The notes under the pieces were generated by a model. That model was given only the letters and a program-made list of their open reading frames with translations. It searched no databases and was not told the DNA's origin. A stretch of 45,795 nt of DNA from Thermoflexales bacterium. Lineage in GTDB: Bacteria; Chloroflexota; Anaerolineae; J036; Brachytrichaceae. Both the position numbers and the translations under genes were made by a program. Where the stretch lies: assembly GCA_019694215.1 (NCBI GenBank), contig JAIBCK010000016.1, forward strand, positions 1 through 45,795, given 5' to 3'. The stretch's first letter is position 1; each line of letters opens with the position of its first letter. Shown here piece by piece: positions 1 through 45,795 of this stretch.

Positions 1-44
1 CGTGCAGATCCCCCGCGGTTGCATAGAAACCTAGCCCGGACATG

Positions 45-305
45 TCATTTCACCATCCACCATAGCACGGGCAAGTTGTATTGCTGATAGTCAGGGATCT
101 TGGCGAATTCATGACGGCTGGCTGGCCGAGTGCTGGTCTTCAACGGGCGGTAGGCTTCGCCAATCTCCACGATATTCCCCGTCGCAGTCTCGATGACGAC
201 CGCATCGGGTTTGCGATTCAGCGGAATGGTCCCTTTGGAATACTTTTTCAAGGAATTGCCCGCCTCAACATTGTAGCCACCCCCCTTTTTCTGCACGGGA
301 TCTTG
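45..305 (-). pseudogene. C-terminal fragment of a broken gene, possible nuclease-like tip
   Basis: Only about 85 codons ending at the stop near position 45 look like real protein. The segment is hydrophilic, has a KPDAVVIETATGNIVEIGEA stretch and ends in NLPVLWWMVK. Upstream of about 305 the frame stays open but runs into repeats and reads as Arg/Ser-rich low-complexity sequence, so the real N-terminus is missing. The PD...E arrangement is weakly reminiscent of PD-(D/E)XK nucleases or of the variable tips of polymorphic toxins, but the usual ExK is not present (E-I-G instead). I do not recognise the family. Most likely it is a truncated remnant cut by rearrangement at the repeats. Confidence 0.35.
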
Positions 306-331
306 CAGACATAGCCGGCCTTCTCCAGCGG

Positions 332-607
332 ATGACCGAAGGCGGCTGACCGAAGACGGGCGACGGAAGACCGAAGCAGGTACGAGCCGGTGGGGAGCGA
401 ACGGCCAACATCTCCCCTTCGATCGCCTTCGATCCTTCGTTCTTCTGTTGATAAGGACGGCCGTCCGCAGATGACCGAACAGAGCGACGAATCGCAACCA
501 TGCAGACACGCCTAACGCATGACGGATGACGAACGCGGCGACGAACCGCCGCCCTGCAGACCCGCCCAACGGATGACGCGGGGCGAACACGGCGGCGAGT
601 AGGATGG
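332..607. repeat. Degenerate tandem repeats
   Basis: Two kinds of repeat fill this gene-free stretch. From 332 to 380 a GACCGAAG-like word recurs several times. From 471 a unit of about 46-47 bp starting ATGAC and containing GCGACGAA, GCAGAC and AACG appears at 471-517 and 526-571, with a partial third copy from 573 to about 607. The frames through it are shadow ORFs. Together with the broken gene beside it this looks like a recombined intergenic repeat region. Confidence 0.6.
425..448 (-). repeat. Dispersed ACAGAAGAACGAAG repeat, left copy
   Basis: Read on the minus strand, 448-435 spells ACAGAAGAACGAAG, followed by a further CGAAGG after a few bases. The same 14-mer occurs on the plus strand at 45684-45697, also followed by CGAAGG. 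Two identical copies in opposite orientation, both in non-coding sequence near the window ends, suggest a dispersed repeat family. Confidence 0.5.
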
Positions 608-622
608 GCGCCAAAACGCATC

Positions 623-955
623 ATGAATGACAAGGCCCCTGAGACCCCCTTCGACATCAAGGACTTTCGCCAACCCGTCGTCACCTCGGTCGGGGTGCTG
701 CTCGGCTTTCTGATCGGCTTCCTCGGTCAGTGGGTGACCGAGACTGGCTTTGCCCTGCGTAGCGTTGGAGACGGGCTGGTCTTCGCCGGCGCCTTGATTG
801 GCTTCATACTCCTGCTCATCACGCTCTTCCGCATGCTGTGGCCGGGCATCCCGCCCGCGCGTGCGCTAAACGCATATCGCCGCACGCTCACGCTCTACAT
901 CTGCGGGCTGATCATCGCCTTTGGCGCAATGGCGCTCTCGGCGCTGGTGCCCTGA
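623..955 (+). CDS. Small inner-membrane protein, three predicted helices
   Basis: 110 residues. A polar N-terminus (about 1-16) is followed by three hydrophobic segments at roughly 17-37, 50-72 and 87-108, with a basic/proline-rich loop before the third. There is no signal peptidase site, cofactor motif or recognisable domain, so no function is assigned. A TAGGAT box at 600-605 lies about 17 bp before the ATG and could be a -10 element giving a very short leader. The downstream NUDIX gene is convergent, three bases away. Real-gene status rests on the coherent membrane topology and on the alternative frames being low complexity. Confidence 0.7.
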   Translation: MNDKAPETPFDIKDFRQPVVTSVGVLLGFLIGFLGQWVTETGFALRSVGDGLVFAGALIGFILLLITLFRMLWPGIPPARALNAYRRTLTLYICGLIIAFGAMALSALVP

Positions 956-958
956 GGC

Positions 959-1456
959 TCAGACCAACGAATACGTCCAACCCACTGGCTGGCCGCTTGC
1001 ATACGGCAGCACGCCGTGGAACTGGCGCGGGTCCGGGCTGAAGACGAGCGGCAGGAAATACGGATCCCCGGGCCACAGGTTGAGCGCGCCCGGACGCAGC
1101 AGCGTCGCAACCGGCACCCAGGACAGGCTGCCCTCGGGATTGGCGGCGCGCGGCTCACCCTCGAAGGCCGTGATGGTGAAGATGAAGCCCAGCCAGTCCT
1201 CGCCGTGTTTGCCAAAGCCCGGCCAGCTGATCGTCCCACGCAGGGACAGGCCGGTCGCTTCGAGGCCGGACTCCTCGCGCAGCTCGCGCCGCATCGCTGC
1301 AACCACGTCCTCGTTGCGCTCGACCTTGCCGCCCAGACCGTTGTATTTGCCGAAGTGGGCGTCATCGGGACGCGTATTGCGATGAATGAGCAGCACCCGT
1401 TCGCGATCCGGTGAGAGGACGTAGCCGAGCGTGGCGAGGATGGGGGTGTAAGGCAT
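959..1456 (-). CDS. NUDIX hydrolase, MutT/8-oxo-dGTPase-like
   Basis: 165 residues with a complete NUDIX box (G-x5-E-x7-RE-U-x-EE-x-G-U) beginning at about residue 43: GGKVERNED followed by RELREESGL. The box binds divalent metal and supports cleavage of nucleoside diphosphate-X bonds. The opening LGYVLSPDRERVLLIHR and the FGKYNGLGGK segment resemble the MutT/NUDT1 branch that sanitises oxidised dNTPs, so an 8-oxo-dGTP or similar pyrophosphatase role is likely; the substrate is inferred. The start codon lies just beyond the terminator of the EF-G-like gene, so it probably has its own weak promoter or depends on read-through. Confidence 0.85.
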   Translation of the reverse strand: MPYTPILATLGYVLSPDRERVLLIHRNTRPDDAHFGKYNGLGGKVERNEDVVAAMRRELREESGLEATGLSLRGTISWPGFGKHGEDWLGFIFTITAFEGEPRAANPEGSLSWVPVATLLRPGALNLWPGDPYFLPLVFSPDPRQFHGVLPYASGQPVGWTYSLV

Positions 1457-1459
1457 GGG

Positions 1460-1506
1460 AAAAACGAAACGGCGGACGGCCCCGCCGAAGCAGGCACCGT
1501 CCGCCG
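1460..1506 (-). terminator. Rho-independent terminator of the EF-G-like gene
   Basis: On the minus strand a 10-bp perfect stem is formed by 1497-1506 and 1470-1479 (CGGCGGACGG with its complement) and is followed by TTTCGTTTTT (1469-1460). It begins 11 bases after the stop codon at 1517, so it should end the transcript of the EF-G-like gene before the NUDIX gene. Confidence 0.8.
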
Positions 1507-1516
1507 CACAACGCAG

Positions 1517-3562
1517 TTACTCTTCCTTCTGCTGTGCCAGCTCCGCCTTGTGCTTGGCGATGATCGGCTCCGCCAGCGCCGGCGGGACGCGGGCGTAGTG
1601 ATCGAACTTGAGGTCGAAGATGCCACGCCCCTGCGTCAGCGAACGCAGGTCGTTGCCAAAGCGCTGCATCTCGGCCAATGGGGCATTGGCGGTGATCACC
1701 GTCTTGTTGCCCTTCTGGTCCATGCCCATCACCTGGGCGCGCTTGGTTTTGAGCGCGCTCATCACGTCGCCGGCGTATTGCTCGGGGACCGTAATGACGA
1801 ACTCATACACCGGCTCCAGAAGCGCCGGCGAGCCCTGCTCGAAGGCCTCCTTGAACACCGCGCGCGACGCGATTTCGAAGGCAATCGGCTTGGAGTCGAC
1901 GGCGTGCTCCTTGCCATCCAGCACCTTGACGTTGACGCCACCGACCTTGTAGCCGGCGATGACGCCCGACTCGAGCACCTGGCGCACGCCCTTCTCGATG
2001 CTGGACTGATACGAGCCGCTGATCGTGCCGCCCACGACCTTCCACTCAAACTCGAAGTCATCACCGGCATGGGTGGGCTCGACCGACATCTCGATCTCGG
2101 CGAACTGCCCGGCCCCGCCGGTCTGCTTCTTGTGGCGATGGCGCGACTGGCCCTTGCGGGTGATGGTCTCGCGATACGGCACCTTGGGCACCGCGGTCTC
2201 GACCTCGACGCCGAACTTGTTCTTGAGCTTGGAGACGGCCACGTCGATGTGCGTCTGGCCCATACCCAGCAGGACCATCTCGTGGGTCTGCTGGTCGTGG
2301 TTCATGCGCAACGAAGGATCTTCCTCCACCATCCGCGCAATGGCCGGGCTGATCTTGGCCGTGTCGTTCTTGCTCTTGGGATGCAGCGACGCGCCAAAGA
2401 GCGGGTTGGGGAATTCGATCGCGGGCAATGAGACGCAGTGGTTCTTGTCGCACAGCGTGTCGCCCGTGATCGCGCTCGTGAGCTTGGTCGCGCAGCCGAT
2501 GTCGCCAACGTGCAGGATGGGCACCGTGATCTGCTCCTTGCCGCGTGGCACGAGCAGGGTGGAGATGCGCTCCTCATTGCCCGTCCGCGTCACAACCACG
2601 CGCAGGTCGCCGCCGCGGACCGGCCCTTCGATCACCCGGAAGAACGAGACCTTGCCGACGAACTGGTCGGCGGCGGTCTTGAACACATACATGCCCACGC
2701 CGTGCTGGCCATCGTCAGGGTCGGCACCCATGTCAAAGGGCATCGGGCCGTAGTTGACCAGCGAGAAGAGCATGGCATGCATGCCGATCCCGAGCCCCGG
2801 GGAGGCGCAGAAGACCGGCACGAAGAGGCGGTTGCGGATGGCGCCGCGCAGCCCGCGCAGCAGCTCTTCCTGGGTCAGCTCCTCGCCCGCGAAGAACTTC
2901 TCCATCAGCGCGTCTTCGCCCTCGGCGGCGGCCTCGATCAGCTTCTCGCGCGCCGCGTCGACGGCTTCGACCATGTCCGCGGGGATGGGTGCTTCCTCAC
3001 CCTTTGGCCCCTTCAGATACTTGCGCGAAATCAGGTCGACCACGCCGCTGAAATCAGCATGCGCGCCCACCGGGATGATCAACGGGACGATGTCCTGGTG
3101 AAAGGCTTCCCGCAGTTGCGCAAGCACCTTGTCGTAGTCGGCGTTCTCGCGGTCCATACGGGAAATGAGGACCGCGCGCGGGATCTTGGCATCGTCGACG
3201 GCCTGCATGGCGATCTCGGTGCCCACTTCAACGCCGCTGACGGCGTCCACAAATATCAGACCCAGATCCGCGGCGCGCACGGCACTGCGCGTCTCGGCCT
3301 GGAAGTCGGTGTAACCCGGGCAGTCAATCAGGTTGAGTTTGTAGTCCTTCCACTCGAGCGCCATCACGCTGAGGTTGACGGACTGGTGGCGGCGCTTTTC
3401 CTCGTCGTCGAAATCGCTGACGGTGGTGCCGTCCTCGACCTTGCCCATGCGCGAAATGGCGCCGCTGGCAAAAAGCAGGCCCTCGGCAAAAGTCGTCTTG
3501 CCGCTCGAGCTATGGCCCAGCAGCGCAACATTGCGCAACTTCTCGGTCGCATACTCTTTCAT
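1517..3562 (-). CDS. Elongation factor G-like translational GTPase
   Basis: 681 residues from the ATG at 3562, preceded by GGAGG about ten bases upstream. The open frame extends to 4714, but that extension is antisense to the Nif3-like gene and has no EF-G character. The P-loop is GHSSSGKTT (16-24) and the G3 motif DCPGYTDF (80-87), where classical EF-G has DTPGHVDF; the catalytic His position is Tyr. The G4 motif is SRMD (134-137) rather than NKxD. Domains II-V follow, including RETITRKGQ, GGAGQFAE and the C-terminal ferredoxin-like domain. Length and domain order fit the EF-G-like (EF-G2-type) branch. This is probably not the housekeeping fusA, which usually sits with rpsL/rpsG and tuf; the role is uncertain. 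Confidence 0.9.
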   Translation of the reverse strand: MKEYATEKLRNVALLGHSSSGKTTFAEGLLFASGAISRMGKVEDGTTVSDFDDEEKRRHQSVNLSVMALEWKDYKLNLIDCPGYTDFQAETRSAVRAADLGLIFVDAVSGVEVGTEIAMQAVDDAKIPRAVLISRMDRENADYDKVLAQLREAFHQDIVPLIIPVGAHADFSGVVDLISRKYLKGPKGEEAPIPADMVEAVDAAREKLIEAAAEGEDALMEKFFAGEELTQEELLRGLRGAIRNRLFVPVFCASPGLGIGMHAMLFSLVNYGPMPFDMGADPDDGQHGVGMYVFKTAADQFVGKVSFFRVIEGPVRGGDLRVVVTRTGNEERISTLLVPRGKEQITVPILHVGDIGCATKLTSAITGDTLCDKNHCVSLPAIEFPNPLFGASLHPKSKNDTAKISPAIARMVEEDPSLRMNHDQQTHEMVLLGMGQTHIDVAVSKLKNKFGVEVETAVPKVPYRETITRKGQSRHRHKKQTGGAGQFAEIEMSVEPTHAGDDFEFEWKVVGGTISGSYQSSIEKGVRQVLESGVIAGYKVGGVNVKVLDGKEHAVDSKPIAFEIASRAVFKEAFEQGSPALLEPVYEFVITVPEQYAGDVMSALKTKRAQVMGMDQKGNKTVITANAPLAEMQRFGNDLRSLTQGRGIFDLKFDHYARVPPALAEPIIAKHKAELAQQKEE

Positions 3563-3666
3563 CGTAGATCTGGCCTCCGATTCAGGTTTTCGATGGGAGG
3601 GAACCTCGTTGACGACGACCACCGGGGTGGCGCGCCGTGCGGGGACAGGGGACACTCCACAACGCG

Positions 3667-3676
3667 TTGATTTTAC
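3667..3676 (-). promoter_or_regulatory. Possible -10 box of the EF-G-like gene
   Basis: The minus strand reads TAAAAT in the segment GCGTAAAATCAACG, about 105 bases before the start codon. If used it gives a leader of roughly 100 nt. No clear -35 box is seen. The interval 3563-3814 between the two divergent genes holds no other recognisable element apart from the Nif3 promoter. Confidence 0.35.
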
Positions 3677-3802
3677 GCCCACGGGCCGCAGCCCGCCGTG
3701 CAGGACAGCGTAGCCCGCGCGGGTGTGGAGAGCGCCGGCCAGCCGGCCAGCGGAAGCCCGCCAGGTGGGCAGATTCCGGGCCGGGCGGATGCGGCCGGCG
3801 CG

Positions 3803-3808
3803 TACAAT
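3803..3808 (+). promoter_or_regulatory. TACAAT -10 box, leaderless start of the Nif3 operon
   Basis: TACAAT ends six bases before the ATG at 3815. With the usual 6-8 base distance from -10 to +1, transcription would begin at or next to the start codon, making a leaderless mRNA. No Shine-Dalgarno sequence precedes the ATG, and no good -35 is visible. Confidence 0.55.
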
Positions 3809-3814
3809 CCCGGC

Positions 3815-4576
3815 ATGCTCACCGCCGATCTTGTCCGCCACCTCGACCAGTATCTGGAAGTCGCCCGCTATTCCGACGCGAGCAACAACGGCCTCCAGGT
3901 GCAGGGCGCCCCGGAAGTCACCCGCGTCGCCTTTGCCGTCGACGCCTGTCTGGCGACCTTTGAAGCTGCGGCCGCCGGCGGGGCCGGCCTGTTGATCGTC
4001 CATCATGGCCTGTTCTGGTCGCAGCACCTGCAGCTGGTCGGCCCGCATTTCGCCCGCATCCGCACCCTGATCACGAGCGGGGTCGGGTTGTATGCCTCGC
4101 ACATCCCCCTCGACGCGCACGCCGAGGTCGGGAACAACATCCAGCTCGCGCGCATGCTGGGGCTGGGCAACATCGAGCCGTGGGGGCTGTACAAGGGACT
4201 GCCCATTGGCTTCATCGGGGAGTATCCAAGCCCCCTCCCGCTCGGCGACGTTTACACCCGCCTGCGCGATGAGATCGGTGAGGGCAACCTGGTGCAGGGC
4301 CACGGCGGCCCCAATCCGCCGACGGCGAAGCGCGTCGCGGTGTGCAGCGGCTTTGGCGTGACGCTGATCGACGAGGCCCTCGCGGCCGGCGCCGACACGC
4401 TCGTGACCGGCGAGACCAGCCACACCTGGTATCAGCAGGTGGCGGAGCGCCAGATCAACGTGATCTATGGTGGGCACTACAACACCGAGACCGTCGGCGT
4501 CAAGGCGTTGCAGAAACACGTCGCGGCGCGCTTCGGGCTGGAGACGTTTTTCATCGACGCCCCCACCGAGCTGTAG
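3815..4576 (+). CDS. Nif3-like dinuclear metal-centre protein (DUF34 family)
   Basis: 253 residues from ATG 3815; the longer frame from 3698 adds only a low-complexity Gly/Ala/Pro segment. Family features are the SNNGLQVQG segment near residue 26, the metal-binding IVHHGLFW (about 67), the SHIPLDAH segment (about 95) and the C-terminal TGETSHTW and YGGHYNTE, which complete the two-metal site. Family members are annotated as GTP cyclohydrolase I type 2 or Nif3-like; the biochemical role is unsettled. It heads a run of seven plus-strand genes whose junctions are 4 bases or less, so it is probably transcribed with the S41 peptidases and the RNase-barstar pair. Confidence 0.88.
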   Translation: MLTADLVRHLDQYLEVARYSDASNNGLQVQGAPEVTRVAFAVDACLATFEAAAAGGAGLLIVHHGLFWSQHLQLVGPHFARIRTLITSGVGLYASHIPLDAHAEVGNNIQLARMLGLGNIEPWGLYKGLPIGFIGEYPSPLPLGDVYTRLRDEIGEGNLVQGHGGPNPPTAKRVAVCSGFGVTLIDEALAAGADTLVTGETSHTWYQQVAERQINVIYGGHYNTETVGVKALQKHVAARFGLETFFIDAPTEL

Positions 4577-4580
4577 GATT

Positions 4581-5780
4581 GTGAGCGTTAGACGTTTTCT
4601 GGCCCTGCTCGCCCTCGTGATGGTGTGGAGTGCCGCCATGCTCGTCGCCGGCTGGTCGCTGCGCGGCCTGTCGCAGCCCGCGGCCCGACCCGCCTTCGCC
4701 ACGCCCATCCCCACGCCCTATCCGACCTCCTCCGCGCCCCTGCTGTTGGACGAAGCCTGGTCCAAGGTGCGCGAGAGCTTTGTCGGTGAAGTGCCGACGG
4801 ATACGCTGCGCAACTACGGCGCCATCCGCGGCGCGATGGGCACGCTCAAGGACCCCTACTCGATCTTCATCGAGCCGCGCTCGCGCTCGCTCGAACGCGA
4901 TCAGCAGAGCGGCGCCTTTGGCGGGATCGGGGCCACGCTGGCCGTCAACGCCGATGGCGTCATCGCCCTCACCCCGATCCGCGGCACGCCCGCCGAACGC
5001 GCCGGCGTGCAGGCCGGCGACCTGCTGCTCAGCGTCGATGGCGTGCCCGTCCCGCGCAACCCCGACCTGAACGAGGTCCTGCTGCGCATCCGCGGCGAGG
5101 TGGGCGTGCCCGTCACGCTGCTGCTGGCGCGCGGCCCGGAGCAATTGACCTTCACCATCACGCGGGCGGTGATCGAGATCCCCAGCGTGGACTGGCGCGT
5201 CATCACCGGGACGCGCGAGAGCAAGGCCGGGCTGATCGTGATCAACAGCTTCACCGCGCGCACCAGCCGCGAGGTGCGTCAGGCCATTGGCGAGCTGCGC
5301 GCGGCCGGCGCATCGGCCTGGATCCTCGACCTGCGCAACAACGGCGGCGGCCTGCTCGGCGTCTCGATCGAGGTCGCCAGCGAATTCATCCCCGAGGGCG
5401 TGATCCTGTTCGAGCGCCGCAACAGCGGCAGCGATGTCAGCTTCCGCGCAACGGGCGGTGGTCTGGTGCCGACCGAGCCCGTCATGGTGCTGGTGAATGG
5501 CAACTCGGCCAGCGCATCGGAGATCGTCGCCGGGGCGCTGCAGGACCACGGTCGGGCGCGGCTGATCGGTACGAAAACATATGGCAAGGGCTCGGCCCAG
5601 TATGTCTATGACCTGAGCGATGGCTCCTCGGTGCACGTGACCTTTGCCAAGTGGCTGACGCCCAACGGTCGTTCGATAGATGGCGTCGGGCTGATGCCGG
5701 ATGTCGAGGTCAAACCCGACAGCGGCATCGACCCGATCACGACGGCCTACGGGTTGCTCTTCCCGGCCGGCACGCCATGA
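4581..5780 (+). CDS. S41 C-terminal processing peptidase (CtpA-like), first copy
   Basis: 399 residues from GTG 4581, four bases after the Nif3-like stop. An N-terminal hydrophobic helix (about 6-26) and a Pro/Thr linker place the rest outside the membrane. A PDZ domain follows (GGIGATL, then GTPAERAGVQAGDLLLSVDG), then the tail-specific protease core. By the spacing known for the D1 processing peptidase, the catalytic dyad is Ser311 in SASASEI and Lys336 in TYGKGS. Such enzymes cut substrates near the C-terminus in the periplasm or outside. The second S41 gene overlaps it by four bases; the two are similar in layout and probably arose by duplication. Confidence 0.92.
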   Translation: MSVRRFLALLALVMVWSAAMLVAGWSLRGLSQPAARPAFATPIPTPYPTSSAPLLLDEAWSKVRESFVGEVPTDTLRNYGAIRGAMGTLKDPYSIFIEPRSRSLERDQQSGAFGGIGATLAVNADGVIALTPIRGTPAERAGVQAGDLLLSVDGVPVPRNPDLNEVLLRIRGEVGVPVTLLLARGPEQLTFTITRAVIEIPSVDWRVITGTRESKAGLIVINSFTARTSREVRQAIGELRAAGASAWILDLRNNGGGLLGVSIEVASEFIPEGVILFERRNSGSDVSFRATGGGLVPTEPVMVLVNGNSASASEIVAGALQDHGRARLIGTKTYGKGSAQYVYDLSDGSSVHVTFAKWLTPNGRSIDGVGLMPDVEVKPDSGIDPITTAYGLLFPAGTP

Positions 5781-6988
5781 AAGACACCTCCACGCGCCGC
5801 CGCACACTCGGCCGGGTCGCCGCCGGTCTGTTGCTCTTTGGCCTCGGGCTGGGCGTTGGGCTGGCGTTGGCCCCGCAGGTGCGGCCGGCCGCGCCGCAGC
5901 GCGGCGTGGACGCGGCGCTGATGCAGGAAGCGCTCGGCGTGCTCGACCGCGAGTGGTTCGGCCAGCTCCCGGACAACGCCACGCTGACCAACGGCGCGAT
6001 TCGCGGGATGGTTGCGACGCTGGGCGATGACTTCACCGCCTACGTCGAGCCGAAATACGCGCGCATGCTGAGCGATGACATCGGCGGGAGTTTCGAGGGC
6101 ATCGGCGCGACCCTGCGCTCGGTCAATGGCGCGGCCATCCAGATCGTGCGCGTCTTCGAGGGCTCGCCGGCCAGCCGCGCCGGTGTGCGCAGTGGCGACT
6201 CCATCGAGCGGGTCGATGACGTGAAGGTGTCCGCGCTGAGCGCGACCGAGGTCGCCGCCCTCATCCGCGGCCGCAGCGGCACACCGGTCACGCTCCACCT
6301 GCGGCGGGAGGGCGAGCCGCGGCCGATTCTGATCACCGTCACCCGCGCCACCATCGTCATCCCGCTCGTCAGCGCCCGCCTGATCGGCAGCGGCAGCGAC
6401 GCGATCGCCTACGTCAGCCTGTTCGATTTCAGCGCCAACGCCCGCCAGCAGCTGGAAACGCAGCTGAACGAGGTGCTGGCCAAAAAGCCCCGCGGCCTGA
6501 TCCTCGACCTGCGCGACAACCCGGGTGGGCTGCTCACGCAGGCCATCGAGGTCGGCGATCTGTTTCTGGATGAAGGCGCCTTTCTGATCGAGCGCGACCC
6601 GTCCGGCAACCGCCGGCAATCCAACACCACTGCGCGTGGCCTGGCGCAGAACATACCGCTGGTCGTGCTGGTGAATGGCGGCACCGCCAGCGCCGCCGAG
6701 ATCGTCGCCGGCGCCGTCCAGGACCGCGGACGCGGGCAGGTGCTGGGCGAGACCACCTTTGGCAAGGGCAGCGTCCAACGTCCGGAGACACTTACCAACG
6801 GCGCGCAGCTGCGCGTCACCATCGAGCGCTGGTACACGCCCAACGACCGCGCCGTGCAGGGCGCGGGGATCGTCCCCGACCTCATCGTGGCGCGCAGCGC
6901 CGAGGACAGCCGGCTCGGGCGCGATCCGCAACTCGATGCCGCCCTCGCCTGGCTGCTGACCGGGCAGCGCCCGGCCCCCACCCCGTGA
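5777..6988 (+). CDS. S41 C-terminal processing peptidase (CtpA-like), second copy
   Basis: 403 residues; its ATG overlaps the stop of the previous gene (ATGA), indicating translational coupling. An Arg-rich N-terminus precedes one hydrophobic helix (about 11-33). The PDZ domain contains GGSFEGIGATL and GSPASRAGVRSGDSIERVDD; the protease core has Ser305 in TASAAEI and Lys330 in TFGKGS, the same 25-residue spacing as in copy one. It is a membrane-anchored extracytoplasmic serine peptidase. Its tandem arrangement suggests paired or complementary proteolysis, possibly of a partner encoded in the same run. Confidence 0.92.
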   Translation: MKDTSTRRRTLGRVAAGLLLFGLGLGVGLALAPQVRPAAPQRGVDAALMQEALGVLDREWFGQLPDNATLTNGAIRGMVATLGDDFTAYVEPKYARMLSDDIGGSFEGIGATLRSVNGAAIQIVRVFEGSPASRAGVRSGDSIERVDDVKVSALSATEVAALIRGRSGTPVTLHLRREGEPRPILITVTRATIVIPLVSARLIGSGSDAIAYVSLFDFSANARQQLETQLNEVLAKKPRGLILDLRDNPGGLLTQAIEVGDLFLDEGAFLIERDPSGNRRQSNTTARGLAQNIPLVVLVNGGTASAAEIVAGAVQDRGRGQVLGETTFGKGSVQRPETLTNGAQLRVTIERWYTPNDRAVQGAGIVPDLIVARSAEDSRLGRDPQLDAALAWLLTGQRPAPTP

Positions 6989-6989
6989 C

Positions 6990-7805
6990 ATGTTGACCCC
7001 CCTCTCCCGCGCCGCGCGTCTCGCGGCCCCTGCCGCCGCGCTGGGCTGTGGCGTCATCGCCATGGCCGGCCGCGCGCTGCCGACCGCGCTGGCCCTCGCG
7101 CTCGGGCTGGCCTGTGTCGCGGCCTGGCAGTTCTGGCGCGCCGCCCTGATCGACACCGACTGGGCGCCGTTGCGGGCGCGCTGGCGGGATTGGCAAACGG
7201 GCGAACCCCTGCCGCGCCTGCCCTACACCGAGGCGGGCTCGGGAGCGGAGGCGCTTTCCGTCACCGGTGGCAAATTCCGCGCGTTTGTCAGCGCCGTGGC
7301 CTGGCCGCAGGTCGGCGCGCTGGTGGCCGGGGCCGCGGCCGCCTTCGGCCTCGCCCTGCTGCTGGCCTGGGCGCTCAACCCGCTCGCGCTGGTCCTGACC
7401 GTGCTCGCGCTTTTCGCGCCGCAGCTTGTCCTGCTGGCGCGTGGAGGGCGCGCCGCGCGCACCCTGGCCGCGCTGGACATGGGGGCGGTCGAGATCAGCC
7501 TGCCCTTCTGGCTCGGGATCGCGCTGAGCGGCGGTGCCGCGCCGACCCTGGTCCAGCTCGCGCTCGGCGTCGGCGTGGGCGTGGCCTGGGCGGGCCTGCG
7601 ATCCGGACCCTGGCCGCTTCTCTGGCAGGGGGGCACCGCGTTGGGCGTTGCGACGCTGGTGGCCGCCCGGCACACCGTCGGCGCCTTTCTTTTTACGTTG
7701 TGCTGGTTGCCGCAGGTCATCGGCGGGCTGGGCGGCGTGACCCGCGGCGCCGGCCGCTGGCTGTTGCTGGGGCTGCTGGTCGCTGCCTTCGCCTTTCAGA
7801 TATGA
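6990..7805 (+). CDS. Polytopic membrane protein of unknown function
   Basis: 271 residues, one base after the preceding stop. About six or more hydrophobic segments are visible (around 15-47, 105-150 in two parts, 172-200, 208-240 and 255-271), separated by short Arg-rich loops. A soluble stretch lies at about 50-100. The composition is almost entirely Ala/Leu/Gly/Val. No conserved prenyltransferase or transporter motif could be recognised, so no function is given. Its position between the peptidases and the hydrolase, with overlapping or one-base junctions, implies co-expression with them. Confidence 0.7.
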   Translation: MLTPLSRAARLAAPAAALGCGVIAMAGRALPTALALALGLACVAAWQFWRAALIDTDWAPLRARWRDWQTGEPLPRLPYTEAGSGAEALSVTGGKFRAFVSAVAWPQVGALVAGAAAAFGLALLLAWALNPLALVLTVLALFAPQLVLLARGGRAARTLAALDMGAVEISLPFWLGIALSGGAAPTLVQLALGVGVGVAWAGLRSGPWPLLWQGGTALGVATLVAARHTVGAFLFTLCWLPQVIGGLGGVTRGAGRWLLLGLLVAAFAFQI

Positions 7806-8677
7806 CCACCGATTCCGCATCGATGAACACCGTGACCGGCGACGACAGCGTCGACGCCTTCTGCCGCCCCAACCTGCGCGACCGCTCGCCGCGCGACCTG
7901 CGCATCCTGGAAAGCGCACAACCGCTCCACTTCACCCGTCGCCAGTTTCTACGGCATGGCGGATTGGGCGATCCCGAGGGGCGCGGCGTCGAGGGCCCGC
8001 CGATCCACATCGCCGCATACGCCTGGGGGGATCCGGCCTGGCCCGCGGTGACGCTGGCGCATGGCTGGGAGATGCAGGCCGGCCGGCTGGGCCGGCTGGT
8101 CGAACCGCTGCTGGCGCGCGGCTTCCGCGTGATCGGCGTCGACCTCCCCGCGCACGGCGCGTCCGAGGGGGAGCTGCTCAACGTCGTCGACGCCGCCGCA
8201 ACCCTGCGTGAGGCTGCGGCGTTGGCCGGCAACTGCGTGGCCGGGATCGGGCACTCGTTTGGCGGGCTGTCGACGCTGTGGCTGGCCGCCCACGCACCCC
8301 CGCCGGGCTGGCGCGCAGTGGTCACCCTGGGCGCAAGCTCGGGGCCGGCGTATCCGCTTCGCCAAACGGCCAAAGCCATGCAGTGGGATGCCGCCCGCAC
8401 CGCCGATTTCGAGCGCGCCTTCGAGCGGCGCTTCGGGGCATCGATCGATCAATTCACCATCTCGCGCTGGGGCGAGCGCATCGCGCTGCCGACCCTGCTG
8501 TTTCACGACCGCCAGGATGCCGTGATCGGCTTTGATGAGGCCGAGGCCATCACCGCCGCCGTGCCCGGGTCGCGCCTGGTCGAGACGCAAGGGCTGGGCC
8601 ACATCTCGCTCACCCGCAACGCCGACATCGCAGAGCAGGTCGCCGACTTCCTGGCCGCGATAATCAACCCCCGATGA
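7802..8677 (+). CDS. Alpha/beta hydrolase
   Basis: 291 residues; ATG overlaps the stop of the membrane protein gene by four bases. The alpha/beta hydrolase fold is shown by LAHGWEMQAG (oxyanion segment, about 86-95), VIGVDLPAHGAS, the nucleophile elbow GIGHSFGG with Ser152, a late Asp in HDRQDAV (about 236-239) and His267 in GLGHISL. There is no signal peptide, so it acts in the cytoplasm. The substrate (ester, lactone or similar) cannot be predicted. It is the fifth gene of the coupled series and is followed by the anchored RNase. Confidence 0.88.
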   Translation: MTTDSASMNTVTGDDSVDAFCRPNLRDRSPRDLRILESAQPLHFTRRQFLRHGGLGDPEGRGVEGPPIHIAAYAWGDPAWPAVTLAHGWEMQAGRLGRLVEPLLARGFRVIGVDLPAHGASEGELLNVVDAAATLREAAALAGNCVAGIGHSFGGLSTLWLAAHAPPPGWRAVVTLGASSGPAYPLRQTAKAMQWDAARTADFERAFERRFGASIDQFTISRWGERIALPTLLFHDRQDAVIGFDEAEAITAAVPGSRLVETQGLGHISLTRNADIAEQVADFLAAIINPR

Positions 8678-9255
8678 CAAACAACAAACCCACATCGCTG
8701 CCCCGCTGGGCGCTCATCGCCGGCATCGGCGCGCTCGTCGTGCTGCTGCTGTGCGGCGTCGGCGCGCTGTTCGCCCTCTCGCAGGCGAGCTCGCTGACCG
8801 CCGCGGCCACGCCCGTTGCCCGGGCCGCCACCCCGACGGTTGTGCCTACCCCAAGCCGGCCGGCCACCGCGCCAACAGCGACCGTCGGCGCGAACGCCCG
8901 GACCGCGACCCCGACCACCAGCGCCCGCGCAACGCCCACCAGCAACCCGTATCTGATGCGCAATCAGAAGATTTACGACGTCGACGGCCGGCTGGCGTAT
9001 CAGGGCGACATCGACTTGAAACCCGTCTTTGACCGCATCGCCGCCGGGATCAAGGACCCGCACCCGAACGACGGCGTGGTTTTCCAGAACCGCGAACGGC
9101 TGCTGCCCGTCAAGAGCGACAGCAGCTACTATCATGAATACGTTGTGCGCACGCCCGGCCTGAGCGCGGTCGGCCCGCAACGTCTGATCCTCGGGCGCGA
9201 CGGCGAAGCCTATTACACGCCCGATCATTACGACACCTTCATCCGCGTCAAATGA
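8674..9255 (+). CDS. Membrane-anchored guanyl-specific ribonuclease (RNase Sa/N1 family)
   Basis: 193 residues. An uncleaved-type hydrophobic helix (about 12-37) is followed by a Thr/Pro/Ala-rich stalk (about 42-92) and a C-terminal RNase domain (about 97-193). The domain closely matches my memory of Streptomyces RNase Sa: guanine-binding DGVVFQNRE with Asn139/Arg140/Glu141, general base Glu155 in YYHEY, Arg170, and general acid His185 in DHYDTF, with nearly identical spacing. The position matching RNase Sa Arg65 is Val166, which may lower activity. Members cleave RNA 3' of guanine. It overlaps the hydrolase gene upstream and the barstar gene downstream by four bases each. The topology puts the toxic domain outside the cytoplasm. 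Confidence 0.88.
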   Translation: MTNNKPTSLPRWALIAGIGALVVLLLCGVGALFALSQASSLTAAATPVARAATPTVVPTPSRPATAPTATVGANARTATPTTSARATPTSNPYLMRNQKIYDVDGRLAYQGDIDLKPVFDRIAAGIKDPHPNDGVVFQNRERLLPVKSDSSYYHEYVVRTPGLSAVGPQRLILGRDGEAYYTPDHYDTFIRVK

Positions 9256-9698
9256 GCGCCGCCACCCCCACCCGCACCGATGCCGAGCGCCTGCTCCGCC
9301 AGCTGGCCGATCCGCGCGCCGAACTGATCACGACGACGTCCCGCGCGCTGTTCGAGAGCGAGGCGCTGGCCGCCGCCTTCCAGAAGGCCGGCTGGTTTGC
9401 GACGCGCGTCGACCGCGCACCGGTCTTCAACAAGGTCACGCTGCTGCACGCCATCTACCAGGCCTGCCGCTTCCCCGCCTACTTTGGTTTCAACTGGGAT
9501 GCGTTGCGCGATTGCCTGACCGACTTCTCGTGGCAGCCCGCGCACGGCTACGTCCTGCTCTTCCAAAACCTGGAGTTGCTGCAAACGCGCGCGCCGGACG
9601 AGCACGGCGTGCTGCTGGACGTGCTGGGTGAGGCCCGCGACATCTGGGCCGAGGCCAGCGGCGTCCCCTTCCGCGTCCTGCTCGCGACAGCGGCCTAG
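9252..9698 (+). CDS. Barstar-family ribonuclease inhibitor
   Basis: 148 residues, ATG overlapping the RNase stop. The barstar signature is clear: FPAYFGFNWDALRDCL at about 74-89, where Asp83 and Asp87 correspond to the aspartates (35 and 39 of barstar) that plug the RNase active site. The first 55 residues are an extra N-terminal segment. It has no signal sequence, so it guards against RNase that remains or folds in the cytoplasm. The direct coupling to the RNase gene makes this a cognate toxin-immunity pair. Its stop overlaps that of the convergent antiporter gene by four bases. Confidence 0.9.
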   Translation: MSAATPTRTDAERLLRQLADPRAELITTTSRALFESEALAAAFQKAGWFATRVDRAPVFNKVTLLHAIYQACRFPAYFGFNWDALRDCLTDFSWQPAHGYVLLFQNLELLQTRAPDEHGVLLDVLGEARDIWAEASGVPFRVLLATAA

Positions 9699-10771
9699 TG
9701 CGCGAGGCCGGGCATCGTCGGCAGGAAGAAGAAGGCCACGGCCAGGATCAGGTAGAGCGCGACGAGCAGCACGCCCTCCAGCCAGTTTGTCTCGCCATCC
9801 AGCGAGACAAAGGCGGCGATGATCGAGGAGGCCAGCAACGCGATCACCTCGAAGTTGGTGAACTCGAGGTCGAGCACGCGCCCGAAGAACAGGCTGATGA
9901 AGACCAGCAGCGGCGCGACAAACAGCGCCACCTGAAGCGATGAGCCGACCGCGATGCCCATGGTCAGGTCCATCTTGTTCTTCGCAGCGACTTCGATCGC
10001 GACCACATGCTCGGCGACGTTGCCGATGATCGGCACCAGGATGACGCCGACAAAGAGCTCGCTGATCCCGATCTGCTTGACCATCGGCTCGACGGCGCCA
10101 ACCAGGAACTCGCTCATCAGCGCGATCAGAACCGTCGAAACGATCAACAGCACGATCGCCGTGCGCATCGGGAAATGTGGCACGTGCGCCGGGCCGCGCG
10201 TGACGGGCTCGGCGTGTTTGGCCGTCATGCCAAAGACCAGGCTGAGCACGTAAACGATGATGATCAACCCCGCCGTGAGCAGACTGAGCGTGTCGACATT
10301 GGCGCGGTTTGGCTCGATGGCGAAGGAGAAGATCGAGGGCACCGCCAGCACCATCGCGGCCACGATCAGCAGCGTCGCATTCAGCCCGGCATCCCGGCGA
10401 TTGAACTGCTGGGTGCCATGCTTGAGCCCACCCACGATCAGGCTGGCACCCGCCACGAGCAGGATGTTGCCGATGATCGAACCGGTGATCGAGGCGCGCA
10501 CCAGGTCATAGAGTCCTTCTCGCAGCGCCAGCACGGTGATGATCAGCTCGGCGGCATTGCCCAGCGTGGCGTTGATCAGCGCGCCGATGCGCGGCCCGGT
10601 GCGGCCAGCCAGCTCCTCGGTCGCGTCGCCGAGAATGCCCGAGAGCGGCACGACCGCCAGCGCGGCCGCGATAAAGACCAGCATGGGGTTGGCGTGGGCG
10701 AGCTCGGCAATCAGGGCAATCGGGACAAAGATCAAGAGGGCGTTGAGGGGCTTGGCAAAATGCTTGATCAT
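9695..10771 (-). CDS. Ca2+/cation:H+ antiporter (CAX/ChaA family)
   Basis: 358 residues with about eleven hydrophobic segments. The two inverted alpha-repeat motifs of the Ca2+:cation antiporter superfamily are present: GNAAELI near residue 71 and GNVAEHV near 250, whose Glu residues form the ion site. GSIIGNILLV and GSSLQVALF follow each motif, as in CAX proteins. It would expel Ca2+ (or another divalent or monovalent cation) in exchange for protons. It is divergent from tatA; a TATAAT box sits eight bases before its ATG. It is convergent with barstar. Confidence 0.93.
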   Translation of the reverse strand: MIKHFAKPLNALLIFVPIALIAELAHANPMLVFIAAALAVVPLSGILGDATEELAGRTGPRIGALINATLGNAAELIITVLALREGLYDLVRASITGSIIGNILLVAGASLIVGGLKHGTQQFNRRDAGLNATLLIVAAMVLAVPSIFSFAIEPNRANVDTLSLLTAGLIIIVYVLSLVFGMTAKHAEPVTRGPAHVPHFPMRTAIVLLIVSTVLIALMSEFLVGAVEPMVKQIGISELFVGVILVPIIGNVAEHVVAIEVAAKNKMDLTMGIAVGSSLQVALFVAPLLVFISLFFGRVLDLEFTNFEVIALLASSIIAAFVSLDGETNWLEGVLLVALYLILAVAFFFLPTMPGLAH

Positions 10772-10779
10772 GGGCGCAG

Positions 10780-10785
10780 ATTATA
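10780..10785 (-). promoter_or_regulatory. TATAAT -10 box of the antiporter gene, leaderless type
   Basis: The minus strand reads TATAAT at 10785-10780, then eight bases (CTGCGCCC) and the ATG at 10771. The expected +1 is within two bases of the start codon and there is no Shine-Dalgarno sequence. No convincing -35 is seen. Confidence 0.65.
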
Positions 10786-10818
10786 CGAAACCAAGAACGG
10801 CCGTGAAGCGGCATCCTG

Positions 10819-10827
10819 TAGGATAAT
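10819..10827 (+). promoter_or_regulatory. Possible -10 region of tatA
   Basis: TAGGATAAT ends 19 bases before the tatA ATG at 10847. Unlike its divergent neighbour this gene has a good ribosome-binding site, GGAGGAG at 10833-10839. Confidence 0.45.
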
Positions 10828-10846
10828 CGCCGCGGAGGAGATCAGA

Positions 10847-11020
10847 ATGCCAACACTTGGACCGACCGAGATCATCGTCATCCTGCTCATCGTTGTGCTG
10901 CTCTTCGGCGCAGGGCGCATCGGCCGCATCGGCGGCGAGCTGGGCAAGAGCATCCGCGAGTTCCGCAAGGGCATGCAGGGCGACGACGACAAGGCCAGCG
11001 CCGAAGAAGCGAAGAAGTAG
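10847..11020 (+). CDS. tatA: Twin-arginine translocase subunit TatA
   Basis: 57 residues, shorter than many TatA proteins but complete. It has the short N-terminal transmembrane helix (PTEIIVILLIVVLLFG), the Phe-Gly hinge, then an amphipathic helix (IGRIGGELGKSIREFRKGMQ) and a charged tail. TatA forms the pore through which folded twin-arginine proteins cross the membrane. The ATG follows GGAGGAG at good spacing. The solute-binding lipoprotein at 25292-26653 carries a twin-arginine signal and is a plausible client. No tatB or tatC is seen in the window. Confidence 0.93.
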   Translation: MPTLGPTEIIVILLIVVLLFGAGRIGRIGGELGKSIREFRKGMQGDDDKASAEEAKK

Positions 11021-11037
11021 TCGGCCTGCCACGACGC

Positions 11038-12186
11038 ATGCCCACCCTTTCGGTATCGTCTTTGCTCGGGGGCGGTTCGGTCGGCGCGGTGCTGAATGTG
11101 CTGCGCCAGATCGACGTCCGCCCGATCCGGGCCGCGGCGGAGAAACCCTTCGACCTCGCCTTTGTCAGCCGCGACCCGGCGCTGGTCGACTACCTGGCCA
11201 GCCTGCTGTATCGCGGCCCGCGCGCGCACGAGCGGCCGCATGACCGGGTCACCCGCAGCATCTCGCTCGGGGACCGGGACGGCGAGGCCAGCGCGCTGCG
11301 GGCCAGCATCGTCGTCATCGTCACCCGCGAGGCGGACCCCAACACCGAAGAGCTGGCGCTCTTCGCCCGCCTGCAAGCGACCAAGACCCCGACCGTCATC
11401 GCCTTCACCGACGCCATCGAGGGCGCGATGCGCCAACGCTGGCTGCCAGCCCCCATCGCGCCGCTGGTCGAGGCGAATCCCGCTGCTGCGCAGCCTTCTG
11501 CGCTCTCGGACGCCTTTGCCACCCGCAGCCTGATCAAGGCCATCCGGGCGCTCAAGACCGTCGACGAGCTGGCGCTGGCGCGCTTCCTGCCCGCCTTCCG
11601 CGACCCGGTTTCGCGCAGCCTGATCGAGGAGACGGCCGCGGCAAATGCCGCCTACAGCCTGACCTCCGGGCTGGTCGAGATCAACCCGATCGCCAACGTC
11701 CCGCTCAACGTCGCCGACATGTTCGTGCTGACCAAGAACCAGGGGTTGATGTCCTACAAGATCGCGCTGGCCATGGGCATGAACGCCGACTTCAAGCAGA
11801 TCATGCCGCAGATCGCCGGCGTGATCGGGGGCGGCTTTCTCTTTCGCCAGGTCGCACGCGGGCTGATCGGCCTGATCCCGGGGCTCGGCATCGTGCCCAA
11901 GGTCGGCGTGGCTTTTGCAGGAACCTACGCGGCCGGTGAGGCCGTGATGCGCTGGTGCGCGACGGGCCAGGAAGTGACCGCCGCAATGTCAAAGCAGCTC
12001 TACGAAGGCGCGCTGCAGCGCGGCCGGCAGATCGCCGCCGAGCTGGTCAAACGCCGCGAAGCCCGCACCCCGCGCCCGCCCCGGCCGGCCCGCCCACCGA
12101 AGCAATTGCGCGACGCCGCGCCACCCCCCACCCCCACGCCCCCCTCCACGCCTCCCTCCACGCCTCCCTCCACGCCCGAGGCCTGA
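11038..12186 (+). CDS. DUF697-type protein with a GTPase-like N-terminal half lacking a P-loop
   Basis: 382 residues, 17 bases after tatA. The C-terminal half (about 205-315) has the Gly-rich hydrophobic helices typical of DUF697/YcjF-like proteins: NVPLNVADMFVLTKNQ and GLIGLIPGLGIVPKVG. The N-terminal half looks like the fold that precedes DUF697 in GTPase fusions: FDLAFVSRDPALVDYL, then an IVVIVTR strand and a TPTVIAFTD strand at the G4 position. A GxxxxGKS loop is absent, so it should not bind GTP in the usual way. The tail is Pro/Thr/Arg-rich and ends in a repeated PPST. Function is unknown; a membrane-associated scaffold is one possibility. Confidence 0.75.
   Translation: MPTLSVSSLLGGGSVGAVLNVLRQIDVRPIRAAAEKPFDLAFVSRDPALVDYLASLLYRGPRAHERPHDRVTRSISLGDRDGEASALRASIVVIVTREADPNTEELALFARLQATKTPTVIAFTDAIEGAMRQRWLPAPIAPLVEANPAAAQPSALSDAFATRSLIKAIRALKTVDELALARFLPAFRDPVSRSLIEETAAANAAYSLTSGLVEINPIANVPLNVADMFVLTKNQGLMSYKIALAMGMNADFKQIMPQIAGVIGGGFLFRQVARGLIGLIPGLGIVPKVGVAFAGTYAAGEAVMRWCATGQEVTAAMSKQLYEGALQRGRQIAAELVKRREARTPRPPRPARPPKQLRDAAPPPTPTPPSTPPSTPPSTPEA
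12142..12177 (+). repeat. 12-bp tandem repeat, three copies
   Basis: CCCTCCACGCCT repeats at 12142, 12154 and 12166 (last base of the third differs). It encodes the PPST repeats at the C-terminus of the DUF697-type protein. Copy number may vary between strains without breaking the frame. Confidence 0.85.
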
Positions 12187-12216
12187 CCGGCCCGTGTGGC
12201 CGGCGCAAATCAAGCC

Positions 12217-13527
12217 ATGACCCACGACGCCCCCCGCCCCCGCCTGAGTGCCTTTCGCCAGGCCATGCTGTCCGTGTTCTGGTTCGGGACGAACGCGCAT
12301 TGGACGGCGATCCTGATCACGACGCTGCCCGCGCAGGCCCTGCGCATCGGCGGGGATGAGGTCAAGGGCCGCACGCTCAGCGTCGTGCTGGCCATCGGCG
12401 CGCTGGTCAGCATGCTGGTCGCGCCGGTCTTCGGCGCGCTGAGCGATCGCATCGTCACGCGCTGGGGACGGCGCATGCCCTGGGTGGTGCTCGGCACGCT
12501 GATGAACATCGTCGGCCTGTTCGGGCTCGCGCACTTCCCACGGGACAACGATCTGAGTTCCCTCCCGCTCTACATCGCCGCTTTCATGTGGGTGGAGTTC
12601 TGGAACAACGTCGCCACTGCGCCCTTCTCCGCGCTGATCCCCGACGTCGTGCCCAAGGAACAGCGTGGCAGCGCCTCGGGCTGGCTGGGGCTGATGAACA
12701 TGCTGGGCAACTTCGTCGGCGGCGTGAGCGCGCTGCTGTTCACGGTGAATGGCGTCACCAACATCACGTCGATTTACTACTTCCTGGCCGCACTGATGTT
12801 TGTCAGCATGCTGGTCACCCTGATCTTCGTCAAGGAGCCGCCCGTCACCCGCCGCCCACCGCCCATCACCTGGAAGGCCTTCCTGGCCGGGCTGTATGAC
12901 CCGCTCAAGCACCACGACTTCCGCTGGGTGTTCTTCACCCGCCTGCTGATGACGATGGGCACCTTCACCGTGCAGGAGTTCCTGCAGTTCTTCTTCCGCG
13001 ATGTGATCAAGGACTTTACGTTGTTCGGCTCGCGCGTGGCCGACAACGCCGAGACCGCCACGACCTTCTTCATCATGGCGCTTCTGATCGGCGCGGTGCT
13101 GTCCTCGCTCGTGGCGGGCGCGATGTCGGACAAGGTCGGGCGCAAGAAGGTCGTCTACGCCTCGTCGATCCTGCAAGCCGTCGTCCCCATCGTCTTCCTC
13201 TTCCGCGCCAACATGAACCTGGCCGTGGTGATGGGCATCGTCTTTGGCCTGGGCTTCGGCGCCTACACGGCCGTGGATTGGGCGCTGGCAAGCGACACGC
13301 TGCCCTCGGACGATGACTATGCCAAGGACATGGGCGTTTGGCACGTCGCCTTCACCCTGCCGCAGGTGATCAGCACGCCCATCGCCGGGACGGTGCTGGA
13401 CAACTTCCAGATCGTCGGCGCGGCGCAGGGCATGCCAAACCTGGGCTACACCGCCATCTTCATCCTGGCGGTGATCTATTTCGTGCTCGGCACCGTGCTG
13501 GTGCGGCGGATCCGAAACGTGCGTTAG
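12217..13527 (+). CDS. MFS transporter, SLC45/GPH-like
   Basis: 436 residues from ATG 12217; a GTG at 12196 in frame would add seven residues. Twelve hydrophobic segments are arranged in two halves. The loop between helices 2 and 3 holds FGALSDRIVTRWGRRMPWV, and the second half repeats it as AGAMSDKVGRKKVV; the RWGRRxP form recalls the GPH/SLC45 sugar:cation branch. It is therefore probably a sugar or glycoside symporter, with substrate unknown. The stop overlaps that of the convergent ABC ATPase gene by four bases. It could serve the carbohydrate genes nearby, but it lies outside their operon. Confidence 0.85.
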   Translation: MTHDAPRPRLSAFRQAMLSVFWFGTNAHWTAILITTLPAQALRIGGDEVKGRTLSVVLAIGALVSMLVAPVFGALSDRIVTRWGRRMPWVVLGTLMNIVGLFGLAHFPRDNDLSSLPLYIAAFMWVEFWNNVATAPFSALIPDVVPKEQRGSASGWLGLMNMLGNFVGGVSALLFTVNGVTNITSIYYFLAALMFVSMLVTLIFVKEPPVTRRPPPITWKAFLAGLYDPLKHHDFRWVFFTRLLMTMGTFTVQEFLQFFFRDVIKDFTLFGSRVADNAETATTFFIMALLIGAVLSSLVAGAMSDKVGRKKVVYASSILQAVVPIVFLFRANMNLAVVMGIVFGLGFGAYTAVDWALASDTLPSDDDYAKDMGVWHVAFTLPQVISTPIAGTVLDNFQIVGAAQGMPNLGYTAIFILAVIYFVLGTVLVRRIRNVR

Positions 13528-14606
13528 GCGGGCAGCACGTAGGCGCGGCTCGGCGCGAACGTCCAGCGCGCCTCCTCGCCCTCTCGAAGCGCGCCGCCTG
13601 GGATGACGCTGTAGTCCTCGACGATCAGGGTGTGCTCGCCCCAGCTCAGCTCATACTCGACCATGTTGCCGAGGTAGGTGGCGCTGCGCACCCGGGCCGG
13701 CAGGCCCGCCCCGCCCTTGCCGACCTGCATGGCCTGCGGGCGCACCACGATGTGAGCCGATCCGCCAGCCTTGACCGCGGGATCGCACGGCAGCCCGGTA
13801 TGCGTCTCACCGGCGAGGCGCACATCTGCGCCGCCTGCCCCGACGCCGAGCACCTCGACCGGCAGGACATTGGCCCGCCCGATGAAGTCGGCGACGAAGC
13901 GATTGGCCGGCCGGGCGTAGATCGCGTCCGGCGTATCGGCCTGCTCGATGCGCCCGGCGTTCATCACCACGATGCGGTCCGACAGCGCCATGGCCTCGGC
14001 CTGGTCGTGCGTCACGTAGACGCTGGTGATGCCGAGCTGCTTCTGCAGGCGGCGGATCTCCGAGCGCAGGCTGACGCGCAGCTTGGCATCCAGGTTCGAC
14101 AGCGGCTCATCGAAGAGCAGCACGCGCGGCTCGATGGCCATTGCGCGCCCCAGCGCCACGCGCTGCTGCTGGCCGCCCGACAGCTCCGAGGGGCGGCGGC
14201 GTTCCTTGCCCTCCAGGCCAACCATCGACAGCGTGCTGAGCACCTTCTGCCGGATGGCCTCGTTCGACTGGCGCCGGATGCGCAGGCCATACGCGACGTT
14301 CTCGTACACGGTCAGGTGTGGGAACAGGGCGTAGGACTGAAAGACCATCGCCATCTCGCGCTTGTCGGGCGGGACCATGGCGATGTCTCGACCATCCAGC
14401 ACGATGCGCCCGCTCGAGGGAAACTCGAAGCCGGCGATCATGCGCAGCGTCGTCGTCTTGCCGCAGCCCGACGGGCCGAGCAGCGTCAGGAACTCGCCGG
14501 GCTGGATGGTGAGCGAAGCCGCGTCGACGGCCTTGACCATGCGGCCTTCGGGGGTCTTGAACTCCTTGGTGACGTTCTCGAGGATGAGGGTTCCAGCTTT
14601 GGTCAT
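13524..14606 (-). CDS. ABC transporter ATP-binding protein, iron/spermidine type
   Basis: 360 residues from ATG 14606, one base after the permease stop. It has Walker A GPSGCGKTTT (about 43), Q-loop VFQSYALFPHLTV, signature LSGGQQQRVALGRA, Walker B VLLFDEPLSNLD and switch VTHDQAEAM. A C-terminal TOBE-type domain (about 280-360) follows, as in PotA/FbpC proteins. It powers import by the fused permease and binding protein encoded just upstream. It is third and last in that operon. Substrate (ferric iron, phosphonate, or another small ligand) is not decided by the sequence. Confidence 0.92.
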   Translation of the reverse strand: MTKAGTLILENVTKEFKTPEGRMVKAVDAASLTIQPGEFLTLLGPSGCGKTTTLRMIAGFEFPSSGRIVLDGRDIAMVPPDKREMAMVFQSYALFPHLTVYENVAYGLRIRRQSNEAIRQKVLSTLSMVGLEGKERRRPSELSGGQQQRVALGRAMAIEPRVLLFDEPLSNLDAKLRVSLRSEIRRLQKQLGITSVYVTHDQAEAMALSDRIVVMNAGRIEQADTPDAIYARPANRFVADFIGRANVLPVEVLGVGAGGADVRLAGETHTGLPCDPAVKAGGSAHIVVRPQAMQVGKGGAGLPARVRSATYLGNMVEYELSWGEHTLIVEDYSVIPGGALREGEEARWTFAPSRAYVLPA

Positions 14607-14607
14607 G

Positions 14608-16302
14608 TCAGTTCTCCGACTTGACGCGCCGTTCGGCGCCGGTCGCGAGGCCAATAAAGGTCTGCAAGAGGGCGATCACGAGCAGGACGATGCCGATCAG
14701 GATGACGATGTAGGCGAAGGCATTGCCAAAGCGCCCGGCATCGGTCTCGGCGTAGATCTGCTGTGTCATGATCTTGGTTTCGGGCGTGGTGAGGAAGATC
14801 ACCGCGCTGATCGTCGTCATGCTGCGGGCGAAGGCATACACCAGGCCGGACAGAAAGGCCGGCCGGATGAGCGGCAGCGTGATGCGGCCAAAGGTCACCG
14901 CCCGGTTGGCCCCCAGCGAGACCGAGGCCTCTTCGAGGCTGGGGTCGATCTGCTGCAGCGCCGCGACCCCGGCGCGCAACCCGGCCGGCGTGCTGCGCAC
15001 GATGAAGACCATGATGATGGCCAGCTCGCCCGCCAGCAGCGCCTGCCCACCGGTGAGCTTGGGGATGAGCGTGAACCCGGCGACGCGGGTCGGGTCATTG
15101 AAGGCCAACAGGTAGCCGATGCCAAAAATCGTCCCCGGCACCGCGATGCCGAGCATCGTGCCGAAGTCGAGCAGGCCCTTGCCAAAGAACTTCATCCGCA
15201 CGACCAGGAAGGCGATCAGCATGCCGAGGAAGCCGGCGATGACGGTCGAATAGGCCGACAGGCGCGTGGTATCCAGCATGGCCTCGCTGCCGAGGCCGGA
15301 CAGCACGTAGCTGAAGTTGTTCAGCGTGAACGAGTTGTCGATCCCGAGCAGGCGCGTGAAGGCGCCTGCGATCATGGTCACGTAGACCAGCGCGATGAAG
15401 GCGGCGATGAAGACGTTTAGCGCGAGCAGCGGCCAGCGCACACGCCAATCCGTCACCAGCGCCACGGAGCCGGCCGGCTTGCCCGTCACCGAGACCACCG
15501 AGGCGCGATCCGCAAAATACTTCTGCACCAGATACACGCCCAGCGCCGGCACGATCAGGATCACGGCCAGCACTGCGGCGGCCAGCAGGTCGTACTCCCC
15601 GCTGATGGCGATGAACAAGCGCGCCGACAGCACCACATAGTCGCCGCCAATCGTCAACGGGTTGCCCAGGTCGGCGATGGCCTCGACGAACAGCAGCAGG
15701 AAGGAGCTGGCGAGTCCGGGCAGCAGCATCGGCATGGTCACCCGCAGGAAGGTGCGCACCTTGCTCCCACCCAGATTCGCGCTCGCCTCCTCCATGGCCG
15801 GGTCCAGCGCGCGCATCAACCCAACCATCGTGAGATACACAACGGGGAAGAAGGACAGCGCCATGACGACCGTCATCCCGGGCAGACCGTACACATTGCC
15901 CTCGATGCCAAACAGGCCATAGCTGATCATGCCGCGCCGGCCGAACAGCACGATCATCGAGATCGCCACGGCAAAGGGCGGGCTGACGCTGGGGACCAGC
16001 GCGATGAGGTGCAGCACGCGCTTGAGCCAGGCCGGAGCGGCGACGCGGGCCTGCACAAACGCCCACAGGAAGCCCAGCAGCGTTCCGGCAAGACCAACGG
16101 TCAATCCCAACACGACCGTGCGGCCGATGATGGTCTGAAAGGTCGGTCGCAGCAGAAAGCGCTCGAAATACGGACCGGCCGCCGGCTCAAAGGCCGTGCC
16201 CAGCACGCGCACGAGCGGATAGACGATCGCAATCGCGACAAAGAGAATCGCGAAGATCAGGCCAAACGCGAGGGTCGGATCGATGGCGCGCCGTTTCAGC
16301 AT
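14608..16302 (-). CDS. ABC transporter permease, fused double domain (FbpB/ThiP-like)
   Basis: 564 residues from ATG 16302. About twelve transmembrane segments form two fused permease units. Each has the EAA cytoplasmic loop that contacts the ATPase: DPAMEEASANLGGSKVRTFLRVTMPM and DPSLEEASVSLGANRAVTFGRITLPL. This fused layout is typical of Fe3+, thiamine and 2-aminoethylphosphonate importers. It follows the binding-protein gene after a 100-base gap containing a strong hairpin and precedes the ATPase by one base. Confidence 0.92.
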   Translation of the reverse strand: MLKRRAIDPTLAFGLIFAILFVAIAIVYPLVRVLGTAFEPAAGPYFERFLLRPTFQTIIGRTVVLGLTVGLAGTLLGFLWAFVQARVAAPAWLKRVLHLIALVPSVSPPFAVAISMIVLFGRRGMISYGLFGIEGNVYGLPGMTVVMALSFFPVVYLTMVGLMRALDPAMEEASANLGGSKVRTFLRVTMPMLLPGLASSFLLLFVEAIADLGNPLTIGGDYVVLSARLFIAISGEYDLLAAAVLAVILIVPALGVYLVQKYFADRASVVSVTGKPAGSVALVTDWRVRWPLLALNVFIAAFIALVYVTMIAGAFTRLLGIDNSFTLNNFSYVLSGLGSEAMLDTTRLSAYSTVIAGFLGMLIAFLVVRMKFFGKGLLDFGTMLGIAVPGTIFGIGYLLAFNDPTRVAGFTLIPKLTGGQALLAGELAIIMVFIVRSTPAGLRAGVAALQQIDPSLEEASVSLGANRAVTFGRITLPLIRPAFLSGLVYAFARSMTTISAVIFLTTPETKIMTQQIYAETDAGRFGNAFAYIVILIGIVLLVIALLQTFIGLATGAERRVKSEN

Positions 16303-16330
16303 ACGCCCCTCCGGGGTGACGAAACAACAA

Positions 16331-16370
16331 CGGGCACGCTGGCGCGGCTGTCCGCGCGCCAGCATGCCCG
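16331..16370 (-). other. Intercistronic hairpin between binding protein and permease
   Basis: Arms 16331-16346 and 16355-16370 pair over 16 positions with one G-U pair; the loop is eight bases. It lies 33 bases after the binding-protein stop at 16403 and 29 before the permease ATG. No T-run follows, so it is more likely an mRNA-stabilising or partial terminator structure than a full terminator. The carbohydrate operon has the same arrangement at 25234-25273. Confidence 0.75.
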
Positions 16371-16402
16371 ATTTCTACGGTTGCAGGCGTTGCCTCCCGG
16401 GC

Positions 16403-17461
16403 CTACTTCGGCTGGGCGGCGATCGCCTCTTCGAACTTGGTCGTGATGCCCTTCTTGGCTTGACCGGCCTTGACGAAGTCATAGTCGATCAGGTTCACCG
16501 AGGAGAGCTTGACCGAGCGATCCGAGACCTTGGCATCCGGGTTGGTCGGAAGCTGATAGGCCTTGGCCGTCGGCCCGATCTCCTGGGCCTCGGCGGTCAG
16601 CGCCCAATCGATCCACATCTTGGCGGCAGCCTCTTCCGGCGCGCCCTTGACCAGGCCCATCGCGCCGATCTCGTAGCCGGTGCCTTCCTTGGCGAAGCTC
16701 ACGACCACATCCTTGAAACCGGCATCGACAGCGGCGACGCAGTCATGCGAGAAGACCACGCCCACCACGGCCTCGGCCCGGCCGACGGCCTGCGCGGGCG
16801 CGGCGCCGCTCTTGGTGTACTGCGAGACCTGCGGGTGCAGCTTGGTCAGGAACTCGAAGGCCTTGTCCTCACCACCGCGCAAAACGACCTGCGTCCACAC
16901 CATCGTGTAGGAGGTGCCGGACGTGGCCGGGTGCGCGACCGAGAACTTGCCCTTCAGCTTGGGATTCAGCAGGTCGTCCCACGAGGTCGGCGGCTGCAGG
17001 CCCAGCTTGTCCAGCTCGACCTTGTTCGAGCAGAAGCCCAGCGCCCCGACATACACCCCGGTCCAGAAGCCATCCGGATCCTTGGCCTTGTCCGGGATCT
17101 TGGCCGCGTTCGGCGACTTGTAGGCGGCCAGCGTGCCATCGCCCTTGGCCTGGACGAAGCCATCGGCCGGGCCGCCCCACCACACCGAGTACTCGGGGTT
17201 GCTGGCGGTGGCCTTGAGCTTGGTGGCCGCCTCGCCCGAGCTCAGCCGGGTGAAGGTGGTCTTGATGCCCGTCTTGGCCTCGAAGGCCTTGGTCTGGGCG
17301 ACGCACCAATCCTCGGTGACGGTGCACAGCACGGTCAGCTTGGTGGGCTTGGCGGGCGCGCTGGTGGCGGCCGGGGCCGCGGCACCGGGCCCGCACGCGG
17401 TGAGCGCCAGGGCCGCACCTGCGGCGAGGGCGATCAACCGGGAAGACGTCTGGGTGTTCAC
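16403..17461 (-). CDS. ABC substrate-binding lipoprotein, AfuA/FbpA-like
   Basis: 352 residues from GTG 17461, preceded by AAGGAGAT at ideal distance. The signal peptide ends in a lipobox (LALTAC, Cys23), followed by an Ala/Thr/Pro linker and then the binding fold: LTVLCTVTEDW, EAKTGIKTTFTRLSSGEAATKLKA, NPEYSVWWGG. This opening and the late NLIDYDFVKAG segment fit COG1840-type proteins, which bind ferric iron or small oxyanion-like ligands. The lipoprotein delivers ligand to the fused permease encoded downstream. Iron is the common substrate, but phosphonates or others are possible. Confidence 0.88.
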   Translation of the reverse strand: MNTQTSSRLIALAAGAALALTACGPGAAAPAATSAPAKPTKLTVLCTVTEDWCVAQTKAFEAKTGIKTTFTRLSSGEAATKLKATASNPEYSVWWGGPADGFVQAKGDGTLAAYKSPNAAKIPDKAKDPDGFWTGVYVGALGFCSNKVELDKLGLQPPTSWDDLLNPKLKGKFSVAHPATSGTSYTMVWTQVVLRGGEDKAFEFLTKLHPQVSQYTKSGAAPAQAVGRAEAVVGVVFSHDCVAAVDAGFKDVVVSFAKEGTGYEIGAMGLVKGAPEEAAAKMWIDWALTAEAQEIGPTAKAYQLPTNPDAKVSDRSVKLSSVNLIDYDFVKAGQAKKGITTKFEEAIAAQPK

Positions 17462-17496
17462 AGGGGAATCTCCTTCAATGAATGTGCGAATCGAAT

Positions 17497-17540
17497 GGGC
17501 GTATGGCGCGCAACTATTCGGCGTTGCGCCACAGACGCCC
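17497..17540 (-). promoter_or_regulatory. Structured leader before the iron-type ABC operon
   Basis: An outer pair GGGCGT/ACGCCC (17497-17502 with 17535-17540) encloses an inner 7-bp inverted repeat GCGCAAC/GTTGCGC (17508-17514 with 17523-17529). It lies 36-79 bases before the GTG start. It could be an operator or a leader hairpin; it resembles no riboswitch I know. A TAAGAT -10-like box lies just upstream of it. Confidence 0.35.
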
Positions 17541-17593
17541 ATCTTACTCTTACTTGAAGGATTTTCCCAGCCGCGCCCGCCGGACGCCCCGGG

Positions 17594-18592
17594 CTAGCCC
17601 TGGCGCGGGCGCAGGCGCGAACGCACCTGCGGGTTGACCACCGACGTCGCCCAGCTGCCCTCGATCCACTGCCGCACCGTGTCGCACATCTCGACGCGCA
17701 ACCCGTGCCAGCTCTCCTCGGAATACGCCGCCATGTGCGGGGTAAGCGTGACGTGCTCCAGCCGCCGCATCGGGTCGCCGGCCGGCAGGGGCTCGGTCTC
17801 ATACACGTCCAGCCCGGCCCCGGCAATTCGCCCGTGCGCCAACGCATCGGTCAACGCCGCCTGATCGATCACCCCACCGCGGCTGGTGTTGATGAGAAAG
17901 GCCCCCGGTTGCATGCGCGCCAATGCCTGCGCGTCGATAAGGTGGCGGGTCTCGGGATTGAGCGGCACATGCACCGAGACGTAGTCACCGCGGGACAGGG
18001 CATCCTCGAACGACACCGGCTCGAAGCCGAGGTGCTGGATGGCTTCTGCGGAGAGATACCGGTCGTAGGCGATGACGTTCATCCCCAGGCCGCGCGCGCG
18101 CCAGCCTGTGGCCGCCGCGATGCGCCCCGCCCCGATCAGCGCCAGCGTGCGGCCCTTGATGCGATGGATCTTGTTCGTTTGCGCGCTCGGCCACTCGTCG
18201 CGGCGCATGCGGTCATGGAACCAGGCCACCCGACGGCCGGCGGCCATCATCAGGGCGATGGCCTGCTCGGCCACCTCCTCGCTCGCATATGACGGCGCGT
18301 TGGCCACGGCGATCCCGCGCTGCGTCGCCGCGACCGCGTCGATCTGATCAAACCCGACCCCCCAGCGCACGATCAGGCGCAGGCGCGGCAGGGCGTCCAT
18401 CGCGCGCGGGGTGACGACGCCGCGCCAGGCCAGCAGGATGATCTCGGCGTTTCCCGCCTGGGCGATCAGCTCGTCATCGGTGAGGCAGTCGGCGACGACA
18501 AACTCCGCCCCGTAGCGGGTGATCTGCTCGCGCTCGAACGCATACGGGGCCAGCAGATGAAAGGTGTCGGCTTGAAAAACTTGGATGGTCAT
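17594..18592 (-). CDS. D-isomer-specific 2-hydroxyacid dehydrogenase (CtBP/GhrB-like)
   Basis: 332 residues. The NAD-binding segment is LIGAGRIAAATG (about 152-163); the third Gly of the usual GxGxxG is Ala. Catalytic residues are Arg238 in NTSRGG, Glu267 in DVYETEP and His286 in LTPHMA. The family reduces 2-keto acids to D-2-hydroxy acids or the reverse; phosphoglycerate-, glyoxylate- and CtBP-like members share these motifs. It is the last gene of the minus-strand catabolic island, 22 bases after the SDR gene, and may handle the keto or hydroxy acid formed by upstream steps. Confidence 0.92.
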   Translation of the reverse strand: MTIQVFQADTFHLLAPYAFEREQITRYGAEFVVADCLTDDELIAQAGNAEIILLAWRGVVTPRAMDALPRLRLIVRWGVGFDQIDAVAATQRGIAVANAPSYASEEVAEQAIALMMAAGRRVAWFHDRMRRDEWPSAQTNKIHRIKGRTLALIGAGRIAAATGWRARGLGMNVIAYDRYLSAEAIQHLGFEPVSFEDALSRGDYVSVHVPLNPETRHLIDAQALARMQPGAFLINTSRGGVIDQAALTDALAHGRIAGAGLDVYETEPLPAGDPMRRLEHVTLTPHMAAYSEESWHGLRVEMCDTVRQWIEGSWATSVVNPQVRSRLRPRQG

Positions 18593-18614
18593 GTCACTCC
18601 TTGTTCAACACGGA

Positions 18615-19376
18615 TCACAACAGCAGGTCGGCGCCGTTCAGGTCGATGGTGGCGCCGGCGATGTAACTCGCTTCCTCGGAACACAGAAAGGCCACCAGAT
18701 TGGCCTGGTCCTGCGGGGTGCCGAGCCGCCCGAGCGGGATGCTCCGCTGGGCGGCCTCGATGCGCTCGGGGCTGGCGCGCTCGCGCACCATCTCGGTGTC
18801 CATGCTCCCCGGCGCCGTGGCGTTTACGTTGATGTTGAAGGGCGCCGCCTCGCGCGCGAGATGGCGCGTCAGGCCGAGCACCGCCGCCTTCGATGTCGTG
18901 TAGTGCGCGCCGCCAAACGTGCTGGTGCTACGCCCGGCCGACGAGGAGACGTTGACGATCTTGCCCGAGCGCTTGGCCTTGAGAATCGGCAGCACGGCCC
19001 GGGCACAGTTGAAGACGCCGGTGACGTTGATCGCCATGAGCGCCTCCCACTCCTCGACCGGGATCTCCTCGGCCGGCCGCGTATTGCCGAGGATGCCGGC
19101 GTTGTTGACAAGAATATCCAACGTTCCGAAAATAGATATTGCGCGCGCCACCATGGCGTCCACGGCGCGGGCGTCCCGCACATCGGCCGCAACGGCCAGG
19201 GCGCGTCCGCCCGCGGCGGTGATCTCGGCGGCGACGGCCTCCGCGGCCGCGGCCTGCACATCGTTGACGACGACGCTCGCGCCCTCGCGCGCCAGGGTCA
19301 GCGCAACCGCCCGGCCCATCCCGCGTCCCGCGCCGGTGACCAGCGCGACCTTGCCTGTGAATCGTTGTTGTGTCAT
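18615..19376 (-). CDS. Short-chain dehydrogenase/reductase
   Basis: 253 residues from ATG 19376. Classical SDR motifs are present: TGAGRGMG (14-21), an acidic residue after the second strand (VVVNDVQ), NNAG, the catalytic Ser in NVSSSAG, YTTSK with Tyr and Lys, and PGSMDTEM. The Asp after strand two favours NAD+ over NADP+. It resembles 3-oxoacyl-ACP reductase/glucose dehydrogenase-type enzymes, and in this context more likely oxidises a sugar or hydroxy acid. Substrate is not determined. It follows the S9 peptidase gene by 17 bases. Confidence 0.92.
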   Translation of the reverse strand: MTQQRFTGKVALVTGAGRGMGRAVALTLAREGASVVVNDVQAAAAEAVAAEITAAGGRALAVAADVRDARAVDAMVARAISIFGTLDILVNNAGILGNTRPAEEIPVEEWEALMAINVTGVFNCARAVLPILKAKRSGKIVNVSSSAGRSTSTFGGAHYTTSKAAVLGLTRHLAREAAPFNINVNATAPGSMDTEMVRERASPERIEAAQRSIPLGRLGTPQDQANLVAFLCSEEASYIAGATIDLNGADLLL

Positions 19377-19393
19377 GTCCCCTCCGCCGGCCC

Positions 19394-21196
19394 TCAAAGG
19401 TGCCGTGCCAGCCAGGCATCCAGGGCCTCGGTGCGCTGGGCGCGGTGCCGCGGCGTGCCCAGCAGGTTCATCAGATGCCCCTCGCCCGGGATGCGCACCA
19501 GCGCGCTGGTCCGGCCCCGCGCGCGCAGTGCCTCATGCAGCACTTCCGACTGCGCGATGACGCAGTTGACGTCCTGCTCGGCGTGAATCATCAGCAGCGG
19601 CGTGTGAATGTCGTCCGCGCGCGCGACCGGTGAGAGCGCCGCATAACGTTCGGGGACCTCATCCGGGGTGCCGCGCATCTCCCAGACCCAGAAGGCCTGG
19701 TTCTGCGTGCTGGCGAAATTCAGGCGCAGATCGCTGAGCCCGTTCTCGGTCACCGCGGCCCGAAAGCGGTCCGAGCGGCCGATCAGCACATGCGTGAGCC
19801 AGGCGCCGTAGCTCACACCGGTCAGGGCGACCCGGCCGGCGTCGATCCACGGCAACGCGCAGGCCGCCTCGATCGCGGCAAGCACATCCTGCGCGTCGAG
19901 ACCCCCCCACGCGCCGCGGATGGCGGTGGCGTAATCCTCGCCATAGCCCTGGCTCCCGCGCGGGTTGGTGAACAGCACGGCATAGCCGCGCGCGGCCAGC
20001 CGCTGAAACTCAAACGAGAAGCGCTCGCCCAACGCATAGTGCGGTCCACCATGGATCTCGACCAGAAGCGGCGCGCGCTCACCCGGCCGCAGGTGCGGGG
20101 GGCGCAGCAGCCAGGCCTGCGGGCGTGTGCCATCGCCCGCGACGACCTCCAGCGGCTGGTGGGCGCTCAGCGTGACTTCGGCGCGCCAGCCGGCATTGGC
20201 CGCCGTGACGCGGCGGGCCCCCGCGCCGTCGCGGTCGCACAGCACCACCTCACCGGGATCGAGCGCCGTCGCGACCACGACGGCCAGGACATCGGCCCCC
20301 GCCGCGACATCGAAGGCGAGGCTGGCGCTGAGGCCGCTGCTGATCGGCTGCGGCCGCCCGCTCAGCCCGACCCGGGCGACATGGCTGGCACCGCCGTCCG
20401 CAAAGAGGAAATACAGCCGCGCGGCGTCACCCGCGCCCACCCAGACCAGCTCGGGGGGCGCGATCCCGCGCAGGTCATCGCTGCGCGTGGAAAGCCCAAC
20501 GCAATGATCCCATCCAGCAGTCAGCTCGCGGACCTGGCCGGCGCGCAGGTCGAGGACGTGCACGCCGAAATTGGCCCCCGGTGCCACCCCCTGCGCATGG
20601 GCGATGAAGGCCAGCGCGCTCACATCGGGCGCGGCCGCCACGGCGCGGATCGGGCCACCAAAGTGCAGCAACGGCTCCGGCGCGGCATCCGCGCGCACGC
20701 GCCACAGCGCGCTCGACGCCCCACCCGCGGCGGGCTGCACAACGCACCAGCTGCCATCTCCAAGCGCCACCAGCCCGGTCAACGCAGTGAGCGTCGGCGC
20801 GAGGGCGACAGCGGGCCCGGGCTGCGCCGGGACGCGCCACAGCCGCCCGCCGGCCAGCGCCGCCAACCCGTCACCCCCTGGCGACCAGACCAGGGCTTCG
20901 ACCGGTGCGCCCAGCCCGGCCAGACGGACCGGCGCGGCGGCATCGGCCGTCCAACGGAAAATAGCTTCTCCAGACGCATACGCCAGGGCGCTGCCGTCGG
21001 GCGCCCAGGCCGGCAACTGCCCGTCCTGCTGCCGGCCGTCCACGACCACGGCGGTGCGCTGTTCGTCGCGCGCGTCATCCAGCCAGGTCTCGGTGTAGGC
21101 CAGTCGACGCCCGTCCGCGCTCAGCCGCGGTTGATCGAGCCAGCGCATCCGCAGCAAGTCGGCGTTGACGAGCGGGCGGCGCGCTGTCTGACCCAT
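19394..21196 (-). CDS. S9 family prolyl oligopeptidase-like hydrolase
   Basis: 600 residues. The N-terminal 360 or so residues have beta-propeller-like repeats (LSADGRRLAYTETWL, WAPDGSALAYA, WSPGGDGLAAL). The C-terminal alpha/beta hydrolase domain has the HGGPHYALGE oxyanion region, the nucleophile in GVSYGAW (family consensus GGSYGG), Asp in HAEQDVNCV and His in GEGHLMN. No signal peptide is seen, so it is cytoplasmic. Relatives release N-terminal amino acids or dipeptides; some act as esterases on small substrates. A peptidase within a sugar-type operon is unusual and may point to an acylated or amidated substrate. Confidence 0.9.
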   Translation of the reverse strand: MGQTARRPLVNADLLRMRWLDQPRLSADGRRLAYTETWLDDARDEQRTAVVVDGRQQDGQLPAWAPDGSALAYASGEAIFRWTADAAAPVRLAGLGAPVEALVWSPGGDGLAALAGGRLWRVPAQPGPAVALAPTLTALTGLVALGDGSWCVVQPAAGGASSALWRVRADAAPEPLLHFGGPIRAVAAAPDVSALAFIAHAQGVAPGANFGVHVLDLRAGQVRELTAGWDHCVGLSTRSDDLRGIAPPELVWVGAGDAARLYFLFADGGASHVARVGLSGRPQPISSGLSASLAFDVAAGADVLAVVVATALDPGEVVLCDRDGAGARRVTAANAGWRAEVTLSAHQPLEVVAGDGTRPQAWLLRPPHLRPGERAPLLVEIHGGPHYALGERFSFEFQRLAARGYAVLFTNPRGSQGYGEDYATAIRGAWGGLDAQDVLAAIEAACALPWIDAGRVALTGVSYGAWLTHVLIGRSDRFRAAVTENGLSDLRLNFASTQNQAFWVWEMRGTPDEVPERYAALSPVARADDIHTPLLMIHAEQDVNCVIAQSEVLHEALRARGRTSALVRIPGEGHLMNLLGTPRHRAQRTEALDAWLARHL

Positions 21197-21202
21197 GCGT
21201 CA

Positions 21203-22324
21203 TTACCCGCGCAGGAACGTCTTGAGCTGGGCTTCGTCGACTTCGATGCCCAGACCCGGCCGAGTGGGCACGCCGATCGTGCCATCGCGGATGTCGAGCG
21301 GCTCGCGCAGCAGCCGGTCGCGGAAGGGATTCTCCACCGTATCCAGCTCGACCATCGGCGCCTCGGTGCTGCGCGCCCACGAGGCATCCGGGAGCAGCGA
21401 CACGAGGTGCACCGTCGCGGCGATCACCGGGCCACCCGCCCAGCAATGCGGCATGGTCGGGATCCCCCACAGGCGCGCCAGCTCGGCGACGAAGAGGGCC
21501 TCACCGATCCCGCCGCACAGACAGACATCGGGTTGGACGATGTCCATCGCGCGCCGGGCAATCGCTTCGCGGAATTGGCCGCGCGAGGTCAGCCCCTCGC
21601 ACGCGGCGATGGCGATGTCGAGATGCTCGGCCAGACGCTCGTAGCCGGCGTATTCGGGCACGCTCTGCGGGAGGGGCTCCTCGAACCAGTCGAAATCGAG
21701 TGCTTCAAGCGCGCGCCCCATCTTGATCGCGCCGGGCAACGTGTAGGCGCCATTGCCATCCGCCATCAGCGCGATGTCGGGGCCAACCGCCTCGCGCACC
21801 GCCCGCGCCACGGCGATGTCCCGCGCGAGCGGCTGTCCGCCCAGGCGCATCTTGAGCGCGCGGAAGCCCTGGCCGACCAGGTCTCGCGCCTCACGCGGAT
21901 ACTGCACGACCGCGTCCTCGCCCTCGATGTAGTTCATCGCCGAGGCATACGCCTTGACGCGCTCGCACAGCCGGCCGCCATACAGCTCCGCGACAGGCAG
22001 GCCAAGCGCCTTGCCCCGCAGATCGTCCAACGCAATGGAGACGCCACCAAGCGCCATCCCGTTGCCGAAGTTGGGTCCCCACAGCGCGCGCCAGAGCGGG
22101 CGGATGCGGACGGGGTCGGCGCCGATCAGGCGCGGCGCATACGCCTCCTCGATCAGCGTCCGCACCCCGCTGAAGATGACGGTCTCGCCCCAGCCCACCT
22201 CGCCGCTGTCTGTTTCGAGCTTGATCAGCAGCGTGTCACGCGAGCGGTAGTAATACGTCGACGGGCCGGTCGCCCGCATCAGCGGGTGGGTCAGCGCAAA
22301 GGTCTTGACGGCGGTGATCTTCAT
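21203..22324 (-). CDS. Mandelate racemase/muconate lactonizing enzyme family protein
   Basis: 373 residues with the enolase-superfamily layout. The N-terminal capping domain spans about 1-125. Barrel residues include Lys158-x-Arg160 (KMR), metal ligands Asp189 (ADGNG), Glu215 (FEEP) and Glu243 (ACEGL), and an Asp266 (QPD)/His293 (MPHCW) pair expected to act as the general base. This pattern is the mandelate-racemase subgroup, which contains mainly acid-sugar dehydratases and some racemases. A dehydratase making a 2-keto-3-deoxy acid would fit the surrounding dehydrogenases. The exact substrate is unknown. It lies between the transporter ATPase and the S9 peptidase. Confidence 0.92.
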   Translation of the reverse strand: MKITAVKTFALTHPLMRATGPSTYYYRSRDTLLIKLETDSGEVGWGETVIFSGVRTLIEEAYAPRLIGADPVRIRPLWRALWGPNFGNGMALGGVSIALDDLRGKALGLPVAELYGGRLCERVKAYASAMNYIEGEDAVVQYPREARDLVGQGFRALKMRLGGQPLARDIAVARAVREAVGPDIALMADGNGAYTLPGAIKMGRALEALDFDWFEEPLPQSVPEYAGYERLAEHLDIAIAACEGLTSRGQFREAIARRAMDIVQPDVCLCGGIGEALFVAELARLWGIPTMPHCWAGGPVIAATVHLVSLLPDASWARSTEAPMVELDTVENPFRDRLLREPLDIRDGTIGVPTRPGLGIEVDEAQLKTFLRG

Positions 22325-22330
22325 GCACCC

Positions 22331-23431
22331 TCACACGGCCAGCCGCAGCCCGCTCTCGCGATCAAAGACATGCAGCTTGGCGCGGTTGATGCGGACGCCA
22401 ACCCGATCCCCGAGGAAGACCGCGGCATCCGGCTCGACGCGGGCGGTGATGCTGTGCCGGCCACGCACGACCTCGACAAAGGTGTCCGAGCCAAGCGGTT
22501 CGAGCAGCGCGATGTCGCCGACCAGCGTGTCGGGCCCGGCATCCTGCGCGGGCACCAGGTGCGCGTCCTCGGCACGCACGCCCAGGCTGACCGCGCCGGC
22601 CACACCTTCGTTCGTTGTGCCAGCGCTGCCCGGCCAGGCCAGACGCAGGTCCTCACCCTCGAAGACGGCCTCGCCGCCCTCTGCGCTCACGCGCAGCTCA
22701 CCCTCCAGAATGCTCATGCGCGGCTTGCCGATGAACGTTCCGACATACAGGTGGTTGGGCCGGCGGTAGACGTCGTTGGCCTTGCCATACTGCATCACCA
22801 CGCCGTCCTTCATCACCGCGATGTAATCCGAGAGGATCATGGCCTCCTCCTGATCATGCGTGACGAAGATCGAGGTCGCCTTGAGCTGCTGGTGCAGCTT
22901 CTTGATCTCGATGCGCATGCGCGTGCGCAGCGCGGCGTCGAGATTCGACAGCGGCTCGTCAAACAGAAAGACCTTGGGCTCCTTGACCATGGCGCGGGCC
23001 AGCGCGACGCGCTGCTGCTGCCCACCGGACAATTGCGAGATGCGGCGCTGGAGGAGTTTATCCACTTCGAGCGCCTTTGCGACGCGCTGGACGCGCTGCT
23101 CGATCTCGGCTTTGGGCGTCTTCTTCAGCTTGAGCGAGAAGGCGATGTTGCCATACACGTCCATGTGCGGGTAGAGCGCATAGTTCTGAAAGACCATCGC
23201 CATCCCGCGCTCATGCGGCGCCCAGTCAGTGATCTCCTGGCCGTCCAGCAGGATCTTGCCGCGCGAGACGCGCTCGAGGCCGGCCAGCATGTTCAACGTC
23301 GTCGTCTTGCCGCAGCCGGAGGGGCCAAGCAGGGTGACGAAGGCGTGATCGGGGATGTCGAGCGTGACATCCTTGACCGCCTGGACCGAACCAAAGGATT
23401 TGGCAACGCCCTGCAACGAGACTCGGCTCAT
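22331..23431 (-). CDS. Carbohydrate ABC transporter ATPase (MalK/UgpC-like)
   Basis: 366 residues. Motifs are Walker A GPSGCGKTTT (about 34), Q-loop VFQNYALYPHMDV, signature LSGGQQQRVALARA, Walker B VFLFDEPLSNLD and switch VTHDQEEAM. The C-terminal regulatory domain (about 240-366) with GVRAEDAHLV and GDRVGVRINRAKLHVFD is the OB-fold extension found in sugar importers. It follows the second permease gene by 18 bases, so this importer has its own ATPase rather than sharing one encoded elsewhere. Confidence 0.94.
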   Translation of the reverse strand: MSRVSLQGVAKSFGSVQAVKDVTLDIPDHAFVTLLGPSGCGKTTTLNMLAGLERVSRGKILLDGQEITDWAPHERGMAMVFQNYALYPHMDVYGNIAFSLKLKKTPKAEIEQRVQRVAKALEVDKLLQRRISQLSGGQQQRVALARAMVKEPKVFLFDEPLSNLDAALRTRMRIEIKKLHQQLKATSIFVTHDQEEAMILSDYIAVMKDGVVMQYGKANDVYRRPNHLYVGTFIGKPRMSILEGELRVSAEGGEAVFEGEDLRLAWPGSAGTTNEGVAGAVSLGVRAEDAHLVPAQDAGPDTLVGDIALLEPLGSDTFVEVVRGRHSITARVEPDAAVFLGDRVGVRINRAKLHVFDRESGLRLAV

Positions 23432-23449
23432 GGTTGACCCTCCTCGGGT

Positions 23450-24286
23450 TCAGTACTTCACACCCTCGACCAGCCCACGCACGATGTAGCGGTTGAGGAT
23501 GATGACCAGCGCAACGACGGGCAGGATGGCGAGCATCCCCGTGGCGGCGACCAGTGATGTGTCGGAGTGAAAGGTGCTGCTGACCAGTCCCGACAGTTTG
23601 ACAGTGATCGGGGTGACCTCGCGCGTGGAGAGGATCAACCCGAACAGAAATTCATTCCACGCCCCGATGAAGGCGAAGACGGCGGTGGCGACCACGCCCG
23701 GCGCTGCCGCCGGAATCATGACGCGGAAGAGCGCGCCCAGCCGCGTGCATCCATCCATGCGGGCCGCCGACTCCAGCGCCACCGGGATCTGGTCGAAGAA
23801 GTTCTTCAGCATCCAGATCACGTAGGGCAGGAGAAAGGTCGAGTAGACGATGATGAGCGCGGCATACGTGTCGCGCAGATTCAGCCAGCGCATGATCAGA
23901 AACATCGGGATGATCAGCACCATCGACGGGATCATGCGCGAGATCACGCTCGCCCCGAGAAAGAGGTTGCGGCGCGGGAACTTCAGGCGCGCCAGCGCAT
24001 ACGCGGCCAGCGAGCCAAAGACCAGACAGCACGCCATGGTCGCCACCGAGGTGATCACGCTGTTCTTGAGCGCGGCGGCCACATCGGCCTGCGAGAGCAT
24101 CTCGGTGTACCAGCGCAGGCTGAAGTCATTCAGGCTGAGGTGCGGCGGGACCGAGACGTAGTTGATCTCGGGCTGCACGCTCATCGTGGCGATCCAGATC
24201 ACCGGCGCGAGTGTCCAGATGACAAAGAAGGCCACCAACCCGTAGAGCAGGGCGGGCCGCACCCAGGTGGAGAGCATTCGTCGCAT
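23450..24286 (-). CDS. Carbohydrate ABC transporter permease (MalG/UgpE-like)
   Basis: 278 residues with six transmembrane segments. The periplasmic loop carries PEINYVSVPPHLSLNDFSLRWY, usual for MalG-type proteins. The EAA loop is ALESAARMDGCTRLGALFRVMIPAAAPG (around 175-202), followed by FAFIGAWNEFLFG, another hallmark. It forms the pore with the MalF-like protein, whose stop is one base upstream of this ATG. Confidence 0.94.
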   Translation of the reverse strand: MRRMLSTWVRPALLYGLVAFFVIWTLAPVIWIATMSVQPEINYVSVPPHLSLNDFSLRWYTEMLSQADVAAALKNSVITSVATMACCLVFGSLAAYALARLKFPRRNLFLGASVISRMIPSMVLIIPMFLIMRWLNLRDTYAALIIVYSTFLLPYVIWMLKNFFDQIPVALESAARMDGCTRLGALFRVMIPAAAPGVVATAVFAFIGAWNEFLFGLILSTREVTPITVKLSGLVSSTFHSDTSLVAATGMLAILPVVALVIILNRYIVRGLVEGVKY

Positions 24287-24287
24287 G

Positions 24288-25217
24288 TCAGGCCTGCCCC
24301 TTCGGCGTGCGCCGCACGGTGAGGCTGAGCGAAATCCCGCTCAGCACCATGATCAAGCCTGCCAACGCCAGCGCCAGCGCCGACGCCGAGCCCAGGCTCA
24401 GCCGCTCAAAGGCGTTGATGAAGGTCAGGTAATTCAGCACCACCGTCCCCTGCCCCGGCCCGCCGCGCGTCAGCGTGAAGATCAGGTCAAAGGCCTGCAA
24501 CGAGGCAATGATCTGCAGGACGACGACGAAGATCACCGTGGGCCGCAGGTGCGGGAAGGTGACATACCAGAAACGGTGAAGGATGCTGGCGCCATCCATC
24601 TTGGCCGCCCGGTAGAGCGACTCCGGAATACCCTGCATCGCGGCCAGCAGGATCAGCGAGGCGAAGGGCAGCGCCTTCCATGCGCTGGCGATGGCGGCCA
24701 CGCTCAGCGCAACGCTCGGATCATCAAACCAGACCACATACTTGTCGATCAGCCCGAGCGCGCGCAGCACGGCGTTGATCAACCCGTAGCTCTGGTGGAA
24801 CATGTAGCGCCACATCACCCCGCTCACCACGGGTGCCACCGCCCACGGCAGCAGGATGAACACCCGCACCCAGCGGCGACCCTTGAAGGGCTCATTGAGC
24901 ACGATGGACAACACCAGCGCCAGCACCGTCGTGAAGACGACGTTGAGCGCGGCGAAGAACAGCGTGCGCGGGATGGCGGCGTTGACCTGGTTGTCCGACA
25001 GCAGGCCACCGAAGTTGTTCAGGCCGATGAACTTCCAGTCCGGCGAGATCGTCAGCTCGATCCGGTTCAGGCTCATCAGGATCGAGTAGCCAATCGGCAG
25101 CGCCAGGAAGACCAGCATCAACAGCGCGGTGGGCGCGATGAGCAGATACCCAAAGCGGCCCTCGTCCATGCGGTTGAAACGCTGCCAGAAGCTCGCGCGC
25201 GGGCGGGTGTCGGTCAT
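24288..25217 (-). CDS. Carbohydrate ABC transporter permease (MalF/UgpA-like)
   Basis: 309 residues from ATG 25217; the longer frame up to 25358 runs over the hairpin and the binding-protein gene and is not real. Six transmembrane segments are visible, starting YLLIAPTALLMLVFLALPIGYSI. The EAA loop is IPESLYRAAKMDGASILHRFWYVTFPHLRP, and the LTRGGPGQGT segment is typical of MalF-type proteins. It is separated from the binding-protein gene by a 15-bp hairpin. Confidence 0.94.
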   Translation of the reverse strand: MTDTRPRASFWQRFNRMDEGRFGYLLIAPTALLMLVFLALPIGYSILMSLNRIELTISPDWKFIGLNNFGGLLSDNQVNAAIPRTLFFAALNVVFTTVLALVLSIVLNEPFKGRRWVRVFILLPWAVAPVVSGVMWRYMFHQSYGLINAVLRALGLIDKYVVWFDDPSVALSVAAIASAWKALPFASLILLAAMQGIPESLYRAAKMDGASILHRFWYVTFPHLRPTVIFVVVLQIIASLQAFDLIFTLTRGGPGQGTVVLNYLTFINAFERLSLGSASALALALAGLIMVLSGISLSLTVRRTPKGQA

Positions 25218-25233
25218 GGCGATGACGCTCCGG

Positions 25234-25273
25234 CGATGGCCGGCCTGCCTGTCGTCGAGCAGGCCGGCCATCG
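25234..25273 (-). other. Perfect 15-bp hairpin between binding protein and MalF-like gene
   Basis: Arms CGATGGCCGGCCTGC (25234-25248) and its exact complement (25259-25273) flank a 10-base loop. It begins 18 bases after the stop of the binding-protein gene and ends 16 bases before the permease ATG. With no T-run it is not a standard terminator. The position equals that of the malE-malF repeat hairpin of enteric bacteria, which protects the upstream mRNA. Confidence 0.85.
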
Positions 25274-25291
25274 CGTCACGAGGAAGGATGC

Positions 25292-26653
25292 TTAGCCGCC
25301 TACCTTGGCCCAGTAGGCATCGATGGCCTTTTGCGCGTCGGCCTGGATCTTTTCGCACGCCTGCTTCGGGGTCCCATTGCCCTTGAGCAGCGTGTTCATG
25401 TGATCGTTGAACGCCGTGCCGACGTCGAAGTAGAACGGCGAGCCATAGCGCGCCGCCGGATACTTGACCTGCTCGGACACCGCAGCGAACTGCGGCGACG
25501 AGGACTTGACCTCGGCGTCATTGAAGGTGGCCGCCAGCGCGGGCGGGCGCCCCCACTTCATGGCCACCAGCTTCTGCACCTCGGGCGAGACGGTGAACTC
25601 GAGCCACGCCATGGCCAGCTCCTTGTTCTTGGAGAAGCGGTTCATGGAGTAGCCCTCGAAACCGTTGGACGAGGCGCTGCGCAGCTTGAGCCCCGGGATG
25701 ATCCCCGTGCGGCCCTTGCCGACAATCTGCGACTGGGTGGCATCCTGCGCCAGTGTGTAGTGGTTGGGGAAGGCGAAGTAGTGGCCGATCTTGCCGCCAC
25801 GGAAGACCTTGCCCTGCTCGATCGAGCTGTTGATCGTCAACCCGGCCGGATCGATCCACTTGTCCTTGACCACGCCGTTGTAGAACGCCTCCATGGCCTG
25901 CAGGCCCTCGGGCGTGTCCACGAAGATCTTCTTCTGATCATCACTCAACAGCGAGCCACCCGTCGAGTTGTAGATCGAGATGAAGGTGAAGAAGCTCGAG
26001 TTCGGATCGCCCAACGTGAACAACGTCCCGAAGTTGCCATCCTTGGTCAGCTTCTTGCTGTAGTCGGCAAACTGCGTCCAGTTCTCGGGCGGCTTGTTGG
26101 GATCCAGCCCGGCCTTTTCATACAGCTCGCTGTTCCACATGAAGATGGCCATGTTCGAGTCGAACGGGATGCCATACAGCTTGCCCAGGAAGGTCAGCGC
26201 CTTGACCGGCGTGGGATTGAGCTGGCTGAGCAGCGCCGGCTTGAAGGCGCTCAGGTCCTCGAACAGCCCCCGCCCGAACTTGGCGGTGAAGGTCTCCCAG
26301 CTGTACATCACGTCCTGGGAGCCGTCCTGGCTGGCCAGGAACACGGCGTACTTGGCATCCGCGTCACCACCGCCGATGGACGTGTAGGTGACCTTGGCCC
26401 CGGTCTTCTCCTGGAAGAGCGGGATCCACAGATCGCGCACGTTGGTGTCGTGGTGGTTGCCGGCAAAGACGGTCAGTTCCTTGCCCGCAAACGGCTTGGC
26501 GATGACCGCAGGCGCGCTGGTGGCAGCCGGCTTTGCCGCCGTCGGTGCGACGGTCGCCGCGGGTGTGCAGGCCGCGCTGACGGCAGCCAGCGTGGCGCCG
26601 GACCCGGCCAATCGGAGAAACTTGCGTCGCGAAAGATTTTTCTGAACTTTCAT
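25292..26653 (-). CDS. Carbohydrate ABC substrate-binding lipoprotein with Tat signal
   Basis: 453 residues. The N-terminus has a twin-arginine motif (SRRKFLRLAG, residues about 8-17) and a lipobox ending at Cys29 (AVSAAC), so it is exported folded by Tat and then lipidated. After an Ala/Thr/Pro linker comes a family-1 solute-binding fold: ELTVFAGNHHDTNVRDLWI, EKTGAKVTYTSIGGGDADAKY, GIPFDSNMAIFMWN and a late MNRFSKNKELAMAWLEF. This family mostly binds sugars or glycosides. It precedes both permease genes. tatA and lgt elsewhere in the window would serve its export. Confidence 0.92.
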   Translation of the reverse strand: MKVQKNLSRRKFLRLAGSGATLAAVSAACTPAATVAPTAAKPAATSAPAVIAKPFAGKELTVFAGNHHDTNVRDLWIPLFQEKTGAKVTYTSIGGGDADAKYAVFLASQDGSQDVMYSWETFTAKFGRGLFEDLSAFKPALLSQLNPTPVKALTFLGKLYGIPFDSNMAIFMWNSELYEKAGLDPNKPPENWTQFADYSKKLTKDGNFGTLFTLGDPNSSFFTFISIYNSTGGSLLSDDQKKIFVDTPEGLQAMEAFYNGVVKDKWIDPAGLTINSSIEQGKVFRGGKIGHYFAFPNHYTLAQDATQSQIVGKGRTGIIPGLKLRSASSNGFEGYSMNRFSKNKELAMAWLEFTVSPEVQKLVAMKWGRPPALAATFNDAEVKSSSPQFAAVSEQVKYPAARYGSPFYFDVGTAFNDHMNTLLKGNGTPKQACEKIQADAQKAIDAYWAKVGG

Positions 26654-26694
26654 TGGATTGTCCCCTCTTCTTGCGTAACGCTGTATGACATTAA

Positions 26695-26734
26695 CCGGCC
26701 GCCTGGCCGGAGATGGTTGCGGCCCATGGCCGCA
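26695..26734 (-). other. Two short GC-rich hairpins between the Gfo/Idh and binding-protein genes
   Basis: TGCGGCC/GGCCGCA (26718-26734, 3-base loop) and CCGGCC/GGCCGG (26695-26710, 4-base loop) stand one after the other in the 113-base gap. Neither is followed by a T-run on the minus strand. They may attenuate read-through from the GntR transcript into the importer genes or protect the upstream mRNA end. Confidence 0.45.
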
Positions 26735-26766
26735 CTGCAGGAAGCCTGTCTCAGCCGTTCACCTCC

Positions 26767-27786
26767 TCAGCCATAGCGGCTGCGCCAGTCCACTTCGACC
26801 TGCTGCGGACGTCCCGCGGCAGCCGAAGCTAGCATCTTGACCATGATCGTTGTTGCAATGCGCCCCTCACGGGCGCCGGCCTCGCTGGGCCGGCCCGCGC
26901 GGGCGCAATCGGAAAAGTGGCGCAACAGGGCAACGTCGCCTTCGAGGTCGGCGCGCTCGCGGGCATCCAGATCCCCCACCCCGAGCGTCGCCGCCTCAAA
27001 CCCCCACAGGGTGGCCTGGCGGTAGCGCTCGTGCAGGCAGATGCCCTGCCCCAGCCCGAAGACCTGGCAGAAGAACGTCGAGGTGTACGGGTTGCGGCCC
27101 GGGTCGCCGTGCACGAGGCTGGCCACAGCGCCATTTGCAAAACGAATGACCCCCACCAGTGCGTCCAGACCGGCCGGCCCGCCGTGGATGGCATTGCTCC
27201 CCGCGGCATACACCTCGACGGGATCGGCACCGGCCAGATAGCACAGCAGGTCCGCCGTGTGGCAGCCCGCCCCGATGATCGTGCCGCCGCCAATCCCCGG
27301 CTGCAGCGACCAGGCCGTGTCCGGCACGCGGTCGTTCATCATCTGCCCGGTTAGCACGATCGGCCGCGGGACCATGGCGCGCGCACGCCGCACCAGCGGC
27401 ATGAAGCGCATCTTGAGCCCGGTGCAGACGGTCACCCCGGCCCGCCGCGTGGCCTCCTCGATCTCCCAGCATTCATCGATGGTCAGCGCCAGCGGCTTCT
27501 CGATCAGGATGTGCTTGCCGCGTCGGGCGGCTTCGACGGCCAGGCTGGTATGCGTGTCATGCCAGGTGCAGATCAGGACGGCGTCGACGCTGGGGTCCGC
27601 CAGCACCCGGCCCGGATCGTCGCAGGCGTAGTCGCCGCCATAGCTGTCCAGAAAGCCGCGCGCCGCGTCCGGCCGCAGGTCGGCATACGCCGTCAGGCGC
27701 AGCCCGGGCACCTCCGCGGCGCCATCACAATACACGCGCGCCCGCAGCCCGCAGCCGATCACGCCGAGACGCAGCGCCTCACTCAC
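26767..27786 (-). CDS. Gfo/Idh/MocA family oxidoreductase
   Basis: 339 residues. The N-terminal Rossmann fold starts LGVIGCGLRARVY (about 7-19) and carries the family EKP motif (HILIEKPLAL, near 96) whose Lys lies at the active site. The C-terminal domain has the GGGTIIGAGCHTADLL segment with the conserved His used in catalysis. Such enzymes oxidise or reduce sugar, inositol and amino-sugar hydroxyls with NAD(P). The ATG overlaps the stop of the zinc-type dehydrogenase gene by four bases, so the two are translated together. Confidence 0.93.
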   Translation of the reverse strand: MSEALRLGVIGCGLRARVYCDGAAEVPGLRLTAYADLRPDAARGFLDSYGGDYACDDPGRVLADPSVDAVLICTWHDTHTSLAVEAARRGKHILIEKPLALTIDECWEIEEATRRAGVTVCTGLKMRFMPLVRRARAMVPRPIVLTGQMMNDRVPDTAWSLQPGIGGGTIIGAGCHTADLLCYLAGADPVEVYAAGSNAIHGGPAGLDALVGVIRFANGAVASLVHGDPGRNPYTSTFFCQVFGLGQGICLHERYRQATLWGFEAATLGVGDLDARERADLEGDVALLRHFSDCARAGRPSEAGAREGRIATTIMVKMLASAAAGRPQQVEVDWRSRYG

Positions 27787-28913
27787 CGGTTGTCTCCGTA
27801 GGTGAAGAGCACCGTCGGCGGACGCGCCGGCGTGTGCAGCAGGTCATACGCACGCGGTGCCTCGACCATCGGGATGCGCGTCGAGGCCAGCCCGCTCACG
27901 TTGACGGTCCCGCGCGAGAGCATGCGCAGAAAGGCGACCTGGTTGCGGTTCTCGGTCCAGCGCGCATAACCGATGGGGTAATCGACCACGCCCTCCTCGT
28001 AGACCGGGTCATAGCGGCCCTGGCCATAGGCGATCGAGGGCAGGAAGGTCACTTCACGCGAGTACATCCGCCCGCGTTCGAACTCCATCCCGAACAGGCC
28101 GACGCCAACGACCGTGCCCTTGTGGCGGCACAGGTCAAACGAGCGGTTGATCGGCACGCTCGACGGCGTCACCACGCACAGCACCACGGCATCCGCGCCA
28201 AAGCCCTCGGTCATCTCCAGACAGGCGGCGATGGCGTCGTCGTGCTCGGGGTCCATCGCCCGGTCGGCGCCGTTGGCCAGCGCCTCCTGCACGCGGCGCG
28301 GATCGACATCCAGGCCCAGCACATTCATCCCGGCCTGCTTCGCGATTTGCGTGCCGAGCTGCCCGAGCAAGCCCAGCCCGTAGATCACCACCGTCTCGCC
28401 GAACTGGCAGCCGGTGCGGCGCAACCCAACGGTCGCAATACAGCCAAGCGTGACAAACGCAGCGTGGTCGAGCGCGACGTTGTCGGGCACCTTTGCGGTC
28501 AGCGTGCGCGGCACGGCCACGCGCTCGGCATGAATCGCGCACTGGTTGCCGGAGCACGCCACCCGGTCGCCGGGCTTGAGGTCGGTCACCTCGGGCGCAA
28601 CGGCCAGGACACGCCCGGACAGGCTGTAGCCCACCGAGGCGGTCCCGGGCAGCTGCGGGCGCGGATCCGGCCCGCCCCAGCGCACGCCCCGCCCGCGCAG
28701 CTGCGGCGGGGCCGGGTAGCCCAGCGACGGCTTGCGCGGATAGGTGTCCTCACCCAGCGTCTCGGGATTGGCCGTTGCGTGCAGAATGTGCATCTCCGTG
28801 CCGCTGCTGATGGCCGAATAGGCGGTCTCGACCAGCACCTCACCCGGTCGCAGGGTCGGCTCGGGAACGTCGATCACTTCCGCGCGGCCAGCCCGCGCAA
28901 TGACACGCTTCAT
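27783..28913 (-). CDS. Medium-chain (zinc-type) dehydrogenase
   Basis: 376 residues of the MDR superfamily: TAYSAISSGTEM near residue 31, GYSLSGRVLAV and LKPGDRVAC in the catalytic domain, and a Rossmann fold with VVIYGLGLLGQLGTQIAKQAG (about 173-193) followed by LDVDPRR, which suggests NAD. Cys and His appear at SGNQCAIHAE, but the usual four-Cys structural zinc cluster is not seen. SAISSGTE resembles the dehydrogenase half of bi-domain (ADH plus Gfo/Idh) oxidoreductases; here the Gfo/Idh half is the next gene. It overlaps the GntR gene upstream by four bases. Confidence 0.9.
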   Translation of the reverse strand: MKRVIARAGRAEVIDVPEPTLRPGEVLVETAYSAISSGTEMHILHATANPETLGEDTYPRKPSLGYPAPPQLRGRGVRWGGPDPRPQLPGTASVGYSLSGRVLAVAPEVTDLKPGDRVACSGNQCAIHAERVAVPRTLTAKVPDNVALDHAAFVTLGCIATVGLRRTGCQFGETVVIYGLGLLGQLGTQIAKQAGMNVLGLDVDPRRVQEALANGADRAMDPEHDDAIAACLEMTEGFGADAVVLCVVTPSSVPINRSFDLCRHKGTVVGVGLFGMEFERGRMYSREVTFLPSIAYGQGRYDPVYEEGVVDYPIGYARWTENRNQVAFLRMLSRGTVNVSGLASTRIPMVEAPRAYDLLHTPARPPTVLFTYGDNR

Positions 28914-29626
28914 GCGGCCTCCGATGAATCGCCCGTCTGCAGGCGCGCCAGGACGCGCTGGCGGGCCAGCTTGATGTGGTTGGCCATCTCCGTCTTGAGC
29001 GCCGCCGCATCGCGCGCGATGGCGGCCCGCAGGATGGCCTGATGCTCGATCTCCGTGTAACGCAGGTAGTCGTCGGCGGTGAAGCGGCTGAGAATGCGCG
29101 CCATGTGCAGCGGCCCGCCGATGGTGCTGTAGATCTCGTCCATGCGCCGGTTTCCGGCCAGCGCGATCAGTCCGCTGTGAAAGTGCTGGTCGAGGATGAT
29201 GTACTTCTCGAACGCCGATCCGAAGTCGGGCCCCTCGAGCAACGCATGCATCTCATCCAGGATCCCGCGCAGCCGGGCGATGTCGGCGTCGGTGATCGCG
29301 GCGACGATGGCGTCGGCGGCATACAGCTCGAAGGCCAGCCGCACGCCGTAGCCGTCCATCAGCGCGGTCACGTCGATGTCGGTGACAAAGGTGCCCCGCC
29401 GCGGCGCGATCGTGACCAGCCCCTCCGCCTCGAGCCGGTGCAGCGCCTCCTTGATCGGCGTCCGACTCACGCCGAGCTGGGTCGACAGCTCATCCAGGTC
29501 GAGGCGCTGCCCAGGCGGATAGACGTGGCCCAGGATGGCGCGGCGCAGGTGGTCATAAACGTCATCCCGGATGTTGGGATGGACGATCGGGGCGACGGTG
29601 CCGGTGTGGGTGCGCATGACGGTCAC
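28910..29626 (-). CDS. GntR-family transcriptional regulator with FCD domain
   Basis: 238 residues from GTG 29626, or 235 from ATG 29617; neither has a clear Shine-Dalgarno. The N-terminal winged helix has DVYDHLRRAILGHVYPPGQRLDLDELSTQLGVSRTPIKEALHRLEAEGLV (about 21-71), typical of the FadR subfamily. The C-terminal all-helical FCD domain (about 90-225) keeps metal-site candidates in DQHFH, NRRMDE and EIEHQAI. Such regulators respond to organic or sugar acids. It is first in an operon with the two dehydrogenases and most likely controls itself through the 12-bp inverted repeat upstream, and perhaps the whole island. Confidence 0.93.
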   Translation of the reverse strand: MTVMRTHTGTVAPIVHPNIRDDVYDHLRRAILGHVYPPGQRLDLDELSTQLGVSRTPIKEALHRLEAEGLVTIAPRRGTFVTDIDVTALMDGYGVRLAFELYAADAIVAAITDADIARLRGILDEMHALLEGPDFGSAFEKYIILDQHFHSGLIALAGNRRMDEIYSTIGGPLHMARILSRFTADDYLRYTEIEHQAILRAAIARDAAALKTEMANHIKLARQRVLARLQTGDSSEAA

Positions 29627-29629
29627 GGC

Positions 29630-29659
29630 TTCTGAAATCTGAAATATCAGATTTCAGAA
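29630..29659. promoter_or_regulatory. Probable GntR operator: perfect 12-bp inverted repeat
   Basis: TTCTGAAATCTG at 29630-29641 is repeated in perfect inverse at 29648-29659 around a 6-base AT spacer. It sits between the -10 box and the start codon of the regulator gene, overlapping the predicted transcription start. The sequence is much richer in AT than its surroundings. Autorepression is the natural reading. Confidence 0.75.
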
Positions 29660-29686
29660 TTCTAGTCTGGGCAGGCATTTTGTCGA
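29659..29686 (-). promoter_or_regulatory. Promoter of the GntR-dehydrogenase operon
   Basis: On the minus strand TCGACA (29686-29681) and TAGAAT (29664-29659) are separated by 16 bases; each differs from the sigma-70 consensus by one base. Transcription should start near 29652, inside the inverted repeat, leaving a leader of about 26 nt to the GTG. Confidence 0.7.
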
Positions 29687-29726
29687 GGGGGGCAATTTCC
29701 CGCGAGGGTACGGGCGTCCCGGCCGG

Positions 29727-30953
29727 TCAGCGGGCCGGCGACCGCGCCTGAAGCGCCGCTTCCAGCGCCGGGACGATCACCGACCAGTCGTATTGCGCGC
29801 GGACGAAGGCGTGCCCGCGCTCCCCCAGCCCGCTGCGGGCGGCGGGATCGGCCAGCAGGTCGATGACCGCCTGCGCAAAGTCCGGCGCGCGGTCAGCCAG
29901 GCGCATCTCGCCGCCATCCTGCACGTCAAAGCCCTCCGCGCCCAGGCGCGTCGAGACAATCGCGCGCCGCATGGCCATCGCTTCGAGCAGCTTGAAGCGC
30001 GTGCCGCCGCCCACCCGCAGCGGGGCCAGATACACCGCCGCCCGCGCGATCGCCTCGCGGATGTCGTCGACGGCGCCGGTGATGGTGATGCGCGGGTCGG
30101 CGCGCAGCCCATCGAGACGCGGGCTGGGCTTCTGCCCGACGATCCACCAGCGCGCCTCCGGGCAGGCCGCGCGCACGGCCGGCCAGACCTCGGCGGCAAA
30201 CCACAGCATGGCGTCGATGTTGGGGCGGAAATCCATCTTCCCGGTGAAGACCAGGTCGCTGCCGCCCGGCGGAATGGGATGGCCGTCATACGCCGCCGTA
30301 TCGATGCCATTGGCGATGACGAGCGGGGCGAGCGCGCGGTCCAACGCACGCAGCGAATCACCGTCCTGCGGCGAGACGACCAGGGTCAGATCGGCGGCGC
30401 GCGCGATGCGGGCCTCGAACGCGCGCAGCCGGCGGGTCTGCACCCAGGAGTAGGCCGCAGCATGCCAGCGTCGCGGGTTGCGCCGGTCGGTCTCCGACGC
30501 GCGCTGCTGAAGCAGATACTCGCAGTTGTGGTCGTCAAAGACCAGGCGCGTGCCGGTTTCGGCCAGCCGGTCGCGCAGGGCCAGCCCGTAGCGGGCAAGC
30601 TCGATGCCCTCCACCTGCACGGCGTCGAAGCGCGCCTCGCCCAGCCAGGCCTGAATCTGTTCGAGGAAGGCGGGCGCCCACAGCCGCCACGCCATGTCCG
30701 GCAGCGTCGAAAAGGCCAACGTTTTGAGCCGATCTGTCATCCGGCGCGCCGGGACTGGCAGGGTGGCCACCCGCGCGCAGGTCTCCCGCAGCAGGGGGTG
30801 CACGGCCTCGCCGGGCTCGGCAAAGGACAGCAGCCATACCTCGTGGCGGCGGGCCAGCCCGGAGATCAGCCCCCAGTTCCGCAGCGCGGTGCCCTGGCGG
30901 GGCGGATACGGCAGCTGTGGCGTGAGGAAGAGCAGGCGCAGGCGCTCAGACAT
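29727..30953 (-). CDS. Glycosyltransferase (GT4-like), sugar transferase
   Basis: 408 residues from ATG 30953; the frame continues to 31064 only as antisense-like Arg/Pro sequence. LLFLTPQLPYPPRQGTALRNWGL is the usual opening of GT-B enzymes that work on exopolysaccharides. The C-terminal domain has LVIANGIDT, LVFTGKMDFRPNIDAMLWF, APLRVGGGTRFKLLEAMAM with the E-x7-E donor-site pattern, and IVSTRLGAEGFDV. It probably transfers a sugar from a nucleotide donor during surface glycan synthesis. It overlaps the next glycosyltransferase gene by eight bases. Confidence 0.9.
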   Translation of the reverse strand: MSERLRLLFLTPQLPYPPRQGTALRNWGLISGLARRHEVWLLSFAEPGEAVHPLLRETCARVATLPVPARRMTDRLKTLAFSTLPDMAWRLWAPAFLEQIQAWLGEARFDAVQVEGIELARYGLALRDRLAETGTRLVFDDHNCEYLLQQRASETDRRNPRRWHAAAYSWVQTRRLRAFEARIARAADLTLVVSPQDGDSLRALDRALAPLVIANGIDTAAYDGHPIPPGGSDLVFTGKMDFRPNIDAMLWFAAEVWPAVRAACPEARWWIVGQKPSPRLDGLRADPRITITGAVDDIREAIARAAVYLAPLRVGGGTRFKLLEAMAMRRAIVSTRLGAEGFDVQDGGEMRLADRAPDFAQAVIDLLADPAARSGLGERGHAFVRAQYDWSVIVPALEAALQARSPAR

Positions 30954-32037
30954 CGCCCAGCATCCTCCCATACACCTCCGCCGTCTCGCGCGCGGCGCGC
31001 GCCCAGGAATACCCGGCGGCTCGGGCGCGGCCCCGCGCGGCGAGCCCGACGCGCAGGTCGGCATCCGTCCAGATCCGCCCGAGCTGCGTGGCCAGCGCCT
31101 CCGCGTCGCGCGGTGGATGCATCAACGCGGCCGGGCCGGCCACCTCGGCCAGCGCGCCCGCCTCGGCGCAGATCAGGGGCACACCGCGCGCCAGCGCTTC
31201 GAGCGCGGGCAGGCCAAAGCCCTCGGACAGCGACGGCGCGACGACGACGCGGGCCCGGGCGTACAACGCATCGAGCTCAGCATCGGAGACGCGGCCCGCC
31301 AGCTGCACCCGCCCGGCCACGCCGAGTTCGGCAGCCAGCCGGGCCGGCGCGCTGTCGCCCCAGCCCGCCTCGCCCACCAGCGTCAGCCGGACCCCGGCCG
31401 CGGCGGGCAACGCCAGAGCGCGCAACAGCGTCTCCAGGTTTTTGCGCGGCTCGAAGGTCCCGACAAAGAGCGCGAAGGGCGCGTCGTCGTCCGGCGCGCG
31501 CGGCGCGCGCTGCGGGATGGCGCCCGCCTCGTCAATGACCGTTGTGCGTTTCGCCGCCCGCGCCCCGAGCAGGCGGGCAATGTCCGCGCGCGTCGCGGCG
31601 CTGACTGCGATGATGGCATCCGCGCGCGCCGCCGAGGCCGGCGTGCCCGCGTAGTAGCGGCGGCCGTCATCGCCCATCACCTCGGGGTGCTCCATGAAAT
31701 ACAGGTCGTGAATGGTGATGACCTTGCGAAAGCGCCCCCGCGGGGCGATGAAGTCCGGGGCATGCAGCACCCGCAGACGCGGCCAGCGCGCCGCCAGCTC
31801 GACCGGCCAGGCCAGCGCCTCGAGGCGATGGTGGGCGGGCGTGAGGGTCCGGGCAACGGCCAGCCCGGGCGGCACCCAGTCGAGGTCACGGTCGCGTCGG
31901 TCGAGCAGCAGGAGCAGATCGAAGCGCGGGTCGGACAACGCAGCAAGCCCACGCACCAGCCCGCGCGTGTACTGCGAGATCCCGGCCCGGCGATGGAACA
32001 TCAGGCGGCCATCGACCGCGACCAAGGGGCGGGCCAT
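30946..32037 (-). CDS. Glycosyltransferase family 4 (mannosyltransferase-like)
   Basis: 363 residues. The N-terminus VAVDGRLMFHRRAGISQYTRGLV, the VITIHDLYFMEHPEVMG segment, FALFVGTFEPRKNLETLLRAL and the donor motif APSLSEGFGLPALEALARGVPLI are classical GT4 features seen in mannosyl- and glucosyltransferases. It starts immediately after the stop of the ogt-like gene and overlaps the second glycosyltransferase. The two probably act in sequence on the same glycan, cytoplasmic side of the membrane. Confidence 0.93.
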   Translation of the reverse strand: MARPLVAVDGRLMFHRRAGISQYTRGLVRGLAALSDPRFDLLLLLDRRDRDLDWVPPGLAVARTLTPAHHRLEALAWPVELAARWPRLRVLHAPDFIAPRGRFRKVITIHDLYFMEHPEVMGDDGRRYYAGTPASAARADAIIAVSAATRADIARLLGARAAKRTTVIDEAGAIPQRAPRAPDDDAPFALFVGTFEPRKNLETLLRALALPAAAGVRLTLVGEAGWGDSAPARLAAELGVAGRVQLAGRVSDAELDALYARARVVVAPSLSEGFGLPALEALARGVPLICAEAGALAEVAGPAALMHPPRDAEALATQLGRIWTDADLRVGLAARGRARAAGYSWARAARETAEVYGRMLGDV

Positions 32038-32499
32038 CTACAACATCACCGCCTGTTCGTGCTTGAGCAGCCACGTCTTCTTGTCCAGCCCGGCCCGGAA
32101 ACCCGTCAGCCGGCCGCGCACGCCAAGGACGCGATGGCAGGGCACCAGGAGCAGGATCGGGTTTGCGCCGTTGGCCCGCCCCACCGCGCGCGGCGCGGTC
32201 GGGGCATCGATGCGACGGGCCAGCTCGGCATACGAGACGGTCTCGCCAAAGCGCACCTGCCGCAGCTGCTCCCACACCGCGCGCTGGAAGTGGGTGCCAT
32301 CGAGCAGGAGCGGGACGTTGAACTCGCGCCGTTTGCCGGCGAAATACTCGCGCAGCTGCCGGCGCGCAACGATCACAGCTCCCCCGGCGCGGAAAACCGC
32401 TTTCGTCTCGGGCGCAACGAAGTTGACGGCCGTGACCGCCTCGCGCGTGCCCTCGATGAGCAGGCGGCCAATGGGCGTCTCGAGGGTGGTCTGGAACAT
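32038..32499 (-). CDS. ogt: Methylated-DNA-[protein]-cysteine S-methyltransferase
   Basis: 153 residues from ATG 32499 with GGAG eight bases upstream; the in-frame TTG at 32538 is less likely. The active-site PCHRVLG holds the acceptor Cys, preceded by the DNA-binding helix FGETVSYAELARRI and the Arg-finger region AVGRANGANP. It repairs O6-alkylguanine by suicidal transfer to Cys. An N-terminal domain of the Ogt/AGT type is present but there is no Ada sensor domain. It is the first gene of a three-gene minus-strand run with the glycosyltransferases. Confidence 0.94.
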   Translation of the reverse strand: MFQTTLETPIGRLLIEGTREAVTAVNFVAPETKAVFRAGGAVIVARRQLREYFAGKRREFNVPLLLDGTHFQRAVWEQLRQVRFGETVSYAELARRIDAPTAPRAVGRANGANPILLLVPCHRVLGVRGRLTGFRAGLDKKTWLLKHEQAVML

Positions 32500-32561
32500 C
32501 GCAGGCTCCGAAATCGCCCGGTTTTTCCGGCCTTTCAAGGCAGGACCCGGGGCGTGGCTGG

Positions 32562-32567
32562 ATTATA
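32562..32567 (-). promoter_or_regulatory. TATAAT -10 box upstream of ogt
   Basis: The minus strand reads TATAAT at 32567-32562, 62 bases before the ogt ATG, giving a leader of about 55 nt. No clear -35 box. Confidence 0.5.
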
Positions 32568-32594
32568 GCCACCGGCATGCGGAAGAAGCGCGAC

Positions 32595-32645
32595 TTATCC
32601 CCAAAGCGTCCGCCTTATCCCCAGAAGGGGGCGCACTTGTCCACA
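32595..32645 (+). other. Array of three DnaA-box-like 9-mers
   Basis: TTATCCCCA at 32595-32603 and 32615-32623 and TTGTCCACA at 32637-32645 lie in the same direction 20 and 22 bases apart, about two helical turns. A fourth, TGTGGATAA at 32823-32831, is the exact complement of the consensus TTATCCACA. The stretch 32540-32806 between divergent genes is otherwise gene-free and richer in AT than its surroundings. Confidence 0.45.
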
Positions 32646-32762
32646 AAACCAATAAGTTATGTTCCGAATGCGTGCTGTTATGGTAAAGATTCAGCCCCAA
32701 ATCAGCTTTTCTGGACACCACCCATGGCGGTCAAAAGCCTCCGTACGGCCATATGTGGCCGG

Positions 32763-32768
32763 TAAAAT
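32763..32768 (+). promoter_or_regulatory. TAAAAT -10 box of the HExxH protein gene
   Basis: TAAAAT lies 38 bases before the GTG at 32807. A short inverted repeat GGCCA-TATG-TGGCC at 32747-32760 lies in the spacer to any -35 and may be an operator. Confidence 0.45.
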
Positions 32769-32806
32769 GGACGCCCAGCCCGTGCTGGCATAACAGGACA
32801 CCCGCA

Positions 32807-34135
32807 GTGACAGCTTCGCAAATGTGGATAACGCTCCGCAAATGGCTCCAGATGGCCCCCGCCACCCTGCGCGTAGCACTGCGCCGGGACTTGCCGCGGC
32901 TGCTGGTGGTCGTGATCGTCCTGACCGGGCTGCGCTACGACGTGCCCCCGGCCGACAGCCGTGACGCCCTGCTCTCCCGGCGGCTGTCCGGGCTGACCTT
33001 CAACCTGGTCAACTGGACGCTCGGCGCCGCCTCGGACAAGATCGGCTTCGAGCTGATCAGCCCGCAGGATGGGCTGAGCGACGCCGCGCAGGTCGCCTTT
33101 GTGCGCGACTTCGTCCGGCTGGTCGCCGAGACCCGCGCTGCCGAGGACGAGGTCACCCGTATCTATCTCGACCCCGCCATCCCGGACCCGGAGGCCCACA
33201 GCGTCGCGGAGCGCGCGATGCGCGACCGACTGCGCGCGCAACTGGAGGCCCGCCGCGGCGTCGCCGAGGCCATCCTGCAGGAACAGGTCGAGAGTGTCCT
33301 GCGCGAGGAGGGCTTTGCACTGGGGGGTCAGGTACTCCCCCCGTTGCGCTTCCGGATGACCCAGCTGCCTTATGTGCTGATCGTCTCGCGCCGTGACCGC
33401 ATCGAGCGCATCGACCAGCGCGAGCTGGTCACCGGCCTCAGCGTCGACCAGGCCGATCGCATCGAGCGAGACACCGAGCGCGCCTTCGATGTCTCCGCCT
33501 TCGTCACCCCCATCGGCGGGCTGGGCGCCTACCCCACCATGCTGCCGGAGACCGACGCGCTGGTCTTCCTGCTGGCCACGGCCACGCACGAATGGGTGCA
33601 CAACTACCTGCTCGTCCGCCTCGCGCCGGTCGCGACCGGCTATGCCGAGGACCCCGTCGCCCGCGTGATCAACGAGACCACGGCCACGCTGTTCGAGCGC
33701 GACATCACACCGCGCGTGCTCAAGCGCTTCTACCCGGACCTGGCCTGGCCTGCGGATGGGCTCGCCTCGTTGGTCTCTGACAGCGTCGCGCAGCCCGCGC
33801 CGTTCGACTTCAACCGCGAGATGCGCATCACGCGGCTGCGGGCCGACGAGCTGCTGGCCGAGGGGCGGATCGAGGAGGCCGAGGCCTACATGGAGGCGCG
33901 CCGGGCGATCTTTGTCGCGGCTGGCTACGGCATCCGCCGGCTCAACCAGGCCTACTTCGCCTTCTACGGCGCGTATAACGCCGAGCCGGGCGGCGCGCCG
34001 ACCGCCGGGCGCGACCCGATTGGACCGGCCGTGCAGGCGCTGCGCGCGCGCTCCGCGACGGCGGGCGATTTCCTGCGCGCCATTGCAACGGTGCGCAGCC
34101 TGGCCGACGTCGAGGCCGCCGCGCCTACGCGCTGA
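32807..34135 (+). CDS. Putative membrane-anchored zinc metallopeptidase (HExxH)
   Basis: 442 residues from GTG 32807; ATG 32822 is an alternative start five codons later. One hydrophobic segment (about 30-46) follows a basic N-terminus. The HEWVH motif at 261-265 and Glu290 in INETTA fit a gluzincin pattern, HExxH with a third ligand 25 residues on. A coiled, charged region lies at about 95-180 (EAHSVAERAMRDRLRAQLEARR). I do not recognise a named family. A surface-facing peptidase is the best reading. It overlaps the convergent gene by 11 bases. Confidence 0.72.
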   Translation: MTASQMWITLRKWLQMAPATLRVALRRDLPRLLVVVIVLTGLRYDVPPADSRDALLSRRLSGLTFNLVNWTLGAASDKIGFELISPQDGLSDAAQVAFVRDFVRLVAETRAAEDEVTRIYLDPAIPDPEAHSVAERAMRDRLRAQLEARRGVAEAILQEQVESVLREEGFALGGQVLPPLRFRMTQLPYVLIVSRRDRIERIDQRELVTGLSVDQADRIERDTERAFDVSAFVTPIGGLGAYPTMLPETDALVFLLATATHEWVHNYLLVRLAPVATGYAEDPVARVINETTATLFERDITPRVLKRFYPDLAWPADGLASLVSDSVAQPAPFDFNREMRITRLRADELLAEGRIEEAEAYMEARRAIFVAAGYGIRRLNQAYFAFYGAYNAEPGGAPTAGRDPIGPAVQALRARSATAGDFLRAIATVRSLADVEAAAPTR

Positions 34136-35195
34136 GATAGCTGCCGCGCGTCTTGTAGTTCGCGCACAACGTGGTGAGATAAGCCGTCACTTCGATCAGC
34201 TTGCGATCCAGGCCCTCACGCTCCGTCCACAGCTCGAGCGCGCGGGCGCGGTGGATCAGCTTCTCGATCAGGTCACGCGCCACGATGACGTCCACGCCGG
34301 TCCAGTAGGCGATCCGGTTGATGAGGATGAGCTTCTGCGCGCGCAGAAAGAGGTCGGCGCGGATGAAGTTTTTACGCAAATCGCGGCGCGCGATGCCGCG
34401 CGGCTCGGGCCGGAAAAGCGCCTGCACATCCGGGTCGAGGTAGCCGGTCGCCTCGGCGCGGTAGTGATCGGGGTTGGCTCCCATGAACTCGGCCACCGTC
34501 ACCTTCATGTCCTCGGCCTTCTCATACATCCAGTTCAGATTGGTCACCGCGAGCGGCGGCGTACCGCCGAGCTCGGCCACGATGTGCGCGACATACTCGA
34601 TCTTGCGGCGCGCCATCGGCTTGTAGCGGTACTTGCGCTTCCACCCCGAGCGCGGCATCAGCCAGACCTGGAAGGTCTCGGCGAAGTCCTCGTCGGGATG
34701 CTTTTGCGCGTAATGGTCTCCGCTCGGGTTGACGTAGTTCCTGCTCCACGGGTTGTAGTCGTAGGTGTCGCCATCCGGGTAGGTGTTGAAGAAATTGCCC
34801 TCCACCTCGAACAGCTCGCGGAACTCGGGCTGGCGATACAGCTTGTAGGCGTAGCAGAAGGCGTGCCCGGCTTCATGGCGCAGCAGGTTGTAGACATCGG
34901 CCTCGGAGTAGTACCAGCCGCGCAACGCATAATTGATATCCTTCAGCGTCTGCGTGCAGTCGTAGAACCCCAGCGCGATGATCGGGGAGCCGGCGATGCA
35001 GCCATAGCTGGTGGACAGGTAGAAGACCGGGTTCAGGCGGGTGATGCCCTTGGCCCGCAGCTCGCCCATCACGGTCGGGATGGCCTGCTCGAAGATCGTG
35101 CCCTTGACGCGCAGCCCCAGGCGATGGATCGGGGTGTTGAGCACCTCGGTCTTGATCGTCTCCGGCTGATAGAGCAGTGCGCGGGTCTTGCGCAT
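34125..35195 (-). CDS. Putative zinc-binding metallopeptidase (Peptidase_Mx-like)
   Basis: 356 residues, no signal peptide. The RHEAGHAF motif (His107, Glu108, His111) and HPDEDFAETF (Glu173 region) match the putative zinc-binding metallopeptidase family known as Peptidase_Mx/COG4307. Aromatic-rich segments (YYSEADVYNLL, TYPDGDTYDYNPWSRNYVNPSGDHY) lie around the site. Substrate is unknown. The stop codon lies inside the end of the convergent HExxH gene, so two unrelated zinc peptidases sit tail to tail. The next gene upstream is four bases away, suggesting an operon. Confidence 0.75.
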   Translation of the reverse strand: MRKTRALLYQPETIKTEVLNTPIHRLGLRVKGTIFEQAIPTVMGELRAKGITRLNPVFYLSTSYGCIAGSPIIALGFYDCTQTLKDINYALRGWYYSEADVYNLLRHEAGHAFCYAYKLYRQPEFRELFEVEGNFFNTYPDGDTYDYNPWSRNYVNPSGDHYAQKHPDEDFAETFQVWLMPRSGWKRKYRYKPMARRKIEYVAHIVAELGGTPPLAVTNLNWMYEKAEDMKVTVAEFMGANPDHYRAEATGYLDPDVQALFRPEPRGIARRDLRKNFIRADLFLRAQKLILINRIAYWTGVDVIVARDLIEKLIHRARALELWTEREGLDRKLIEVTAYLTTLCANYKTRGSYLSA

Positions 35196-35198
35196 GGC

Positions 35199-36068
35199 CT
35201 AGGCGGGAGACACGCCCCCGCGCGTGATGCGCGTGAGCTCACGCAGGGTCAGGTCGGCGCGCTCATCGCGCAGCAGCGGCAGCCGCGCCCGGGCGCGGCG
35301 GGTCTCGGCCGGATCGAGCTGGATAAACGTCAGGGCCTCGTCGAAGGTCGGCGCGCGCGCCACGATCGCGCCGTTCGCATCCGCCAGCATGCTCCCGCCC
35401 CAGAAGCTCGCGCCATCCTCATACCCCACGCGATTGACAAAAACGAGCGGCGTGGTGAGCAGGCCGGCATACGCCCCGACCAGCGTCTCGGCCCAGTGCT
35501 GCGAGCCCAGCCGGCCCGGCTCATCCAGCCCGCGCCCCGGGGAGGCGTTCACCCAGAACAGCAGGTCGGCGCCATCCTGCCAGAGCAGATACGGAACCGG
35601 GAGATGCCAGCCGTCCTCGCACACAAACAGCCCAACCCGCCCCAGCCGCGTGTCAAATGCGCGCACCTGCTGGCCGGCGCCGACAAAGCGCGCATCGTCA
35701 AACATCCCGTAGGTCACGGGATACACCTTGCGATGAACGTGCACGATCCGGCCGGCCGACAGCCAGGCACTGGCGATGAAGAGCCGCTCGCGCGCGTCGC
35801 GCTCGACAAAGCCGCACACGATGTCGATCTCCGCCGAGGCCGCGAGCAAGGCGGCCAGGGCCGGGGCCTCGGGCGTGGCCGGCATGGCGACGTCGTGCAC
35901 CAGGTCCTGCAGGTAGTAGCCCGTCAGCGAGAGCTCGGGGAAGACGATGACCTGTGCGCCCGCCTGGCGCGCCTCGGCCACCCAGGCCAGGTGCGCGGCC
36001 AGGTTGGCTGCCACGTTGCCGAGGGCGGGTTTGCTCTGCGCGAGGGCGATCTTGACGGAAGCGCTCAC
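35199..36068 (-). CDS. Carbon-nitrogen hydrolase (nitrilase superfamily)
   Basis: 289 residues from GTG 36068; the longer frame runs through the tRNA and is rejected. The catalytic triad is Glu45 in VFPELSLTGY, Lys114 in HRKVYP and Cys150 in FVCEDGWH. FPELSLTGYYLQDL and CEDGWHLP are especially close to the glutaminase domain of NAD+ synthetases, but no synthetase domain follows. It may release ammonia or hydrolyse an amide such as a carbamoyl or deaminated-glutathione-like compound. It precedes the Mx-type peptidase gene by three bases. Confidence 0.9.
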   Translation of the reverse strand: MSASVKIALAQSKPALGNVAANLAAHLAWVAEARQAGAQVIVFPELSLTGYYLQDLVHDVAMPATPEAPALAALLAASAEIDIVCGFVERDARERLFIASAWLSAGRIVHVHRKVYPVTYGMFDDARFVGAGQQVRAFDTRLGRVGLFVCEDGWHLPVPYLLWQDGADLLFWVNASPGRGLDEPGRLGSQHWAETLVGAYAGLLTTPLVFVNRVGYEDGASFWGGSMLADANGAIVARAPTFDEALTFIQLDPAETRRARARLPLLRDERADLTLRELTRITRGGVSPA

Positions 36069-36113
36069 GGTGATCCAACCCGCAGGGGCCAAGCTGGCCC
36101 GAACGGGACGGCG

Positions 36114-36119
36114 AGTATA
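36114..36119 (-). promoter_or_regulatory. TATACT -10 box of the nitrilase-family gene
   Basis: The minus strand reads TATACT at 36119-36114, about 45 bases before the GTG start. No strong -35. It lies just after the tRNA terminator, so the gene does not depend on tRNA transcription. Confidence 0.5.
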
Positions 36120-36170
36120 CCGTTCACAGCCGGCCCGCCCGGCAGGGGTCCGGCAGTGGGATGGAAGGCT

Positions 36171-36207
36171 GAAAAATGCGAAGAGGCGACCGCAGCGTCG
36201 CCTCTCC
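36171..36207 (-). terminator. Rho-independent terminator of tRNA-Pro
   Basis: AGAGGCGAC (36205-36197 on the minus strand) pairs perfectly with 36190-36182 around a six-base loop and is followed by TCGCATTTTT. It lies about ten bases past the tRNA 3' end. Confidence 0.85.
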
Positions 36208-36215
36208 TGACCAAG

Positions 36216-36289
36216 TCGGGGTGCCCGGATTTGAACCGGGGGCCCCTTGCACCCCATGCAAGTGCGCTACCAGGCTGCGCCACACCCCG
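36216..36289 (-). tRNA. tRNA-Pro(GGG)
   Basis: 74 bases. Acceptor stem CGGGGTG/CACCCCG with C1 as usual for proline, D stem GCGC/GCGC with AGCCTGGTA loop, anticodon stem CTTGC/GCAAG with loop ATGGGGT (anticodon GGG), and T arm CCCGG-TTCAAAT-CCGGG. The discriminator is A and CCA is not encoded (CTT follows). It reads CCC and, by wobble, CCU. Confidence 0.95.
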
Positions 36290-36312
36290 CAAACCGCCGA
36301 TTTGGCCCGCCG

Positions 36313-36318
36313 ATTATA
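36313..36318 (-). promoter_or_regulatory. TATAAT -10 box of tRNA-Pro
   Basis: The minus strand reads TATAAT at 36318-36313, placing transcription start about 17 bases before the tRNA 5' end. It stands back to back with the TATAAT of the glutaredoxin-like gene (36329-36334), so two -10 boxes lie 10 bases apart on opposite strands. Confidence 0.65.
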
Positions 36319-36328
36319 GCGCACCCGA

Positions 36329-36334
36329 TATAAT
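36329..36334 (+). promoter_or_regulatory. TATAAT -10 box of the glutaredoxin-like gene, near-leaderless
   Basis: TATAAT ends 11 bases before the ATG at 36346; the expected leader is only about four bases, with no Shine-Dalgarno. Confidence 0.65.
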
Positions 36335-36345
36335 CTTTCCACGCT

Positions 36346-36648
36346 ATGACAGAGCAAGACAAGACCGTCCAGTTTTACGGCGCGATGTGGTGCGGCGATA
36401 CGCGCCGCGCGCGCGGCTGGTTTGACCAGCATCAGATCCCGTATCGCTGGATCGACATCGATGAGGACGCCGACGCTGCCGAGCGCGTGCGCGAGCTGAA
36501 CAATGGCTTTCGCAGCATCCCGACCCTTCTGTTCCATGATGGGTCCCGGCTGGTGGAACCCAGCACGTCGCGGCTCGAGGAGCATGCGCGCAAGCTCGGC
36601 CTGCTGTCGCCGCCTCAACCCCTGCCGCCGGTGACGTCGGAGGAATGA
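36346..36648 (+). CDS. Glutaredoxin/mycoredoxin-like protein with a single active-site Cys
   Basis: 100 residues with a thioredoxin fold: strand VQFYGAMW, active site WCGDT (Cys16; the second Cys of CxxC is Thr19), YRWIDIDEDADA, and the cis-proline loop RSIPTLLFHDGS. It is closest in style to the glutaredoxin-like NrdH/mycoredoxin group. With one Cys it would work by a monothiol mechanism with a low-molecular-weight thiol, or it may bind rather than reduce. It overlaps the next gene by four bases. Confidence 0.85.
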   Translation: MTEQDKTVQFYGAMWCGDTRRARGWFDQHQIPYRWIDIDEDADAAERVRELNNGFRSIPTLLFHDGSRLVEPSTSRLEEHARKLGLLSPPQPLPPVTSEE

Positions 36649-37343
36649 ACGAGCGTCGCGTCCCCGCGCCCGCCCCGATCAGCAGCCAGCAACCGGGCTG
36701 CCTGGTCGCCGCGGGCATCATCGGGGCCGGGCTGATCGTCGCCGCGCTGATCGTGAGCGGGGCGCTCCGCAGCGTGGGCGGGGCGATCGAGCAGAGCAAC
36801 CCGGCCCGCGCGGCCGCCTCCGCCTTTGCGCCGTCGACGGCGACGGTGATCGTGCGTCCGCCCGTCATCAACCAGGTCAAGGCCCTCTCCGACCTGACCT
36901 CCGCGTCGACGACGATGTCGACCATCGCCGAAGCCCAGCAGGCGCGCGTGGGCAACGTGATCTACGAACGGCTGGTGCTGCTGGCCTGCGGGCGGGTCAA
37001 GGCCGGCATCGATTTGAGCAAGCTGCGCGAAGAAGATATCTCGGTCAGCACCGATGGCCGCAGCGTCAGCCTGCGCCTGCCCCGCGCCGAGTTGCTGGAT
37101 GTCTACCTCATCGATGACAGCACCCAGCCCTGCTACACCCGCGTGTATGACCGGACCAACCTCATCCTGCTGCCGAGTTCCAAGGACCTGGAGGCGCAGG
37201 CCCGCGAACAGGCCCTGAAGGCGATTCGGGAGACCGCGCTGCAGTCCGGGGTGCTGAGCGAGGCGGATCGCAACGCCCGCAGCGTGATCGAGCGCGTCCT
37301 GCGCGCCAGTGGCTTCGACACGGTCCTGTTCCTCGAGCGTTAG
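36645..37343 (+). CDS. Membrane-anchored DUF4230-type protein
   Basis: 232 residues. One hydrophobic helix (about 20-44) near the N-terminus is followed by a Ser/Ala/Pro linker and an extracytoplasmic domain with VNQVKALSDLTSAS, LVLLACGRVKAGIDLSKL, VSLRLPRAELLDVYL and a C-terminal helix with EQALKAIRETALQSG. This pattern agrees with DUF4230, a family without known function. Start overlaps the glutaredoxin-like stop, so the two are coupled, perhaps in redox or stress handling at the envelope. Confidence 0.75.
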   Translation: MNERRVPAPAPISSQQPGCLVAAGIIGAGLIVAALIVSGALRSVGGAIEQSNPARAAASAFAPSTATVIVRPPVINQVKALSDLTSASTTMSTIAEAQQARVGNVIYERLVLLACGRVKAGIDLSKLREEDISVSTDGRSVSLRLPRAELLDVYLIDDSTQPCYTRVYDRTNLILLPSSKDLEAQAREQALKAIRETALQSGVLSEADRNARSVIERVLRASGFDTVLFLER

Positions 37344-37397
37344 GCACCCCGGACGCGGCGGACGTCGGCGCGCCCCCGCGGCGGTCCCCGGTTCACC

Positions 37398-37403
37398 TAT
37401 AAT
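37398..37403 (+). promoter_or_regulatory. TATAAT -10 box of the amylase gene
   Basis: TATAAT lies 64 bases before the ATG at 37468, giving a leader of about 58 nt. Unlike the leaderless genes here, the amylase has a ribosome-binding site (GTGGAGGA just upstream). Confidence 0.6.
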
Positions 37404-37467
37404 GTCCGGGCTAAACCAGTTCAGGGCGTCCCGCGCCCGGCGGCCGGCGCCCCTTGTGGAGGACCCG

Positions 37468-40400
37468 ATGAAGCATCCGCAATTTGTCCGCGCGCTGTGC
37501 GCGGTCGTACTTGCCGCATCCACGTTTGCCAGCGCTGCCAGCCGCGCCCTGCCTGCTGCGGCGAGCCCCGCCCTGCTCCCCGGCGCGCCCCTTGCAGCGA
37601 CCAGCATAACGCTCGCGGGCGACCTTCAGAGCGAGCTGGGCTGTCCCGGCGACTGGCAGCCGGCCTGCGCGACCACGCACCTGACCTACAACGCCGGCTT
37701 CGATGTGTGGACCGGGAGCTTCGCCGTGCCGACCGGGCTCTTTCATTACAAACTGGCGCTCAACGACAGCTGGACGGAGGCCTACGGCCAGAATGGCGGC
37801 GCGGGCGACATCACGTTGAACATCGCGCCTACCACAACGGTCAAGTTCTACTTCGACGAGAAGACGCACTGGCCGGCTGACAACAAGAACCAGCGCATCG
37901 TCGTCGCGGCGGGCGATTTCCAGAGCGAGGCGGGCTGCCCCGGCGACTGGCAGCCGGGCTGTCTGCGTACCTGGCTGCAGGACAAGGACGGCGACGGCAC
38001 CTATTTGGCGTCGACGACCGCGCTCCCGGCCGGCAGCTATCAGTTCAAGGTCGCGCTCGGCGAAGGCTGGACCGAGAACTACGGGGCCGGCGGCGTGGCG
38101 GGCGGGGCCAACATCCCCTTCACCGTCCCCTACGCCAACGCCCCGGTCACCTTCAAATTCGTCTCGGCCACCAACACCCCCTCCGTGCTGGTCGGTCACA
38201 ACCCGGATGGCAACGTCGAGTATGACGGGCTCGGGCATGACTCGCAGGACGGGCTGTATCGCGTGCCCTTCGGCGCGGTGACCATTGGCACAACGGTGAC
38301 CGTGCGCTTCCGCACCTTCGCCAACGACGTCACCGGCGTGACCGCGCGCGTGTGGAACACGGCCGTCAATGCCGAGAGCATGATCCCGCTCACGCGCGTC
38401 GCGAGCAACGAGGATTGCCGCGTCGCCGCGCTCGCGACGGACCGCTGCGATTACTGGCAGATGCAGCTGCATCCCACCCAGCGCGGCGTGCTGTATTACC
38501 GCTTCATCATCGTCGATGGCGCATCGACCGCCTACTACGCCGATGACGGCATGTTTGACGGGGGCTGGGGGACGGCGACGCCGGACATGCTCGACCGCAG
38601 CTACCCCATCGTCGTGTATGAACCCGACTTCGCCCCCATCGGCTGGCTGCAAAACGGGGTGATGTATCAGATCTTCCCCGACCGCTTCCGCAACGGCAGC
38701 GTGGCCAACGATCCGCACAACGGTGATGCGCGATACGATGACCCGGTCGTGAAGTGGCCGTGGGGGACCCTGCCCGAGGGCTATTGCCGCAACTACACCA
38801 ACGCGCTGTCGATCTGCCCCTGGCGCACCACGCCCATCCCGGTCTGGGGCACCAGCCTGCCCGAGACGCCGCGCGGCCGCGATTACCAAGGCGGCGACCT
38901 GGCCGGCGTGCGCGCCAAACTTGATTACCTGCAGGACCTCGGCGTCACGGTGATCTATTTCAACCCGATCTTCGATTCCGGCTCCAACCACGGCTACGAC
39001 ACGCAGAACTACCTCGCCATAGATCCGTATTTCGGCAGCAAGGCCGACTGGGATGCCCTGGTCGCGGATGCCGACGCGCGCGGGATCAAGATCATCCTCG
39101 ACGGCGTCTTCAACCACGTCTCATCCGACAGCAAGTATTTTGACCGTTATGCTCATTACCCCGAGGTCGGCGCGTGCGAGAGCGTGGCCTCGCCATATCG
39201 CTCGTGGTTCACCTTCCACGATGTGGCCGCCGGGGCCGGCAGCTGCGCGGGCAGCGCCGGACCGAACAGCGCCACGTACGACGGCTGGTTTGGCTTTGAC
39301 AGCATCCCGGTCATGAACAAGAACAACGCTGCCGTGCGCGACCTGGTGTATGCCGGGGCGGGCAACGTGGCCGCCTACTGGCTGAACGAGGGCGCCGCGG
39401 GCTGGCGCCTCGATGTCATGAGCGACGGCTCCTTCCCCGCCGATTTCTGGCAGGGCTTTCGGCAAACGGTCAAAGCGACCAACCAGAACGCGCCAATCAT
39501 CGGCGAGATGTGGAAGCGCGACGAGATGCTCCCCAAGGTGCAAGGCGACCAGGCCGACACCGGGATGAACTACCGCTTCCGCAACGCCATCCTGGGCTTC
39601 TACGGGACCGTGGACGGCAAGGGCTTCCCCGATGATGGCGCGACCAACCAGCCGCCCAGCACGTTTGCAAAGAAGATGAACTCCGTACGTGAGGATTATC
39701 CGGACGCGGCGTATTACACGCTGATGAACCTGATGGACAGCCACGACACGATGCGCATCCTGTGGAACCTCACGCCCGCGGCGAGCAACACCCGCACCGA
39801 CAAGGAGAACCCCGCCAACCTGGCGGCCGGCACCGAGCTGCTCAAGCTGGCCGTCCTCACCCAGATGGGCGTGCCGGGCGTGCCGACGATCTACTATGGC
39901 GATGAGATCGGCATGACCGGCGAGGATGACCCCGACGACCGGCGCGCCTTTCCGTGGTACGACGCCTACACCGTCTACCTGCCCATCGTGTTCCGCTCGG
40001 GCACGGGCAATGCTTCGCCCGATTCCGCCAGCGCGGCGGCCGTCTTCGGCGCCGGCGGCAACGGCGCGCTGCGTGAGTATTACAAGGCGCTGATCGGCGC
40101 GCGCCGCGCCCACCCCGCCTTCAGCCAGGGCGCGCTGAGCTTCCCGCTCACCGATGACGCCAACCGCACGCTCGTCATGATGGCGCGCACGATCACCGAC
40201 ACCGGTCTGGTGGCCATCAACCGCGACGCCGTGACGCACACCCTGACCTTCACCGCCACCGGGCGCATCCCGGATGGCCTGGTCGTAAGCAATGCGCTGG
40301 ATTCCGCACAACGTTTCACTGCAACCGGCGGCGTCATGTCCCTCACCCTCGGCCCGCGCGCCGGCCTGATGCTGGTCGCCGTCGCCGGCCAGGACCAGAG

Positions 40401-41664
40401 CGGGCCGACACCGGTTGCCGACCTCATGGCCGCGCCGCTCAACGGGGGCGTGGCGCTCAACGCGTCGAGCATCGCCGACGCGGTCGGCTATGCCTTCTAT
40501 CGCAGCCCGGTCATGGGCGGCGGGTATCTGCGCATCGGCGTCTCGGCGACCCCGGCCTACACCGACAGCGTGGCCAACGGCAAGCGCTACTACTACGTCA
40601 TGCGCGGGATCGACGCGGCTGGCAACGAGGGCGCGCCCTCCAACGAGGCCAGCGCCGTGCCCGCCTATCCGATCGTGTGGGCCAACCTGCAATGGCCCAA
40701 GACGCTGACGACGACGGTTGGCGTCACCCCGACGCAAAACATCTACGGCCAGGTGTATGTGCCCGGCCTGACCAACGCCGGGGGCCCGAGCACCGGCATC
40801 CTCGCCCAGCTCGGATTTGGCCCGACTGGCAGCGCGCCGGCGACGTGGACGACCTGGAAGGCGATGGCCTACAACGGGCCGGCCGGAAGCAACTACGAAT
40901 ACGTGACAACGCTGCGGCCCGAGAATGCCGGCGTGTATGACCTGCTCACGCGCTACTCGACCGACCTCGGCCTGACCTGGACCTACGGCGATCAGAACGG
41001 GATGGGCGTCGCGACGCCTGGCGTGATGACCGTCCTGGCCAACGCAGACAATACACCACCCGCCGCGCCGACGCTCACGCTGGACGGCGTGGGGGCCTCG
41101 CAGGTGCGCCTGAGCTGGACGTCGGTCGCGGATGCCGCCGAGTACCGGCTGTATCGACGCACGGACGCCAACCCGTATGGCTCGCCCTTGCTCGTGCTGA
41201 CCACGACCAGCGCCATCGACACCGCGGTCACGACGGGCACCCCCTACAGCTACGTTGTGCGGGCCGTCGACGCGGCGCTCAACCTGTCCGCCGACAGCAA
41301 CGAGATCGCGGCCATCCCGACGCCGCAGGTCGTCTCAGTCACCTTCCAGGTGACGGTTCCAGCGGGCACACCGGTGACGGGCACGGTCTACATTGTCGGC
41401 AACCAGCCGCAGATCTGCGGCTGGTGCAACCCGCACACCACGGCGCTGACCAAGACCGGGCCAACCACCTGGTCGACGACGCTGACATTCGCCGAGGGCA
41501 GCACGGTGGAATACAAGTACACGTTGGGCGACTGGCTGTATGTGCAGAAATCGGACACCTGCGCCGAAGTCGGAAACAACGTCGTCAATGTCGGCGCGGG
41601 GCCGACCCAGGTCGCCAACGACACGGTGCTGAACTGGCGCAACGTCGCGCCCTGCGGCAACTGA
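37468..41664 (+). CDS. Large secreted multidomain alpha-amylase/neopullulanase (GH13)
   Basis: 1398 residues from ATG 37468. Signal peptide about 1-32. Two X25-like repeats (about 46-138 and 142-242) both contain DxQSExGCPGDWQP. A CBM34-like domain (about 248-380) precedes a GH13 barrel from about 393: DGVFNHVS, nucleophile Asp649 in GWRLDV, acid/base Glu680 in IIGEMW, and Asp760 in DSHDTMR, whose SHD form fits the neopullulanase/cyclomaltodextrinase group. Then come FN3 (about 978-1065), a beta-rich linker domain (about 1066-1190), FN3 (about 1191-1288) and CBM20 (about 1290-1398). It should hydrolyse starch, pullulan or related glucans outside the cell. About 35 residues with YLPIVFR interrupt the barrel end near 832-868. 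Confidence 0.94.
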   Translation: MKHPQFVRALCAVVLAASTFASAASRALPAAASPALLPGAPLAATSITLAGDLQSELGCPGDWQPACATTHLTYNAGFDVWTGSFAVPTGLFHYKLALNDSWTEAYGQNGGAGDITLNIAPTTTVKFYFDEKTHWPADNKNQRIVVAAGDFQSEAGCPGDWQPGCLRTWLQDKDGDGTYLASTTALPAGSYQFKVALGEGWTENYGAGGVAGGANIPFTVPYANAPVTFKFVSATNTPSVLVGHNPDGNVEYDGLGHDSQDGLYRVPFGAVTIGTTVTVRFRTFANDVTGVTARVWNTAVNAESMIPLTRVASNEDCRVAALATDRCDYWQMQLHPTQRGVLYYRFIIVDGASTAYYADDGMFDGGWGTATPDMLDRSYPIVVYEPDFAPIGWLQNGVMYQIFPDRFRNGSVANDPHNGDARYDDPVVKWPWGTLPEGYCRNYTNALSICPWRTTPIPVWGTSLPETPRGRDYQGGDLAGVRAKLDYLQDLGVTVIYFNPIFDSGSNHGYDTQNYLAIDPYFGSKADWDALVADADARGIKIILDGVFNHVSSDSKYFDRYAHYPEVGACESVASPYRSWFTFHDVAAGAGSCAGSAGPNSATYDGWFGFDSIPVMNKNNAAVRDLVYAGAGNVAAYWLNEGAAGWRLDVMSDGSFPADFWQGFRQTVKATNQNAPIIGEMWKRDEMLPKVQGDQADTGMNYRFRNAILGFYGTVDGKGFPDDGATNQPPSTFAKKMNSVREDYPDAAYYTLMNLMDSHDTMRILWNLTPAASNTRTDKENPANLAAGTELLKLAVLTQMGVPGVPTIYYGDEIGMTGEDDPDDRRAFPWYDAYTVYLPIVFRSGTGNASPDSASAAAVFGAGGNGALREYYKALIGARRAHPAFSQGALSFPLTDDANRTLVMMARTITDTGLVAINRDAVTHTLTFTATGRIPDGLVVSNALDSAQRFTATGGVMSLTLGPRAGLMLVAVAGQDQSGPTPVADLMAAPLNGGVALNASSIADAVGYAFYRSPVMGGGYLRIGVSATPAYTDSVANGKRYYYVMRGIDAAGNEGAPSNEASAVPAYPIVWANLQWPKTLTTTVGVTPTQNIYGQVYVPGLTNAGGPSTGILAQLGFGPTGSAPATWTTWKAMAYNGPAGSNYEYVTTLRPENAGVYDLLTRYSTDLGLTWTYGDQNGMGVATPGVMTVLANADNTPPAAPTLTLDGVGASQVRLSWTSVADAAEYRLYRRTDANPYGSPLLVLTTTSAIDTAVTTGTPYSYVVRAVDAALNLSADSNEIAAIPTPQVVSVTFQVTVPAGTPVTGTVYIVGNQPQICGWCNPHTTALTKTGPTTWSTTLTFAEGSTVEYKYTLGDWLYVQKSDTCAEVGNNVVNVGAGPTQVANDTVLNWRNVAPCGN

Positions 41665-41681
41665 GCGAGAATAGCGACCTT

Positions 41682-42533
41682 ATGGATCCTAGTGTCGCGA
41701 TCCCAATTCCGGGATGGCCCGTCTACTGGTACGGCATCCTGATCATGCTGGGCGTCATGTCGGCCGGCTATGTCGCCTCGCTCGAAGCACAGCGGCGTGG
41801 CGAGAACCCGGAGATCGTCTCGGATGGCATCGTCTGGGTGCTGTTACTGGGCGTAGTCGGCGCGCGGCTGTATCACGTCTTCTCGAGCCCCAATGACGGG
41901 ACCAACTCGGGCTGGGCCTACTACAGCCAGAACCCGCTCGCCATTCTGGACCTGCGCAACGGAGGGCTCGGCATCTTTGGCGGGCTGGCCGGCGGCATCC
42001 TGGGCGTCATCATCGTCATCAAGCGCGCGCGCCGCAGCCTGTGGCGCTGGTTCGACTGCATCGTCCCGGGCGTGCTGCTCGCGCAGTCCATCGCGCGCTG
42101 GGGCAACTTTGCCAACCAGGAGCTTTACGGCGGCCCGACCGGATCGAGCTGGTGGGGCATCACCATCGACGCGGCGCGCCGGACCAACACCGGGCGAATC
42201 AACTTTCAGGACCTCCAGGCCTACCCACTCGAAACGCGCTTTCACCCGACCTTCTTCTACGAGTCGGCCTGGAATTTCGCCGGCTTCGTGCTGATGATGT
42301 GGGCGTCGCGGCGCTTCGAGCGCTGGCTGCGCACCGGCGACCTGGCCGGCATCTACTTCATCTGGTACGGCCTGGGGCGGCTGTGGACGGAGATGCTCTT
42401 TCGGCCGGACGCCTGGACCATCGGCGCGCTTCCGACGGCGGCCTGGGTGTCGTTGGGATCGCTCGCCTTTGGGCTCGGCGTGCTGTTGGTCAATCACGCC
42501 CTCGCGCGCGGGCGACGCCCGGCGGTGGCCTGA
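41682..42533 (+). CDS. lgt: Prolipoprotein diacylglyceryl transferase
   Basis: 283 residues from ATG 41682, 17 bases after the amylase stop. About seven membrane helices. Lgt hallmarks are IPGWPVYWYGILIMLG, VGARLYHVF, the signature IARWGNFANQELYG, and FHPTFFYESAWN. It attaches diacylglycerol from phosphatidylglycerol to the lipobox Cys of prolipoproteins, the first step of lipoprotein maturation, and would act on the two binding lipoproteins of this window. The usual HG of the signature is RWG here. The cytochrome gene follows by three bases. Confidence 0.94.
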   Translation: MDPSVAIPIPGWPVYWYGILIMLGVMSAGYVASLEAQRRGENPEIVSDGIVWVLLLGVVGARLYHVFSSPNDGTNSGWAYYSQNPLAILDLRNGGLGIFGGLAGGILGVIIVIKRARRSLWRWFDCIVPGVLLAQSIARWGNFANQELYGGPTGSSWWGITIDAARRTNTGRINFQDLQAYPLETRFHPTFFYESAWNFAGFVLMMWASRRFERWLRTGDLAGIYFIWYGLGRLWTEMLFRPDAWTIGALPTAAWVSLGSLAFGLGVLLVNHALARGRRPAVA

Positions 42534-42536
42534 CCC

Positions 42537-43379
42537 ATGCCCCGACGCCCGCGCAACAGCGAGGCACTATTCGACGACGCCGCAGACGGCGATGACTACA
42601 TCCCGCCCGTGCTCCGGCGCAGGCGCATCCGGCGGCTCGGCATCCTGCCGAGCATGTTGTTGGGTGGCTTTGTCACGTTGGCCGTCGCCCTGGGTCTGGC
42701 CCTCTTTCTTCAGGGCCGGCAGGAGGACGACGCCTTCTGTGTGAGCTGCCACACCGCGCCGCACACGGCCTATCGCGCGCGCGCGGAGGCGGCGCTGGGT
42801 GGCGCCTACGCGCTGGACCTGTCCGCCTACCACTATCAACAGATTCGCGGCACGGGCGGCGCGATCCACTGCATCGATTGCCATCGCGGGGATGCGAGCG
42901 CCGGCGCGCGCGCCGATGTCCTCGCGCTGGGCGCCCAGATCACGCTGGCCTGGCTGGCGGGGGAGAGCGACCCGCGCATCGAGAAGACCACCATCACCGC
43001 CACCCAGGTCGTCTCGCGCGAGGGCGGGCTGATCAGCCTGTCGCCGCCCGTGCTGCTCCGGCCGGGGCTGATCAACGACGCCTGCGTGTCCTGTCATATG
43101 GATCGCCTGCTGGTGGCGGGGCAGGCCAATCACATGCACAACATGCTGCCGGCCACCTACGCGCTGTGGAAGTCCGGCAAGACGCTCACCGCGCCGGCGG
43201 GCGAGAAGGATCCGCAGGCCCTGCTCGCGCGCGGGCTGGCACGCTACACCACCAGCCTGCAATGCGCGAGCTGCCACACCGGCCATCAGTCGATGGAGGT
43301 CGAGCGCTATCTGGATGCCGCGCTGATCGCAAAGCGCTGCGCGGCCTGCCACGCCGAGACGGGCGTAACCGTCCGTTAG
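42537..43379 (+). CDS. Membrane-anchored five-heme c-type cytochrome
   Basis: 280 residues. A charged cytoplasmic N-terminus (about 1-34) and one helix (about 35-58) anchor it. Five CxxCH heme sites lie at 68-72, 112-116, 183-187, 243-247 and 268-272. His residues between them (for example HYQQ near 99, NHMHNM near 199) can be distal ligands. Size and anchor recall NapC/NirT-type quinol-oxidising cytochromes, though the five-heme count and spacing differ from the classical four. It likely passes electrons from the quinone pool to a partner outside the membrane; no reductase is encoded nearby. Confidence 0.88.
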   Translation: MPRRPRNSEALFDDAADGDDYIPPVLRRRRIRRLGILPSMLLGGFVTLAVALGLALFLQGRQEDDAFCVSCHTAPHTAYRARAEAALGGAYALDLSAYHYQQIRGTGGAIHCIDCHRGDASAGARADVLALGAQITLAWLAGESDPRIEKTTITATQVVSREGGLISLSPPVLLRPGLINDACVSCHMDRLLVAGQANHMHNMLPATYALWKSGKTLTAPAGEKDPQALLARGLARYTTSLQCASCHTGHQSMEVERYLDAALIAKRCAACHAETGVTVR

Positions 43380-44581
43380 ACGTTTGGGTGTCGGGCGGCG
43401 AAGGCCGCCTTCGTCTCGCGCAACAGGTCCGGCTTGGCCAGCAGGTCGAGCGTGGTGAGCGCCATGGCCCGCGCGGCGTTGAGCATGGCCGTCTGGCCCT
43501 CGGGCGAGGCCGCGGCTTCGCGGAAGCCATTGGTGTGGCAGGCCACGCCGGTCTCGGCGATCTTGAGGAAGGGGTGGATTGACGGGACCACCTGCGAGAC
43601 ATTGCCCATGTCCGTGCTGCCCGAGCCCTGCCCGTTCGGCTTGTCGAGATAGTCGATGCCGAGGCGGGTGAGCTTCTCGCCAAACAGGCGCTGCATGATC
43701 GGGTTGCTGTCCAGGTCGTCGTAGCGGCTGGCCTCTTCGACCGTGTATTTCAGCGTCGCCCCGGTGGCCATCGCGGCCGCCTCCGCACAACGGACGAATT
43801 TCGCAAGCGTCTCGTTTGAGTAGGGGCGATCCGCGGCGCGCACGCTGAACTCGGCGCTGGCGTATTCCGGCACGATGTTCGCGGCCTGGCCGCCATTCGT
43901 GATCACCCCGTGGATGCGGACATCCGAGCGCAGGTGCTGGCGCAGCGCATTGACCGCGTTGTAGGTCTGGATCACGGCGTCGAGGGCGTTGATACCCAGT
44001 TCGGGCGATGCCGCCGCGTGGCTCGCGCGGCCAAAAAACTCCAGCTTGATCCGGTTGGAGGCCAGGAACGGCGTGCTGAGCAGATTGGTATCCAACGGAT
44101 GGAACATCATCGCCGCATCGACGCCCTTGAAGACGCCACGGTTGACCATCAGCACCTTGCCGCCGCCGCCCTCCTCGGCCGGCGTGCCGATCATGCGGAC
44201 GCGCCCGGGCAGCTCGGCGATGACTTCGTTGATCGCCCAGGCCGCGCCGAGGGCGGCCGTGCCGATCAGGTTGTGGCCACAGGCATGCCCTAGCCCGCGC
44301 AGCGCGTCATACTCGGCCACGATGCCGATGGTCGGGCCGTCATTGTCGCCCGCATAACCCACAAATGCCGTCTCCAGTTCGGCCACGCCGCGCTGGACCT
44401 CGAAACCTCGCGCTTCGAGTTTGCTGGTGAGCAGCGCCGCGGCCTTGCGCTCGACAAACTGCAGCTCGGGGTTGGCGTGAATGGTGAGGCTGATCTCGGT
44501 CAGCTCGGCGGCATCCCGGTCGATGGCGGCCAGGACACGGCGTTCGAGTTCGGCGTATTTCTCGGCGGAGATCGGGGGCAT
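43376..44581 (-). CDS. M20 family amidohydrolase (AbgB-like)
   Basis: 401 residues. Metal-site features of the M20D group are AEYDALRGLGHACGHN (around 88-103), the Glu pair in PAEEGGGGK, MFHPLD, and a late His in GVACHTNGF. The dimerisation domain begins KLEFFGRASHAAASPELGINALDAV. Relatives hydrolyse p-aminobenzoyl-glutamate, N-acyl amino acids or indole-3-acetyl-amino acids. It is cytoplasmic, with AAAGGAA as ribosome-binding site. Its stop shares four bases with the convergent cytochrome gene. Confidence 0.93.
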   Translation of the reverse strand: MPPISAEKYAELERRVLAAIDRDAAELTEISLTIHANPELQFVERKAAALLTSKLEARGFEVQRGVAELETAFVGYAGDNDGPTIGIVAEYDALRGLGHACGHNLIGTAALGAAWAINEVIAELPGRVRMIGTPAEEGGGGKVLMVNRGVFKGVDAAMMFHPLDTNLLSTPFLASNRIKLEFFGRASHAAASPELGINALDAVIQTYNAVNALRQHLRSDVRIHGVITNGGQAANIVPEYASAEFSVRAADRPYSNETLAKFVRCAEAAAMATGATLKYTVEEASRYDDLDSNPIMQRLFGEKLTRLGIDYLDKPNGQGSGSTDMGNVSQVVPSIHPFLKIAETGVACHTNGFREAAASPEGQTAMLNAARAMALTTLDLLAKPDLLRETKAAFAARHPNV

Positions 44582-44628
44582 GGGTGTTTCCTTTGGCTGT
44601 TCGCGAATGGGATTTCAGGCGGGAACGG

Positions 44629-44637
44629 TGCTAGAGT
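44629..44637 (+). promoter_or_regulatory. Extended -10 of the aldo/keto reductase gene
   Basis: TGCTAGAGT at 44629-44637 is an extended -10 (TGn plus TAGAGT) 40 bases before the ATG at 44678. Confidence 0.4.
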
Positions 44638-44677
44638 GTACTCGCCCGCTCGACGTTCCCGCGCAAGGAGGTTCTGC

Positions 44678-45658
44678 ATGGAATACACCCGCCTCGGCCG
44701 CACCGGCCTCAAGGTTTCCCGGCTTTGTCTGGGGATGATGACGTATGGCGCGCCGGCCTGGCGCGACTGGGTGCTGGACGAAGAGAACAGCCGGCCCTTC
44801 ATTCATGCCGCGCTCGATCAGGGCATCAACTTCTTCGACACCGCGGACGTGTATTCGATCGGCGTGAGCGAGGAGATCACGGGGCGCGCCCTGCGCGACT
44901 TCGCGCGCCGCGATCAGATCGTGCTGGCGACCAAGGTGAATGGCGTGATGGGGCCAGGGCCGAATGACCGCGGTCTGTCGCGCAAGCACATCCTGTCGGC
45001 CATCGACGCCTCGCTGCGCCGCCTCGGCACCGACTACGTCGATCTGTATCAGATCCACCGCTTCGATCCAGAAACGCCCATCGAGGAAACGATGGAGGCG
45101 CTGCACGACGTGGTGCGCGCGGGCAAGGCGCGCTACATCGGCGCGAGCAGCATGTATGCGTGGCAATTTGTGCGCATGCAGGCGGTGGCCGAGCAGCGCG
45201 GCTGGACGCGCTTCGTATCGATGCAGAACCACTACAACCTCGTGTATCGCGAGGAAGAGCGCGAGATGATCCCGTATTGCCGCGCCGAGGGCATCGGCGT
45301 GATCCCGTGGAGCCCGCTGGCGCGTGGCTTCATCGCCGGCAACCGCACGCGCGACAAGGGCGGCGAGACCCGCCGCGCGCGCAGTGACGACTTCGCACAC
45401 CGCATGTACTACACCGCCGCGGATTTCGAGGTGGTGGACCGGGTGAGTGAGATCGCCCACGCGCGTGGGGTGAGCAACGCCGTGGTCGCGCTGGCCTGGC
45501 TGCTGCGCAAGCCCGGCGTGACGGCGCCGATCATCGGGGCAAGCAAGCCCGGGCATCTCGAGGACGCGGTGGCGGCGCTGACCTTTGCGCTGAGCGACGA
45601 CGAGATGCGCGCGCTCGAAGCGCCCTATCAGCCGCATACCGTCATGGGGCACAGCTGA
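44678..45658 (+). CDS. Aldo/keto reductase
   Basis: 326 residues from ATG 44678 with a strong AAGGAGG site (44665-44671). The (beta/alpha)8 AKR tetrad is Asp54 and Tyr59 in FFDTADVYS, Lys86 in LATKV and His127 in YQIHRFD. The C-terminal part has GVIPWSPLARGF and ITAPIIGASK-like sequence (VTAPIIGASKPGH) for NADP binding. It is like YajO/Tas and Kv-beta-type AKRs that reduce aldehydes and ketones. It is divergent from the M20 gene. Confidence 0.94.
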   Translation: MEYTRLGRTGLKVSRLCLGMMTYGAPAWRDWVLDEENSRPFIHAALDQGINFFDTADVYSIGVSEEITGRALRDFARRDQIVLATKVNGVMGPGPNDRGLSRKHILSAIDASLRRLGTDYVDLYQIHRFDPETPIEETMEALHDVVRAGKARYIGASSMYAWQFVRMQAVAEQRGWTRFVSMQNHYNLVYREEEREMIPYCRAEGIGVIPWSPLARGFIAGNRTRDKGGETRRARSDDFAHRMYYTAADFEVVDRVSEIAHARGVSNAVVALAWLLRKPGVTAPIIGASKPGHLEDAVAALTFALSDDEMRALEAPYQPHTVMGHS

Positions 45659-45683
45659 GGTTCGAGGCGGACGGCAGCCTTTC

Positions 45684-45707
45684 ACAGAAGAACGAAGAAA
45701 CGAAGGG
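45684..45707 (+). repeat. Dispersed ACAGAAGAACGAAG repeat, right copy
   Basis: ACAGAAGAACGAAG at 45684-45697, followed by CGAAGG, matches the minus-strand copy at 448-435. Both are outside genes. Confidence 0.5.
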
Positions 45708-45724
45708 AAGCCTCAGATCGCTCG

Positions 45725-45770
45725 CCGATTCTGTGGCCCCGCCCCCGGCCGAGACCGATTCTGTAGGGGC
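45725..45770 (+). repeat. Direct repeat with CCGATTCTGT at the window edge
   Basis: CCGATTCTGT occurs at 45725-45734 and 45755-45764, 30 bases apart, the second followed by AGGGGCGAAG. Sequence GTAGGGGCGAA is familiar as part of short hairpin repeats in Chloroflexota and cyanobacteria, but this copy is cut by the window end. Confidence 0.45.
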
Positions 45771-45795
45771 GAAGCGATCGCCACCGAGCCCCGGC

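Follow-up and report, generated by a model that had tools for sequence, protein, structure and literature searches.

In the FadR subfamily of GntR regulators, the operator consensus is TKGT/ACMA, with exceptions that include NanR and BioR, and in 13 groups of the subfamily extra weaker half-sites lie 7-12 nt from the centre, according to the accessible parts of Suvorova et al. 2015 (PMC4494728). Three dimers of Escherichia coli NanR bind a (GGTATA)3 operator cooperatively (excerpts of PMC8012715), and UxaR of Thermotoga maritima, a GntR regulator of pectin and uronate use, binds a conserved 17-nt motif at loci that carry ABC transporter and sugar-acid genes (accessible text of PMC3750489).

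The site described here precedes gntR, a gene for a GntR regulator with an FCD domain, in the window (the whole 45.8-kb stretch of DNA that was analysed). Like the FadR-subfamily operators it is a short AT-rich palindrome, predicted here to be read by a dimer of an FCD GntR protein, but its word is TCTGA-N4-TCAGA, free of GT/AC boxes (compared with the accessible account in PMC4494728). With no GT/AC pair in the core, TCTGATATTTCAGA, the TKGT...ACMA pattern of FadR-type operators is absent, which supports the suggestion, made earlier from the letters of this DNA, that the word departs from that consensus and may be a new motif; neither CTGA nor TCAG occurs as a word in the accessible main text of PMC4494728. 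Since that paper already describes additional half-sites close to GntR operators, the adjoining boxes found at this site are known in kind, and the site belongs with those operators that have a further half-site 7-12 nt from the centre. As in NanR, whose three dimers on three boxes illustrate a way in which such arrays can function, a GntR regulator with an FCD-type domain stands beside an array of several closely spaced boxes; the NanR boxes, however, are direct repeats of another word, GGTATA, whereas the window has a forward pair followed by a reverse pair, set in a 7-bp register, so that word and orientation both differ (excerpts of PMC8012715). UxaR (TM0439) is the nearest solved relative of the window regulator by protein sequence, a likeness that leaves the motif letters aside, since the accessible text of PMC3750489 gives the UxaR motif in a figure rather than as letters. 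Agrobacterium Atu1419, of the VanR group, is likewise an FCD regulator with palindromes overlapping or lying between promoter boxes, and differs in its word, ATGTATACAT, and in forming a tetramer able to loop between distant sites (accessible parts of PMC7797058).

One appearance of the window word in print concerns CodY, a regulator of Firmicutes. Within the reach of a plain-letter literature search, that is, outside IUPAC spellings, figures and most subscription journals, the word was nowhere tied to a GntR operator; judged by title, most of the matching papers contain primers and deal with other subjects, and the occurrences read in context were a primer in PMC13050008, a primer in PMC4981712 and one line of a CodY-box table in PMC5966866, whose CodY box is somewhat similar to the window word (TCTGAAAATT-like words).

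Promoter, palindrome and half-sites before gntR

Read along the minus strand, the elements are TCGACA, 16 bases, TAGAAT, the repeat TTCTGAAATCTGATATTTCAGATTTCAGAA, three bases and the GTG start codon, and the final T of the -10 element is also the first base of the repeat (Table 1). The sequence-only reading had placed this promoter immediately before a perfect repeat of 12-bp arms around six bases; the promoter and its position next to the palindrome were confirmed, and the palindrome lies where it had been put, but its arms are of 13 bp around 4 bases. Called by consensus only, the promoter pair matches at 10 of 12 positions and is the sole promoter-like pair in 29500-29800 (shuffle mean 0.0), the -35 element being TTGACA in the ortholog from the same genus and in most of the scored relatives. 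With spacers of up to 8 bases allowed, the palindrome is the only repeat in the window with arms of 13; 40 first-order Markov simulations gave a mean of 0.0 repeats with arms of at least 13 and 0.1 with arms of at least 12. GC content is 30% over 29628-29664 as compared to 68% across the window.

Table 1. Positions of the promoter, half-sites and operon genes in the window, and of a second word in other loci
Feature	Position	Strand	Basis or remarks
-35 element TCGACA	29681..29686	-	Promoter scan
-10 element TAGAAT	29659..29664	-	16 bp after -35; promoter scan
Putative operator, 30-bp palindrome TTCTGAAATCTGAAATATCAGATTTCAGAA, 13-bp arms, 4-base centre	29630..29659		Sequence; core kept in relatives
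Outer half-site 1, TCTGAAA	29652..29658	-	Abuts core; 7/7 match
Core dyad TCTGATA TTTCAGA, half-sites 2 and 3	29638..29651	-	1 mismatch to relatives' consensus TCTGAAATTTCAGA
Outer half-site 4, TTTCAGA	29631..29637	-	Abuts core; 7/7 match
gntR, FCD-type GntR regulator, 238 aa from GTG	28910..29626	-	Pfam GntR 9.7e-21, FCD 2.2e-19
Zinc-binding alcohol dehydrogenase-like protein	27783..28913	-	Orthologs at 68% in L052, L053, L054
Gfo/Idh/MocA oxidoreductase	26767..27786	-	Orthologs at 66-68% in L052, L053, L054
ABC sugar-type solute-binding protein	25292..26653	-	Orthologs at 81-82% in L052, L054
Two ABC permease genes, 24288-25358 (longest reading frame) and 23450-24286	23450..25358	-	Orthologs in L052
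ABC ATPase	22331..23431	-	Ortholog at 71% in L052
Enolase-superfamily (mandelate racemase type) acid-sugar dehydratase-like protein	21203..22324	-	Ortholog at 74% in L052
Exact TGTAACATGTTACA before FCD regulators	L072:5968, L073:5992, L077:5933, L080:5925, L081:5923, L091:3424		0-based starts

Read in a 7-bp register, the window site consists of the boxes TCTGAAA TCTGATA TTTCAGA TTTCAGA. This build recurs in part among the relatives: over 21 sites (L085, a near copy of L083, being left out of the count), boxes next to the core agree with the half-site at 4.14 of 7 positions on average, as compared to 1.94 (sd 0.18) in shuffled flanks, none of 2000 of which scored as high. At gaps of 1 to 30 bases from the core the mean is 2.57 at most, and boxes of the opposite orientation directly beside the core (gap 0) score 2.83. 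In 14 of the 21 sites one or both adjoining boxes match at 6 or 7 of 7 positions, and in three of these (the window, L063 and L071) both do.

A repeat of this kind could instead act as RNA, the 5' leader forming a hairpin that hides the gntR start or attenuates transcription. When the strand is folded as RNA, 76 nt do give a hairpin of 13 bp that ends three bases before the GTG (-27.4 kcal/mol, z -6.2). Given the position of the -10 element, however, transcription would begin near 29652, within the first arm, so that the full hairpin would not form. What the relatives keep, moreover, is the word and not the extended pairing (in 11 of 21 sites one neighbouring box matches at 6 or 7 of 7 positions while its partner reaches 5 at most), the gap between the core and the longest gntR frame varies (5 bases in L057, 11 in the window and 50 in L055), and a copy elsewhere in the same genome, on contig C71, heads a different gene. 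After this folding and a terminator scan, which found no terminator-like site in 29500-29800, we rated both the terminator and the hairpin readings low, and we regard an action as RNA as extremely improbable.

Two further repeats were noted in the window. The other repeat with arms of 12 is a perfect 24-bp palindrome, ACCAGCCGCAGATCTGCGGCTGGT, at 41402-41425, inside a long reading frame (37309-41664) that by its look encodes an amylase-type secreted protein; at 9786-9811 lies an inverted repeat with 10-bp arms, TTTGTCTCGCCATCCAGCGAGACAAA, of terminator-like shape.

Conservation of the site and its link to one regulator clade

The regulator gene is the first of its operon and its product the presumed repressor. 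It combines a GntR winged helix with an FCD domain (PF00392 at 73.6 bits and PF07729 at 70.6 bits, each above its cut-off), and among proteins of known structure its best sequence match is PDB 3sxy, the T. maritima UxaR. His 150, 195 and 217 are invariant across 11 sequences; we take these to be the metal ligands of a metal-binding FCD domain, whose conserved histidines the regulator thus carries. Translation could also start at an ATG at 29617. Because gntR and the zinc dehydrogenase gene overlap by 4 bases, the two are probably co-transcribed, and the last gene of the set common to the window and L052 is the dehydratase-like one. Beyond this operon, at 13524-17542 on the minus strand, the translations suggest another ABC importer cluster made up of a binding protein, a long double permease and an ATPase.

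Absence of the repeat upstream of orthologous operons had been named beforehand as a result that would speak against an operator. The proposed operator came through this check: the core TCTGAAATTTCAGA precedes gntR in all three orthologous operons with visible synteny, with 1 mismatch in L052, none in L053 and 2 in L054, beside regulators 51-54% identical to that of the window. L052, which comes from another genome of the family, retains the whole eight-gene series, gntR through dehydratase, in the window's order at 54-81% identity; the fetched stretches cover the first three operon genes in L053 and the first four in L054. The closest relative, from the same genus, supplies a fourth close ortholog, a regulator 59% identical to that of the window; it has a decayed site with 4 mismatches and keeps the promoter TTGACA-16-TAGAAT, its contig ending before the operon becomes visible.

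As had been stated from the sequence, the importer genes are not preceded by another full copy. Once registers that overlap the repeat itself are set aside, the sole other match in the window at up to 3 mismatches is 26641-26654, with 3 mismatches; it falls on the start codon of the binding-protein gene and was rejected as a second operator. No promoter-like pair was found in 26600-26850, nor any match at up to 3 mismatches before the binding-protein gene in L052 and L054, both of the orthologous operons fetched there.

A search of the organism's own genome (3.4 Mb) with up to 3 mismatches allowed gave 19 places, as compared to 4 for a reversed-pattern control; only two of the 19 have no more than 1 mismatch, namely the window site and C71:23302. 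The genome scan for word pairs that had been proposed as a check thus yielded one further close copy, and it directly precedes a peptide-type ABC operon encoding a paralog of the window regulator at 49% identity. The promoter there, TTGACA-16-TACAAT, has the core 7 bp past its -10 element, like the window. The genes of this operon (L049:3571-10816) were named from their translations as peptide-type ABC importer genes, a zinc dehydrogenase-like, a TPR-like, the paralogous GntR and a Gfo/Idh-like gene. The genome has five FCD genes, and the 3.4-kb loci of the three that are neither gntR nor its paralog contain no match under 5 mismatches.

To place the motif among regulators, a tree was built of 100 FCD proteins, comprising 78 of the 80 relatives' loci (L101 and L139, with 78 and 4 bases upstream, were excluded), 21 further loci and the window, with genomes met in more than one relative search entered once. 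Rows were called motif bearers if they had the core at up to 2 mismatches; 19 were labelled by scanning about 420 bp upstream, and the paralog (L049) was added manually, since its site stands 5.5 kb upstream of the gene, where the operon begins. All 20 bearers fall inside a single group of 35 rows (SH-aLRT 96), in which the motif at that threshold is absent from the other 15. The label requires 6 changes on the tree as compared to 18.6 in shuffles, with 0 of 500 shuffles as low, on a core word derived partly from sequences that were scored afterwards and on a tree of the quick kind that came with long-branch warnings. Record titles name the source of 14 bearers and place 12 of them in Chloroflexota, one under the name Thermoflexus, which we take to belong to that phylum.

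At the level of whole genomes, exact 14-mers occur at four places in 28 family genomes, all four beside a regulator of the clade; when one mismatch is allowed, such a regulator can be linked to 7 of the 16 places. Across 298 genomes of the class, the 16-mer ATCTGAAATTTCAGAT at up to 1 mismatch occurs at 30 places in 27 genomes; 27 of these places were examined as loci, 7 being beside a clade regulator and 20 having none within about 1.5 kb on either side. The three places outside the 27 are G001:C106 and G000:C71, both tied to a clade regulator by other results, and G070:C83. Both exact 16-mer places in the class genomes are beside a clade regulator. From these counts an exact word is a strong sign of the regulator, whereas a one-mismatch word is not. 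In the class scan the reversed pattern, used as a control, was absent from every genome row, so the unlinked places are not obviously due to chance. The 20 copies without a clade GntR are L154, L155, L157, L158, L161-L165 and L170-L180, and some unlinked copies in the class genomes lie in runs of related words.

One could therefore envision a different transcription factor that merely co-occurs with the operon, given these many one-mismatch matches away from any clade regulator and an association of regulator and site that rests on neighbourhood. Against this, the site follows one protein group across sugar-type ABC loci, the peptide-type ABC locus on C71 and the divergent-permease loci L058 and L059, and does so beyond Chloroflexota, in Paenibacillus mangrovi (L076, exact core; a long row placed on the tree among the neighbouring group) and in the HGW-Firmicutes-19 bin (L068, 1 mismatch), the two named bearers from outside that phylum. 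A separate factor thus seems to us very improbable.

Position at promoters and the proposed repression

Site and promoter were compared at 22 sites, made up of the 20 bearers and two decayed ones. All 22 have, on one strand and within 75 bp, a -35/-10 pair matching at 10 or more of 12 positions, and of 300 draws with shuffled flanks no more than 8.3% scored as well as the chosen pair. The pair is on the gntR strand at 17 sites and on the opposite strand at 5, where the strand was picked after viewing both and L083 and L085 are near copies; at two of the five opposite-strand sites, L074 and L085 (the places L058 and L059), there is a divergent permease gene. In 18 of the 22 sites the beginning of the core is 1-10 bp beyond a sigma-70-like -10 element; it is downstream of the -10 in 21, while in L057 the core overlaps the -10 rather than coming after it. 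Since the core thus lies over or just past the expected start of transcription, its placement suits repression by blocking initiation. As in autorepressors, the site lies on or next to the promoter of gntR itself, with boxes called by consensus.

FCD regulators can also act as activators, and it could be that the palindrome is the operator of this regulator, which however activates, or controls itself alone. Such a reading would differ from repression of the operon in sign and in reach. The core's position downstream of the chosen -10 in all sites except L057 is suited to blocking rather than activation, and the overlap of gntR with the next gene, with their probable co-transcription, argues against self-only control. 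We consider activation or self-only control unlikely.

We conclude that the palindrome is very probably the operator of the FCD-type GntR regulator and that its occupation would block gntR together with the downstream operon, a view drawn from the sequence comparisons. Counting against it are the decayed site of the same-genus relative, the 15 rows of the tree group that lack the motif and the many one-mismatch copies in the class away from any clade regulator. A regulator dimer would read the core dyad TCTGA(A/T)ATTTCAGA and cover the start of transcription immediately downstream of the -10 element, thereby blocking initiation at gntR itself (autorepression) and expression of the dehydrogenase, ABC importer and dehydratase genes behind it. 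A ligand derived from the imported compound may release the repressor, and the outer TCTGAAA half-sites may add contacts, probably through a second dimer or cooperative binding. The mechanism is an ordinary one, an autoregulated FCD GntR switch of a well-known kind, and the finding leaves the picture of how such repressors work unchanged; what is new is the motif word. As an operator word that can be searched for, it allows target operons of these regulators, mostly from uncultured Chloroflexota, to be listed from sequence.

A second word in the neighbouring group

In the neighbouring group of the tree (Cohnella, Paenibacillus and Bryobacterales), a different 14-mer, TGTAACATGTTACA, stands in the same 7+7 frame. 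Of 16 loci scanned for it, 6 carry it exactly before FCD regulators (Table 1), and a further copy with 1-2 mismatches lies about 0.7-1.5 kb downstream in five of the six (not L091). It is likely the operator of that group, and a literature search for TGTAACATGTTACA as plain letters found no paper.

A bolder reading, which we rate as possible but less likely than not, is that the mostly Chloroflexota clade of FCD GntR regulators uses a half-site, TCTGAAA, outside the GT/AC pattern, in phased arrays of up to four boxes at a 7-bp pitch (forward, forward, reverse, reverse), on which at least two dimers would bind cooperatively. The neighbouring group, keeping the 7+7 frame with TGTAACATGTTACA, might then offer a natural series for a specificity code, and the TCTGAAA and TGTAACA half-sites within one protein group provide a contrast for studying the choice of DNA by FCD regulators. 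Both words are held by Paenibacillus mangrovi, each beside its own regulator (L076 and L081).
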